Shown: one piece after another, positions 1-64,000 of the stretch | Layout: each line of letters begins with the position of its first letter | Position numbering within the stretch: the stretch's first letter is position 1 | Assembly (NCBI RefSeq): GCF_030253575.1 | Contig: NC_080568.1 | Location: forward strand, 25,609,501-25,673,500 | DNA length: 64,000 nucleotides | Source of the DNA: Rhododendron vialii | Taxonomy: Eukaryota > Streptophyta > Magnoliopsida > Ericales > Ericaceae | Direction of reading: 5' to 3' | Notes under the pieces: generated by a model | What the model was told of the DNA's origin: nothing | Seen by the model: only the letters and a program-made list of their open reading frames with translations | The model's database searches: none | Position numbers and translations under genes: made by a program

Positions 1-240
1 GTTTCTTTTTAAATTTCTATGTGAATCTTCGTTTCTTCAAATGCTTTGTAATCAGATTATTTCAAATTCAATTAAATTGTGGTTCAAAGTCGAAACTAAA
101 CCGTAGTCTAATGGTTTGGATTGGTTTGGTCCTATGCATTTTGTGGATTGGTTTGGTTCTCAAAATTTTTTATCCGTAAGAGTTGGTTTGGTTAGTGATT
201 TATCATAAAACCGGACCAATCCAATCCATGCTCACCCCTA
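1..240. mobile_element. Possible end of a degenerate transposon, cut by the window edge
   Basis: The stretch is rich in variants of GGTTTGGATTGGTTTGGT and ends in GCTCACCCCTAC. That ending resembles the terminal inverted repeats of common plant hAT-like MITEs (from memory of such repeats). The other end lies outside the window, so neither terminal repeats nor a target duplication can be checked. No coding sequence is seen. Confidence 0.25.
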
Positions 241-294
241 CTTAATATGGATACATTTCAGTCTCTCACAAACTTCTTCTACAAACTCCCACTA

Positions 295-1361
295 GGCTTA
301 AATACGTAAAAGGTCCTTACAAAATAGAGTCGGTTTCATTTTCGTCCTTATAAAACATTTTGTGTTGATTTTGTCCTTTCAGTTTGTGACTCAGTTCAAT
401 GTCACCCCTGCTGTCAACCAGTGGACGGAATTCGTCTACTTGGATAACGGAAGTCTTATTTGGTACCTACCTAGCCCACATCTCTTATCCCAATATTATC
501 AACATTGTTTTCTACCAAAAAAAGACGCACAAGATCAATCTGCCATTCAATTACATTATGAACGTGCGACAAACAAAATCACAAACGATATAGGTTTAGA
601 GAAAACGCTCTCTAAACTCTTTTCATTCAATAATAATCAATCACTATCTTGCCTCGAAGGCTAGAAAAACTCTAACTCTAATTGATTGGCCTCAAAACGG
701 ACACCGAATCAATTAATAACGGAAATTACCAAAAATAAAAAAAAATCAGAATAATAGCAAAACTAGAAAATAGAGAAAATTGTAGACTTCTCCCAAAATA
801 ACGACTTAATTCGGATTTTTCTTGCCCAAGTTATTATTAGCAAGTCAAATATTTCCTTAAACGGCAAATTTGAGCTTCCGAAGGCCTAAACAGCCTTAAA
901 CGGCTAAAAACCACGGTATATGGCCAAAGGCCATGTGCATTGACCGTTGGGCCATTTCAAATTGAACCCAAATGTGTACAAATAGGGGACCACAAATGCG
1001 TACAAAACAGACATTTTTTAACAGAGAAAAAAGTAGGTGAAAGGTATAAAAAACCACGCACACTTTAAATTTGTCCCCCACTGAAAAAATTAGTATATAA
1101 ACTGATGATACAAATTAGTACTGTATAAACTAATGATGTTCTTGAAGTAAACATCTTTTGGGCGAAAAACCTTAAACCATTTGCATTAAAAACTTGGGTA
1201 ACAAAGTGGAAGGACGGCAAGGGTGAATTCCATCCATTGGTTGATGGCAAGGGTGATATTGAACTGAGTCACAAACTGAAAGGACGAAATTGACACAATT
1301 TTTTATAAGGACGGAAATGAAACCGACTCTACTTTGTAAGGACCATTTAAGTATTTAAGCC
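295..1361. mobile_element. Non-autonomous MULE-like element with long terminal inverted repeats
   Basis: The first ~120 bases (from GGCTTAAATACGTAAAAGG) reappear in reverse complement at the right end (ending CCATTTAAGTATTTAAGCC), with about one difference in ten bases. Both arms include GACTCAGTTCAAT and GTCCTTTCAGTTTGTG. The element is flanked by CTCCCACTA at 286-294 and CTCCCACTG at 1362-1370, an 8/9 match that fits the 9-bp duplications made by Mutator-like transposases. No transposase is encoded in the 1,067 bp, so it would depend on one supplied in trans. The short reading frames inside it overlap the terminal repeats and are not genes. Confidence 0.85.
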
Positions 1362-1370
1362 CTCCCACTG

Positions 1371-1900
1371 TTCTTTGGCAGGGAGTCAGACGCAATGCTT
1401 TGAGTACACAAACCCTAACTGAGCTGAGTTGATGTTATTGGTTTATATAAGGGTATTTGCATAATTATTATATAGTTCTATTATGTTCACCGTTCGATTT
1501 TCTGTGCGATTAACACATTAAACCAAAACCGGAATCGAACCACCCGTTTTTTTTACAAATTTGAAATCAAAACTAAAACCAAAATGGAATCGAATCGGTT
1601 ATAAAGCCGTGCCAACCAGTTTGGTATTGTGGGGTTTTTTTTATTTTTTATTTATCATGGTAGGGTTGTGGGTTGCCATCCTTAAAAACTGGTGTTTCAT
1701 AACTGTTCAAAAGCCCTAGGGCTATTATATGAAAACCGGAAAACCGTGCCGGACCGGTTGAATTCCCCCCCTTTTTAAAGCCGATTCGGTTTCGGTTTAC
1801 AAAAAATTGATACTTTTAAAACCGGTTCGGTTACCGATTCTGTGGCTTGAAATCCGAACCGGCCAGTCGTAACCGGATATGTAAAAAACACGCGACTCAA
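1371..1900. other. Intergenic, no gene seen
   Basis: AT-rich sequence with scattered CCGG-containing degenerate repeats (AACCGGTTCGGTTACCG and similar, 1660-1850). These look like old transposon debris. No coding or RNA signal was found. Confidence 0.5.
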
Positions 1901-1967
1901 ACCCTATCCTCCTCAGTTCACAGTTCACAAGCCGACTTCATCCAAGAGGACCAAGACCAACACAGCG

Positions 1968-2434
1968 ATGGCGATTTACCGAGCCCGATGGTGAGTCTCT
2001 CTCTCTCTCTCTCTCTCTTCTTCATCATCTCGACGTCTTCTTTCATTCTTTGTAGTTTGTGAACCGTCGACAACCACCGCGAACTTGGAAGAAAGAAGAC
2101 GGCTGGCGGCACCCAGCAATCGGCAGCCGCCTGTCTCCAGGTACGCCACAGCATCACTTTCAGCTTCTTTCTTTCGACGAGAAGGTGGGCAATACCACAT
2201 CGAGCATTCTCTTGGATATGAGATATCTATACGCATATATATACTCGTGCACATTTATTTAATATAATATGTGTGTGTGTGTGTGAAATCTATTTTAATC
2301 TCATAAACGATTCACCCATGTAGGGTAGAAAGCAACCACCGACACCGTCCAAAATTGAACTCACGAAGTGAAAGTAGGTCAGAATTCTTTCTTTCAACCA
2401 ATATGGATGAGGAAACTGATTACACAACATGTAA

Positions 2435-2501
<67 letters not shown>

Positions 2502-3693
2502 TTGGTTAGAATTGCATTTGCAACCCTATTCGAACGACTCAAACTCATGCAGTTACTGATTTGCAAGCAATTTCGTTAGTCAAGTTATTGGGTGTCTGTT
2601 TTACTTGTTTGCTCAAGCAGTTAATCATTCTTGCAAAGAAAGTAGTGAAACATTTATTTTGTTTTGGGCAATTTTGGAAACAGCTTTTGTGACACAACTT
2701 AATTTCTTTTGGGTTCACATCAAATGGGGTAGCGCCTTTTTAGATTAGAATAGATTGTGAGAAAGGGTGGGAAAAGAAAAGAAACTAACTTGTGTGGATC
2801 TAAGACACATAACCTGCTTGAAAGTGTGTTTCAAAAACATCTGAAACTACTAAAATTCGTGAAACTACTAAAATTCGTGAGAGCGATGATTGTGAGCGCG
2901 CGCGCAAAGCAAGTATTGAATGGGAGCCAAGGGTTCTATTGAATGATTATGTGAATAAGGTTTGGTTTCTTACCCAAAAAAACTTGAAGTGGTTGTAAAT
3001 TGTAAGATATGGCAAATGAATAAAAATGATGATACAAATTTTTTCGTTACAAAAATTGAAAATAGCATGAGAGGAGAGAAGAGTCCGTCTTTGAGGGGGG
3101 AAAACCTCCGATTGGTTCTGATTGAGGAGAACCGGACCTCTACCTTTCACAAGTAAAGACTTCTAATAACATTCAACTTCCTTTTATTCATGAACAAACA
3201 TTGTTTATATAGAGCAAGATGACAACATCCAAACCTAAATACTAGGGTAAGTGATAAAACTACATAAAGCCACTAACTAATTCCTAATAACTACCAAAAC
3301 AAAATGAAACATCAAAATTGGTAACAAACGATGAATTTTTATTGGTACATTTTGTTTGGTTGTGAAACTACTATCCTTCCTTTTCATTTCCTTTATCACA
3401 ATCCAAAGGGCTGGTTCATGATTTCATCTGTCTGTCTGTTTTCATCCTTTCAAAATTTCAATTTGACGTGTTTTTGTTGCAAATCAATGAAAGGTTTGGC
3501 AAACATCATCTCTCTAGCATTTGGTACAAGCAGTTGCTCTGGTGGCATCCCCGAATTACAAAACATCCCAGCGTTGTGAGTTTCAGTTTATTTTCCTATC
3601 TCTAAATTTAGGCAAAAACACCACAGAAATGAATCTAATGTTTTATTGGCTTTGCGTGCAGTTTGGTGGCCTTTTGACTAGTGGAATTCTTGC
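1968..3693 (+). pseudogene. Candidate N-terminal exons of an Mpv17/PMP22-like membrane protein (fragment)
   Basis: Three candidate exons join into one open frame: 1968-1990 (ATG start, donor GATG|GTGAGT), 3518-3575 (acceptor CTCTCTAG, donor GTT|GTGAGT) and 3662-3693 (acceptor GTGCAG, donor GC|GTAAGT). The joined peptide begins MAIYRARCIWYKQLLWWHP and continues RITKHPSVFGGLLTSGILA. The pattern WY..LL..HP..TK......SG.L resembles the start of Mpv17/PMP22 family proteins of mitochondria and peroxisomes. No continuation with the expected GD...Q motif was found before the leucyl-tRNA synthetase gene, so this may be a truncated gene. The first exon could instead be a leader exon of the downstream gene. 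The family call rests on a short pattern only. Confidence 0.3.
2441..2499. repeat. (GA)n microsatellite, 59 bp
   Basis: Uninterrupted GA dinucleotides. Reading frames across it (RERERER...) are artefacts. Confidence 0.98.
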
Positions 3694-4376
3694 GTAAGTG
3701 CCGCTTTCTTTTCGTTTTTTTTTTATTGTATGGCCCAAGAAGGTTTCCCACCAAGCTTTGTAAATATTGATGGTTGGGAATCTTGACATATCTCAATGCT
3801 AGGCTGTGAGCTGTTTAATACTGCTTCATTTTTCCGATTTAAGTTCACTGTTAAGCTGGTAAACAATGATGCTTTTGTTAGATTGCTAGCGTAGATGTGG
3901 TATTGTGGTGCAATGTCTGATTGGTTCAGCAATCTTGCTTCTTTCGGTTGGTATTTAGTATTTGCACTTCTTGTTTTCTTATAGTGGGAGACTTGGAGTC
4001 ATTTTGTTTAGTTATGATTTTCTGTATACAATACTCATCATGCTTTCCTATATTACGTTTAGAGGGAAAAAAAAAACATAAGACCATTTGCTTATGGAAA
4101 TTTTGGTTTTGGGGTTATGATTCATGTGATTTCAAACCGCTGTATGCATGTGTATGTGTATATGGTATACCCATACTTCAATGAATTTATGGTTTGATTC
4201 TGAGTATATGACTACCTGGTTTCAGTTCTGGCTAAACTGACAGTTGAAATAATGACCCTTTATCCAATCTTTTTTTTCGTTTGCTGATGGTCCGGGTTTT
4301 GAAAACGTACTATGCACAGATGGATGGGGTAATTTTGTTTCTTGGATATGGTAAGAGAGTAGATGTGTGGAGAAAA

Positions 4377-4389
4377 ACACACACACACA

Positions 4390-4455
<66 letters not shown>
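4377..4455. repeat. Compound (CA)n(CT)n(CA)n microsatellite
   Basis: A CT tract flanked on both sides by CA tracts, about 78 bp. A mirror-like layout of this kind can form unusual DNA structures and is likely length-polymorphic. It lies in non-coding sequence upstream of the leucyl-tRNA synthetase gene. Confidence 0.97.
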
Positions 4456-5632
4456 TTATGGAGTCCTAGGACCCAGACGTCTTTAAAAGCCAAAGCTTAG
4501 ACAGATTCTTTGTAAATTGTAGTCAAAACTAAGGTGAGAATGTAAACACCATGCGATGCGGGTTTCATTGATTTATGGGGTTATGTTTTTATTGCTTTTA
4601 CTATCTGATTCAACAAACAGAATGAAGGTATGTATATTAGACTAGAGATGGTAATATAGTATGCTGTACGCATAATGCATGTATATCTACATACACTGGT
4701 TGATGTTTGTTCTCCTGGTTTTATTTTCTCTATCACGTTTAAACTGACCATCTTGTCATGACCATCTTATTAGATAAAAGCTAAAGCCACAAACAATACC
4801 CAAGCAAAAGGTTTTTCATAATTTTGTTTTTTGATTATGATTTGAATGATTCATTGGTCCGTGCAGATAGACCTTCATCTATCGGCCACATTGGAGAATT
4901 AATAAGCCTGGCCAGTCCTAGGCTCCCAGTTTTGCAGGAATGTATACTAACTAGAAATATAACTTATATTGTGAGTGTCTCATATGGCGAACATTTGAAT
5001 TTACCTGTGAGACTGGTATGCAAACCTTGTAAGAGAACATATACGAGCAATTTTGCTTGAAATGGATCAGTGCACAGGTATCCAAGTGGAGTCGGGGACA
5101 GAAGTGGTTCGGTGCTCAATGTCAAACTATATACTTCAAGTTCTCTGACTACATATTACAATGTTTGAGAAGTATATAAGGCCTATAGTTGTATTACATA
5201 TTGGTACCAATATTTTTCCGGCAAGGGATGGCCTTGGTCTTTAGACATGGGATATTTTATGTCAGTTTCTCTCCTGGGTTTTGCAAATAGGGCGTGTCAG
5301 TTCAGGTCAGGTCAGGCCCATGTCATTTTATTCTTAATCAGCATGTAGATTTCAATTAATGTGTAAATTTGTTTTCCTTAATTCTTCTCTTCTATCCATC
5401 AAATATGCATTGCGTTCTTCTATTCTTCTTGCTTTTTTCTTTGTATGTTATGTTTCCCATACCGTGGATCTATTTGCTAAGGGAAAAAATTCTGACGATT
5501 TGAAGATATTGGACTTTCTCTGTATATTTAGTTTGTTATTGTATGTACGTCCTGATTCCTGAAGATCTTTGGTGTTTTTTCTGCAGTTTATGTACATTTG
5601 CTGGTCAGGAGTTGCCAACAGCTGATAAGGAG

Positions 5633-8600
5633 ATGGCATCAAACACAGAGAGTGGGAAGAGTTTTGCACGAAGAGACCAGCTTCTGCAAATTGAGGCACA
5701 GGTTCAGAAGTGGTGGGAAGAGAAAGAAGTTTTCAGGGCTGATTCTCTCGAAACTCTCCCCAAACTGGGTGAGAAGTTCTATGGGAACTTCCCTTTCCCT
5801 TACATGAACGGCTACCTTCACTTGGGACATGCATTCTCTCTCTCCAAGCTTGAATTCGCAGCAGGCTATCACCGGTTGAGAGGTGCCAATGTGCTCTTGC
5901 CTTTTGGTTTCCACTGTACTGGGATGCCTATTAAGGCCTCTGCTGACAAACTTTGTCGCGAAATTCAGAAATTTGGTAATCCACCTGTTTTTCCTACCAT
6001 AGCAGAGGAGAAGATCATAGATCCGGAACCGCAACTAGAGGAAGCTAATGCTGGAAATGAGGTTGCACCAGATAAATTTAAGGGGAAAAAGTCCAAGGCA
6101 ACAGCAAAAACAGGTGGCGATAAATACCAGTGGGAGATAATGAGAAGTTATGGCCTCTCTGATGAGGACATTTCCAAGTTTCAGGATCCATATTACTGGC
6201 TTTCTTATTTTCCCCCTCTGGCTGTAGAAGACCTTAAGGCTTTCGGCCTTGGCTGTGATTGGAGACGGACTTTCATCACAACTGACATAAACCCATTTTT
6301 TGACTCTTTTGTCCGGTGGCAGTTGAGGAAATTGAAGAAGTTGGGTAAAATTGTCAAGGACCTGAGATACACTGTATACTCCCCCTTAGATGGTCAACCA
6401 TGTGCTGATCATGATCGAGCTTCAGGGGAAGGTGTTATTCCTCAAGAATACACGTTGATAAAAATGGAGGTTATTCCACCTCTTCCTCCAAAATTGAGAG
6501 CTCTGGAGGGAAGGAAAGTGTACCTGGTGGCTGCAACATTGAGACCCGAGACTATGTATGGGCAAACAAATGCATGGGTACTACCAGAGGGAAAATATGG
6601 AGCTTTTGAGATCAATGAAACTGATATATTTATCTCGACAGAGAGGGCGGCTCTTAATCTTGCGTATCAGAAACTGTCACGGGTCCCAGAAAAGCCTACT
6701 TGTTTGGTTGAGTTGACTGGGAATGATTTGATTGGTTTGCCTTTGAGGGCTCCTTTAGCTTTCAATGAGACTATATACTCTCTACCCATGTTGTCAATTC
6801 TCACAGACAAGGGTACTGGGATTGTGACCAGTGTCCCCAGTGATTCACCTGATGATTTCATGTCTCTTTACGAATTGAAAGCAAAACCAGCTTTCAGGGC
6901 CAAGCTTGGCGTGAAGGACGAGTGGATCCTACCATTTGAAGTCATTCCAATCATTAACACCCCAGAATTCGGAGATAAAGCTGCTGAGAAGGTTTGCCTA
7001 GATATGAAGATCAAGAGCCCGAATGAGAGGCAGAAGCTTGATGAGGCCAAGAAAAAAATATATAAAGGAGGGTTCTATGAGGGAACTATGCTTGTGGGAG
7101 AATATGCAGGGATGAGAGTCCAGGATGCGAAGAATTTGATCAAGAACAGGCTTATAGAGCATGGAGAAGCTGTTGTTTACAGTGAGCCTGAGAAGAAGGT
7201 CATTTCAAGATCAGGGGATGAGTGTGTTGTGGCTTTGACTGATCAGTGGTACATCACTTATGGGGAATCAAATTGGAAGGAGGCAGCAGAGGAGTGTTTG
7301 GTTAGTATGAATCTCTTTTGTGATGAAACACGGCATGGCTTTGAGCATACTTTGAGTTGGCTAAATCAATGGGCTTGTTCTCGTAATTTTGGGCTTGGCA
7401 CTCGTATTCCTTGGGACGAACAGTTTCTTGTAGAGTCTCTTTCTGATTCGACTCTTTACATGGCGTATTATACCGTCTGTCATCTGTTACAAAGAGGTGA
7501 TATGTATGGTTCTGATACGTCGTCAGTGAAACCAGAGCAGCTGACCGACGAGGTCTGGGATTTTTTGTTCTGTGGTGGGCCCTGCCCTAAATCATCCGAT
7601 ATTTCTCTTCCTCTTCTTAATAAGATGAAACAAGAGTTTGAGTACTGGTATCCATTTGATCTACGGGTCTCAGGTATTGTTTTGTTTCGTTTGTTTCTTG
7701 CATGTTTTTACATTCTAGTCTGTGTTCATCATAACAGTAGCTCTGTGACCATCACCTTTATCTGTAGGCATATCTCATCATCATCGTCATTAAGTTAGCT
7801 GTTGATCGATTGATATACCACATTATGTCGCAGTACTATCTGTACAGCGACTCCCATGGAATTGGTTATTTTAGCTATTCAAAGGCCACAGTATAGCATG
7901 CTAAGATTCCAATGTACAAAGTTTAAGCAATGCTTTTCCAATTCTAGAAATGCTATTTCTTCAATGTTATTTTTAAAAGGTCAGTTCCCACTCGTACTTG
8001 TGGGTCCCATCAAAAAGAGAAAGAAAGAAGTACCGACAAGATTTTGGAAGATGCTCGTACCAAATGCCGGATATGGCATTCATTTGGCCTTTGCCAAATT
8101 ATAAGCATTGATTCAGCAACATTGGAGACCAATGTATGTTGGCGATGGCCATTTTTTGGCTTTGCCAAGTGATTTAACTGCCCATTGGAGTTGCTATTGC
8201 ATTCTTTCTTTGCCTTTTCCTTCCGTTAGCTGCTTTCTTGGTACAGTCAACTAACATTTTATGGATTTTTTTACTCTTTTAGGTAAGGATCTGATCCAGA
8301 ATCATCTCACCTTCTGCATTTATAACCACACAGCAATTTTGCCCAAGCATCACTGGCCTCAAGGCTTTCGATGCAATGGTCACATTATGTTGAATGCCGA
8401 AAAAATGTCGAAGTCAACAGGGAATTTTAGGACGTTGCGCCAAGCAATTGAAGAGTTCTCAGCTGATGCCACACGATTCTCCCTTGCTGATGCGGGCGAT
8501 GGAATGGATGATGCAAATTTTGTTTTTGAAACGGCCAATGCCGCAATCCTAAGGCTCACGAAAGAGATCGCATGGATGCAGGAGGTTATCGCTTCTGAAT

Positions 8601-9499
8601 CTTCTTTTCGAAGTGGCCCCCCTACGACTTATGCTGATCGCGTTTTTGCAAATGAGATAAACATTGCCGTGAAAATGACGGAGAAGAACTATGGTGAGTA
8701 CTTATTTAGAGCAGCTCTTAAAAGTGGGTTCTATGATCTTCAGGCTGCTAGGGATGAGTACAGGTTTTCTTGTGGGTCCGGGGGCATGAACCGGAACCTA
8801 TTGTGGAGGTTTATGGATGTGCAGACAAGGCTTATAACTCCAATTTGCCCACATTATGCCGAATATGTTTGGAAGGAGCTTTTAAAGAAGGAAGGGTTTG
8901 TCATTAAAGCAGGGTTTCCTGGATGTGATTTACCTGATCTTACCCTTAAAAGGGCCAACACATACTTGCAAGACTCAATTGTTTCGATGAGGAAGTTGCT
9001 TCAGAAACAAGTTTCTGGGTCAAAGAAAGCAAAGGTAAATGCGTCAAGTCAACAAAGCAAACCGACGGTTGGTTTAATATTTGTGAATGAGCAATATGAT
9101 GGGTGGAAAAGGGAATGCTTAAATATCCTTAGAAGTAACTTTGATACTGCGACACAAAGTTTTGCTCCCGACCAGGAGATCATGGAGGCCTTGAAGGAGA
9201 GTGAAATTGGGCAGGAAGCGAATTTTAAGCAGACCCAGAAGCTTTGTATGCCTTTCTTAAGGTTTAAGAAAGAGGAGGTTATGGCTGTTGGGGTTCAGGC
9301 GTTGGATTTGCGATTGCCATTCGGTGAGATAGAGGTTTTGGAGGAGAACTCAGAGTTGGTAAAGCGGCAGCTTGGTCTCGAGCGGGTGGAAATTTTGTCT
9401 GCAACAGATCCTGATGCTGCTAGAAGAGCTGGCCCCAATATTTCGATTCTACGGCAGAATCCTCCATCTCCAGGAAACCCCACTGCCATCTTTGAGTGA
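5633..9499 (+). CDS. Cytosolic leucyl-tRNA synthetase (class Ia), two exons
   Basis: Charges tRNA-Leu with leucine for cytosolic translation. Exons 5633-7673 and 8283-9499 (intron GTATTG...TTTTAG, 609 bp) join to 1,085 residues, close to the ~1,090 usual for plant cytosolic enzymes. The HIGH motif appears as HLGH at about residues 63-66 and the KMSKS motif (EKMSKSTGN) at about residue 720. Between them lies the CP1 editing insertion (GVIPQEY, LRPETMYGQTNAW, LVELTGNDLIGLPL). The anticodon-binding and C-terminal extension follow, ending NPPSPGNPTAIFE. The start was chosen as the ATG before ASNTESGKSFARRDQLLQIE; the open frame runs on upstream without another ATG. CTGCAG at 5581-5586 looks like the acceptor of an intron in the 5' leader. 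No defect is seen, so the gene looks functional. Confidence 0.97.
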
Positions 9500-10208
9500 T
9501 TCCTTCTGTGAATTACCTTTCTTGTTTAGATTTTAACTTATCCTTGCAATTTTTGAGGACAGCTATTCTGTTTCAGCTAATACTAGACTTCTGTGAACTT
9601 CACTTATTTTGAAACTTGATTCACACTTTTTTGGAATTTTGTATGGGAAATTATAGTATGTTTGTGGTTTATGACCAGATGGATGATCTGCTATTGTGTA
9701 TTGTTTTTTATACAAGGCCGTGTTTTTTAGTTAATGTATCTTGTTAGTTTAAGCCTAATAATGTTGAATGAACCAATGGGTTAGTGATAGCTGTGTCTGG
9801 GGATGGCTGAGCATGTCTGGGGATGGCTGAATGCTCGAGGCTCCCGCATTGCGAGGTAAGTGAACTGGTTGATGTAAGCAGCCCTATATCCCTCATGCGC
9901 TGTTTCTTCGGCTTGAACCTCTGATCGCGAGATACTATCGGACGAAGCTTCGGGTGGAAGGATAAGGTCAGGGAAAAAGTACCAAGTTTTTGATGTGATG
10001 GAGCTGTTCTTGTTTCTTTGGTTCCCTTAGCATTTCATTTAATTTTTCTTCCCTTGGTAAATTTCTTAACAAATCCAGGATCCAAGCTCGAGTCAAGGCC
10101 AGTGTGATTTCCATGGCATCTGACAAAGTATCAGGCTTTCTTCCAATTACCCGTTGTAGCGTATTCCACAGTTCAGATAAAACACTAGAAACCCAAATAT
10201 TCCAAAGT
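9500..10208. other. Downstream region of the leucyl-tRNA synthetase gene
   Basis: Holds the probable 3' untranslated region. It includes a short direct duplication (TGTCTGGGGATGGCTGA twice, around 9795-9830). No further gene is seen. Confidence 0.5.
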
Positions 10209-10291
10209 TCGATGAGGAAGTTGCTTCAGAAACAAGCTTCTGGGTCAAAGAAAGCAATCATAAATGTGTCAAGCCAACAAAGCAAACCGAC
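10209..10291 (+). pseudogene. Duplicated 83-bp fragment of the leucyl-tRNA synthetase gene
   Basis: This stretch aligns without gaps to 8984-9066 in exon 2 of the leucyl-tRNA synthetase gene, with 6 differences in 83 bases. It would encode SMRKLLQKQASGSKKA, compared with SMRKLLQKQVSGSKKA in the parent. The neighbouring bases show no similarity to the synthetase. It sits only 86 bp outside the left end of the large MULE. It is a copied gene fragment rather than a gene. Confidence 0.9.
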
Positions 10292-10377
10292 AAGAGTTGA
10301 TAGCACGTAAAGAATTTTACTCCCGAGAACTAAGGAGCAAACCCCTAATGGACCTAAGTTTCACCATTGAAAAAAAA

Positions 10378-10422
10378 GGGGGCTGCTATTCGCAGCCCCG
10401 TATTTTCTCCCGTAGCCCGTTA
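10378..10422 (+). repeat. Left terminal inverted repeat of the large MULE
   Basis: The 45 bases match the reverse complement of 24719-24763 at 40 positions. They begin with five G and include GCTATTCGCAGCCC, which can fold on itself (GGGGCTGC / GCAGCCCC). Beyond AGCCC the two arms diverge. Confidence 0.93.
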
Positions 10423-10769
10423 CTCCACGTAGCCCATTTCCAATATTTTAAAAAAGAAAATTTTCTCCATGTAACCCATTAAATGTACCTGATCTTCCTA
10501 TTATACCCTTCCCTCTAAAAAATTACACTTAAACTCCCCCACCCATCCAAATAGAAACCCTAATCCCAGCCAAATACCCAGCCCACCCATTACGTCTCCT
10601 CCCACGCCACTCCATTTCCGTCTCCCCCCACCTCCACCTCCATAGCCACCACTGCAATACCGCCACTCCTGCCGCCGCACCACCGCTGCACCACCGGCTC
10701 AGGTTCTTCTCTCTCTCTGATCTTCTCTCTCTCTGTTCTTCTGTTCTAATCTCCCTCTGTTGTTCTTCT

Positions 10770-10772
<3 letters not shown>

Positions 10773-10811
<39 letters not shown>

Positions 10812-10832
10812 GTCTCTGTGTGTGTGTGTGTG
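10773..10832. repeat. (CT)n/(GT)n microsatellite
   Basis: CT tract followed by TGTGTGTG within the C-rich left arm of the large MULE. Confidence 0.95.
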
Positions 10833-10893
10833 TTCTTCACCACCGCCACCCCAGCACGCCAACCCATTTACATACATGTATTTGTGTAGAGAA

Positions 10894-10985
10894 TTTGGTA
10901 ATTAGATCCCGTATTTTTGTAAATATTTTGGTAATTAGATCCCGTATTTGTTTAGAAATGTTGGTAACTAGATTCCGAAATTGGT
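10894..10985 (+). repeat. 33-bp tandem repeat, nearly three copies
   Basis: The unit TTTGGTAATTAGATCCCGTA plus a variable tail starts at 10894, 10927 and (as GTTGGTAACTAG) 10960, an exact 33-bp spacing. Confidence 0.85.
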
Positions 10986-13162
10986 AGCAAAAAACGGTGA
11001 ATGTGCCCGATTAGTAAGCTGTGAGATGCTACGGACTCCACATCCTCCACGGCTCCACCTAATTGGACTCCACATTCCCTGGTTCTAATCGATTAACCCT
11101 AACTTAGAGCAAAGAATATGAAATAGCTCATAACCATACAACTTAGACTAGCGCATAACCAACTAGGATTTAACTTATCAGAGAGTCGGATACCAGTTAC
11201 AACTTATAAGTTATACAACATATCGCATGGCTGGATCATCTGTGAAAAAAAAGCAACACAACACAACAATTAGGCATTCGATACAAAGCAGAGAAAACTA
11301 AATTGTAAGTGTAAGTTTGTGAGAGCAAAAAGCACAAACAATTCTTAAAAGATCGGTTCACAGCACAATGCCCATCTCATCCCGTCACTGACTATTGCAA
11401 CAACTATGGTTGCCGGTAAAAAGGAAAATGAATTGAAACACGGAGATGGAAGTTGCTTACCCAATAGTCTACGGTGCTAATTTAACTAGTCTAACGATCA
11501 CAGGAACTGGGTATGTTATAGTGGACTTATTACGCACCATTAGCACTTTTAATAGAATTCGGTGCTCCGTGGCCATTTATATGCACAAACTTCCCCTTCA
11601 ATGCTTACGTATTGGATATAAAAAAATCCAAGAGAACTTAAATACACCAGAGAAAGATATCAACCTCACCAATCAAGTATAAACGTTTTGCAATAACTGA
11701 TGACAAGATCCTCTCCACAAACTCCATCTTAATCCTCAAGTACCTGAATTCAACAAACAAGGGTATACAATAAGGAACTCCACTTATCCCAAAATATATA
11801 GGAGTTCTATTATTGTTAGTATATTAACAGTTAAATAGTAATGGGGATTCAACCTTGAGGGCTCTATGTGGATAGGGTAGTGAATGTGCAACCTGTGAAT
11901 AAATAGATTTCTCAGTTCACCCATAGAAGAGCCAAAAAAGGAAATCAAACAGAGCCAAATTTACCTATTGTTTAACGAGTTTCTGCACACATCTATTTTG
12001 TGTCCTCGACTTCATTGTGATGATTGAGCCATGGCTGCCTCCTTTCGCAGAAATCTTTAACCTATTTAAATTTCAAACATCCAAATGGAATAGATCCACC
12101 ACCAAATTTGACCTAATTATGCAATAGAGTGGAACCTTGATTGATACATGCAACAAGGTGAAAAGATCATAGGTTTTCACAATCACCTTAGACGCGTACC
12201 CGATGAGAAGGGATTCAATTGAATGAGTAAGGGCTGGACTCTGAAGATGCTCTTCAATTAACTCATAGTCTAATTATAAGCCAAAAAATGCGCTAAAGTT
12301 CCTTGCTGTTTTTCAGTAAGCATTTTCTAGGATCTTAGCTTTAGATTGTCACCATCTTCAGCTATTACAAGAGTTACCACTAGTTCATATGCAAGGCCCT
12401 TTTCCCAAACAAGAAAGTTATAGTTAAATAAACAAGAAAGTTAATAGTGATTCCCAAATGGAAAAAATAATCAAGAGCTTTGCATACTTCAACAAAAAAA
12501 AAAAAAAGGATTGGAAATTAGTCTTTTTGAAAGATATATTTAGGTTTTAAACAACTTTGCCAATAGCTGTGTCCCTCGACAAAATATTAGTAAGGGTATT
12601 GATATTAGTCTTTTTGAAAGACGTACTCATATAGGGTACTGAGATTAGTTTTTCCGAAAGACGTACTCATATTTGAAACAGCATTCTCATACTCAACAAA
12701 ATAGTACGAGGAATTATTACCAGACGAAATCAAAAGCTAAGGTATGGCCTTCATCATAAGTTGTCTTGGTAATTTGCTATTCTTCCTGTCCCTTCTCTGT
12801 TTTGGAATATATTTTGCAGAACACTTGGTACAAAACTTGTCAGACTCGATTTGTCAACCAAACAATGAACATATAAGAGGGAGAGCAATGAACACTTTGT
12901 TGCAGTGAGCCAAATGAGTTTGAAAATGTTATTGAGTTTGCTTTGGACATTGGTTGTCTCTATTTGCATCATTTGTATGAATTGGAGGAAGTCTGAGTAT
13001 GTTTTTACAACAACAGTTGAAAAGCTATAGAGTACTATTATGGAGTTTTCATTTTGTCTTGCCATAAGCCATAGCTTACTGATAGTGCATAGTCTTATAG
13101 GCATTCTTACTTGTTGTTGTCTTTTCAGACTTGTAAATTTGTATTATTGTTATGATATGCAG

Positions 13163-16100
13163 GTTATTATGCGTCCACCACGTGGAGTTCGAGGCCGAGG
13201 TCGGGCCCGGGGTGTCCTTCAGGACGAGTCTGAGGCTCCTGAGGTAAACAGCTTTCAATAGTTGATTTTTTGAATGAAGTTTAATAGCTCAAGTCTTTCT
13301 CATAGACAAATTCTGCCATCTTCCTTCGTAGTGTCTCATGTTTAACAAGTTGATCTTTTTATCACATAGGTGGTATTCGACCTGAGAAAACGAGACTTGA
13401 CATACCTGCCCGAGTTTATACTCAATAAAAAAACCACTCGACTTAGGTCGGATCTGTCCCACATATAGTGTAAGGGCATGTACGAACAGTGTGAAACATT
13501 TTGTACAAAAAACTGTTTTAGTTTGTGTACAAAAAGCTAAAAAAACCACTCCGCTTAAACTCGGATCTTTTTATCATGAATGTTTGATACTACTTGATGT
13601 GTACCATTCCTTGTTATGACTCATCGATAAGAGGGTATCGTTCCCTCTTTAAAGACTACGCATTTTTGTCCAGTATCCAGTAATACAATTTGACTGAATG
13701 TGAATTAACTAGCTAGCTTTAAGTTCTGCCATGCTGAAGTGGCGTAGAAATTGATGATGGCATACTGTTTGCAAGATTGATGATGATAACTTCAACCATT
13801 TGAGCCACGTTGAAGTATGTTTGCTGTTTGTTTATAAAGGATACGGGCATGATCAACCAAATTGATAAATAAGAACTGTATTCAAAATATTTTGTTGAAA
13901 GCATCGGAGTCAAAGTGGCTATATTTAGGTGGACAAAAATAATGAAACTTTGTTACTATTAGTTTTTTGTGGAAGATTTTTTTCTGGTAATGGAGTTCAA
14001 GGATGTGAATAGGAAAAGTTTATGTCTCAGGCATTAACTGTTTGTAAGCAACAGTGTATTGCCTTTTGGTAAATTGGAGACCAGAAGCAGAAGCTTCACG
14101 TATGATAAAATGTTCTGACTTCTGAAACAAAATTATTTTTCGGTAACCAATCACCGAAATTGTTTATTATTTTCAGTAATCAGTAACTGACATGTTATGC
14201 TTATTTCGGCAACCAGACGTTAAAACTTCATGTGGAAATGGAATAACTTGTAATTGTATTATTTAGGTTATACGTTCACTGCCTCAAGTTCGAACTCGTG
14301 GAGGCCGAGATCGGGGCCGTGGCCGGGGCGAGGCCGAAGTGCATCGTCAGGAAGAGGAACATGCTTTCGTCGAGGACATACCTTTGGATGAGGTTAAAAT
14401 TTTCCAATTTCACACCAGCTTTGTAGTAGTTTGTATTTTATCTTTGTTTGTTTTATGAAACGTTCGGTACCAAAAAATTGAAATATGTATGAACTGCCTC
14501 TTTTAAGACTAACTTGTAATTGTATTATTTTCATATACGTGTAGGTTATGCGTTCACTGCCTCGAATTAGAACTCGAGTAGGCCGAGGTCGGGGCCGGGG
14601 TCGGGGCAAGGCCAAAGTGCCTCGTCAGGAAGAGCAAGATGTTGTCTTCGAGGACATACTTGAGGATGAGGTGAAAATTTTCCAAAAAGGGTTCTACTAC
14701 ATTTTTTTTTTGTTGAACACTAACTCATATTATTTGCAATCTATAGTTTTTTAGTTTTAGGAACACTAATATGTATTGTTTTTGTTTTTTCTTATACGTG
14801 TAGGTTATAGCACCGCAGCCACCGGTAGAGGAAGATGTAAACTTTTTTCAATTTCAAAATTGCTTTGAATAGTATTTTGTAATCTTTATTTGTTTTATGA
14901 ACAATAATATGTATTGTATGTTTTTGCGTATACGTGTAGGTTATAGCACCGCAGCCATCGGTAGAAGAAGAGGTAAACTTTTTTCAATTGCATAATTGCT
15001 TTCAATAGTATTTTTTAATCTTTATTTGTTTTTTGGGACATTCTAATATGTATTGTATGTTTTTGCATATACGTGTAGGTTATAGCACCGCAGCCACCGG
15101 TAGAAGAAGAGGTAAACTTTTTTCAATTGCATAATTACTTTCAATAGTTTTTTTTAATCTTTATTTAATTTATGAACAATAATATGTATTGTATGTTTTT
15201 GCATATGCGTGTAGGTTATAGAACAGCCACCGGAAGAGGTACATTTTTTTCAATTTTATACTCGCTTGCTTTTATTACTTTTTTTTAATAGTTATTTGTT
15301 TTATGAACACTAATCTGTATGGTATTATTGGCATGTATGTGTAGGTTATTCAAGGCCGACGTCGACGTTGGGGCGGTGGCCGGGGCCGGGCAGAAGCACA
15401 GCAACATGACGATGCGCCTTTGGATGTGGGTGGTCCGGAGGACCTATCCTTGCTAAAGAGTTTTCACACACATGTGGCTAAAGCCATTTTGGAGGGAGAA
15501 GAGAGGGGTACATTGAGATTGCATCAACACTCGGGTCTTTTGGGCAATTGGGTAGTTACAGAAGACAGGTTCAAACAAAAGGTATTGAATTTGGGCTTGC
15601 TTCCATTGTGTAGCATAAATAAAAACGCGCAATGCAATTCCTTTAGAATTGCTGCATTTGTTGAAAGGTGGCATCCGGAGACGAACACCTTTCACTTTGA
15701 CTTTGGTGAGATGGGGTTGACATTAGATGACGTAGAACATCTACTAGGGATACCTGTTCGTGGATTGCCTGTGTACACGGAGGACGAAAGGACGCCAAAA
15801 GAACTGTTAATGGATTTGCTTGGTGTGTCGAACGAAGTTGCGACAAATGCAATTACTGTGAATGCAGTTAAACGGTATACAGTTAAGTTGAGTTGGTTGG
15901 AGATGAATTTCAAAGACGTAAATGAGACGGACACAGACGAGCGGGTTGTGTGTTGTGCTCGTGCGTACCTGCTATATGTCATTGGGTGCACCCTTTTTTG
16001 TGATAAGTCAGGTGGGTTCGTACAGCTTGACCTCCTTCCACTATTGGAGGATTTAGATTAGGTTCTTACGTACGGATGGGGCTCTAGTTGCTTGGCATAT

Positions 16101-17591
16101 TTGTACAGAAATCTTGGTTATGCGAGTAGGAGGAATGCAAAGCAGATTGGTGGATTTCTTATATTACTAGAGGTACACTTACTTTTTCTGATTATGAAAA
16201 AACCAATAAGTTCATGTTACGGATATATGATTGTAATATGCTTCACATGCGTGTAATGCTATAGGCGTGGATAAACGAGCACTTCCCAACGCTACATGCT
16301 GTTGTTGACCCAGAGTACACGGAAGAACTTCCACGGGCACGACGTTGGTGTCTGCATAGCGAGAGTGGCACAAGTGTACAGCATTACCGGCGCGTGTTGG
16401 ACAACTTACTTGTAGATGAGATAGAATTCTAACACACTCTGCATTCAACATTTTGTAGAATTACGTTGCCAATTATAAGCTATCTTACAATATTATACAG
16501 TTTGAGAGTAGAAATTAAACTCTTCCACTAAGGACAGAGAACTGTAAGTACAATTATTTTATAAGCTAATCAAATATAGGAGAAGTTCCAACTTAACCTG
16601 TGTCAATATTCTCCAAATTCTCGGTAACACATTGAGATGCATGACATGGCTTTTGCTTCAAAATATCTACTATCAAACCATTAGCCTTCTCCATTGTCTT
16701 CCTTAACTCATCTTCTGAAGTATCGTAATTCTAGCACAGTGATGCAGGGACATTAATCGAGCAGAATCATTAATCGTGAAATTTCTTAAGCGTATGGGGA
16801 CATGAATAATCAAGATAGCCTGCTATTGTAACCCTGCCTCAAATGGCTTTTGTTCAAATGAAGAAAACCCAATAGGAGTTCATGCCACTTTTCAATTGAC
16901 GTGTGCACTACTTTGCCTCCTTGGCCTACTTATAAGCCAAGTTCCACATATATGCCAGACTTTAGTTTTTGAATGAATGATACAGTGTTAGTTGATGGCT
17001 TTCGCCGGATCGTTTGATTAACTTGTTAATTTATTGTACTATTACATATCATATGTTTTGTTTGACAAACAGGTGATATTTGACCCGTACAAGGCCCGCA
17101 GGCAAAATGTCTCTGAGATTGCTTTCTACACTGGTCCCATTCGTGCCATGTCCTATGTGGAGCCATACCTCCCCGACAGAGTCTTGAGGCAGTTTGGACT
17201 ATTGCAGCGAATACCCGCAGACCCTATAGTACCTCAGCGTGCATCGCGAGGCCAGCACACCTATAACGTTGTTTACGAATGGACTGAAGGTTTTTGGTCT
17301 AGCCCTGACTACCACTTGGTGCCTGAGGATAAGAGAGAGCCTACACCACCTGGGATTCCTTGGGCGTGTACTGATGACTACATTCCGTGGTTGAGGGTGT
17401 TCTCGCACCCGAGGGTGGGACATGGTTTGGCACCTGGTGGAGGGCGTGTTAGGCAGGGTCGTGAGGAGCAGGTTCGGGTTGTGTTGGATGTGGTACACAG
17501 GGCTTTGGGCGATACCGAACTTGGAGCTGTTGAGTTGCGGCAGGCACTGCAGGACGTAGAAGCTATTTTATGGCCCACATTTGTTACTTAG
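13163..17591 (+). pseudogene. Plant mobile domain (PMD) gene carried by the MULE, with lesions
   Basis: Candidate exons: 13163-13243, 14267-14392, 14545-14670, 14804-14836, 14940-14972, 15079-15111, 15215-15238, 15345-16172, 16265-16420 and 17073-17591. Every exon through 15215-15238 has a length divisible by three and starts GTTAT. The N-terminal part is RG-rich (RGVRGRGRARG, RDRGRGRG), followed by VIAPQPPVEEE repeats. The PMD follows (FVERWHPETNTFHFDFGEM, LDDVEHLLGIPV, YGWGSSCLAYLYR, AWINEHFP, YLPDRVLRQFG, WLRVFSHPR). PMDs occur in host proteins such as Arabidopsis MAIN and MAIL1, which act in silencing and genome stability, and in plant transposons. Two lesions are visible: an in-frame TAG at 16059-16061 inside an otherwise conserved stretch, and ATAGAA where the donor after VDE (16420) should begin. 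An ATG at 13169 is a possible start, but exon 1 may lie upstream. Confidence 0.85.
14804..15344 (+). repeat. Tandem array of duplicated microexon units (~136 bp period)
   Basis: Exons start at 14804, 14940, 15079, 15215 and 15345 (spacing 136, 139, 136, 130). Each unit has an acceptor ending ACGTGTAG or GCGTGTAG, a 24-33 bp exon starting GTTATAG, a GAG|GT or GAT|GT donor, and an intron with TTTTTTCAATT and AATATGTATTGTATG. The larger upstream exons at 14267 and 14545 are 278 bp apart, about two periods. The units add VIAPQPPVEEE-type peptide repeats in frame. Confidence 0.92.
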
Positions 17592-17784
17592 GAGTTTGCG
17601 GGGTGTTTTGGGGCGAGGTTAGATGTTGGGTTTATGGATAAACAGTTCTTATTAGTATTTTGAATTGTGTAAAACATTTGCTACTTGGACATGTTGGGCT
17701 TTTTTTTTACGAACATTTGGTCAAGCTTGTTCTGCTTTTTTTGAACTACTATGAAAGTGTCTTTCACAAAAACAAACTTTCAAA

Positions 17785-18410
17785 ATTTCAGGCCCTGTCC
17801 ACATGGTCCTCCACAGGAAGAGAATCTTTGTAAATATGGAGTCCAGTACCTTGTCCAATCACAACATTTGTTTGAAGTTGCAATTTTCTCCATACACCAC
17901 ATTATCTACTCCCCATCTACTCCCCCAGGCCAATTCAAAATTCTGTATAGAGCCCCCACACTCACATGCTCCTCCTCAGGGAGAGAATCTAAAAAGGCAT
18001 TTATGTTCTGTAAATCGTACAAATTATTCAGTATCGAAGTGCTGAAATATTTATTATAACAACTTCAGGTTCTAAATGCTGAAACTTTCACAATTTTTGG
18101 TATTTGGTAGGACACTACTGAAAATTTTTAATAATTTCGGAAAGCAAATGCTGAAATCAACCTGCAACCGAAATTAATAACACTTTTCAGTACTAAGGAA
18201 CCGAAATTTTATAATTACTTTAGCAAGCAAATGTTGAAAAAGGGCAGAATCTTTTTCCCCAATAATTTCGGCAACCAAACTTCTGTATAGTGCCCCCACC
18301 CACATGCTCCTCCTCAGGGAGAGAATCTTTCGTAAATATACGTGCAGTGCCTTGTCCAATCAGTTGATTTGTTTTGAACTTGCAATTTTTTCCATACAGC
18401 CCATTATCTT
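17785..18410 (+). repeat. Diverged direct duplication of a ~130 bp block
   Basis: The block around 17785-17915 recurs at 18283-18410, and part of it recurs near 17942-17990. Shared stretches are CCTTGTCCAATCA, CTTGCAATTTT or GTTGCAATTTT, and GAGAGAATCT or AAGAGAATCT after CTCCTC or CCTCCA. It follows the stop codon of the PMD gene and does not look coding. Confidence 0.75.
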
Positions 18411-19745
18411 CATCTCAAAGCCCCAACGTATATGCCTATAAATTGGGAGCTGACAGAGGGAGTTTCAGACTCATACCTCCCTCTATATTTCCAACTATTT
18501 CATACAAAATTTAACCTGTGTCCCAAATTTGTAAACCCTATGGCCGGAGTTTCAATTAACATATGTACATCCCATAGCGTACATATATTTTCATCAGTGA
18601 AATTATTTCGATGGCTTGTGCAGTGTCATGCTTTTTCCAAGCTGGGTAATCAAGCCGTGTCCATCCGAATATGAGGTATTGGGAATATTCAACGTCCTGA
18701 CCATTCGTTCCCTTGTCCGAATAAGAGGTGTTGGGAACGTCGGTCAGTGTGCGTACATACTACAACGACCACATTTGGTTTTCTTGTTGAGTGGAAGGCA
18801 CGTCACCTACCCTCCGTCTCGACGTCGTCGGAGTTGTAGTCACGTCGATGCTCCTGTAGCTGTGAAGGTGTGTGGAGCTTCCTTCACTTCCCCTGACGTA
18901 CCCTGTCCGGGGCTTACAATAATACGCAGTTGTGCCTTGTTGCTGTGTAGGAGGCCTGAGCCACCCCAACCTGCTCCATCGTAAAATAGTATCGTTTGAC
19001 ATTTTCAATGTTATTTTATACTTGTTTTATATAAGTTTTGTATAAGTTGTGGTGCTCAAAGTGTGACAAAACGAGTCTTATAATCTTCTGAAACATTGTA
19101 AATGTTGGATAGACACTCAAATGTTGTCTTGTATTTTCTGTAAAGGGGGCGACAATAAAACATTCTCCTTTAGCCCAAAAAAAAATTTCATGGGCCCTTC
19201 GACAGTTACTTACCGAAATTAAGATACATTTTCATCATACAATTACCGAAATATAATATTTTGTTCAACAGTTATTTACCGAAAATGTTCGTTCGGCAGT
19301 AGTTTACTGAATGTTGAACTTATTTCCGACATGTAGTTACCGAAATATAAACTTTTTTTCAACAGTTGTTTACCGAAATGTTATGTATGATTTTCAACAA
19401 CTATTTACCAAAATATAGTGCTAAGGGAGAAATTACGGGGCTGCCAATACTCGCCCCCTCTGTAGATTGTGGTACTCATATTTGGGCAAAAAAGATTCAG
19501 ATTCAACTCCATCAATGACACTTGGTGCCTCAGAGAGTCCACCTAACTTTTTGTTCAAAAAAAAATCATATTTCAGCAGGCACATGATGAAATAGTACCA
19601 ATGATTCGGTATCCAACTGCTGAAATATTATACAAATTTCGGGTCATAGATGCTGAAAAAATACAAAAATATCGGTATGCAGCTACAACAAGATTACAAT
19701 AACTTTGGAATGCAGCCTCTGAAATGAACTTGTGCTCAGTCAATT
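18060..19745. repeat. Dispersed ~21 bp inverted-repeat motif, central clusters
   Basis: Clusters at about 18065-18290, 19190-19420 and 19560-19740 hold many copies of a degenerate near-palindrome of the type TTCGGTAACCAACTGCCGAA. Examples are TTCGGAAAGCAAATGCTGAA, TTCGACAGTTACTTACCGAA and TTCAACAGTTATTTACCGAA. The 19190-19420 copies are mostly in the opposite orientation to those at 23.1-24.1 kb. No gene is seen in this stretch between the two convergent units. Confidence 0.8.
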
Positions 19746-20112
19746 TGTTCACATAAACCCCATAATAAAATTAATGGCACTAAGAGCGAAACCAAACTCC
19801 ATGAATGTGCTTAGTTAACAGCATTGCAATATAAAGCGTCAACATGATAACCATACGTATAAAACAAAACTAATCTACGTCAATCGACTTAGCGGTTGCT
19901 ACATCACTTCCTATTATGGCTTTAAATGCTTCCATTTCGGCAGAAAAAAGTGTCTCCCATTCATTGGCCTCCTCCCATCGAAATTTGAACCAATTGTTGG
20001 CAATAGGCGGCACGGGGGAACATGCTTTTAGATCAACCTATCAAAGTAAAAAGACTTTAAAAATTGCACATGAAGGCAATTTGTAGTAATGTTGAATTTA
20101 TGAGAAAGAAAA

Positions 20113-20640
20113 TTATACGGTATGTACCTGTACGAAGTGATCTCCGTTCACGAGTCCAATTCCAAGAACCCTTATTTGGTCTGATGATGGAGGACGAGAA
20201 TGGAGTGGAAGGAAAGTAAGGCATTGAAGTTGGGATATGAGGACAACCACCACATTATAAGTTGAAGCTACAACGTGACCCATGTCAGGAAAAATCATCC
20301 ACCTATCTTCGGGTGCAGTTCCGTCTTGAAAGAACGACAATCTATAACGCAACTTGTTAGCACCTCCGATACCAGTAATCTTTTCGTACAGGTCATAATG
20401 GTTATTCACCTCCAAGAGCAAATCATTTCGGCATGTCTTCCAATTGTGCTCGAATTGGTGCATAAAATAAGCTACCGCTCGGTACCCACAATTTCCATCA
20501 CTTGTCACATCCGTTATAGATTTTACGTGCGGCCGAATTGGTTCCGGAAAGTTATTAAGGTACGGTCCTACAAAAAGGGTTCCAAGAAGTTTTGGCTTCT
20601 TCCGCCTCGGTAACTCCTTTGCCGCCTTGGGGGTTCTCAC
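20113..20640 (-). CDS. OTU-like cysteine protease domain downstream of the MULE transposase
   Basis: The 175-residue frame carries the OTU signature DVTSDGNCGYRAVA, whose Cys would be the catalytic nucleophile. Near the C-terminus is LVNGDHFVQVHTV, whose His would be the general base. OTU domains cleave ubiquitin or related linkages, and OTU modules attached to transposases occur in plant MULEs. The frame overlaps the stop of the transposase frame by a few bases and is shifted relative to it. Its first residues (RTPKAAKELPRRKKPK) continue the Lys/Pro-rich linker of the transposase. I infer that the two were one protein split by a single-base loss near 20650-20662, where one extra base would restore the linker pattern. 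The ATG at 20640 is only the first in frame and may not be a true start. Confidence 0.85.
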   Translation of the reverse strand: MRTPKAAKELPRRKKPKLLGTLFVGPYLNNFPEPIRPHVKSITDVTSDGNCGYRAVAYFMHQFEHNWKTCRNDLLLEVNNHYDLYEKITGIGGANKLRYRLSFFQDGTAPEDRWMIFPDMGHVVASTYNVVVVLISQLQCLTFLPLHSRPPSSDQIRVLGIGLVNGDHFVQVHTV

Positions 20641-23600
20641 AATGGCCTTTCCCTGGGGCTATTATCATCCACCGCATTGATGCTTTTTTTTTTTGTGGTC
20701 TTGTCGGGAGTTTCCACATCCGCCATGGCATTCGCCTTGGGCCTTTTTTTCACAACTGCCTTAGCCTTGGGGGTTTTTTCCTTGACCGACTTAGGAGTTT
20801 CCAAGGATGCCTCAACATACTCAAACTCAGACGGGTTCCTACGCATTGACTTATTGACCGAACCGGACTTTCGACCGCGGGTCTGGACCTTCTGTTGGGG
20901 TGAAGACAGGGATATGATTGATGGATTCAAAATGGGTTTTAAACTCTTCATCCAATGCATATGGGTCATAGGATTTTGGCCAACCATTTTGGCCATAAAG
21001 ATATTCCAATCGGCATTCATTAGTTTCAAAATTGTCCCATCATCTTTATGTTTCTCAAACGAAAGCATCTTCCAATGATCATTAATCAATGACAACGGTA
21101 TGGGTTCACCCCGATTCTTGAATGGAGCAATCTCGTGAGCACAAGGTAAACCATGGATTCGGCGAATAGGACAGCCACAGTCAACCTTGTCCTCCACGAC
21201 CATGTCATCAATTTTCTTAATCTCCGGCAACATCAAACCCATGGCAGTCTGTGAAGTAGCTCCCCTTAAATGGTCAAAGATAGGAATTCTAAACTGGTGC
21301 TGCCAACAATTCAAACTTTTCTCAAAGCTACCCTTTATATCCGTGATTTGTAATTTAACCAAGTCTTGCATTTTAGCCCAGGCCGCCGAGAAGTTGGCTT
21401 GGCAATTCGCAATGTGGGATTTCAGCTTCGCATGTTCAGACTCAACCTGTGGAAATGGTAAAGGAAAGTTTTAGGCATCGAAATATCAATATCTAATTGT
21501 GAAAAGATATGGACACAGTAAAACATGCATATGGTGCTAGCCATTTACCTATTGCTTGTCAGGTTGCCAAAGTGCATTACATTGTTCGTCCAAGCTGATA
21601 CAAATTTCTGCCTATACGGTCCCAACCAATTTGTCTCAACGTACAGAAGCGCATCTGGATATAGCACAAACTCCCGCTTCATTGTACAAAGTGTTTGCTC
21701 GTATAAAGATATAGTCGGTGAGTACACCAGTGAATCCCAAGCATGCTTAAACAGAGCCCAAGTCGTCTCATCAAACATCTTTCTACATTTGGCATATACA
21801 TTTTGCCCAATATGCCATCGACAAAGAAGATGGCTGGCCGTTGGGAACACTCTTGTAATGGCATTCACTAGAGCTAACTCCCTGTCTGTCACAATAACAC
21901 CGGGAAGTGCAGCAGGATCCATTATACTCTTCAATTTCTCCAACACCCACGTATAGTTTTCCTCTTTCTCCCCATCAATGAATGCAAAGGCAGCCGAAAA
22001 AGTCTTCTCGGTGGATGTAATGCCAACAATCTGGAGCAAAGGAAACCTGTATCTGTTGGTCTTGTATGTGCAATCCATCAACAAAACCCGAGGGAAAGCA
22101 CGCAACATGTCACCAGAAGTAGGATGTGACCAAAATAAGTCCTTCACACAGTCATTGTCATCTTTCCGATTAAACTCGATGTACCCATATTCTTGTAACT
22201 TAGCCAATAAATATTGCATTTGAGATCTTTCCGCTCGGTCCTTAAACCCATGCTTGTAGCGTGCGTTGTAGATGGTTTTAATTGAACTTACATTGAATTC
22301 ATCTTTGCCCTTTATTAGACTTAGGATCTCTCGCGGTGTAGACAATGACGAAACACACATATCCACCAACATATTCGACTGCTCCAAAGATAACCTCGCG
22401 GGATAAGCGTGCCCCTCAAGCTGTTTCGCAGGAGGATGATTGTGATTGCCGTTGTAGACAGTGACAGTCCAACCTTCCAACCCCTTAACACATCTCAGTT
22501 GAAATGGGCATTCGCATTTCTTAGTTCCTGTGACGCGTGCTATCTTCTTTGCCTTCGCTTCTTTGCCATTGCCATTCTCCTTCACATTACCTCCTTTGTC
22601 CTTTGCCTTGTTGATAAACGGTCTAAACTTTCCACCCCGTTCGCATGCAAACCGCATCCTTGGCCTTCGGTTCTTTGTCATTCTCTCTGCCGACTTTATG
22701 ATAATTACAAACCCATTTTCCTTACCGGTAGATGTTATCCAATCTCTCAACATATCTTCAGATGCAAAAACCTACAAACATGATTCAACAAAAACATTTA
22801 ATAACAGTAAACAAAGAAAATCCAAAGAACCATTGAATCATCCAACTATTTTGAAAACACTCACATTCTCCGTTGTAAACTCTCGTGTCAAATCATATAG
22901 GGCCATTGGACCTATGTGGCTGCCGTGCGCACTCACATTCTCCGTCGTACACTCCGGTGCTATGGTCACTGGACCTATATGGCTGCCGTGCGTTGAAGCG
23001 TCACCCTGAAGAAAGTATAAAAAATTCAAAAGTCCATTAAAACAAGTTTTATACCTCTCTAGATCTGTTTTGGTAAGTGAATATCAAAAATACATAGAAT
23101 TCGCATAAGTATCACTTTCGGTAACCACATGTCAAAAATATATACAAAATTCGGTAACCAACTGCCGAACGTTTGGCATGCCAAAATTACATAACATTTC
23201 AGTAAGTACCTATTGAAAATAACATTACATTTCGGTAACTACACGTCGAAAATATGTTCAACTTCGGTAACCAACTGCCGAACTATGCATAGAAAAATTA
23301 TTATACACAACATTTCGGTAAGTAGCTGTTGAAAATAAGATTACATTTCGGTAACTACACGTCGAAAATATGTTCCAACTTCGGTAACCAACTGCCGAAC
23401 TATGCATAGAAAAATTATTATACACAACATTTCGGTAAGTAGCTGTTGAAAATAAGTTTACATTTCGGTAACTACACGTCGAAAATATATTCCAACTTCG
23501 GTAACCAACTGCCGAACTATGTATAGAAAAATTATAACATAACATTTCGGTAAGTAGGTATTGAAAATAGGATTATATTTCGGTTGTTACACGTCGAATA

Positions 23601-24437
23601 TATATTCAAATTTCAGTAATCAACTGCCGAACTATATAGAAAAAAATTATACATAAGATTTCGGTAACTACACGTCGAAAACATGTTCAAAATTCGGTAA
23701 CCAACTACCGAACTATGTCTACAAAATTATACATAAGTAAATAAGATTATATTTCGGTAACTACACGTCGAAAATATATTCAAACTTCAGTAAACAACTG
23801 CCGAACTATCTATATGGGGAAAACCATGCATACATTTCGATAAATTGCTGTTGAAGAAAAGATTATATTTCGGTAAATACATGTCGAAAATATGTTCAAA
23901 CTACGGTAAAGAACTGCTAAACTTAATACTATATAGGAAAATCATACATACATTTCGGTAACTAGCTGTTGAAAAAAAGATTCTATTTCGGTAACTACAT
24001 GTCAAAAATGCATACAACAAAAAAACAATAAACATATATTTCGGTAATTAGATGCTGAAAATGTATCTCAATTTCGGTAACTAGCTATCGAATATGGTAA
24101 TATTTTACAGTGGTTAGCTACCGAAATTACTTACTTTATTCTGTTCATTCTGTTCGAACCAGAAACATCGACGAAACCCTTGAAAAACTGGGTTTACAAA
24201 ATCCAGACGCCACAACAACAAAACAGAGGCATTGTAAACGGAAAAACTTACCTCCTCACGCGGCTTCCAAGATACAGTGTCCATCACAATATCATTCTTC
24301 TCCTCTGCCATGATATGGTTGTCAATAAAATTTGATTCAATTTCAAAATCAAATCCTACAAGTGGGTCAAAAAATGGATCAATGGAAGGACTTGAACCTT
24401 CCATTGATACAATATATGGTCTTTGCTCCTCCTCCAT
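20637..24437 (-). CDS. MULE transposase with FAR1-like N-terminus and SWIM zinc finger
   Basis: Hand-built exons (minus strand): 24437-24252 (ATG, MEEEQRPYIVSMEG), 23005-22865, 22771-21549 and 21446-20637. The N-terminal part has a FAR1-like DNA-binding region (CPFQLRC...NGNHNHPP). The MULE catalytic core follows, with likely catalytic aspartates in LLMDCTYKTN and VIVTDRELALVNA and the CRWHIGQNV motif. The last exon holds the VES motif and the SWIM finger CGCPIRRIHGLPCAH, then a Lys/Pro-rich linker. It would cut and move the element by binding its terminal repeats. One problem: with GT-AG splicing, exon 3 ends two bases into a codon while exon 4 must start at a codon boundary to read VESEHAKLK. 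The spliced frame therefore hits a stop within nine codons. Confidence 0.9.
22865..23005 (-). repeat. Internally duplicated exon 2 of the transposase gene
   Basis: The exon contains two related 72-bp units. They encode HGSHIGPVTIAPECTTENVS and HGSHIGPMALYDLTREF followed by TTEN. Each unit ends in GAGAAT followed by GTGAGTG, so each carries its own potential splice donor. Use of the first donor (exon end 22937) would drop 24 residues in frame. Confidence 0.85.
23040..24125. repeat. Subterminal tandem array (~116 bp unit) of the inverted-repeat motif
   Basis: Units begin with TTTCGGTAACTACACGTCGA at about 23231, 23347 and 23464 (TTTCGGTTGTTACACGTCGA at 23579), a spacing of 115-117 bp, with decayed copies to 24125. 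Each unit contains three related near-palindromes: TTCGGTAACTACACGTCGAA, TTCGGTAACCAACTGCCGAA and TTCGGTAAGTAGCTGTTGAA. The array fills intron 1 of the transposase gene. It is not a CRISPR array: there are no unique spacers and this is plant DNA. Confidence 0.92.
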
Positions 24438-24718
24438 TGAAAAATTTGAGAGAGAGGAAAAAAGAGAATGATGATTTAGAGAGCCGAGAGAAGAGAAGAT
24501 GAACTGGTACAAAGCCGAGAATGAAGAACTGGAGGTTGTGTGCGTTTTTTTTATTTTCAAACGTGAATGATGATTTTGGGGGGATTTTGAGGGGAAGGGG
24601 GTACTGGATAATTTAGGGATTTTGGTTATAAGGGCATATAGGTCATTTCATGTATAGGTATAAGGGTAAGTAAGTCATTATACATTAGGGGGTCATGTTG
24701 TAATTACTTGCAAATTTT

Positions 24719-24763
24719 TAATGGGCTCCGGGAGAAAATAGAGGGCTGCGAATAGCGGCCCCC
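24719..24763 (-). repeat. Right terminal inverted repeat of the large MULE
   Basis: Reverse complement of the left end with five mismatches in 45 bases. It is followed outside by nine A, matching the A run before the left end. Confidence 0.93.
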
Positions 24764-24975
24764 AAAAAAAAAGAGAGAAACGAAAGAGTTGGGATATTAC
24801 GGTAGTGACCCTTCATTGATACAATTTTGTTATTGGATTTGCAACGATACCACTTTTTGATGGACCTTCATAAAAAGCTGATATATTTCTCTCTCCTTAC
24901 CTCTCTCTCTCTCTTACCAATGGCGCTCGCAAGTCGCAATGCAACTTAAATTTCATCATCTGTGCTGCATGGGAG

Positions 24976-25030
<55 letters not shown>

Positions 25031-25574
25031 AAAGTCCGCACGTGCATCAAAACCACCTCCTAGCACATCACACCTATAAGACGTGCTTGCTCAGGTGAAT
25101 AGCCGACACAGCTGCAATGATACAAAGAAATGTGCTCGTGGTGTGGTGTTAACAGGCTGGTGTAAAGAAAGGTGGTCTTGGTGTGGTGGTAATGGTAGCA
25201 TTCCTGCTAAGAAAGCATTTTAGTTAGCTCTTCCATGAACCAGAAGGCAAACATTACATGCCAGGTACTGATTGTTCTTTTTTCGCCATGAATTCATCTA
25301 TGAATACATTGCTATAAAGCGAATCTGTCTCCTAAACGGCTAGAAATAAGCAACCGTTCAAAGTTCCATCTAAATTCGTAGCTGAAAACATTATGATTCT
25401 CTACAAGCAGGTAATCATATGTATTACTTACATAATTGCAGATATGCCCCATCTGTTTTTTGCCATTTTGGAAGCTCACGATTTGAAGCGTATAGACAAA
25501 AAGTATTTCTATCTTCCTCATTAACTGCAAGAGGAGTTTCTAAACAATAACATGGATAAGCTATGTGACAGTTA
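24764..25574. other. Intergenic between the MULE and the DUF3007 gene
   Basis: Contains a compound (CT)n(CA)n microsatellite at 24976-25031 and the probable 3' untranslated region of the minus-strand DUF3007 gene. No further gene is seen. Confidence 0.6.
24976..25031. repeat. (CT)n(CA)n microsatellite
   Basis: CT dinucleotides followed directly by CA dinucleotides. Confidence 0.97.
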
Positions 25575-28500
25575 TTAGTTGACCTGCTCACCACTACTAG
25601 CCAGGCTTCTCTTCTCTTCCTCTACCTGCTCGAGCAATCCTTCTAACTCTGCTTCGCTTAAGCCTTCCAATCGCTTCTGAAAAACATATACAAAAAAAAA
25701 ACTTCAGATTTAGCCGCAATATGCTGCATGGAATAATTCTATCAGAATATGCTTCGTAAAAGATTTACAATTAGTGAACATGCACGAGGATTTTTCTCGG
25801 ACAAAAGGGCAGCAAAGTGGAAGCCCCAAAAGAGGAAAGAATTTTTTTTAAGGAAAAAATGCACAAAGGAATAAGAAGAAGATAGGAATATGGCTGATGT
25901 GCAAACATATCAATTTCAGAACATGAGAACAAGCTTATAGGCAATCCCTTACCTGTTGAAGATATGTCCTTCACCAGTATAAGATAATGACATCTTGCTT
26001 AGCAAAAAGAAAAAGAAAAAGATAATGACATCTTTGATGATAATGTACGTTTGTGAAACGAATCAAACTAGTTTCTCATTTTGTTTTTTCAGTGAGCAAT
26101 ACTAAACAATCTACTTGAACTTGACCCATGCTCGTCTCAGTAAAAGCAAGTTAAGATCGAGTTGTTATAAAACAAGTCAACCTAGAAACAACTTTTGAGT
26201 TCATTGATCTTTTTTGGAGCTCGGCTCCATAAATATAACTCAATTCTAGGGCTACATAGAAAACAATGCACCAAGAGCTGAGCTCATGATTAAGTTGATT
26301 GAAGGTCATTTAAAACCAGCTCAAACTGCAAAGAAGCAAAGCTTCAACAGATTTAAGCTCATAAAGTTTTCAGGCAAAGCTTAAGAGCCCATTACAAGAC
26401 TTGACTTGACTCATCCACAGACCTAGTTACCACTTTTTGAATCAAAGAGAAATATCGAAAGCTGCTTATAATTTTTCTCCTCACAATTTCCAGAAACAGT
26501 TAGATATGGGTCTGAGAGTAGGATACTCTTTTGGTCCACTTAGTCACTGGAAACTGAAAGACATATCAATGCAACATCTTGAGATGGACTGTTTTTCATG
26601 GAGTACGTAACATATTTCCTATAGAATATAAACAGAGTGAGGAAGCGCAACGTGGTAATTATAATGTCATGCTTTCTTGTTACTTTTAACCATTTAAGTG
26701 ACCAAAAAGGCCAAATATCAAAAGTAGACACGGGCATGAAACACAAAACCAAGATGCATGTCACATTTAGAAAACAAGAAGAAACCAACACTGAATGCAG
26801 TATGAAGTAAAAACTTACCTCCATGACTTTGTTTTCGTAGTCACGTAATTGTTGAGCATATGTCATTTCCTTGTTTGAGACTCTAAAGATGTATGTGGAA
26901 ATCCACCCAACTGTTAGGCCCAAGACTAACACCAACTGAACAACGTTCCCAGCTTGTAAGGGATCAACTCCCAAAAACTGCAAAAGAAGATAAACGAAGA
27001 CTAAATGCACGATCAAACCATACAATGAATAATTCCTATGCAGCACATCGATGGGCTTGCACCATATTCCATGAACACATAAGATGAAAAACTGGAACCT
27101 TCTTTTTATCTCTTCAGGTCTAATCTGCAAATCTTGCAGAAAAAAACTTTCTATATAATTGGCACAACTAAACATAGAAATCCTAACTTGATAAATGGTC
27201 TGACCTACGAAGAACGGATACGGATATGAGATATGGGTATGATAAGATATGGATATGGCGATACAACAAAATTTAAAATAGTAGGTTAAGGATACGTTTG
27301 TCAAAAGAATGTTATCTTCACGATTTCTAGTATTGTTCTATATACAAAAGTAAATCCAAATCTATGTTCAAACATTCGACACTTGACAAGTAATCAGATC
27401 ATTGTGACGGATTGTGGAAGCAACCAAGAGCCAAACATACCATCACAACTTTATTACATAGGATTAAGATACTAGAAGTAGAACCTATAACAAACTAAAC
27501 AAAGGCAACATACCCCCCAAAATTCCAAAATATGAAAAGAAATGGAGCCTCGCTTATCCCCGCCGTATCCTTTTTTGTATCCTAATAAAAAGAAATTTGT
27601 CGTATTGGATACATGTCTGGTCGTATGGTATGTGTATCCGCATCCGATATGCATATGGGGTCTATTTCGAAGTATCCGTGCTTCATAGGGTCAAACTGAC
27701 TATCAAACACTGTCTGACGATAGAGTCTAGTTAATACTACTACAAATAGAACTATTGTACAAAGAAGATGTGAGGCAAGAATGAATAAGCAACAGATAAA
27801 TGGGAGAAGGAAGGCAATGCACCTCCAGTCCACTTTTCAGGCCAATGCCAGCTAGAGTAACTCCAAGTCCAATCAACAAAACATCCTTCCTTGAGTATCC
27901 AAATGGCGTCTGCAGTAGGATTAAGTAACAGATATGACTACTTGCATAGTTGCATCCAAATGACAAAGATTAAAGCTCGGCAATAAAACTTGAGTCTTCC
28001 ATTGAAAACTCACAATAGTCTTGCATTAAGAGATTTAAATAGAGGTCAAGGCATTTTTCTTGAAATGGAAACCAAATTTTGTGTCTTGAATTCAAGTTAA
28101 TAAAAGATGATAGACGGGCTTCCTGGGTATACTTGGGTGTTTTGGCATCTGCAGGGAGATATCAATGTGTCATCGGAATCCAAGAAGCTTGAGATAGCTT
28201 ACACTACATAGACAAGAACAGTTCAAGTATGTAGAACCCATCGCTCTAAAAATGTCAGCTATCAGTGTTCGCTAAAGTACAACTGCTGTAACCTCTAGTT
28301 GCAGGCTTGCAGCTATGGTATAGCAACTGCAGCATAGCATTAGCTCATCACTAGCAATAGTTTGGTAGGTATCACTGAATGAAAACATAGCTTTAGCACA
28401 AAACGAGTGCAGCACAGGACAAAGAGAATGATCTTTGACAACTAACACAGAGAAATCTGATGAAAGTAACTGTGTATAAATAGGAATATATCTTGCATGC

Positions 28501-31093
28501 TGTCACTTCAAACTGTCCGGTTCAACCACCACGAAATTACTAGCCAAGACTTTGTACCTAAATCTAAAACCTTCCCCACAAATTCTGTACAGTTAATCAA
28601 TGTTAAAGAGTACAAAAGAATCAAAGATATTATACATGAAGCAAGTAAACATTTTATTGTCAAGCGAAATAAATTTTGATTCATTTATTGTCTAAAAATA
28701 CATTTCATCTGGCTCAGCACACAAGAAGCCTACAACCAGAATAAGAATGGAAGAACGAAACATCATTTTCATTCATAAGGAGGTGCTTATACATGCCTTG
28801 GCCCCATCAGAGGATTCAACTTCACTGCCACTAGAGTTCGGTGGATTACTGCATCTTGGGATTGGAAATGTCACTTTCTTTGGTATCATGCTATAGGATC
28901 CTTTCTTTGGAAAAACAGTAATTTCCTCGGAATATAATCTTTTTGAGAGCACTCTTTCTACAATACAGAAATAAAAGCACAAAATTAGGGAAACCATGTC
29001 ATCCTACAAAAGAAGCAAACTAAATCACAAATCCTTCTAATCCATTGAGAAGGATTCAGGCAAATACAAACAGTTCTTCTTATGGACCAATTAAGATAAC
29101 ATGACAAGTTTAAGCTCGGCCCGTTCAAGCAGTGAAAAAAGTAGCATGAGGCCTGTTATTAACATTACTCGCATGATTCATTTCTAGAACTAAGGATCCT
29201 AACCCTGGATAGTTGATGAATCTGGACATACCTGCATTTAAGCCTAATATATGTAGGATTATTCTAAACTCCACCCAAAGGGTGTAGGATAATAAGTAAA
29301 AGGTTCATTGACATCCGAGAAAGAAGTTTAGATATTTGTGAAAGTGTATTAATATCTGTGAGATATGCATTGACATCCGAACTTGTTTGAAATTATGTGT
29401 ATATTATCCTTCACCTAATGGGCGGAGGTTAGCAAAACCGATATATATAAACAACTGATGAAGAGGCTCGTTTGACAAATTTGAAGTATCGTATTAGAAG
29501 ATGCCCTGCGTACCATTATTACCAAAATGCGAGGAATGAGCCTTTATTCGTAAATTATCATTGGTGATCTTAATAAGCTTTCTTCTGTCTACCTACAGAT
29601 AGATGTCCTACTTCGGATCAACTGTCACACACACACATACACAAATAGAGCAAACAACTTCAATAGTGTTCTAAGGAAGTTCAACCAAATACTTTGAGGC
29701 GAAAAACTTTGTATAAAACCAAAGAAAGAGCTCTGAAAAAGCACAAGAGGAGAAGGAGGAGTAGGAGAAAAGAACGAGACTTTGATCGATCTCGTGACTT
29801 CGACTGGCACACGATTGTGGATAGGAGAGACCTCGATTGTTTTGTCCAAGTAGGTGGATTACAAAGACTTTGATCAGATGTGAAAGAAGTATGCGTTCTT
29901 TTTCGCTTTGAGGGCTAGTATTTTAAGGATTTTTCCTATTTTTCAAAGCAACTTCAAAGAGGCAATCACAAGGAGAGGCGCGCGCCTCGAGTAACTATAG
30001 TGGGTTGCTCTCCCGTTGCCTTGCCCCATACTCCTTGAGGGGCAAACCATGAGCCAAATTGGGCCTCAGTCCTACGTGCACGGCTAGGCACAGCTTTAAC
30101 AACCATCTTCCTTCTTTTTCCTCCTTTATCTTTGTTTTTCTTTTTTCAATCTTGTGGGTTGGGGATGGATGTGAAGGTCCTAATACCAACCAACTCTTCT
30201 CCTACATGTATACACGAAAAGTTGAAAACCCATCTCAACTTCTAACAAGGAGAAACACTGCTGATGAAAAAGTATAGAACAATGGCAATTCTGAATCAAG
30301 TCTGATAACATTTAGATACTGATTGCCATTGTGCACTGCATAAATTGAGCCATAGAACAGAGTTGCGCAAAGTGATACAAGAGCAAGCAGGAAACAACTT
30401 ACGGGGAGTTTAACTGAAATGCAGTACCTAATAAGCAAATTTAGATTACTCCAACATTATAAAACAAAAAAAAATACACTAAGTGCCAAATCCCACAGAG
30501 AATATTCACAGAATAGATCCCAACGAGCAGATTTAGATATACACATCATTTCACTGGGATTGGGGGTCATAAACAGGTCGAACAGTTAATTGTTCAAGTT
30601 TGATTTGAAACTTAACGCGCTTCAAAACATGTTCAAGTTTATGCTTGTTTATGTGATGAGCTGATCTCGAACGAGCTTTATCAAGCCATAGACGATCTCG
30701 AGTATCTCGGAAATTTTTTATACATCACAAGCCAAAGGAGCCGAGTAGTAGCTTTTTTGAGCTTGCTATGAAATCTTAAATGAGCTTCAGAAAAATGTTC
30801 AAGCTTGGTTTATCTATGTATCAAACTGATCTTGAAAGAGCTTTTAAGAAACAAGCACAAGCTCGAACTCGAGTAGCCTGGGTCGTTTATCAGCTCTAAC
30901 TAGAACGAAACCAAATTCCAATTCATGATGTATAAAAATCTCTACTAAGAACTATCAACTCACCTCCCGCGAAACCCACAATGGTTCTGACCCTTGGCAG
31001 TGACGACGGAAGAGCCGAAACACCCACTACGGAAATCGCCCCTTTTTTGCATAAAACTGTGGTATTGACACTTGTGTGTTGCAAAGAAGCCAT
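25575..31093 (-). CDS. DUF3007 chloroplast membrane protein, five exons
   Basis: Exons (minus strand): 31093-30964, 28957-28797, 27909-27823, 26977-26819 and 25676-25575, with consistent phases, giving 212 residues. The first ~95 residues (MASLQHTSVNTTVLCKKGAI...) look like a plastid transit peptide and linker. The conserved core is TPFGYSRKDVLLIGLGVTL, FLGVDPLQAGNVVQLVLVLG and WISTYIFRVSNKEMTYAQQL, with two predicted membrane helices. The tail KRLEGLSEAELEGLLEQVEE is a charged helix. The family is shared by cyanobacteria and plant chloroplasts, and its function is not known to me. Intron 2 appears to start with GC (AAG|GCATGT). Introns 1 and 3 carry possible MITEs. No coding lesion is visible. 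Confidence 0.88.
27205..27688. mobile_element. hAT-like MITE in intron 3 of the DUF3007 gene
   Basis: The left end CTACGAAGAACGGATACGGA matches the right end in reverse complement (CTATGAAGCACGGATACTTC). Flanks are GGTCTGAC (27197-27204) and GGTCAAAC (27689-27696), a 6/8 match compatible with an old 8-bp duplication. Degenerate GGATATG/GTATCC repeats fill the ends. Confidence 0.6.
29264..29432. mobile_element. Candidate short foldback element in intron 1 of the DUF3007 gene
   Basis: About 30 bases at the left (CTAAACTCCACCCAAAGGG...) pair with the right end (reverse complement CTAACCTCCGCCCATTAGG...). Both end in GGATAAT. No clear target duplication was found. Confidence 0.45.
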
Positions 31094-31918
31094 TCCAGCT
31101 GCCTTCTCTTCCTTCTATCCACTAATTTTTTGGCCATGGTACAGAGGGTAAGCAACCAAACGTATTGGAGAAGATGATATGGAGAGATGCGAGAAAGATA
31201 AACCTCTCATAATTATGCAAAAAATTGTTCGAAACGGGTACCTGGTAGTATTGCAAGAGATGATGAATGATGCAAAGCTGAAGGGAAAATGGGTATGAGA
31301 ATTGGAATGATCTGCTGCCTCTTGTTGAATGCGGAGTTGAGTTGAGTGGCTCAAGTGCTGCCTCCTAGACTGCTAGTAAAAGAATATCTAGAGGCCTTGA
31401 TGGTTTTGAACGAAATTAGATAGATAACCCGCTTCTTAAAACTAAACAAGAAATGTATAGTAGTAGTAAATACTACTTTGTTTGGGGACTTGTTTTGGGA
31501 CTTGTGGAAAGAAACAGAAATGAAGGGAAAATTAAATAAAAATTCTCTCCCATTGTTTGATTCGGACATTCGGAGAAAGTGGAGAGAAAATAGAAGTATT
31601 TAGAATTGTGAATAATTCATTTTTCCTCTTATTTTCGTCTAATTTTTTTTTCACATTTTCCTTTCTCTAGTCTTGCCTTTTCCAACTTTCCTCAAGTTTC
31701 CAAACAAGCCTAACTGTCGTGTTCACATTCATCGACTACTGGCCGGTCAAGCCACTTCTGTGTCAACTTACATGAATCTCAATTAATTATTTTTCCGATC
31801 TGATTCAAAGTAGATCCTCCACACCCGACCAAGAACTTAAAACTAACTATAAATGTGTGTGTGGTGTGCACGTTCATTGAGTTTGAGTCGTACTTGTACA
31901 GAGTACAAAATAGAGTAA

Positions 31919-32271
31919 GAGCATCTCCGACCCTTGACTTTAAATTTGGGATGCCAATTTATTTTGAAGGCTGATGTGGCATTTTGACATCTCCAATATG
32001 ACATCAAAACCTCCTCTCCAATCCTTATGTCAAATTCTATTTATTTGACATCAAATTATCCTTCTCCAACCCTTATGTCAAAATACAAATGGTCATTTTT
32101 TGAAATTTGGCATGGAGGAGGGTGGCTGTCAAAGTTGACATGAGAAGGCTTGCCTTCAATTCCACGTGTATTTGGCATCAAAGAAGGCTGTTAGGTTGGA
32201 TTGAATTTTGGTGTCAATTTTTACCTTTAAAATGTTCACGTAGGAATTGACATATCTCATTGGAGATGCTC
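31919..32271. mobile_element. Tourist-like (PIF/Harbinger) MITE
   Basis: Ends GAGCATCTCCGACCC and, at the right, ATTGGAGATGCTC form terminal inverted repeats. The flanks are TAA on both sides (31916-31918 and 32272-32274), the 3-bp duplication typical of PIF/Harbinger elements. It is 353 bp with no coding capacity. Confidence 0.85.
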
Positions 32272-32274
32272 TAA

Positions 32275-33241
32275 GTCCATCTAACTACAGTATTAAACGA
32301 GTTTCACTTTAAAATTTTAAGCCGAATTCCATTAGAATTTAACTTTTTTAATCCCGTTCAATGAACCTATTTACTTATTTTATAAAACTCTAATTTTCTT
32401 TAACAAATTCTTCATATAACTTTTTTTTTTTTTTAAATCTTAAAAAACTTTGTATAGTGCAATTTTTGCATGATATTCTAAAAACTAGAACAAACACCTA
32501 TACGTATTTTCTGTTTCTAAGATCTTTTTGCTAAACACATGCACTAAACGTCTTATGTGGTCCAGTCGGAGTGGATTTCAGGAGAGGTTTCAAAAGTTGG
32601 GTCCCATTCGGTCCGAGTTGCTCAATCCAACCCAACATTATATATGGACCTGATAAGTCTGAATCTGCGTAAAATGGGCAGAGATTATTGGTATTTTGGA
32701 TGAAGATAATGCCACGACGACTTTTACTAGTGCCACGATTTGGTCATGTCTTTTTACAGTTCTACCCCTAATCCTTGTCTCTCATCTCTCTGTGACAAAC
32801 CCACACACGTCTTTGCCTGCTCCCTTTCTCACAAACTCCCTCACATTTAATTGCTCCTTTTTTTCTATTCCCATTCCAATCCAGCTACTCGTTTTTTGAA
32901 AAATCGATGGAAAGGGCAATGGAATTGTGATTGATCAGATATCTTTTGCTTTCATTTTGGGATACAAACCCATCTCCGTGCCGCCGACTATAAGTAGATA
33001 GATGCCTTTTTTCTTTTTCTTCATAACAAAAAGTGATTAATCATTCAAATCGGGCAACGTTTATCAATACAGTCATCACCAAATTTCTATCCTGATCTAG
33101 ATTTCTGTAATTTAACACATGGAAAATGTTGCTGCTCTCTGGTAATTATCCGTTTGCATTCATCGTCCTAGGTTCGAGACAGGGATTTAATTGAAGCATC
33201 GAAAGAGATTGAATGGAGCAAGGTTTTTATTTTTTATTTTT

Positions 33242-33289
<48 letters not shown>

Positions 33290-35553
33290 GGGCGGTGGTT
33301 GAAACTTGGCCATGTGGCGGCAGTCAATGAGGATTGAAGGCAAGGTGAGCAGGAACACAAGAGGACTTTGGTTGCTCTGCTCTGTAGACCCGAAACAATT
33401 GGAAGAGAGAGAGAGACGTGGAAAAGTTTGCTTTACAGCAGGTAAGGGTATGGCAGTAAAAGAAGAAAACATGTCGTGACACTAAAAATATGTGTCGTGG
33501 CATTATCCTCGGGTATTTTGCCTGATATAACCCATTAGTGTGAAAATTTCCTTTGCTATTTTTTCATTTTTAATGGAATGGATGCTACAAAGGTGCAAGT
33601 TAAGCCTATTGTAATGGAATAGGTCCACCTGACCCTAAAAGTTCTCCCCTACAAAAAAAAAGGGTACTCCTCGGAGCCCAAGTTGCCCAACTCAAGTCCA
33701 AGGTGCCACCATATATACCACTCTCAAGTTTCTATATCTAACCCATGTAAGATTGAGCCTATTTTATCGGTTCTTTATACAAACAAGCCAAGCTCAAGTA
33801 TGGGCTTTAGGCTCGTTCAGTAAACAAGTCAAGCTCGAGCCATATAAAGCTTGACTTCACTCGTTTGCACCCGCAGTAGTGGACTTCAGATCCAACTTCG
33901 AATTCATATATTCCTGAGTTTGAAATGTTCTTGTGAAGGAGCGCTAACTTTTCACTTGGACCCACTACTCAAAATGTTGGATGGAAATTTCTAATTTGTG
34001 CCCAGATTAGGAAACTGACTCTACTTTTCGAATCTATTTCAGAACTTTCAGTGGTTTTCCTAATACCAAAAGTTGTTAGAAGGTATCCATAATGATTTCT
34101 ATTGCAGAAGTTGGTATCACAAATAGTTTTGTACAGTTGTCCTATTATTTGGAGTGCTGAATGATTTGCAAGCTACTAGCTAGTATACATGAGAGAGCGA
34201 CCCCTAACCTAGAAAAGATTTGAAATTTGAAATATTTTTATCGTTTTCATGTATAAGATTCTATGGTTTAGAGAATTCAAATCCCAATAAACTTATGTAG
34301 CCTAATGTGCATAAAGCTTTTCCAAATTTTATACTGAAACACATGTATGGTTAAGGAAGAAAGACCTCCGACTTTAATGGAGCTTCCCTCGGTGAGATTG
34401 GATCCCGAGATTAGTCGAGGTGCTTGTAGGTTGGCCCGAATGAAAATCAAAGAAAGAAGATAGATCTCGCTTCATATATACGTGTATTTTTATGTGTGCA
34501 GATATGGTAGGCCATGGGACTTGCCAAGAAGAAGAAAAGAAGGTAGGTGGACCGGCCAAATAGAATAGGAATAATGTTTGAAGAGATTGATTGTGCCATG
34601 TCCTATCATTAGGTTGGTGGTGTCCTCAAGCGATATCTCTGCTACATTGCCCAACTCTTGTTTCCATCCCTCACCATGTGCTCACCCCAATAAATAAGTT
34701 TGGTAGCTGGGTCTGTGCTAAAATGACCACTAGCATCATCGAATGAGCCTTATAGACTCCCACCATATCGTCTGCACCAAAAATTGTCTATACCTTTGTT
34801 CCCGTGCACTTTCAATTGAAGGATTGCGCAATTTTAACAAGGTGACGGTTGGCTGTATAGGAAGAAACTTTTGTGCAATCACATGAATGAAAATACATGG
34901 GAACAGAGGTACAGAAGATTTAACTTCTTCTAGAGGACACACTAGCGCAGAATGCAAAGAAATGTCGGTTCACTCCCACTATTGCACTTGGCGCATACTC
35001 TTCGAGAAGGTAATCGTGTTGTCGATACACATTTAAACCAGGACACGCATCTTTGTCAGTGTCCAAAATAAGATTCAAGCCATGCTCGCGGCTGCTATGG
35101 CCGCGCGGGGTTGCTTTTGTTAGTGGAGTTGCCCCTTAATTAGTTTTACTTGTTGCTCAACTGTTTTTCTGGTGAACCAAAAATAAGGAATCCAATAGGC
35201 TTTCTTGTTTGATGAACATGAATTAATGTTGTTGTACTAACCACTGTTAGTTGGATAGAAAACTTATGCAACCCTCCTTCCAAGACAAGAAAGCTGTTAC
35301 TCATACTTCATTACCCCAAAAAACAAAAAATTTTAAGAAATAAAAACTACTAAAATTAAGCTAATTAATGCCAAAAGGAAATCCAAATTTAAAAAAATGC
35401 CAAAAACATTCATCGAGTTGTTTAATTAAAAATACCCAACAACATTTTACAACCTCCCTCACTCTCTCCCTCCCAACCACTACCATTTGGCTTAAGTTCA
35501 ATATATTTTCCAACAGGCTGTCATATGCCAAACAAACTCTTACCCTTCACCCT
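32275..35553. other. Intergenic, no gene seen
   Basis: AT-rich sequence with a (GA)n microsatellite at 33245-33287. The short reading frames look random. The last part is probably promoter DNA for the PADRE gene. Confidence 0.55.
33245..33287. repeat. (GA)n microsatellite
   Basis: 43 bp of GA dinucleotides. Confidence 0.97.
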
Positions 35554-35855
35554 AAGTCTCCATTGACACTGCAGAGAACTAGAAGTATATAGCTAGGCAC
35601 CCTTCTCTCTCTCTCTCCCTCTCCTAAAGTCTCCATTGACACTGCAGAGAACTTCTGCAAAGAACTAGAAGTATATAGCTAGGCACCCTTCTCTCTCTCT
35701 CTCCCTCTCCTAAAGTCTCCATTGACACTGCAGAGAACTTCTGCAAAGAACTAGAAGTATATAGCTAGGCACCCTTCTCTCTCTCTCTCTCTCCCTCTCC
35801 TAAAGTCTCCATTGACACTGCAGAGAACTAAATAGCTAGTCACCATTCTCTCTCT
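35554..35855 (+). repeat. Tandem repeat (73-90 bp units) upstream of the PADRE gene
   Basis: AAGTCTCCATTGACACTGCA begins units at 35554, 35627, 35713 and 35803. Copies share AGAAGTATATAGCTAGGCAC and end in a CT-rich tract. Length differences come from a ~13 bp insertion (TTCTGCAAAGAAC) in two units and from CT-tract length; the last unit is shortened. It ends about 150 bp before the start codon at 36002, so it lies in the proximal promoter or the leader. Confidence 0.93.
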
Positions 35856-36001
35856 CTCTCTCGCATGAGCGCACGAGGATCAGGGGAGTCGCGCGCGCAC
35901 ACAATACAGAGACAATTGAGCAAAAAATTTCCACTATTCACACAACAGTTTACAAAAAACTCCCGCTGGAGGAGGAGCAACGCGATCGACATCTCTCTCT
36001 C

Positions 36002-36577
36002 ATGGGTAATGCAGCAGCATCATGTGCACCATCAATAATCTGCAGTAGTACCGGAGCAGTCAAGGTCTTGTTCAGCGACGGAACGCTAGAAATCTACACG
36101 AGGCCAGTCATGGCAGGAGAGCTAATGCTGCAAAACCCGGGACACTTCGTGTGCGACTCGAGCCATCTCAAGGTAGGGCACCGGATACCGGGGCTCTTGG
36201 CCGAGGAGGAGCTCGACCTGCAGCCGGACCGCTGCCGCCACGGCCAACAACGAGGACTCTACTATCTCCTTCCGATGGAGATGCTGTATTCGGTGCTGAC
36301 GAACGAGGAACTCAATTCTCTCAACGACAAGGCCTGCAAGGCGTTGAAGCAACAGGGCACGGGAGGGATTAATGGGTACTTGAGTTTCCCGAAGATATTC
36401 CCCGCGGCATTTGGCGAGTTTTGTCTGTTTCCGAACGATCATTCGGAAACCAAGACGACGTTGTACTCGGAATCTGTGGCGGTGGCCGCCACAGATTCGA
36501 GCCATTCGAGGCAGAGGTCGTGGACGCCGGCGTTGGAGACCATCCTCGAGACTCCGCCGCGGAGGCTAATTGGATGA
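36002..36577 (+). CDS. PADRE/DUF4228 domain protein, single exon
   Basis: 191 residues starting MGNAAASC, a likely N-myristoylation signal (Gly2) with a nearby Cys that could be palmitoylated, so membrane attachment is plausible. The DUF4228 core is visible: VKVLFSDGTLEIYTRPVMAG, ELMLQNPGHFVCDSS, then RGLYYLLPMEMLYSVLTNEE followed by LNSLNDKACKAL. The C-terminus is low-complexity and Ser/Thr-rich, as is common in the family. PADRE proteins are plant-specific, and many respond to pathogens and abiotic stress. Their biochemical role is unknown. The start is the only sensible ATG and there are no lesions. The leader is CT-rich and the tandem repeat array sits just upstream. Confidence 0.93.
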   Translation: MGNAAASCAPSIICSSTGAVKVLFSDGTLEIYTRPVMAGELMLQNPGHFVCDSSHLKVGHRIPGLLAEEELDLQPDRCRHGQQRGLYYLLPMEMLYSVLTNEELNSLNDKACKALKQQGTGGINGYLSFPKIFPAAFGEFCLFPNDHSETKTTLYSESVAVAATDSSHSRQRSWTPALETILETPPRRLIG

Positions 36578-37460
36578 TCACGAACTTGGGTCTCTAATAT
36601 TGTTTTCATTTCGGCTTTTTTTGTTTTTCTTTTGATGTTTTGGGAAATAGTAATAATGGAAAAACGTTTGGAAACGCTTACGTTTTGTTGTGATTTTGCG
36701 GAGACCTTATTTTGTACTAAATGAGAGAAGGGTATGGCACACATTGCGCGTACAATAGTGGCTTTGTTACGGATTTTTAAGTTCATGCTACGTATTTTTA
36801 CAAATATCAATAGTGTAAAACACTCTTCCGATACATCATGAAGTATGGTATGAATTAAAACTTACTACTATAACCAAATCGATTATATATTGTCCAATAT
36901 CCATTTTAATCAGTTGGATTTTGTTTTGTTGTTATAGTCGAAGAGCGTAATTTGATCTTTGACACCCGATTTTTTTTTTTAAATTAAGTTTCATGTACTT
37001 TGTTTTTTACAAATATAGGACAAATTTACATAATTTTATCTAGCTAAAATTAAATTTTAAGATGTATGAAACATATGCACTTTTAGAATGCTTCACACTA
37101 TTCACAATGCACAAAAGTTTTACCTACACCTAAACAACTTGAAATATTCATCTCTCTCTATAGAGTTTTTTTTTTTTTTTTTGTCACTAAACTTTTATGC
37201 AACCCAAAATGAACTTATTTTTCTATACCTATTTTTTTGGCAAAAACAATTCCTACATGTACTGTGGGGCTGGTTGGGAGTGGGTTGGAGTTGAACTCCC
37301 ATCATGGAGGAGCAAGCTCCATCACCTTCACATCTTCTTTCTTACATTAACCAAAAGAGTTCTTCTTATCAAGAAAAGTTAAATTTGTTTTTTTCAAAAT
37401 AAACCCCATCTTGCAGATTTTTTTTTATAAATATTTTTCGCTTTACGAGACAAATCATCA
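36578..37460. other. Intergenic, no gene seen
   Basis: 3' flank of the PADRE gene and AT-rich DNA up to the Stowaway-like element. Confidence 0.5.
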
Positions 37461-37695
37461 CTCCCTCCGTCCCAATTTAATTGTTCTTTTTGAAATTCGT
37501 GTCACTTTTTAATTGATTATATCTCGTAATTTATATTATATTATTTTATTTAAAAAATATTGTATTATAGAATTAATCGAAATTTATCAAACAAAATCCA
37601 TATTAAATATAAAATTCATTATTGATTTAAAAATATAACTAATTTTTTATCCGGTTAGAATAAAACTAGAGACAATTAAATTAGAACGGAGGGGG
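37461..37695. mobile_element. Stowaway-like (Tc1/mariner) MITE
   Basis: The left end CTCCCTCCGTCCCAATTTAA matches the right end in reverse complement (CCCCCTCCGTTCTAATTTAA). CTCCCTCCGT termini are the hallmark of Stowaway MITEs. The right flank is TA, the left CA, so one duplicated TA has changed. It lies 249 bp past the stop codon of the minus-strand gene at 37944. Confidence 0.85.
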
Positions 37696-37943
37696 TATCT
37701 CACAATACGTCAACTTTAATTCAAAATTCCTTATTTCTGTGACGGGAACGGGGCCTTTGAGATAAATAAGTAAAGTAAATAAAAAAATATTTAACACTTG
37801 ACAAAAAAAAAATCTATACCACAGAAATAAAACAAAGTGTCCAATTAAATCATTTAACTCCACTTTATATCCGGCAAATAGTTGGTTAGCCATCAAATGA
37901 TCAATCAACCGACAACAATACGGAGAACACCGAAATTACATTT

Positions 37944-38614
37944 CTATCCCGCACCACCGCTGCAGATCCCGGTAAGCGACACGGGAAACCTACAAAGAGC
38001 TCCGCCGCTCGAACCCGTCGCCTCCTCCTCCGCGGCCTGCCGCGGCGGCAGCACCCTCCCGTCGGCGAACAACATCCCGCCCTCCCGCGTCCGACCGCCG
38101 CCGCCGCCTTCGAGTTCCGCACCGAACAGCGCCACGTCGCCGAACCTCCGCTCGACCTCCAGGAATTCCCCCAGCGACGACGGCCGCGACTCGTCGTCGT
38201 CCCTGCACAGGCTCCACCACCTCCGCCGCCGCCGCTCCGCCACCGACACCAACGCCCTGTTGCCTCTCCTCCGCCCCCCTCCTCCGCCGCCGCCGTCGTT
38301 CCCCACCGCGGCGGCGGCAGCGGATTCTCCGCGCTGCGAGGGGACCCTGAAGGCGATCGCGGGGAAGTTGACGCCCATTAGCGTCCCCAGCGTCGTGCTC
38401 CGGTCATGGAAAAACGAACCTGTTGACTGTACACACACGCACCACCGACACAAACACAATTACGAGTTTCGATGAATACGTAATTGAAGAAAAGATAGAT
38501 AAATACAGATCGCGGATTTTTTTTTACCTCGGTGTCGAGATCGGAGGAGGAAGAGGAGGAGGAGTTCGTCGGAGAGCATGGGGGTGGAACCAAGGCATTT
38601 GCCGGATCTAGCAT
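37944..38614 (-). CDS. At3g17950-like plant protein of unknown function, two exons
   Basis: Exons 38614-38528 and 38426-37944 (minus strand; donor GAG|GTAAAA, acceptor GTACAG) join in phase to 189 residues. It starts MLDPANALVPPPCSPTNSS and continues into SDLDTE|STGSFFHDRSTTLG and LMGVNFPAIAFR. A conserved block WWSLCRDDDESRPSSLGEFL plus EVERRFGD follows. Poly-Gly and poly-Ala runs separate the conserved blocks. I recognise it as like Arabidopsis At3g17950 from these motifs; no function is known to me. GC content is far higher than the surroundings, which creates a long but meaningless frame on the opposite strand. A CT-rich leader lies just before the start. Confidence 0.82.
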
Positions 38615-38719
38615 CAATTCTCTCTCTCTCTCTCTCTCTCCGTGTGTGTGTGGAGTGGAAGTGAGTGAACTGGAATTTGAATCTGGCAGAAGAGAAACAC
38701 TCCAAAGGGAAAGTTTGAG

Positions 38720-39801
38720 TTAGATTGGAGGCTTCTGAAATACTACTCCACTTGCTACCCTACTCTTACCAAATTAGGCTTCTATTTTTTTCACCCCCCA
38801 GTAATATTTAGGAGTTTTTATTTTATTTTTAACTTTTTTTGTCATGATTTTGGAGTTAAATAATTTATTTCGATGAAAAGAACTAGAAAATATAAAAATG
38901 TGAATCAAAGCTAAAAAAAAAATACTCATCTAATAAGACTACACTAAAGACATTTGTTTGGTATTATTATTATTTTTTTGTCTTTGGCAAATTTTTATTT
39001 GCATTTGATCGTAAGTTTTTTACTATGTTTTTAAACTTTTCTCATCAGATAAACAGTGAAGTTTCAAAAATTTAGGAAGAACGGTTTGAGAAGCTTAATT
39101 ATATTTTATTGCGCTTTAGCCCTTTATTAGTTGCGATTTCTCAGAAGAAGTCCGAAAAGTGAAAACCGTATCTCCACACCTGCTCAACCAATTTTTTTCC
39201 AAATAATCATTGTAAAGATTTTCATTTAAGTAACCCAGGCATTTAAAACTCCCAATTTCCGAACTATGCATGCTTTTACGAGAGCGCTACAACACGATGT
39301 TCACTTACTTCAACGTGAATCAATTATGGCATAAAGTAAAGCTTAAAATCAAATTACAGAACGCTCGAGAGCAACAACAAATGATATGTCAATCACGCAC
39401 GCAAGAAGACAAAGGCGAGCAGATCGATCAAAAAGTGTGTCACCACTTGAGCTTATCCTTGAGGTTACATAATTGGGCTAGCTCCTTTGGCAAAGAAACA
39501 TCTCATGTGTTGTTGGTCTTCTTTTGATTTGGTTACTCTAGCCTGCTACGTGAAATAAGATTTATTATATTTTCTTTGCCTCTTGAAGCAAAATTTAATT
39601 CGTTATATAGGAGTACCTGACAATGTACATACCCCTTTTTTCTAACTTCTTGTACAATGGACTCTTTGACCTTCTCCTAGTTTTAGTTGGATTAATACTA
39701 CTAGAGTTTTGATATGGTGATTTGGGACGACGTCGATGATCACTAACAGCTGAAAACCCTTTGATTAATTTTAAATTCCACATTCGTGATGGGGAGGAGA
39801 G

Positions 39802-39848
<47 letters not shown>

Positions 39849-40820
39849 ACACACACATATATGCCGGCATGCACGTGATTAATTCTTCTGTTGCTCCCCA
39901 AAAGATGTTTCTATAACTGCAACTTACACTCTTACAGCCTCGCTTCATGCACCGCGATGAGGCTTGACATGGAAGCAATACCCCAAAATAAGCCAACTCC
40001 ATCAGGTCAGCTCAGCACACTTGCACTGGAAATTTAGCCGGTCACAAAAGCTGGAAGACTTGAACCATTCTAGTCAGATAGGAGCATCTAATATCACTCC
40101 TACGGAAGAGAACAAGAGATTCCAACCAGTGAAATCACGCCCCCTCCATTTCACCCCCAATAAGAGAATCTGGGAGCTCGATCAGTGAAGTTATCCAATA
40201 CGTGAGGCCGGTAGACGTGCCCACGCTTCTTATGGCTTGACTAAAATACAATGACATAGGAGCTGTAGCTATCTCAATTCTCAACTCAATTTCTTCTCAA
40301 CAAGAAGGTCAAAAGGAGGAAAACGAAAGAAAACATCGTAATAAAAAATGGGGACTTTGAAGTAACCACCCCGTACATTTGGTTCTGTAGGGTCTCAATG
40401 CTACAAGTTTTCATTTTTTTATTTACAGGTTCAACTACCCATCAACTTTTCATTTATTTGTTTCTCGTGTCGGTCTAATCCAATGTCATCGCTCATATGA
40501 AAGTTGGTAGGTGGAGGAGATGCATATCTAAAGGTGTCAAGATGTAGGTTTTGTTTCCAGGACATCATCCAGCAATCTGATGTTTCCGAGTTCGAGAAGT
40601 ACCTCCTTCGAGGCAAGACCATCAACAGAAAGAAACACCACACTGTAAGGATAACCCACCTCATTCCAAGAGCAGGCTGCAGATGCTATACTCTTCCTTT
40701 TGAAGTCTTATCAAGGCTGAGCCATCTCGGACCAACTGAGCTACTGCCTGTTTGTAAGAAAAGGACTCTTAAGACAACTTACGAACGTTATTTGCCATTG
40801 TTCACTGTATTCAGTAGTTT
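38720..40820. other. Intergenic, no gene seen
   Basis: AT-rich with a (CT)n microsatellite at 39806-39846. The part near 40.5-40.8 kb may be the 3' untranslated region of VPS26C. Short frames here match nothing I know. Confidence 0.5.
39806..39846. repeat. (CT)n microsatellite
   Basis: 41 bp of CT dinucleotides. Confidence 0.97.
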
Positions 40821-40887
40821 TTACCTCCATTTTTGTTTAGAAGGAAGAAAATTTTGACCAGAAGATTACGTACATCATGGATCATCT

Positions 40888-43247
40888 TACTTCGTCCGAA
40901 CCAATTCCAGAGGTACACTTTCCATTGCCAGCTGAAAATTCAAAGTCAAAAACTGCAGAACCAAAGATAGCTGCTATTGAGAATGACTATCTGAATTGAT
41001 GCTTACCCACTGTCTAGGAGTTCTAGGATCTGATTTTGGATGCAACTTTGATAGCTCCGATGCAAAGGTAATGACAATTGACACTTTGAATTCTATTGAA
41101 AATGGACTGCAGAGCAATTAAAATAAACTGTCATGCATGCACTCAAGTTAATATGGTGTATAGATCACGTCAAGTTCGAGGAAAGCCAAATATGGCACAA
41201 GCACAATAGCAAAGAACATTGTCAAAAGCATACAAAATTCTTTTGAAAATAAACAAACATGGGTTCCAGTAAGTTGGAAATGGTTTCTCCTTGAATTGAC
41301 ATTCAAACAAACAGTTCATAAGCAAAAAAATTCATAAAGATAACAGTCAAACCAAATGACGAGCATGCTCAAGCATAGTAACAAGTTTTGGGAATATTTT
41401 CTCTTCACCATTGAGGACAACTGTAATGACCAAAAATTTTCCAAATAAAATTAAATATTTTATTATAATTCTTTTACTTGATTGTCATTTTATCATTCTT
41501 TATTAAATTAAAGTGATTGTCTTATTATAATTTAAACCCTTGTACTAAAAATAAAATAAAGTGTGCATGTGTGTGCCGTGAGTGTACAAGAAGGGGAAGA
41601 GAAAGATTTACTCCTCATACCCATTAATTAGTTGCACCATGTACAAACCCATTGGAATCACCCTAAAACCCAAGAGAGAAATGGGGGAGAAAGGGAGTTT
41701 GTCATTTCACTAGTCAACAACTCTATTACCCAAGAGTTTACCACCACCACCCATCACAATTTCCATCGCTAAATCACCTCCCTAATCAACCACCCTATTG
41801 TCCAAGAGTTGGCCATCCTCACCCATCAACATTTCCATCAACCACCCCATTAACCAAGAGATTACCACCTTCCCCCTCACTAATCTCATCCACCTATCAA
41901 ATACCCTTAAAACTAGAGGTGGCAAATGGGTGGGTCTGGATGGGTTGAAACAGGTCGCGGGTCAAATCTAGGTCAAATAGTAAACGGGTTAAAATGAGTC
42001 GGGTCGAATATAGGTCAAGTTAAACCGAAACCCGCCCGCCCGCCCGCCCCGTTCTACTTGTCACCCCCCCTCCCCCTCCCCCTCCCCCTCCCTTTTTCCT
42101 CCTTCCTTCTCACTGTCTTCCCCCGATATGGTTGAAACAAGTTCACAAATAGGCAAAACCCCGTGGGGTCTTTCAGCTATACAAGCCAATTGGTTTTTTT
42201 TTTTCTTTATTTAATTTTTTGTATTTGTACGTTCCACTTCAATTTTTTCCCAACCCGTTTTTCCCTTTTCTTCCCTGTCAAATATAACTCAAAATCCACT
42301 TGAGTCCCTTGCCCGCACCACTGTTGCATGATGGAATTTCGTGCGCTAATCTATGGGTTTTTTTTCCCAATCCTCACGACACATTGGTAACATCGCATGG
42401 AATAGCCACCTAATCATCCACGTCAACCCAAACGCAACAGTATATACGCTAGTTTTGGATTAAAAAGTAAAGTTGACTCTTTTTTTCTTGTCTTTATTCA
42501 AATTATTTTTGCATTTGTTAGTTTTGCGTAAAATTTTTGTAACCTATTGATTCATCTCAACAAGATGAATCGAAAAAGTAAAAAATTATAATCGAAACTC
42601 ATAATTTTGTGATAAACAGTTTTTTTTAACTCATTTTTGTCTTTCTAAAAAAAATTATGAGTTTCGATTATAATTTTTTACTTTTTCAATTCTTCTCGTC
42701 GAGACAAAGCAATAAGCCATAAAAGTTTGACGTAAAAGTAACAAATGCAAAAAAAAATTAAAAACAAATAGAAAAAAAGATGTAAAATTTCCTTTTAAAT
42801 CCAAAATTAGCCATAATATTAGCAATCCGACCAAAATCAAAAAAGATTAAAAGGAAGTAATTGTCCGAAAAGCCGCAGACCACTGTTCGGTCTTTTCCTT
42901 GTCGGTTATTTCCTTCTTCATCATTTTTTTTTCACGTGTAAACCCATTTCAATCGCAGGTGTGGGTATTTTAATTCTAACCCATATTGAACCCATTTTCA
43001 ACCCAACTAAACCCATGTAAATATGGGTTGAACCCATATTAACCCATTAAATAATATGGGTGGGTTGGGTTTTAAGTGGGCAGATTTGGGTGGGTTTAAA
43101 AATATGGGTTGAGATTACCACCTCTACTTAAAACCAATGAACATTCTCCATCACCCATTCTAAAATCCAGGAGGAAAGAGAGAGAGAGAGATTGCCACCT
43201 CTACTTAAAACCAATGAACATCCTCCATCACCCATTCTAAAATCCAG

Positions 43248-43315
<68 letters not shown>

Positions 43316-46300
43316 GAGCCGAAAGGGAGAGGTGATGGGATTACTCCCTAAATCTTGTACCACAAGCTTGGAGATTCACATACATAACCACACTATCACA
43401 ACTCATTAAAACTCTAGATTTTGGCCATAGAACCCTATGGATTTACCATACAACCCTAAGATCTTTAAGTACTATTGAATCTCTTGAAAAAAGGGGAGTT
43501 GATGTGTGAGTAAGATAGGGGGGGGGCGGCGATTGAGAGGACCGGAGGAAAGGGAGAAGTCTCATGCCTATAAATACCAAGCCTTACCCATTCACTTCAC
43601 TCACACCTTCACCTTTGTTCTTCTTACCCATTGTACTCAAAGTCAAAGAGATAGAGTGAGGCTAACTGGGATTTCGGCCAAGAAAATGAAAAGGGAAAGA
43701 GAGAAGTTGGCCACCATTTTTTTTTTGCCACCACATCGCCATTATTAGACCACCTTTCAATCTTGGAAATTTTAGAAGCTAGTAGTTCGTATTGTTTTTT
43801 ATTCGAGGAAAAAAGAAAAGAAAAGAAAATCAATTTCTTTTTTCTCCGAATCGAACCCGACGAGCCGTCACTCCATCAGCCACCCATACCGACAAACTGT
43901 ATCCAACTAACGCCAAGAAGAATGGTAGAAACCTCCTACCAACTCACCTAAGTATAATGTTGATGCGTTATATGATTAAATATTGAAATTAGAATTTGTA
44001 TGGTATCGCATGTTAAAATTTATATATCGATTGCAAGGTAGAAACCTCCTACCTACTTATTTAAATATATCACAATTATAGTTTTCGTTGAAATGCTGAA
44101 ACATAGTTTTTTTTTTTATGCATGCGAACCTACTGGGAACTATAAACATTTTAAAGATTCAATGTGTTTTGTTTACTGTTGTAATGCCATAGGAAGAAAT
44201 GCTTTAGAATGAGACTAGTTAATGATTCCGGAGTTAGAACTCAAATTATTATGCATTGATAAAAAAAAATAAGTGTACTGGCTTGGGAAATTAAAAAGGT
44301 GAAAAGCTAAAAATGTTCTTGGCTAGACTTATTAGATTAAGTAAAGGTTAAAAAGGAAGTTTGGTGGTTGTGCTAGCTGCATGTAAAGCAAGAAAAACAA
44401 AACAGAGGTAAACTACCTGGTGTTGAAAATGATAATACAATCGTAGAAGGAAAGAATCTTTGATGCTAGATTTTAATTACTAGGAAAACATGATCAGTAA
44501 CTTAAATTCGTAAGTGTACTGTTAAAAAGAAATAGAAGATGCATGGTCTATTATCTAAGCAAAGGACTTTGAATGTGACTAATATGACATGAAGAAAGTC
44601 ATTAAACAGTAAGTAGAAATTTTCGACTGGATTATTAGTGATGCCGTTAGAATCCGTAAATGGTTAGAGATTATATTATCTTTGTCACATGATTATTATT
44701 TAGCAATCTTTGAAAGATTATTGTGTACGCGAGAAAATGATGCATGTGTACGAGACACAAGAAATGATTATGAAAAGAAATGAGAAACTAAAATGTGAAA
44801 AGATTAATACTTGTGTGAGCATGAGAGCCCAATGGAGTCTCAAAGAATGGTTAGCGGAATCATGGCTCGGGTGTGCATGTGTGAATCTGAAAGAATGCTG
44901 AGTGGAATCATGGCTCGGGTGTGTGTGACCTAGGAGCCCAATGGAATCTGAAAGAATGGTTAGGGGGAACTAGTGTCGTGTGAAAATGGTGAAAGCGCCA
45001 ATGAAATGAATAAGCCTGAGAGCCCGATGGAATCTGAAAGAGACAGTTAGCCGAATCAGTGCTTTTGGGTGGAAAAAATAGCCTTGGAACCCGATGGAAT
45101 CTGAAAGATGGTTAGCGGAACCAGTACTCGAGGAAATAAAATGGAAAGTGAAATCGATATTGATAAAACGATGACACAAATCACGATACGCTGCGTCGAC
45201 TCTAAAAGGACATTGACACCTTTTTGTTGAACTGTTATATATATGTTGAACTGTTAAATCTTTGTGGTTTACTTTACAAAGTTATATATTAATTTTTGCT
45301 AAAGTATGGGACATAGGGGTATGAGTTAGCTATTGGGCTTAATTGCTCACGGTGCTACTTTTTGTGGCCCATGCCAGAGTTTAGAGATGTCCAGGTAGTA
45401 CTATCCGTTGGAAGTGTACGGTCCTGATAAGAGACTTGCCGAGGAAGAAGAAGGATACAAAGAGTAGATTACCTTAGTGTCCTTCCTATCATGTTCACTA
45501 AATGTAAATTTGAATTAAAGAGAAATTTAGTTTGTAATGACTTTATAGTTATTAAATGATTAAAATAACGTTCCCAAAAATCGGGGCGTTACAACAACTA
45601 AACCTGCTAACGATTTTTTGAAAAGTAAGATGAGAATAGCCAATAGGCCCTATTTATGTAGAAGACCAGGGACAACAGTTTCACAAATAAAACGGCACAG
45701 GATTAAAGGAGAGGTTGTGTAGTCAGAAACTCACCCAGCATAAATTGTCGGACAAGTCAAAAGACGGGGGACTATGACGTAAATGGGAAGAGTCATTTGA
45801 CGGCAGACATCTCCATCTGCTATCTAATTAGGGAAGGAAATACTCTGTCAAAATAAAGGAAGAAAGGAAAGATAAATAAAACGTAACATAACATAACTAA
45901 AATTGCCTGGGTAGTTTGAATTAGAGAGGTTTCAGTGATGATTCTTTCTCCGAGAAGAGTTGATTCCACACGAAGCAAGTGGATATCAATGGAGAGAATA
46001 GGAACCGCAGATGCTTCAACTGTTAGCTCACCACTAATAGGATCTGACAATGAACACTGAGTGCATATTTTACCAGTAACTCGGAAACCACCTAGTCAGC
46101 AAAAACCACTATCAATCTTGAATGTCATAACCTGGTGAGTATTAGCTAAATTTAAGGCCACAACGAAATGCAAAAACAACATCATTCGATGTTTAAATCA
46201 AATGTATTTGCAGACTATTCTACTTCTATCAAATTTCATGCTTATCAGTAGTTGAGAAAATCATTTAAGGTTTTGAGGAGGTTTGTAAGTAACACAACAT

Positions 46301-49300
46301 TGTCAAGGAAGCTGAAAAAGAGAACAAGAAGCAACCTGATTAAGGAAGAGACAGAAAAAGAGAACAAGAAGCAACCTGATTTTAGTTCCGGAAGCAATGG
46401 ATGTCTTTGTGTGTCCTGGGTAATGTAAAACAAGACCATTTCAGGAGAAATTGCTTGATCAGGGAGATTAGCTGAAGACAACACAACAGTAAAAAGGAAG
46501 CTGATTCAGCGCATCGATCATCATAAGTTAACTGGAGAACTATAAACGAGGAATATGCACAATACCTTTTTCAGTCTCGATTATGAACTCCACAGTGGCA
46601 GACAAAGATTTATGCAGGTATCCCCTGAGTATTTCTACAGTTGCCAGATACTATCATGGAATTTATAAGAGAAGTATGAGGTCAATATCAAAACTAAGAT
46701 TGCCGCAGAATGGGAAGGCGGAAGAAGGCAAAGAACAGAAAGCCTAATTGTGATGAAAAATCTACCTGGATGCTGATATCAGCTCCGTGAAAGGTTTCAT
46801 AAAACGATTCTAAATTGCCGTCTCCTGGATTTTTTAGAATAACAGAAAATGGTATCTGACATAACCGAAAACAATTATCTCAGAGGCAACATCAGAAATC
46901 AGGAATTGAACATTCTGTTATCCTCAAATATTAGAACTTAGAATACTATTTGATGAAGGAAAATTTGCAATGCTCATTTAGAACTTTGAGATCATGCTTA
47001 GTCTACAGAAATTCGTGGGGTCATGCCCCAATTGCAACAAAGGGTTTCTATGTATTATGATTCATCCAAACTAATGACACACAAATTTGTTTTTTCAAAA
47101 GTATCGCACTTCGCACTCCATGGTACAACCATAATTTTCTACCTCTATCAAATTGTGATTTTTTTTCCCCAGAGTTTACAGAACTCTTGGCTACTCATAG
47201 GACTTTTATTAGTCTTCTTGTTCAGATACGCCAGTACAAAATGGTCCGCTAAGAGAAAGCATTGTCATGTTCTTGATATGGCTAGGTCTCTTCTTCTATT
47301 TTACTCCGTTCCTTCTGCATTCGCAGAAGAGGTACCACAGCTTATCTCCTAAATCAGCTTCACTTCTCTCTATGTGTACTTCTCCCTATGCGTGTCTCTA
47401 TGGCAATTCCTGACTAGATCACCCATCGTGTTTTTGGTTATGCCTGTTTTGTCCTTCTCTCCAAAAGACCGTACTAAGTGTAGTGCTTGCTATGTTGTGT
47501 CTTTTTGGGGTTGGAGTATGTTTTTACTCAATAGGAGTACCGATATGAATTACGATGTCATATCACGATGATCCAGTTACCAAGAAGCAATGTTGTAAAA
47601 ACCGGACCGGTGAGCGAACCGGAAAAGGGACCGGGTGGATGGGTCAACCGCGGTCGAACCGGAGTTGAACCGTTGTGTCATAATTATGTTAAAAATATAT
47701 TATTAGTGTAAAAAGAACAATGAATCAGTAAAGAGGTGCAGTTTTCATGTTTTTCCTCTGTCCCACATCGGTTAGAATTCTTTTGTGAGAAACACTTTCA
47801 ACCATAAAACCATCACACAAACCAAACCGAGCCTTATGTCCCAATTACTTGGGGTCGGCTATATGAATTATTTTCCTCCATTGAGCTCTATCAAGGGCCA
47901 CTTGTTCACACAAACTCATTATACTTATATCTTTGCGCACAACAGCATCTAATGTCAATTTAGGTCTACCCCTCCCCATAGCATTGCTACGCAAAGCTAT
48001 CATATCCGCTCTCTTAACTACTGAATCTCTTGGTCTACGATAGACATGCCCAAACCACCTTAGTCTATTTTCCCTCAACTTATCCCCTATAGGTGCTACA
48101 CCTACAATCTCAAGAACCGTTTCATTTCTAATCATGTCCCGCCTAGTCTTACCACACATCCACCTCAACATTTTCATTTCCGCTACACTCATCTTGCTTA
48201 CCTGTTGTTTCTTAATAGACCAACATTATGCTTGTAAAGCATCGCTGGTCTTATGGCAGTTCCGTAGAATTCTCTTCAATTTTGTGGGTACCCTCTTGTC
48301 ACATAGTACACCAGTAGCGCTCCTTCACTTGAGCCACCCCACTTGGATCCTAGGGGTCACATCATCGGCAATCTCGCCATCTTTACTAATAATTGAGCCT
48401 AAATACCTAAAATGATTGCTCTTTGGTATCTCCTGGTCTTAGATCATCACTCTTTCTTCATGCGCACTGCTAGTACCACTAAACTTGTACACCATATACT
48501 CAGTTTTACTTCTACTTATCCGAAAACCCTTTGACTCTAATGCTTCCCTCCAAATTTCTAGTTTCGTATTAACATCTCTAGTGGTTTCATCTACGAGGAG
48601 AATGTCATCTGCAAACATCATACACCATAGGATATCCTCCTAAAATTGTATAGTCAATTCATCCATAACTAAGGCAAAGAGGTACAGGCTCAAGGCTGAC
48701 CCTTGATGCAATCCTATAGTGATTGGAAATTCACTCGTTTCCCCTACTAGTGATCTTAATGGTAGTGACGGCACCTTCATACATGTCTCTAATCACCTTG
48801 ATATACCCTTTGGTCACTCTCTTTCTCTCCAGAACCCACCACACCATATGATGTACCTAGATCATAAGCATTTTCTAAGTCTATGAAAACCATATGGAGA
48901 TCCTTCTTCTTTGCTCTGTGTTTTTCTACCGATCTCCTTAATAGGTAGATAGCTTTCATGGTTGATCTTTCAGGCATGAACCCAAACTGTTTCTCTGACA
49001 CTGTAGTCACCATCCCCAAGCGATGCTCAATAACTCTTTCCCATAATTTCATCGTATGAATATCAATTTAATACCTCCATAGTTGTTGCAGCTTTGAATA
49101 TCCCTTTTATTCTTATAGATAGATACTAAGGTGATCCTTCTCCATTCGTCGGGCATTTTCCTCGTCATAATAATCTTGTTGAACAACTTCATCAACCAAG
49201 TCACCGCCAGGTCACCTAGACTTTTCCACACTTCAATAGGGATATCATCTGGTTCTAAGGCTTTACCCGGTTTCATCTTTTTCAAAGCTCTAACCACTTC

Positions 49301-52300
49301 GAACTTTTGTATTCTCCGATAAAATACAACGCGGCAGAAATCAAAGATGGGTGGGGTTCTTGTGTATACCGCCTAAGGCAAGCACTCTAGACCCCACGAT
49401 TTCCACTTTATCGGCGTTTAAAAGTTATTTTTTCCTAATGCAAGTTCAAATTTTCACCGGTCCAGTTCAATTAATCTGTCAGTGGGTTGATCGGTTCAGT
49501 GGTTCGGCTATCTATTTCTAGTGGTTTTCATTACGGAGGCTGGTTTTCAATCTAGAACGGTTTTTGTCAATGTCCGGACCGGAGTATGGTCCAGTTGAAC
49601 CGACCAGTCCGGTCCGGTTTTTAAAACGTTGTCAAGAAGTTGTATGTGTCTTGACATGTTACCTTCCTTGAGCATCTCCCAAACTTCTTTCTTCCTCCCA
49701 AACTACACATGTTACCAAGAAAGACCATTCATATTCATCATTTCCCATCTAATGTGCCATTTAAGGAGCTTATATCCACTCTTAGAACTGTTGGATATTC
49801 CTGTAGCTCCGCCTCTACCTCTAGTTCTCCTATACTCCCTCCTTACCCTATGGTTTATTCCCATCGCCATGAAACTTCTCTACCTCTGCCTCTAAGTTCC
49901 ACTCTCTGTGGACCCTAATTCGCCTGACCGTTTGCATTTTACATGTGATCATCGTCCATGGTAACTTGGCTTCATGAATACTTGTTTCTCTTTCTTCCTA
50001 TCGTTCTTTTTCATCTTGTATCCATAATTAATGTGACCCTAGATCCTACAAAGAAGCTTGTAATAATCCTCATTGGGTAGATGTCATTAATGCCAAGCTA
50101 ACCACCCTGGCTAAGGATTAACTTGGGACTTAGTTTCTCTGGAGGCAGGTAAAAGTTTTATTGGTTGCATTTACGAAGTGGAGACCCATTCTGATGAGTC
50201 TTTAGAGTAGTATAAAGTGCGTTTATTGGCTATAAACTATCTCAGAAAAATGGAATTGATTACGATGAGACATTTGCCTCTCATTGCCGAAATACCAATG
50301 TTCACACTTTGATTTCTGTCGCTGTTGGGCAACATCGCCCCTTTTCAATTGACATTAAGAATGTGTTTCTTAATGGTATGCTTTGAAGAAGTTTATATGT
50401 GGCCTCTCTTGGGTTCTCTCATGCTTATAGCCTTGTCGTTCACCTCGGTCTACATGGACTTAAACAGTCTCCGGTTTCGGGATGTGATTCTTGAGATTGG
50501 TTTTCAACGTAGTATTCACAGTTATGATCCCTTTGTTCACTACACCACTCATGGGCTTGTTGTACTCTTATTCTATGTGGATGACATGATCATTACTGGT
50601 TTCGATACTCCTGGTACTAGTGAGGTGAAACTCCATATCTTCCGCGAGTTTGGGAAGAAGGATTTGGGCTCTCTTAGGTATTTTCTGTCACAAAAAAAAT
50701 ATGCAGATGAGAGGACATTCTTCATCGCGCTCACCTTACTAATGACAAAACCGTTGATACTCCTATAGAGAAACATGCCTAGTTCTCTGCTTCAGATGGT
50801 GTTCCTTTTTGATGATCCTACAGAACACCATGAGTTCCTTGGCTGCTTAGTTTACCTCCTATGACGCGACCCTCACACTACGCATTGGGCTACCTTGTTG
50901 CTTATTTGCAATTTGTTCATGGTACTATTGTTCAGTGTTTACTGCTTTCTTCCACTTCAAGCTTGACTCTTCATGCCTGTGTGGATGCCATATTGCCAAT
51001 TGAGCAAGTGATATCTCTTCCCAAGCCTACCTCTAGATTTTGTGTTTTTCTAGGTAATTATATTATTTAGTGATAGTGAAAAAGGAAGTAGCAATTTGTT
51101 ATTGCTCCTCATACTTTGGCTTTGTTGGCTTTTACTGGCGATGGATGTCACTCTCTCAATTATTAGAATAGCAGCGCTATTCATAATGTTGACAATTAAA
51201 TTTGCTATGATCGAAAGAAACATATTGAGAACACTGCACCTACTTGATTTCTTCACTATGACTCACAATGCAGCTCGTTTTCATTTCCTCCTTGGCAAAC
51301 TCCCGATGCTTCTTGTTGGAATGTGTCCCACATTGCCTGGACATGCCACATCTGTGCTAGTTATAAGGCCTCAGTTTCCCTCTTCTTAACACCTGGGTTT
51401 TAAGGATTAGTGTGGGCTGAGCTTTTCAACTCTTCTCTGCTCTTGCATACAGAATTGGGGGGAGGGCCGAGGGGCTGTTCAACGTATTCTAGTTTAGTTT
51501 TATCATAATTTTGTCTTATCTCTTTTCCCAAGAATAGTTTGGACATTATGCTTCCTAGGGCTTTCCCACATTATGTAATGGTCGGTCCTGTATTAGCTAT
51601 TAGGTGATCTCTTTCTTATAGAAATTCTTGTCTTCTTCCTTTTGCATAGTACCAAAATCAACATATTGGTAGGCTTGCATTTAAGTGCAAATGTTGTCTG
51701 CCTTGCTTGTGAATGTTTACTCACGTGCTCCATAGGAGGGAACCCACAACTGTCACCAATTCCCACTAATTCCTTATTAGCACACCTATACTCAGTTCAA
51801 CACCTCCCCCTAACCCCAACCTCCAAAGAAATTTAATAGAATAGTTACATAAAAGTTGCAGGCAATGTTATTAACATCAATCAACATATAAGAGTGAGAA
51901 GGAGATGAATAGTAAGGACCTACACAACTGCAAGCAGAAACTATAGCTGATTGGGTAGGTAAACAGTTCATCATATTGCCAAAAATAACTTTTAGGAAAA
52001 GAAAGTTTAATCCGAGTAGTTGAAAGTTGAAACATCAGTTAACCATCAGTACGTCAACGGTAACAAAACTCGTCCATACAGTAAGCAACCTTATGTATTT
52101 CAGGTATCTACATACCTCCGTTGTACCTGAACCTATCCTTCCAGAAGATTTGACCTCAACACTCTTATTCCTGTTGTAAGTGAATATTTTTTTAAGAACA
52201 AGAACAGGAAAAAAAACAAATAAGAAAATCATGCTCAATCGGTTAAAAATCCAAAAATCTTTGCTGCATGTCACAAAGGAAACTGAATTTTGATTGTCAT

Positions 52301-53691
52301 AAAAAATTCTGAACAACTAAGACTACTTAACCCTAGCCATACAACTAAAACCAAAGGGCCCTATGAAGAAATTCAATAACAATATATTACAACCAGACAC
52401 CACCTCCGGCCTGAGGTCTGCGATTTATGGTTCCCTTCGCACATAAGTTACACATGATTTGCTCAGATTCATCCTTGCAAAGTTCTTCACCATTTCCTTA
52501 ACACCACTATTAATATTAAGAGCCTTTCTCCTCTGGCAACTTTATAAGCAGTTGCAGATTCTCGTGACATTATTTTCTGTAGAAATCTTAATTTTTGCAA
52601 CCAGATTGACAAATGAGAACGACTTAAGCATAGAATAGACATGTTGATGTAGACCCACAGTCGTACAACCAAAGAGTAAATTCAAGCCTAATCGCACCCA
52701 CGATATTGAAATTCTAAAACCCTACTTTCTTCTCTTTTATGCCTCCCCCCTACATTGAGCCTTAGTGTTTGACATGCTACTTTTGAGTCTAAAAATAAGC
52801 AGCAAATACTGCCTATGATAACTACAATTAAGCACCACCAAGATGGTAGCCGAGATGGCCAAGGAACTGGGGTGAAATTGCCTCCCTCCCACACAATCTT
52901 GGGTTCGAATGCTGCTTGTGGGTAGTAGGGCTCTTGAGTGAACCAAATGCTGTGTGGCCGGTCCTTGGGCCTACCAGTACCTTGGTGGCTATGGTGACGG
53001 GCTATCCTCCTCCAAACAAGGGTTAACTAGCAAGAGTGCCCCGTGGTGACGACTGTAATTAGGACAGTTAGCCATGGCTGAACATTCCACAGTGGGTGGG
53101 CACCTCATCGATCACGCCCATAGGGAAAGCTACACTGGTCGCTCCTTCCCATCCTTTTAATCGGGGGGAAATAAACTACAATTAAGCAACTGAAACTTTC
53201 ATGGCCCTATTCTATCCAATGCATCCTTAACTAAAAGAATTCTTCCATATTTGCTCTTCAACTGCTTATCCCACTTCAATTCCCTTACCATACATCCTAA
53301 CTTAGCAACAATTTTAGTGCAATAAGGATTATTACCAAGGAGGGTGGGTAAAAAAGAGAGGAGACATACACAATCGAGATAGGTTTCAAAACACCGTATA
53401 CAGACTCGATCACTCCAGCTGATCCGCCTCGGATCTGAAAATGATATGAACAAGCATGAAGCATAAAAATCAGGAAAAACCAAAGGTCAACTTTCAATAC
53501 TTGTCTCTCTTTTTACTATTCCCTTCCTTGCTTTTGCCTATAAACACAAAAGGGGGAGCTAGCTAGAACCTGCAAGGTGACTGATCCGTTCACATTGAGA
53601 CGAATTGCGGAGTGGGAGAAGGAAGATGGAGATTTGGTGACGATTGTGCCTTCAAGTGGCTCCTGCAATTAGTTACAACATAATTCTACAC

Positions 53692-53722
<31 letters not shown>

Positions 53723-53805
53723 GCAGAATTCAAAGGTTAGAGAGAGAGAATTACAGTGGGACGATATATGCGGTTCGAACGGGAGAGCTTGATCTCAACG
53801 GACAT
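40888..53805 (-). CDS. VPS26C: VPS26C (DSCR3-like) endosomal sorting subunit, 11 exons, frameshift in last exon
   Basis: An arrestin-fold subunit of the retriever/retromer-like complex that recycles membrane cargo from endosomes. Exons (minus strand): 53805-53755, 53662-53570, 53434-53370, 52170-52116, 46855-46766, 46650-46566, 46471-46376, 46091-45907, 45823-45735, 41106-41007 and 40931-40888. Phases agree through exon 10 (303 codons): [107 protein letters not shown] and [11 protein letters not shown]. The family's C-terminus [10 protein letters not shown] is present and followed by TAA, but one base is missing after LAME. The frame then reads [11 protein letters not shown] and stops at 40823-40821. 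Introns 4 (5.3 kb) and 9 (4.6 kb) are swollen by transposons. Intron 8 seems to start with GC (CAG|GCAATT). Confidence 0.92.
41914..43126. mobile_element. hAT-like non-autonomous element nested in the LTR
   Basis: Termini TAGAGGTGGCAAATGGGTGG and (reverse complement of the right end) TAGAGGTGGTAATCTCAACC match at the tips. The flanks are CTTAAAAC on both sides (41906-41913 and 43127-43134), an exact 8-bp hAT-type duplication. GGGTGGGT/ACCCATATT repeats dominate the ends. No transposase is seen. Confidence 0.85.
42448..42811. mobile_element. Foldback MITE nested inside the hAT-like element
   Basis: Nearly the whole 364 bp is one inverted repeat with arms of about 170 bp. The centre is almost perfect: AAAAATTATAATCGAAACTC on one side and its complement on the other. 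Ends read GCTAGTTTTGGAT and ATCCAAAATTAGC. Transcription would give a long hairpin RNA. Confidence 0.8.
43119..43252 (+). repeat. 77-bp tandem duplication spanning the hAT edge
   Basis: CCTCTACTTAAAACCAATGA starts at 43121 and again at 43198. Each copy continues through CACCCATTCTAAAATCCAGG into a GA tract. The unit includes the last bases of the hAT-like element and its target duplication, so it arose after that insertion. Confidence 0.9.
43250..43312. repeat. (GA)n microsatellite, 63 bp
   Basis: GA dinucleotides inside the LTR, at the end of the 77-bp duplication. Confidence 0.97.
44825..45130 (+). repeat. Degenerate tandem repeats inside the LTR
   Basis: The phrase GAGCCCAATGGAATCTGAAA with following GGTTAGCGGAA occurs about five times at irregular spacing (44826, 44882 partial, 44935, 45018, 45090). 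Confidence 0.8.
47588..49631. mobile_element. hAT-like element in VPS26C intron 4, interrupted by a LINE
   Basis: The left end CAATGTTGTAAAAACCGGAC and the right end in reverse complement (CAACGTTTTAAAAACCGGAC) are matching terminal repeats. The flanks are CCAAGAAG (47580-47587) and TCAAGAAG (49632-49639), 7 of 8 bases equal, as expected for a hAT insertion. The interior is mostly a LINE fragment, leaving only about 0.5 kb of hAT-like sequence. Confidence 0.82.
47825..49325 (-). mobile_element. RTE-type LINE fragment with broken reverse transcriptase
   Basis: Minus-strand frame pieces show reverse transcriptase blocks in order: [20 protein letters not shown] (49.2 kb), [20 protein letters not shown] and [12 protein letters not shown] (48.9 kb), [12 protein letters not shown] with the catalytic FADD box (48.6 kb), and the C-terminal piece [11 protein letters not shown] (48.1 kb). 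The frame is broken by shifts and a deletion. The 3' end contains GCCGACCCCAAGTAATTGGG, which I recognise as the typical tail of plant RTE LINEs. The endonuclease part is absent, so it is 5' truncated. Confidence 0.88.
49700..51420 (+). mobile_element. Ty1/copia retrotransposon relic
   Basis: Scattered + strand pieces of copia pol: WVDVINAKL and the DETFA motif near 50.1-50.3 kb, then FSIDIKN and [24 protein letters not shown] (the YVDD reverse transcriptase box) and [13 protein letters not shown] follow at about 50.57-50.69 kb. RNase H-like traces run to about 51.3 kb. Many frameshifts and stops are present, and no LTRs were found. It lies in VPS26C intron 4 on the opposite strand. Confidence 0.85.
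51421..52034. other. VPS26C intron 4 remainder
   Basis: No feature recognised between the copia relic and exon 4. Confidence 0.5.
52835..53173 (+). mobile_element. tRNA-derived SINE in VPS26C intron 3
   Basis: A perfect 15-bp target duplication AACTACAATTAAGCA flanks the element (52820-52834 and 53174-53188). The head holds RNA polymerase III promoter boxes: box A TAGCCGAGATGG and box B GGTTCGAATGC about 50 bp later. The 339 bp have no coding capacity and end in GGGGGGAAATA. The intact duplication suggests a fairly recent LINE-driven insertion. Confidence 0.92.
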
Positions 53806-55597
53806 GGTGACGAGACGACGCAGTGTGAGGAAATGACGAGATCGATTGCTCCTGAGCTCCGCTCAAATAGTAGTACCGTAGGAGTTACTCTGGGAAAACT
53901 ATTTATACCTTAGGCTAATGACTTCTACAGTTTCACGCCTCTTTTATTTATTGGCGCTCTTCTTTTTCTTTTCTTTTTTCTCTTCTATTCACGTGAAATT
54001 ATTAAATTATTCTTATTTGTTGAACTATTTTTTTCATATAAATGACAATTTGATCCTTTTACATGAATAAAAATTTAAAAAAAGTGTCAATGAATAAAAA
54101 GGGATGTTTAAATCATTTTTCTACCTTATTGTTTACCAGTACATTTATTTGTATTGATGTGAATTGAGAGAGATGGTGCGATCAGTGTACAGAATTTCGT
54201 CATAGGAATTGGTCACAATGGCAATAACGTCATTGAGCTCTTCTAACAAAGTTCGTCAACTAACTTTGACATGGGGTGAAATGTGGCTTTTAGTGTATCT
54301 GATTGTATTTGATGGCTTTCAAGGGGCCAAAGATCAGAAGGTTTAGGTTTGAGTCTATGGAGAGACTTCGAGATCTCTTTAGTTGTTCATAACTTACTAG
54401 CTCCCCTCTGTCCACTGTTGTATATTGTCTGTCAAAAAAAAAACCTCCTGCAAGAGTTAAAGTGTTATTTTCGAAAGGCAAAGGAAGAGCATGTGCTAAA
54501 TAGAAAACCTCAGGGGGTGTGCATGCAATTTACCCATTTCTTTTTGAATGGCTGATCCCTCGTCGATCAAGGGGTGCAGGGGGTGTGGCCACCAAATTTT
54601 GGCACTTTGCATTTTTTGTGCTTTAGAGCCAATTTCGGGGTTTTTATTTATTTATGAAAATCTCTTCTAAAAAATGGTGCATAATAAAAAAAAAAAACAC
54701 TTGAGGAGTTTTTATTATTTCTATAATTCTATTATATCATTACTCACAAAATTCTTAGAAAAGTGATTTTGGCACTTCACATTAAGCCATTGACACTCCA
54801 TTTTTTGTCTTTATCCTATGTGAAATTATCAAATTACCCTTTTATTTTATTAGTGTTCATTCACTTTAAAAGGTATTGTTGTAATTTTAAAAAAAGAGAG
54901 ACAAAAAGCGAAATGCCAATCTGTAAAAATAGAATGCCAAAATCAATTTCCAATTCTTACATAAAATTTATTCTGCACCTACCGTCAAAATACTTTCACA
55001 GATTGACGTTATAATTAAAAAAATTACGCCCTCTCGTCGCATTTTAACTGTCCCTTACTGGAATTCGTGCATTTTCAAACTCTCAAAAAATATATTTTTA
55101 TATGTTACTTTTTTTATTTTTTATACTTTAATAAAAAAAATTGAAGGGTTTGAAAATGTACGGATTCCCATAAGGGGGACGGAAAATTATTTTGTCACTC
55201 CTTTTTTTTGTTAACGTCGCTCTCCTGAAAGTATATTTTGGTGCAAAAATACACTTACAGAAGCGTAACATTAAAAAAAAAAAAAAAAAGAGCCACAAAA
55301 CAGCAGCCTTTATATACTTTACAATACAGAATTTAAAAAAAATATACTATTGACTCCCGATCTCTCCACGTAAAAGACAATTTTGTGACATTCTTTCAAT
55401 TTGCCTCGGTCTGCTCCGAAAAATTTCTTGTGCCTCAGGTTACCAAATATAGATCTACTATATATAGTATATAACAAGGACGGTTAGTACATATCTTTGC
55501 CTCCGGTTACGTAATCTTTGCAGAATTGGTCAGCGCCACCCTGGGGAGGGAGAGTCTGGCTGCTGGCTCATCGTGGCCTTCTTCGTCTTCCCTAAAC
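53806..55597. other. Divergent intergenic region between VPS26C and the CAR gene
   Basis: About 1.8 kb separates the two start codons. It has AT-rich DNA, a foldback element at 55027-55190 and TATATATAG near 55460 that could serve the CAR gene. CTTTGCAG at 55516-55523 may be the acceptor of a leader intron. Confidence 0.5.
55027..55190. mobile_element. Degenerate foldback MITE
   Basis: The left part ACTGGAATTCGTGCATTTTC plus AAACTCTCAA pairs with the right part (reverse complement ATGGGAATCCGTACATTTTC plus AAACCCTTCAA). Outer bases CCCTCTCGTC and GGGGGACGGA recall Stowaway-type ends. No target duplication was identified. Confidence 0.5.
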
Positions 55598-58500
55598 ATG
55601 GACAGTTTATTGGGTCTCCTTAGAATTCGCGTCAAGCGGGGCCTCAACCTTGCCGTCCGGGACGTCCGTAGCAGCGATCCTTACGTCGTCGTCAAGATGG
55701 GCAAACAGGTATACACACATTTCTACAAAAGGCATTTACGTATGTCTCTGTGTGAATCTGTCCTCGGTGATGTATGTTTTTCCATACATGTTACGATTAG
55801 AGGTGTCAAACGGGTCGGGTTGGCAAGGGCACGGTCACGTGAACGGAAGTGGCCCGGGCACGGCACGACACGGTTCTAGATGGGCATGAAATTTATAATG
55901 TATTGAAAAATTTAATATCCGGGTAGATGTCTCGGGGTGAGATATTTACATTCTCAGCTAGAAAGCAGGCATATAAAATTCCAGGAGCTAAATTAACAAG
56001 GTATAGATGGATGGGTGGTGTTATGAGAAAACAAATAAAGAGATTTTATTTTTGAATTGGAAATATTAAGAAATGAATCTATTAGGAAAAAGGCAATAGT
56101 CGCAAAAAGAGTCATTTGACACTGTATAATCAATGAGTTCATGACATGGCCGACAAATTAACGCACCAATAACAAGGAGTGATGAGATTGCGGTGGAGGG
56201 TATTAAAGAGACAGAGAAGGCAAAGGAGAACTGCACTTAAGCCATAAGGAAAGACATACCTCAAACTGCGCGTATGACTTCAAATGGATTAGTGGCAGAT
56301 TAGGTGCTAAATTGACATGCCATTGATATTGGACTTGGTAAACACTGCCACAAGATTTGGACTGAAATTTGGTTGCAACAGTTGTATCGTATCTGGTTCT
56401 AATATCCTTGGTTTCTAAGTTGGAGACGTATGTACCAACTTAGTGCTTGGACTGTTAAACAGCCATCAAATTGGTTTCCCCACACTTCAACATGATGACA
56501 AGTGGTTGCAACAGTGGATTTGTAATATTGCAGTCAATATCTGCTTTTAATTAATATGTTTCCTCATTGTGGTTACCTAATATTTTTTTGTTACTTCATG
56601 TCAAACGCCGTATGAATGCTGATATTAGGCTTGTTGCAGAAATTGAAGACTCGTGTTATCAGAAAGGATGTCAATCCTGAATGGAATGAAGATTTAACTC
56701 TTTCCATTTCAGATCCTAATCTCCCAATCAAGTTGGTATGTTCATTCGTTATGTCTTTCTTTGAGTAGGACATAATAAGTGTAGTTTGTTTACTTAGTGT
56801 TAACACAGTTGTCCTATGCTCATCCAAAGGTTGGATATTGGCTGCTTTTGTCAAATGTTCACATGTTATATAAGGTTAAGCCATTAAGAGTATATAATGT
56901 GTGATTGCTTTCTATGGATAAAACAGAAATGATATTGGTACCGACGGGGTCGGTACCGAAATCGTAGGGATGGCCGCGCCGGGCCGTCTCCGGCCACCGG
57001 ACGGCCTATCCGAGCCGTCCAAAAATTCTAAAAAAAAAAAACGAGGGGGCTTACGCTGGAATCAACGGCATCCGAGGTGTGTAAGGTGCTTGATCCGAGC
57101 ACTCTTTTTTCGTGTATATATGTATATTCGCGCCGGTGGCCGGAGACAGCCCGGCGCGGCCGTCCCTACGATTTCGGTACCGACCCCGTCGGTACCTGTA
57201 GCACTACTCATGGATAAAATGCTTGTCATTCGAGGAGATACACTAGTTTTATTGTCAAATTGTAGTTTTGTTTACATTGTTGCCAGAACTTTCACGTACT
57301 TAATTTGGAGTTCTTAGGTATCGGATTCTTTATGATACCAAACTGATGTAGGACAATCCTAGGAAACTTAAATAGTGTGCCAACCTACAAGTGGTTTTTT
57401 GGTGGGTTGAGTTGAAGAACAGCTTCTAGCAACATACTAAATTATGGAGAATACAAAGTAAGGTTTATAGGTAACAAAGTAACAAACACTAGTTAGTGAT
57501 ATCTAAGTTGGGCCCAGTATAAGGTGAAGGTAGAAATTTTCTTTAGCAGGGGCTGAGGTAAAGTGCAGTAACCAAAATTCAACTTTTGGGGTTCTTTTGC
57601 ACAATGGAAAATTCAAAGAATAGCGATCACTTGAATTTGAGTTTTGATTATCTCTGATGGGCTGACAGTTTATGAGCTGTGCGATTAAGATCCTACCATA
57701 ATTTTTTGATTTGATAAGTAAGACCTTGCCATGAAACTAATAGGATCTCTATTTCAAAGGAACTTTTTCTGACTCATAATAAGAGGTCTACCCGTATATT
57801 GAGAACTTGACTACTCGAAATTGAAAATCTTCAAGTCATGTGGAAAACCCACTGGCATAGGAAGAAGAGGGTGGGGGTTATGTTGTTGGGCACTCGATTA
57901 TTATGGTGTTAAAAACCTCTTCCCCTGTCACCACAAAAAACAGCGTTTTATGTATAGGCTTTTCCTTTCTTTTTGGTCGGTTTTGCAAAATAATTCTCCC
58001 CATTTCATTCCAAAAGTGGCAGAGTGACCTTAATCAAAAATACGTTTTCTAGCTTGCCCATTTATTTTATGTCTCTTTTTGTCATTCCGGCTTCTATGGC
58101 TAAGAAATTAGAGAAAATACAAAGAGACTTTCTGTGGAGTGGTGTAGGGGAAGAGTTTAAATACCATCTAGTTGAGTGGGACAAGGTTTGTGCTCCCATG
58201 AGAGAGGGCGGTTTGGGTGTGAGGAGGTTAAAGTTGTTCAATCAAGCCTTGTTGGGCAAATGGCTTTGGAGATTTGCTTGTGAAAGAGAAAGATGGTGGA
58301 GAAAGATAATAGTGGCAAAGTATGGATGTGGGTGGGGAGATTGGGCTTCCCTTGATGTGAGGACCCCTTATGGTGTGGCACTTTGGAGGGGCATTATGAA
58401 TGGGTGGGAGGCTTTTGGCAAGAATACTCGTATGGCGGTTGGTGATGGGCGTAGAGTGAAGTTTTGGGAGCATGTATGGTGTGGGAATGCATATCTTTTA

Positions 58501-59974
58501 GCTTGCAACAGAGATGCGAAAGTTTGTGATTAACTCCATGTCCACAATGGAGTTACTGTTTGGGATATCCGCTTGCGTAGAGATGTGTGTGTACAGGAGG
58601 AGGCAGCTTTGATGGTGTTGCTCTTTAGAGTGTATGATGTATGGGGGTTAGGAGAAGGGGAGGATGAGATGCGGTGGAATGTATCCTCATCTAGAGCCTT
58701 TCGGGTGAATTCCTTTTATCTTTATGTCGGAGGGGTAATCCCTCCTTTCCTTGGCAAGCTATTTGGAAAACAGTGGCTCCGCTTAAAGTGAGTTTCTTTG
58801 TTTGGTGCGCGGCTCAAGGCAAAATTCTTACTATCGATAATTTGATTCGGTGAAGGAGAATCTTGGTAAATTGGTGTTATATGTGCAAAAGGGATGCAGA
58901 GATGGTCAATCACCTTCTGCTTCATTGCCCGGTGGCGTGGGAGCTTTGATCCTTGATTTTCTCTTGGTTTGGGATACAATGGGTTGTTTCAAGTAGTGTC
59001 ATGGAACTCTTAATTGCTTAGAATGGGGCCAAAGTGGGAAAAAGAAGGAAGCGTGTTTGGGCTATGATCCCTCTTTGTTTGATGTGGGTGATTTGGCGTG
59101 AAAGAAATTCGAGATGCTTTGAAGGAGTTGAAAAGCCTTTATCTAGAATTTTTTTTTTTTTGTTAAATAGCTTGTATAGTTGGGACAAGTATGATTGTTT
59201 TCCATCTCTTGACCAATTTTTAGATTGGTTTGAGCTTTTTCAATCGAATAGGAGTGCAAGTGTATAGGGGCTTTTTGTCTTGTGGCCTTCAATTGTATAT
59301 GGGGCGGTATTCCCTTAATGCTTTTTTGGTAATATAATCTTTTACTTATCAAAAAAAAAATTGTCACCGTTAACAGTCACTGTGAGGTTTTCCTGTCCAA
59401 GGGAGTTGAGGAACTAATAAGGTTCAACATACTGACCCGCATAAGGGTCCTTCAAACTTGTTAAATTTCACGTCGTTAGGCCATAGCAAGTTAAAATGAA
59501 TGGATTGGACGCAAAAAACTGCAACTAGTATTTGTAAAGTTTAGACCGAGAATTTGCTCACGTAGCTATACATCTCACATGATTCGTTTTTTATCTTATT
59601 CACTCTGGTTTTCTGTGGCTTTTCCTTCATGGGTTTCTAAGATTGTGTTTATGTCCATCATTTTTGTTTCCCTGAATCCGAAGACTGTGTACGACCATGA
59701 CACGTTCTCCAAAGATGACAAAATGGGAGATGCAGAGTTTGACATTAAAGCACTAGTAGAGGCCATGAGAATGGATTTGCACGGGCTTTCATCTGGGGTA
59801 ACAGTCACAAGAGTCGAACCGTCAAGGCAAAACTGCCTAGCGGAAGCTAGCTCTATTAAGTGGACAGACAGGAAGGTTAGTCAAGATTTGTGCCTCAGAT
59901 TGAGAAATGTGGAATGTGGTGAAGTGGAACTGTCCCTGCACTGGGTTGACCTTCCTGCCACCAAGGCTTTATAG
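55598..59974 (+). CDS. C2-domain ABA-related (CAR) protein, three exons
   Basis: Exons 55598-55708, 56640-56735 and 59684-59974 join in phase (37 + 32 + 96 codons) to 165 residues, the usual CAR size. One C2 domain fills the protein: [76 protein letters not shown]. The Asp residues of DVRSSDPY and [10 protein letters not shown] are the calcium-binding loops. The plant CAR insertion ([32 protein letters not shown]) and the tail [20 protein letters not shown] follow. CAR proteins bind membranes in a calcium-dependent way and recruit PYR/PYL abscisic acid receptors. Intron 2 (2.9 kb) holds a MITE and a LINE relic. No coding lesion is seen. Confidence 0.95.
56924..57209. mobile_element. MITE with palindromic ends in CAR intron 2
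   Basis: Flanked by an exact 10-bp duplication ATGGATAAAA (56914-56923 and 57210-57219), a Mutator-like length. The ends are inverted repeats of about 75 bp that are nearly perfect from GGTACCGAC inward (through ATCGTAGGG and the CCGGCCACCGG block). Each end is itself palindromic: GGTACCGAC, three bases, then GTCGGTACC. It is far more GC-rich than the intron around it. Confidence 0.85.
57820..59360 (+). mobile_element. 5'-truncated L1-type LINE relic in CAR intron 2
   Basis: The + strand encodes the end of an L1 reverse transcriptase protein ([20 protein letters not shown], then FLWSG and [20 protein letters not shown]), followed by traces of the zf-RVT region (near 58.8-59.0 kb) and [16 protein letters not shown]. 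The 3' end is TTTTACTTATC plus ten A, a typical plant L1 tail. Several frameshifts show it is dead. The 5' boundary is uncertain and no target duplication was found. Confidence 0.9.
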
Positions 59975-61260
59975 AGTTCATGAAGGATGTTTACTTACTT
60001 GCTATTATCCACAATATGGGTAAATAGTAGGGGTTGTGTTTGGTATACAATAATACATGTATGACAGATTGACCTTCCCGTACGTTAATAGCGTATGGGA
60101 TAGACGTTTTTCTCTTCTGTTGTCAATTTTTGTGTGTAAGTTCCTATTACCCGTTCTCTTTTTTGTTTTTGTGTTTTTGTAAACTTGTGCCTGTTTCAAT
60201 TGCAGGTTTTGTTTAAAATGTTATCTAAACCGATTGCAATTTGGAAGTTATTTATAATTATAAATGTGCAATAGGGAAAGTACGTAGTTTGGTTGAAGAG
60301 AAAAATGTCAGTGAGCAAACTTGAACGGTCGCCATAAGTTGGCCGTGTTAATTTACTGGTGAAGTTGTGGCATGCGCCCGTTAGAGCTACTAAATATGCA
60401 GCCATTTTTGGTGTTCTCCGAAGGAGTGTATTCACTTTGCTGTGATGCACAGCAGATTCACCCGTTTATGCCAGTTTTCCTCTTGGGTTTTGGTAACAGT
60501 TGTTGGAGAACTGTGGGTGGTCTTTTTCCCAACGGGCCGTAGAAGTTCTCAAAGAAAAATGCTGGATGAGCCTGATATAGTGGTCAAGATCATGAAGGAT
60601 GTAAATACTTCATTGCAGGGATGGACCGAGGGGCGGCCAGAGAGGGTGACCATCCACCCCGACGTTATTCTAATCGAATTAGGTCGAAAAAACTTAAGTT
60701 ATGTAAATCCGCACGTCCAAGTTTGATATATATGCTTTTTTACCTATTATATTTTTGTCCATACATTTGCGCGTGCCGCCTGAAGTTGAAAACCGGCGTC
60801 CGTCCTTGCTTCCTTGTCCTCTCGGAGAAGGATCCCTCCTTCAGCTGTTGGATTAACTACTGTAAAACAAGAGCGTATTACTTCGGAATCTGATACTGAA
60901 ATATAGAATATCAAAATGAAGAACGACAGCTGGGTTAAGTCGCGGACTAGGTCGCTCTTTTTAAGACGTTTCGCGGCTCTGCCCAGATTGTGCAAGCAGT
61001 TCGTTGAGTACCACGCCGTCCCCAGGATAAAACAGCCCAGAATTCACCACCTCTGCTCGGCCTTCTCTGCACAGAAGAAAACCGAAAAACAAAACACAAT
61101 TCTACCTATTGCTCGAACTCAACAGAAACCATTTTTGTGGAGGGAGAGAGGGATGTTTTTTTTCTGTGTAAAAACGTATTCTGAAACTCTGAATTTATAG
61201 GAGTAGGAGGAGCGGGTTGTGGCCACGGTTTTGGAAAACAAAACAATCAAATCCCACTAA

Positions 61261-61440
61261 TTATGCACATGTTTTTAATCAATCCGTTAATCAGCAACAA
61301 ATCAGATCCCACTGATTATGAACACGTTTTTAATCAATCCGTTAATCAGCAAGAACTTTCCATTTAGAAAAGGATTTTTGAACACGTTTTTAATCAATCC
61401 GTTAATCAGCCAGAACTTTCCATTTAGAAAAGGATCTTTG
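61261..61440 (+). repeat. 55-60 bp tandem repeat, three copies
   Basis: GTTTTTAATCAATCCGTTAA occurs at 61271, 61326 and 61386. The last two units also share CAGAACTTTCCATTTAGAAA or its AAG variant and are almost identical. Confidence 0.92.
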
Positions 61441-62834
61441 ATTGACTGAATATCTTGTAACAAAAAAAAACGTGTTTCAGAATTTTAACAAAAATGTGGG
61501 CTTAACTAGTACGTGCGCGAGGGGCTCAAATCTCGGATTTGCACCCCCTTGCACAAATAACCTATGACGCGCACCAGATTAACTAGTTTCCGAAATTGTC
61601 ACCCATTTTTCTAAACGCGCTAGACCTCTCTTTGGGTCCTTATTCACAAACTCATTTGTGTGCAAAGTCATTTAAAGTAGATAGAAGTTTTGTGACTTAG
61701 CAATGTGGGACTAGAGAAAATACAATGTTTTACAAATACAAACTAAAGTTCCAACATCAGCAGATAAGTTTTTGTGGTGTGGAATTTGGGTTTTGGATAA
61801 TAGAAGAACTTTATGGGATGTAGATTGCCTCTTATTCTGGGCTTTGGTTTAGTGTTAGGGTTTTAGCGTCTCTATCCGTGTTTGTGTATCGAAAGCTATC
61901 TGTTCTCAGTTGTGTGTGTCTTGTTCCTTCACGCGAGGAGCTAGTAAAGCAGGTTGTTTTAGGAGCTGGTTTAGTGCCTTTGCCCTTTAGCTGGATCTAT
62001 GTTACCTGAAACGCAGATCACACCAGTAGGCGAAACGAAAACTAGAACGCAGAATGCTACATGTCTAAATTGTCAAACTTTAGAGCCTAGGGGCCGGGTA
62101 GGGTTATATAGATAACGAACTCAAAACTTACCCTTTTAAGGAATAAACATCTGGTAAAACTAAATATTATTTTCGAAATTATTGATGCAAGACACAGTTT
62201 TAGGGATATAATGACCGTATTTTTACATTTGCTCTCACCAAAATTCAATTCTCTCCAAAATTTTACACTAGAAAGTTATGTACATTTTTTAGAAAAAAGT
62301 TTGCGGATCGCTAGATTTACAGTTTCGGAACGGTCGCGTATCATGTTCGGAACGTTTTGTACCAATATGTAATTTGCTAGCATAGTAGCGTTCCCTCGTA
62401 ACATAGAGCCGGATTCTCAAGGTTATCTCATTGGTCCATGTTATTTTGGTTTTATAAATGAATTATCTTACAAAAAATGACTCGTGAAACCTTTTAGAGA
62501 TGTTTTTAATAAAGATTATCATATTTAATAGTAATCAAGAAGGTTATCTTGATGAAGTGCAGGTTCGCAAACTTATTTGGTATCTAATAATGACTCTTTT
62601 TTTGTTCAAACGGAAATAAATCTAATCATGACTTCTTTTTTTTATCCGCATCAAATAATGAATTTGCTATGTCTATGCGAGGATTTATATTTTCACCTAT
62701 CATAATAATCTAGACCTTTATAGATCTCGATTCATGCCTTGGCCAGGGAGGAAGGTGTGGGTCCCAGACAAGGGCAGCTTCACATTCATTTGAGGGGGTT
62801 CAAGCGAGCCCTCTGTATTCGAACAATGCACTCA

Positions 62835-62840
<6 letters not shown>

Positions 62841-62874
<34 letters not shown>
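62841..62874. repeat. (TA)n microsatellite
   Basis: 34 bp of AT dinucleotides followed by a T run. Confidence 0.97.
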
Positions 62875-62882
<8 letters not shown>

Positions 62883-63868
62883 TTTTTACATATAATTTGA
62901 TTTTTCTTTTATATTTTTCATAGTGTTGGCGCTGAATTCTTCGTGAGTAGTCAAAGTGAGAAAAAATTGCCTTAAATTTGTGAGTATGTAATAGATAACT
63001 TAACTTAACTCAACAAAATGAAATAAATTAAGCACAATTCATTTTCAATCATAATAAAAAGAATTTATTTATATAGAGCTTTGTATACAAAAAATTTCTT
63101 TTGTGTTTATATCACTACTAAAACCCTGTAGCCGCCGCTGGTTCCGGATAAATTATATTTTGATCAAATGATTACCTCCCTCTCTACATCACAGAGTCAC
63201 AGACCATGCATGATGCTCTTCTTCTCACAAGAAATCCTACGTCCTTTTCTCCTCCACCACTCACGACCCTGACATCCCCACACCCCAAAAGAAAGGTTAG
63301 ATACATTGAGAATATATCAAGAAAATTAAAATATGAACGTACCTAATGTATGATTTAATTAGGTTAGTAGTGGTTTAGGTACGATTCTATATGTAATGGA
63401 TGGTAGAGGAAAAGGTGCAAAAAGAACATGAAACAAGAAAAAGGGTTATACGGTCATTTAAGATTTAACTTCAGGTTTCAAAAATTAGTGTGCATGCGCG
63501 CTGATCCGAACATCCGGCTGTAAAATAACGGTCATTTAGGATTGTTTAGGATTTTCCCGTTAAGTGTGTTATCAAACCCAATCCATTCATGACCATTGTA
63601 ACCAAAATATGACAAGAAAAATAACTGTAAATTCACAAGCCTGAGATATGAAAAATTAGTGAAAATCCACAATATACTTTCATCATTAGATGCCCGTTAA
63701 AAGGGTCTAATTCCAAGTCCTAGATTTTTATTTTATTTTTGCTCGGCATTCCGAGTCCTAGAATTGCTCATAGAATAGGTGAAAATATCGATATCTAACC
63801 AAAAAAAAAAGAGAGAGAGACCATCTTTATCCCCTACCATAGATGATCCCATTCGCGGAATAATTATA

Positions 63869-63997
63869 CTATGCCCCAAGGGCATAGCCACGTGGTGCCC
63901 TAGGGACTCTTTTTACCACACAAATATGTGTGGGCCACTGAAATGTGTGGTGCAGAGAGCCCTTGGAGCACCACATGGCCATACCTCGGGAGCATGG
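63869..63997. mobile_element. Foldback MITE near the window end
   Basis: The left half (CTATGCCCCAAGGGCATAGC, then CACGTGGTGCCCTAGGGACT) pairs with the right half in reverse complement (CCATGCTCCCGAGGTATGGC, then CATGTGGTGCTCCAAGGGCT), giving arms of about 54 bp around a short centre. No target duplication can be confirmed this close to the edge. Confidence 0.7.
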
Positions 63998-64000
63998 AAT

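Follow-up and report, generated by a model that had tools for sequence, protein, structure and literature searches.

A decayed Mutator-like element of Rhododendron vialii combines a transposase-OTU gene, a convergent plant mobile domain gene and a family-specific intron array

Introduction

What would a plant mobile domain (PMD) gene be doing inside a transposon? Host PMD proteins are required for the silencing of transposable elements and for meristem upkeep. The question is raised by a locus of Rhododendron vialii, a stretch of 64,000 nucleotides (the window), in which a first-pass annotation had described a Mutator-like element (MULE) with an OTU-bearing transposase gene on one strand and a PMD gene on the other, and had proposed for the latter a helper or anti-silencing role.

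The association has precedents. PMD genes, often antisense to the transposase, have been published for MULE groups 42 and 45-50, which include MUDR, MDR, MUDRAVI2, VANDAL and others (Dupeyron et al. 2019; PMC6446971, Table 1), and a possible anti-silencing use of MULE-borne PMDs has been put forward for the PMD-C domains fused to MULE transposases in grasses and Amborella, where the authors word it as speculation (PMC5418596). A 2021 review nevertheless calls PMD proteins "enigmatic" and gives the function of the domain as unknown (PMC8616336). Our search of the open-access literature found no report of PMD in Rhododendron and, in the portions of text available there, no description of motif arrays paired with PMD, of an OTU-fused MULE transposase or of a fold shared by PMD and VANC proteins, although the publication behind PDB entry 9lnj may already state the last of these.

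Bounds and layout of the element

The two-gene MULE occupies positions 10378-24763 of the window. An inverted-repeat search located its 45-bp ends, 89% identical, at 10378..10422 (plus strand) and 24719..24763 (minus strand), and they are flanked by the 8-bp target site duplication AAAAAAAA at 10370..10377 and 24764..24771, the length of 8 bp being fixed from sister copies. Terminal inverted repeats with a target duplication within the 8-11 bp range, together with a MULE DDE transposase domain, identify the element as a MULE. The convergent arrangement of the transposase-OTU and PMD genes between these ends was confirmed. Both genes are disrupted in the window copy, which is a decayed member of a young two-gene MULE family of Rhododendron (R. 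vialii).

The PMD gene lies on the plus strand (13169..17591). Its exon model, predicted from splice sites, has ten exons (13169-13243, 14267-14392, 14545-14670, 14804-14836, 14940-14972, 15079-15111, 15215-15238, 15345-16172, 16265-16411 and 17073-17591), four of which are short tandem duplicates encoding VIAPQPPVEEE-like peptides at a spacing of about 136 bp (14804..15238). Membership in the plant mobile domain family is clear from two matches to PF10536 (E 7.3e-29 and 1.1e-8). An in-frame TAG in exon 8 (16059..16061) breaks the window copy, and the open sister copies C1a and C9a predict a protein of 647 aa. In a tree of 42 PMD rows, built without the Gypsy PMDs, the element groups with sequences of Rhododendron and Vaccinium, in a clade of 14 rows (support 100/100).

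We have also considered that the PMD gene might be a separate transposon inserted in the element, and dropped this, as ends of its own were not found: none of the 25 longest of the 128 inverted repeats in the window encloses it. The sole nested element found, outside the PMD gene, is a short derivative of the same family (a MITE of about 311 bp at 19146..19456) with decayed ends and five copies of the motif described below. The stretch is spanned by the alignments of all five other two-gene copies. The idea that the array at 19198-19400 was present in the intergenic region from the outset was rejected, as it belongs to this nested derivative.

The transposase-OTU gene runs on the minus strand (19870..24437) and has five exons (24252-24437, 22865-23005, 21549-22771, 20128-21446 and 19870-20037), predicted from splice sites; the annotated R. 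vialii protein P0208 is likewise a fusion. A SWIM zinc finger motif, CGCPIRRIHGLPCAH, lies at 21135..21182, and an OTU-like domain (DGNC ... GDHFVQ) at 20128..20574 runs on into exon 5. The window copy has a frame break at about 20640, upstream of the OTU-like domain, between transposase and OTU. The sister copy C1a is open and predicts a fusion of 1012 aa with DDE domain, SWIM motif and C-terminal OTU-like domain. P0208, a protein of 1061 aa annotated as 'PKS-NRPS hybrid synthetase cheA-like', also has a MULE domain and matches the OTU stretch at 100% identity. The DGNC-type start recurs in at least 10 of 120 transposase relatives among the matches listed by a search with an upper limit on protein length, seven of them Camellia proteins.

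The OTU stretch preserves the catalytic Cys and His motifs (DGNC and HFVQ), and profile comparison matched it to 6dx5 (E 1e-5) and weakly to OTUD3 (0.016). Motifs and fold together mark it as an OTU protease, for which a deubiquitinating activity is putative. With a cut-off of E<=0.01, Pfam matched neither the OTU stretch nor the SWIM stretch. In the structure model the OTU part has a pLDDT of mostly 40-77 in ten-residue blocks; Foldseek comparison of the transposase model with OTU chains was weak (E 0.1 and up), and no OTU chain appeared among the 50 matches listed by a PDB structure search with that model.

Copies in the genome and pairing of the two genes

The left 223 bp were searched in the R. 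vialii genome (532.6 Mb, 13 contigs), giving 40 scored matches among 631 candidates, and 20 kb at 10 of the best left-end matches were compared with the window copy (11 copies in all). The sequence of both genes is found between the ends in five of the ten other copies: C4a (C4:34402385), 98.9% identical to the window element over its full length, with a frame break in PMD and a stop in the transposase; C1a (C1:16066722), with both genes open; C9a (C9:40103322), with PMD open and a frame break in the OTU part; and the further decayed C1b (C1:16016791) and C10b (C10:31472716), the latter with the transposase partly missing. Copies with these ends are thus not devoid of the PMD gene throughout, the outcome that would have counted against the two-gene unit. 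Four others are derivatives of 4.3-4.5 kb that lack the PMD domain and the DDE exon but still have exons near the ends, transposase exon 1 for example, and the last (C2a, C2:46067184) shows the left end and a piece of array only. A perfect 8-bp duplication surrounds nine of the 11 copies, the window copy included; it is absent in C10b, and the right end of C2a was not found.

For both genes dN/dS is below one. We compared the two decayed copies C10b and C1b, each with C1a (Nei-Gojobori), and since both are partly dead the dN/dS ratios are biased upward: for PMD, 0.41 against C10b (27 synonymous and 36 non-synonymous changes) and 0.57 against C1b; for the transposase, 0.41 (26.5 synonymous, 40.5 non-synonymous) and 0.31.

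A way to assess the association beyond the ends is to locate each gene independently. PMD exon 8 was found at 151 places or more (150 of 1352 candidates scored) and transposase exon 3 at 103 or more (102 of 1115), and the pairing counts are lower bounds because only part of the candidates was scored. Once the matches had been merged into loci, a PMD was seen within 20 kb at no fewer than 14 of the 18 close loci (transposase at least 80% identical), 13 of them convergent and one on the same strand; PMD-less copies exist too (4/18). In group B (transposase 49-71%) the figure is at least 11 of 37, all convergent, leaving 26 loci without a listed PMD, and in group C (40-44%) it is 0 of 46. Orientation is convergent at 24 of the 25 paired loci, and the pairing expected is 0.0055 per locus; a chance origin of the layout was dropped, the pairing being far above that expectation. 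At C9:2088894 and C10:8675967 a near-identical transposase adjoins a left end without a listed PMD. When 69 weaker PMD matches, kept out of the pairing, were compared with the 76 unpaired transposase loci, one was within 40 kb. The PMD-transposase pair therefore recurs in two divergence groups. Beyond R. vialii, PMD and transposase lie on one contig with tags two numbers apart in R. griersonianum (RHGRI_014086/014088) and three apart in R. molle (Rhmol01G0253200/0253500), and in Camellia the proteins P0174 and P0069 are encoded on the same contig of 479 kb.

A 22-bp array in the first intron of the transposase gene

Within transposase intron 1 (23006-24251) the 22-bp unit TTTCGGTAACTAACTGTCGAAA is repeated as an array (23116..24121), frequently at a spacing of 33 bp. 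The unit is the consensus of 26 units in C1a and forms an imperfect dyad with arms TTTCG...CGAAA. The motif TTCGGTAA occurs 25 times within the element against 0.49 expected, and is absent from the 49.6 kb outside; 19 of these sites are in intron 1, five in the nested derivative and one in PMD intron 1 (14139). In long copies the array is thus mainly within intron 1 and not at both ends. In the array the CpG observed/expected ratio reaches 1.82, a value to which the CG within the motif contributes, compared with 0.58 and 0.66 in its flanks and a mean of 0.65 (maximum 1.64) in 96 outside windows.

The 4.3-4.5 kb derivatives have 12-15 motifs each, perhaps retained merely with the whole right end. 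Two elements of about 324 bp consist of the ends and five or seven motifs and nothing else; one has the exact duplication TCCCACAG, the other TTTTTATT, with ends uncertain by two bases. Short derivatives that keep ends and array are compatible with either PMD or transposase as the reader. Genome-wide, the spaced A-motif pair has 731 occurrences (the reversed pattern has 7), and these pairs are scattered (100 places listed), so that most sites are outside the few autonomous copies. The idea of an array limited to autonomous elements was dropped in view of these hundreds of dispersed pairs.

Were target array and reader to change together, the corresponding intron of a diverged pair would be expected to carry an array of its own. 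We examined one element of a second family, at C9:25827957 (L051), over the 3 kb that precede transposase exon 3; its transposase is 60% and its PMD 48% identical to those of family A. The A motif is absent there; in its place, flanked by frames that look like exons 1 and 2, lies an array of the perfect 22-bp palindrome TTTCAAACTCTAGAGTTTGAAA, the successive steps being 33, 33, 59, 105, 65, 33, 70 and 66 bp (<=6 mismatches). At <=5 mismatches the B unit was found seven times in L051 and neither in the 49.6 kb nor in the A element, and the A unit 29 times in C1a and neither in the background nor in L051. Transposase intron 1 carries a different 22-bp dyad array in each of the two families. An intermediate subfamily (C2:37457097, L052; transposase 81%) has kept the A motif, with seven units in 650 bp at <=5 mismatches; Tandem Repeats Finder reported no array in these 650 bp of a decayed copy.

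The spaced B pattern was found 92 times genome-wide (one in the control), in 46 clusters, and lies 273-1098 bp upstream of exon 3 at eight of the 37 group-B transposase loci, four with a listed PMD and four without. It is absent from seven of the 11 PMD-paired group-B loci. Group B is heterogeneous, and these seven may carry a third motif.

A predicted VANC21 fold and comparison with known systems

The model of the PMD domain matched in fold the structure of VANC21 (PDB 9lnj), at 10% identity. VANC21 is the DNA-binding anti-silencing protein of the Arabidopsis transposon VANDAL21 (Hiun), as described in the text available of two papers (PMC5735166, PMC10398659), and its structure in PDB was solved on target DNA. 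By model, then, the PMD domain has the VANC21 fold. Since a profile of 49 PMD sequences run against PDB sequences did not find VANC21 at E<=10, and hence no detectable relation by sequence, the PMD-VANC21 link rests on a single structural match.

The likeness extends to the architecture. As far as the sources go, VANDAL21 is also a MULE with an extra gene of the same fold (here by model) and has short tandem-repeat motifs in non-coding parts, the motif differing among related families. The two families compared here likewise have family-specific short motifs, tandemly repeated in non-coding parts of the element. In these respects the element resembles the VANC/VANDAL system. It differs in that the second protein is recognisable as a PMD (PF10536) and has an RG-rich tail, that an OTU-like domain is present on the transposase, and that the motif is a 22-bp dyad where VANDAL21 has the 9-mer YAGTATTAY.

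The protease domain ULP1, of the ubiquitin-like pathway, offers another comparison. Kaonashi MULEs also carry a protease domain, there ULP1 in the VANC-type gene, whereas here OTU is fused to the transposase (text available of PMC13317346). The PMD-bearing MULE groups 42 and 45-50 share the transposase and PMD pair, but their duplications, where given, are of 9-10 bp rather than 8, FAR1 is limited to an oomycete subgroup, OTU goes unmentioned in the main text and motif arrays in the portions available (PMC6446971). The plant subgroup of Jittery group 36, set beside our element by its description in the same source, is alike in its SWIM finger and 8-bp duplication and has a FAR1-like N-terminus, which our element may share; it has one ORF, with PMD and OTU unlisted. 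The grass and Amborella PMD-C, also captured by a MULE, is a fusion and not one of two separate convergent genes (available text of PMC5418596).

Discussion

The helper or anti-silencing role proposed at first pass gains support from the VANC21 fold and the family-specific array, while the role itself we infer. We lean, with some reserve, toward a two-gene MULE whose PMD protein reads the array of its own family and keeps the promoter-near intron unsilenced. As a sequence-specific reader the protein would bind the 22-bp units, binding would hold transposase intron 1 free of silencing, and the transposase then made would also mobilise the elements consisting of ends plus array. The OTU domain might, at a guess, deubiquitinate a chromatin target or the transposase.

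The chief rival, which we judge unlikely, makes the array a transposase binding site or transposition enhancer, the PMD protein serving for example to protect or localise the transposase. The two ends-plus-array derivatives of about 324 bp match the minimum for elements mobilised in trans, and half of the eight B-motif transposase loci have no listed PMD. Against it, the array of long copies is mainly inside intron 1 and not at both ends, and the fold modelled for PMD belongs to a protein whose structure was determined together with its target DNA.

Maize En/Spm TnpA is an example of a protein that brings ends together or assists transposition. A PMD protein binding the array for that purpose and not to lift silencing comes next, and we regard it as rather improbable. 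The dyads are frequently spaced at 33 bp and even the smallest derivatives seen still carry the array, as such a protein would suggest, but the array is internal in long copies, and a VANDAL21 transgene without the other two ORFs still triggers loss of methylation (text available of PMC5735166).

Far less probable is a self-limiting repressor, damping the copy number of its own family: the host PMD proteins MAIN and MAIL1 function in silencing and not against it (available text of PMC5418596), yet a transposon-borne gene paired in two divergence groups better suits a helper, and its match by model is an anti-silencing protein. We give hardly any credence to a chance-captured passenger, even though MULEs often acquire fragments of host genes (text available of PMC6446971) and 26 of the 37 group-B loci have no listed PMD, in view of the convergence at 24 of 25 paired loci across two divergence groups, dN/dS below one, and the neighbouring genes in R. 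griersonianum and R. molle and the common Camellia contig.

In going back to the reading of the PMD protein as an anti-silencing reader, we would extend it only tentatively, and with more doubt than confidence, to the domain in general: PMD may be a VANC-fold, sequence-specific DNA reader, with which transposons lift their own silencing through fast-changing palindromic intron arrays, and MAIN and MAIL1 may be domesticated transposon readers. The shared VANC21 fold and the family-specific arrays provide a concrete and cheap test of PMD function, namely whether the protein reads the 22-bp units. If it does, anti-silencing of the VANC type would be wider among plant MULEs, beyond VANDAL, and transposon anti-silencing and host silencing would represent a single protein fold switching sides.

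The PMD gene and its surroundings

Within the plant mobile domain (PMD) gene of the element, four tiny exons (14804-15238) encode repeats resembling VIAPQPPVEEE and have been copied together with their introns at a period of about 136 bp, that is, a tandem duplication at the exon level within a transposon gene. Within 5504-10310, to the left of the element, is what we take from its translation to be a leucyl-tRNA-synthetase-like gene, which ends at 9499; one of its exons is partly repeated close to the element's left side (about 10210-10310, SMRKLLQKQ...). Elsewhere in the window, the frames at 57994-58533 and 50313-50768 look, as judged by eye, like fragments of reverse transcriptases of the LINE and copia types.

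Related loci in Rhododendron

Three annotated R. vialii MULE transposases (P0006, P0007 and the transposase-OTU fusion P0208) carry the misleading public name 'PKS-NRPS hybrid synthetase cheA-like'. In the Rhododendron genome searched, a PMD exon (C1:20043349-20044588, 45%) is followed within about 0.6 kb by three pairs of the B motif, the 22-bp palindrome seen in the transposase intron of a second family (in group B); no transposase lay within 20 kb of it among the matches listed.

The most distant of the transposases matched in this genome (group C, 40-44% identity) comprise 46 loci, for example C3:25241855 and C6:13742391; many of these score equally and have an open reading frame 392 or 395 aa long. 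Among the PMD matches listed, none fell within 20 kb of any of them (0/46). Group C would be a sister group without PMD, possibly a young one, and a natural control.
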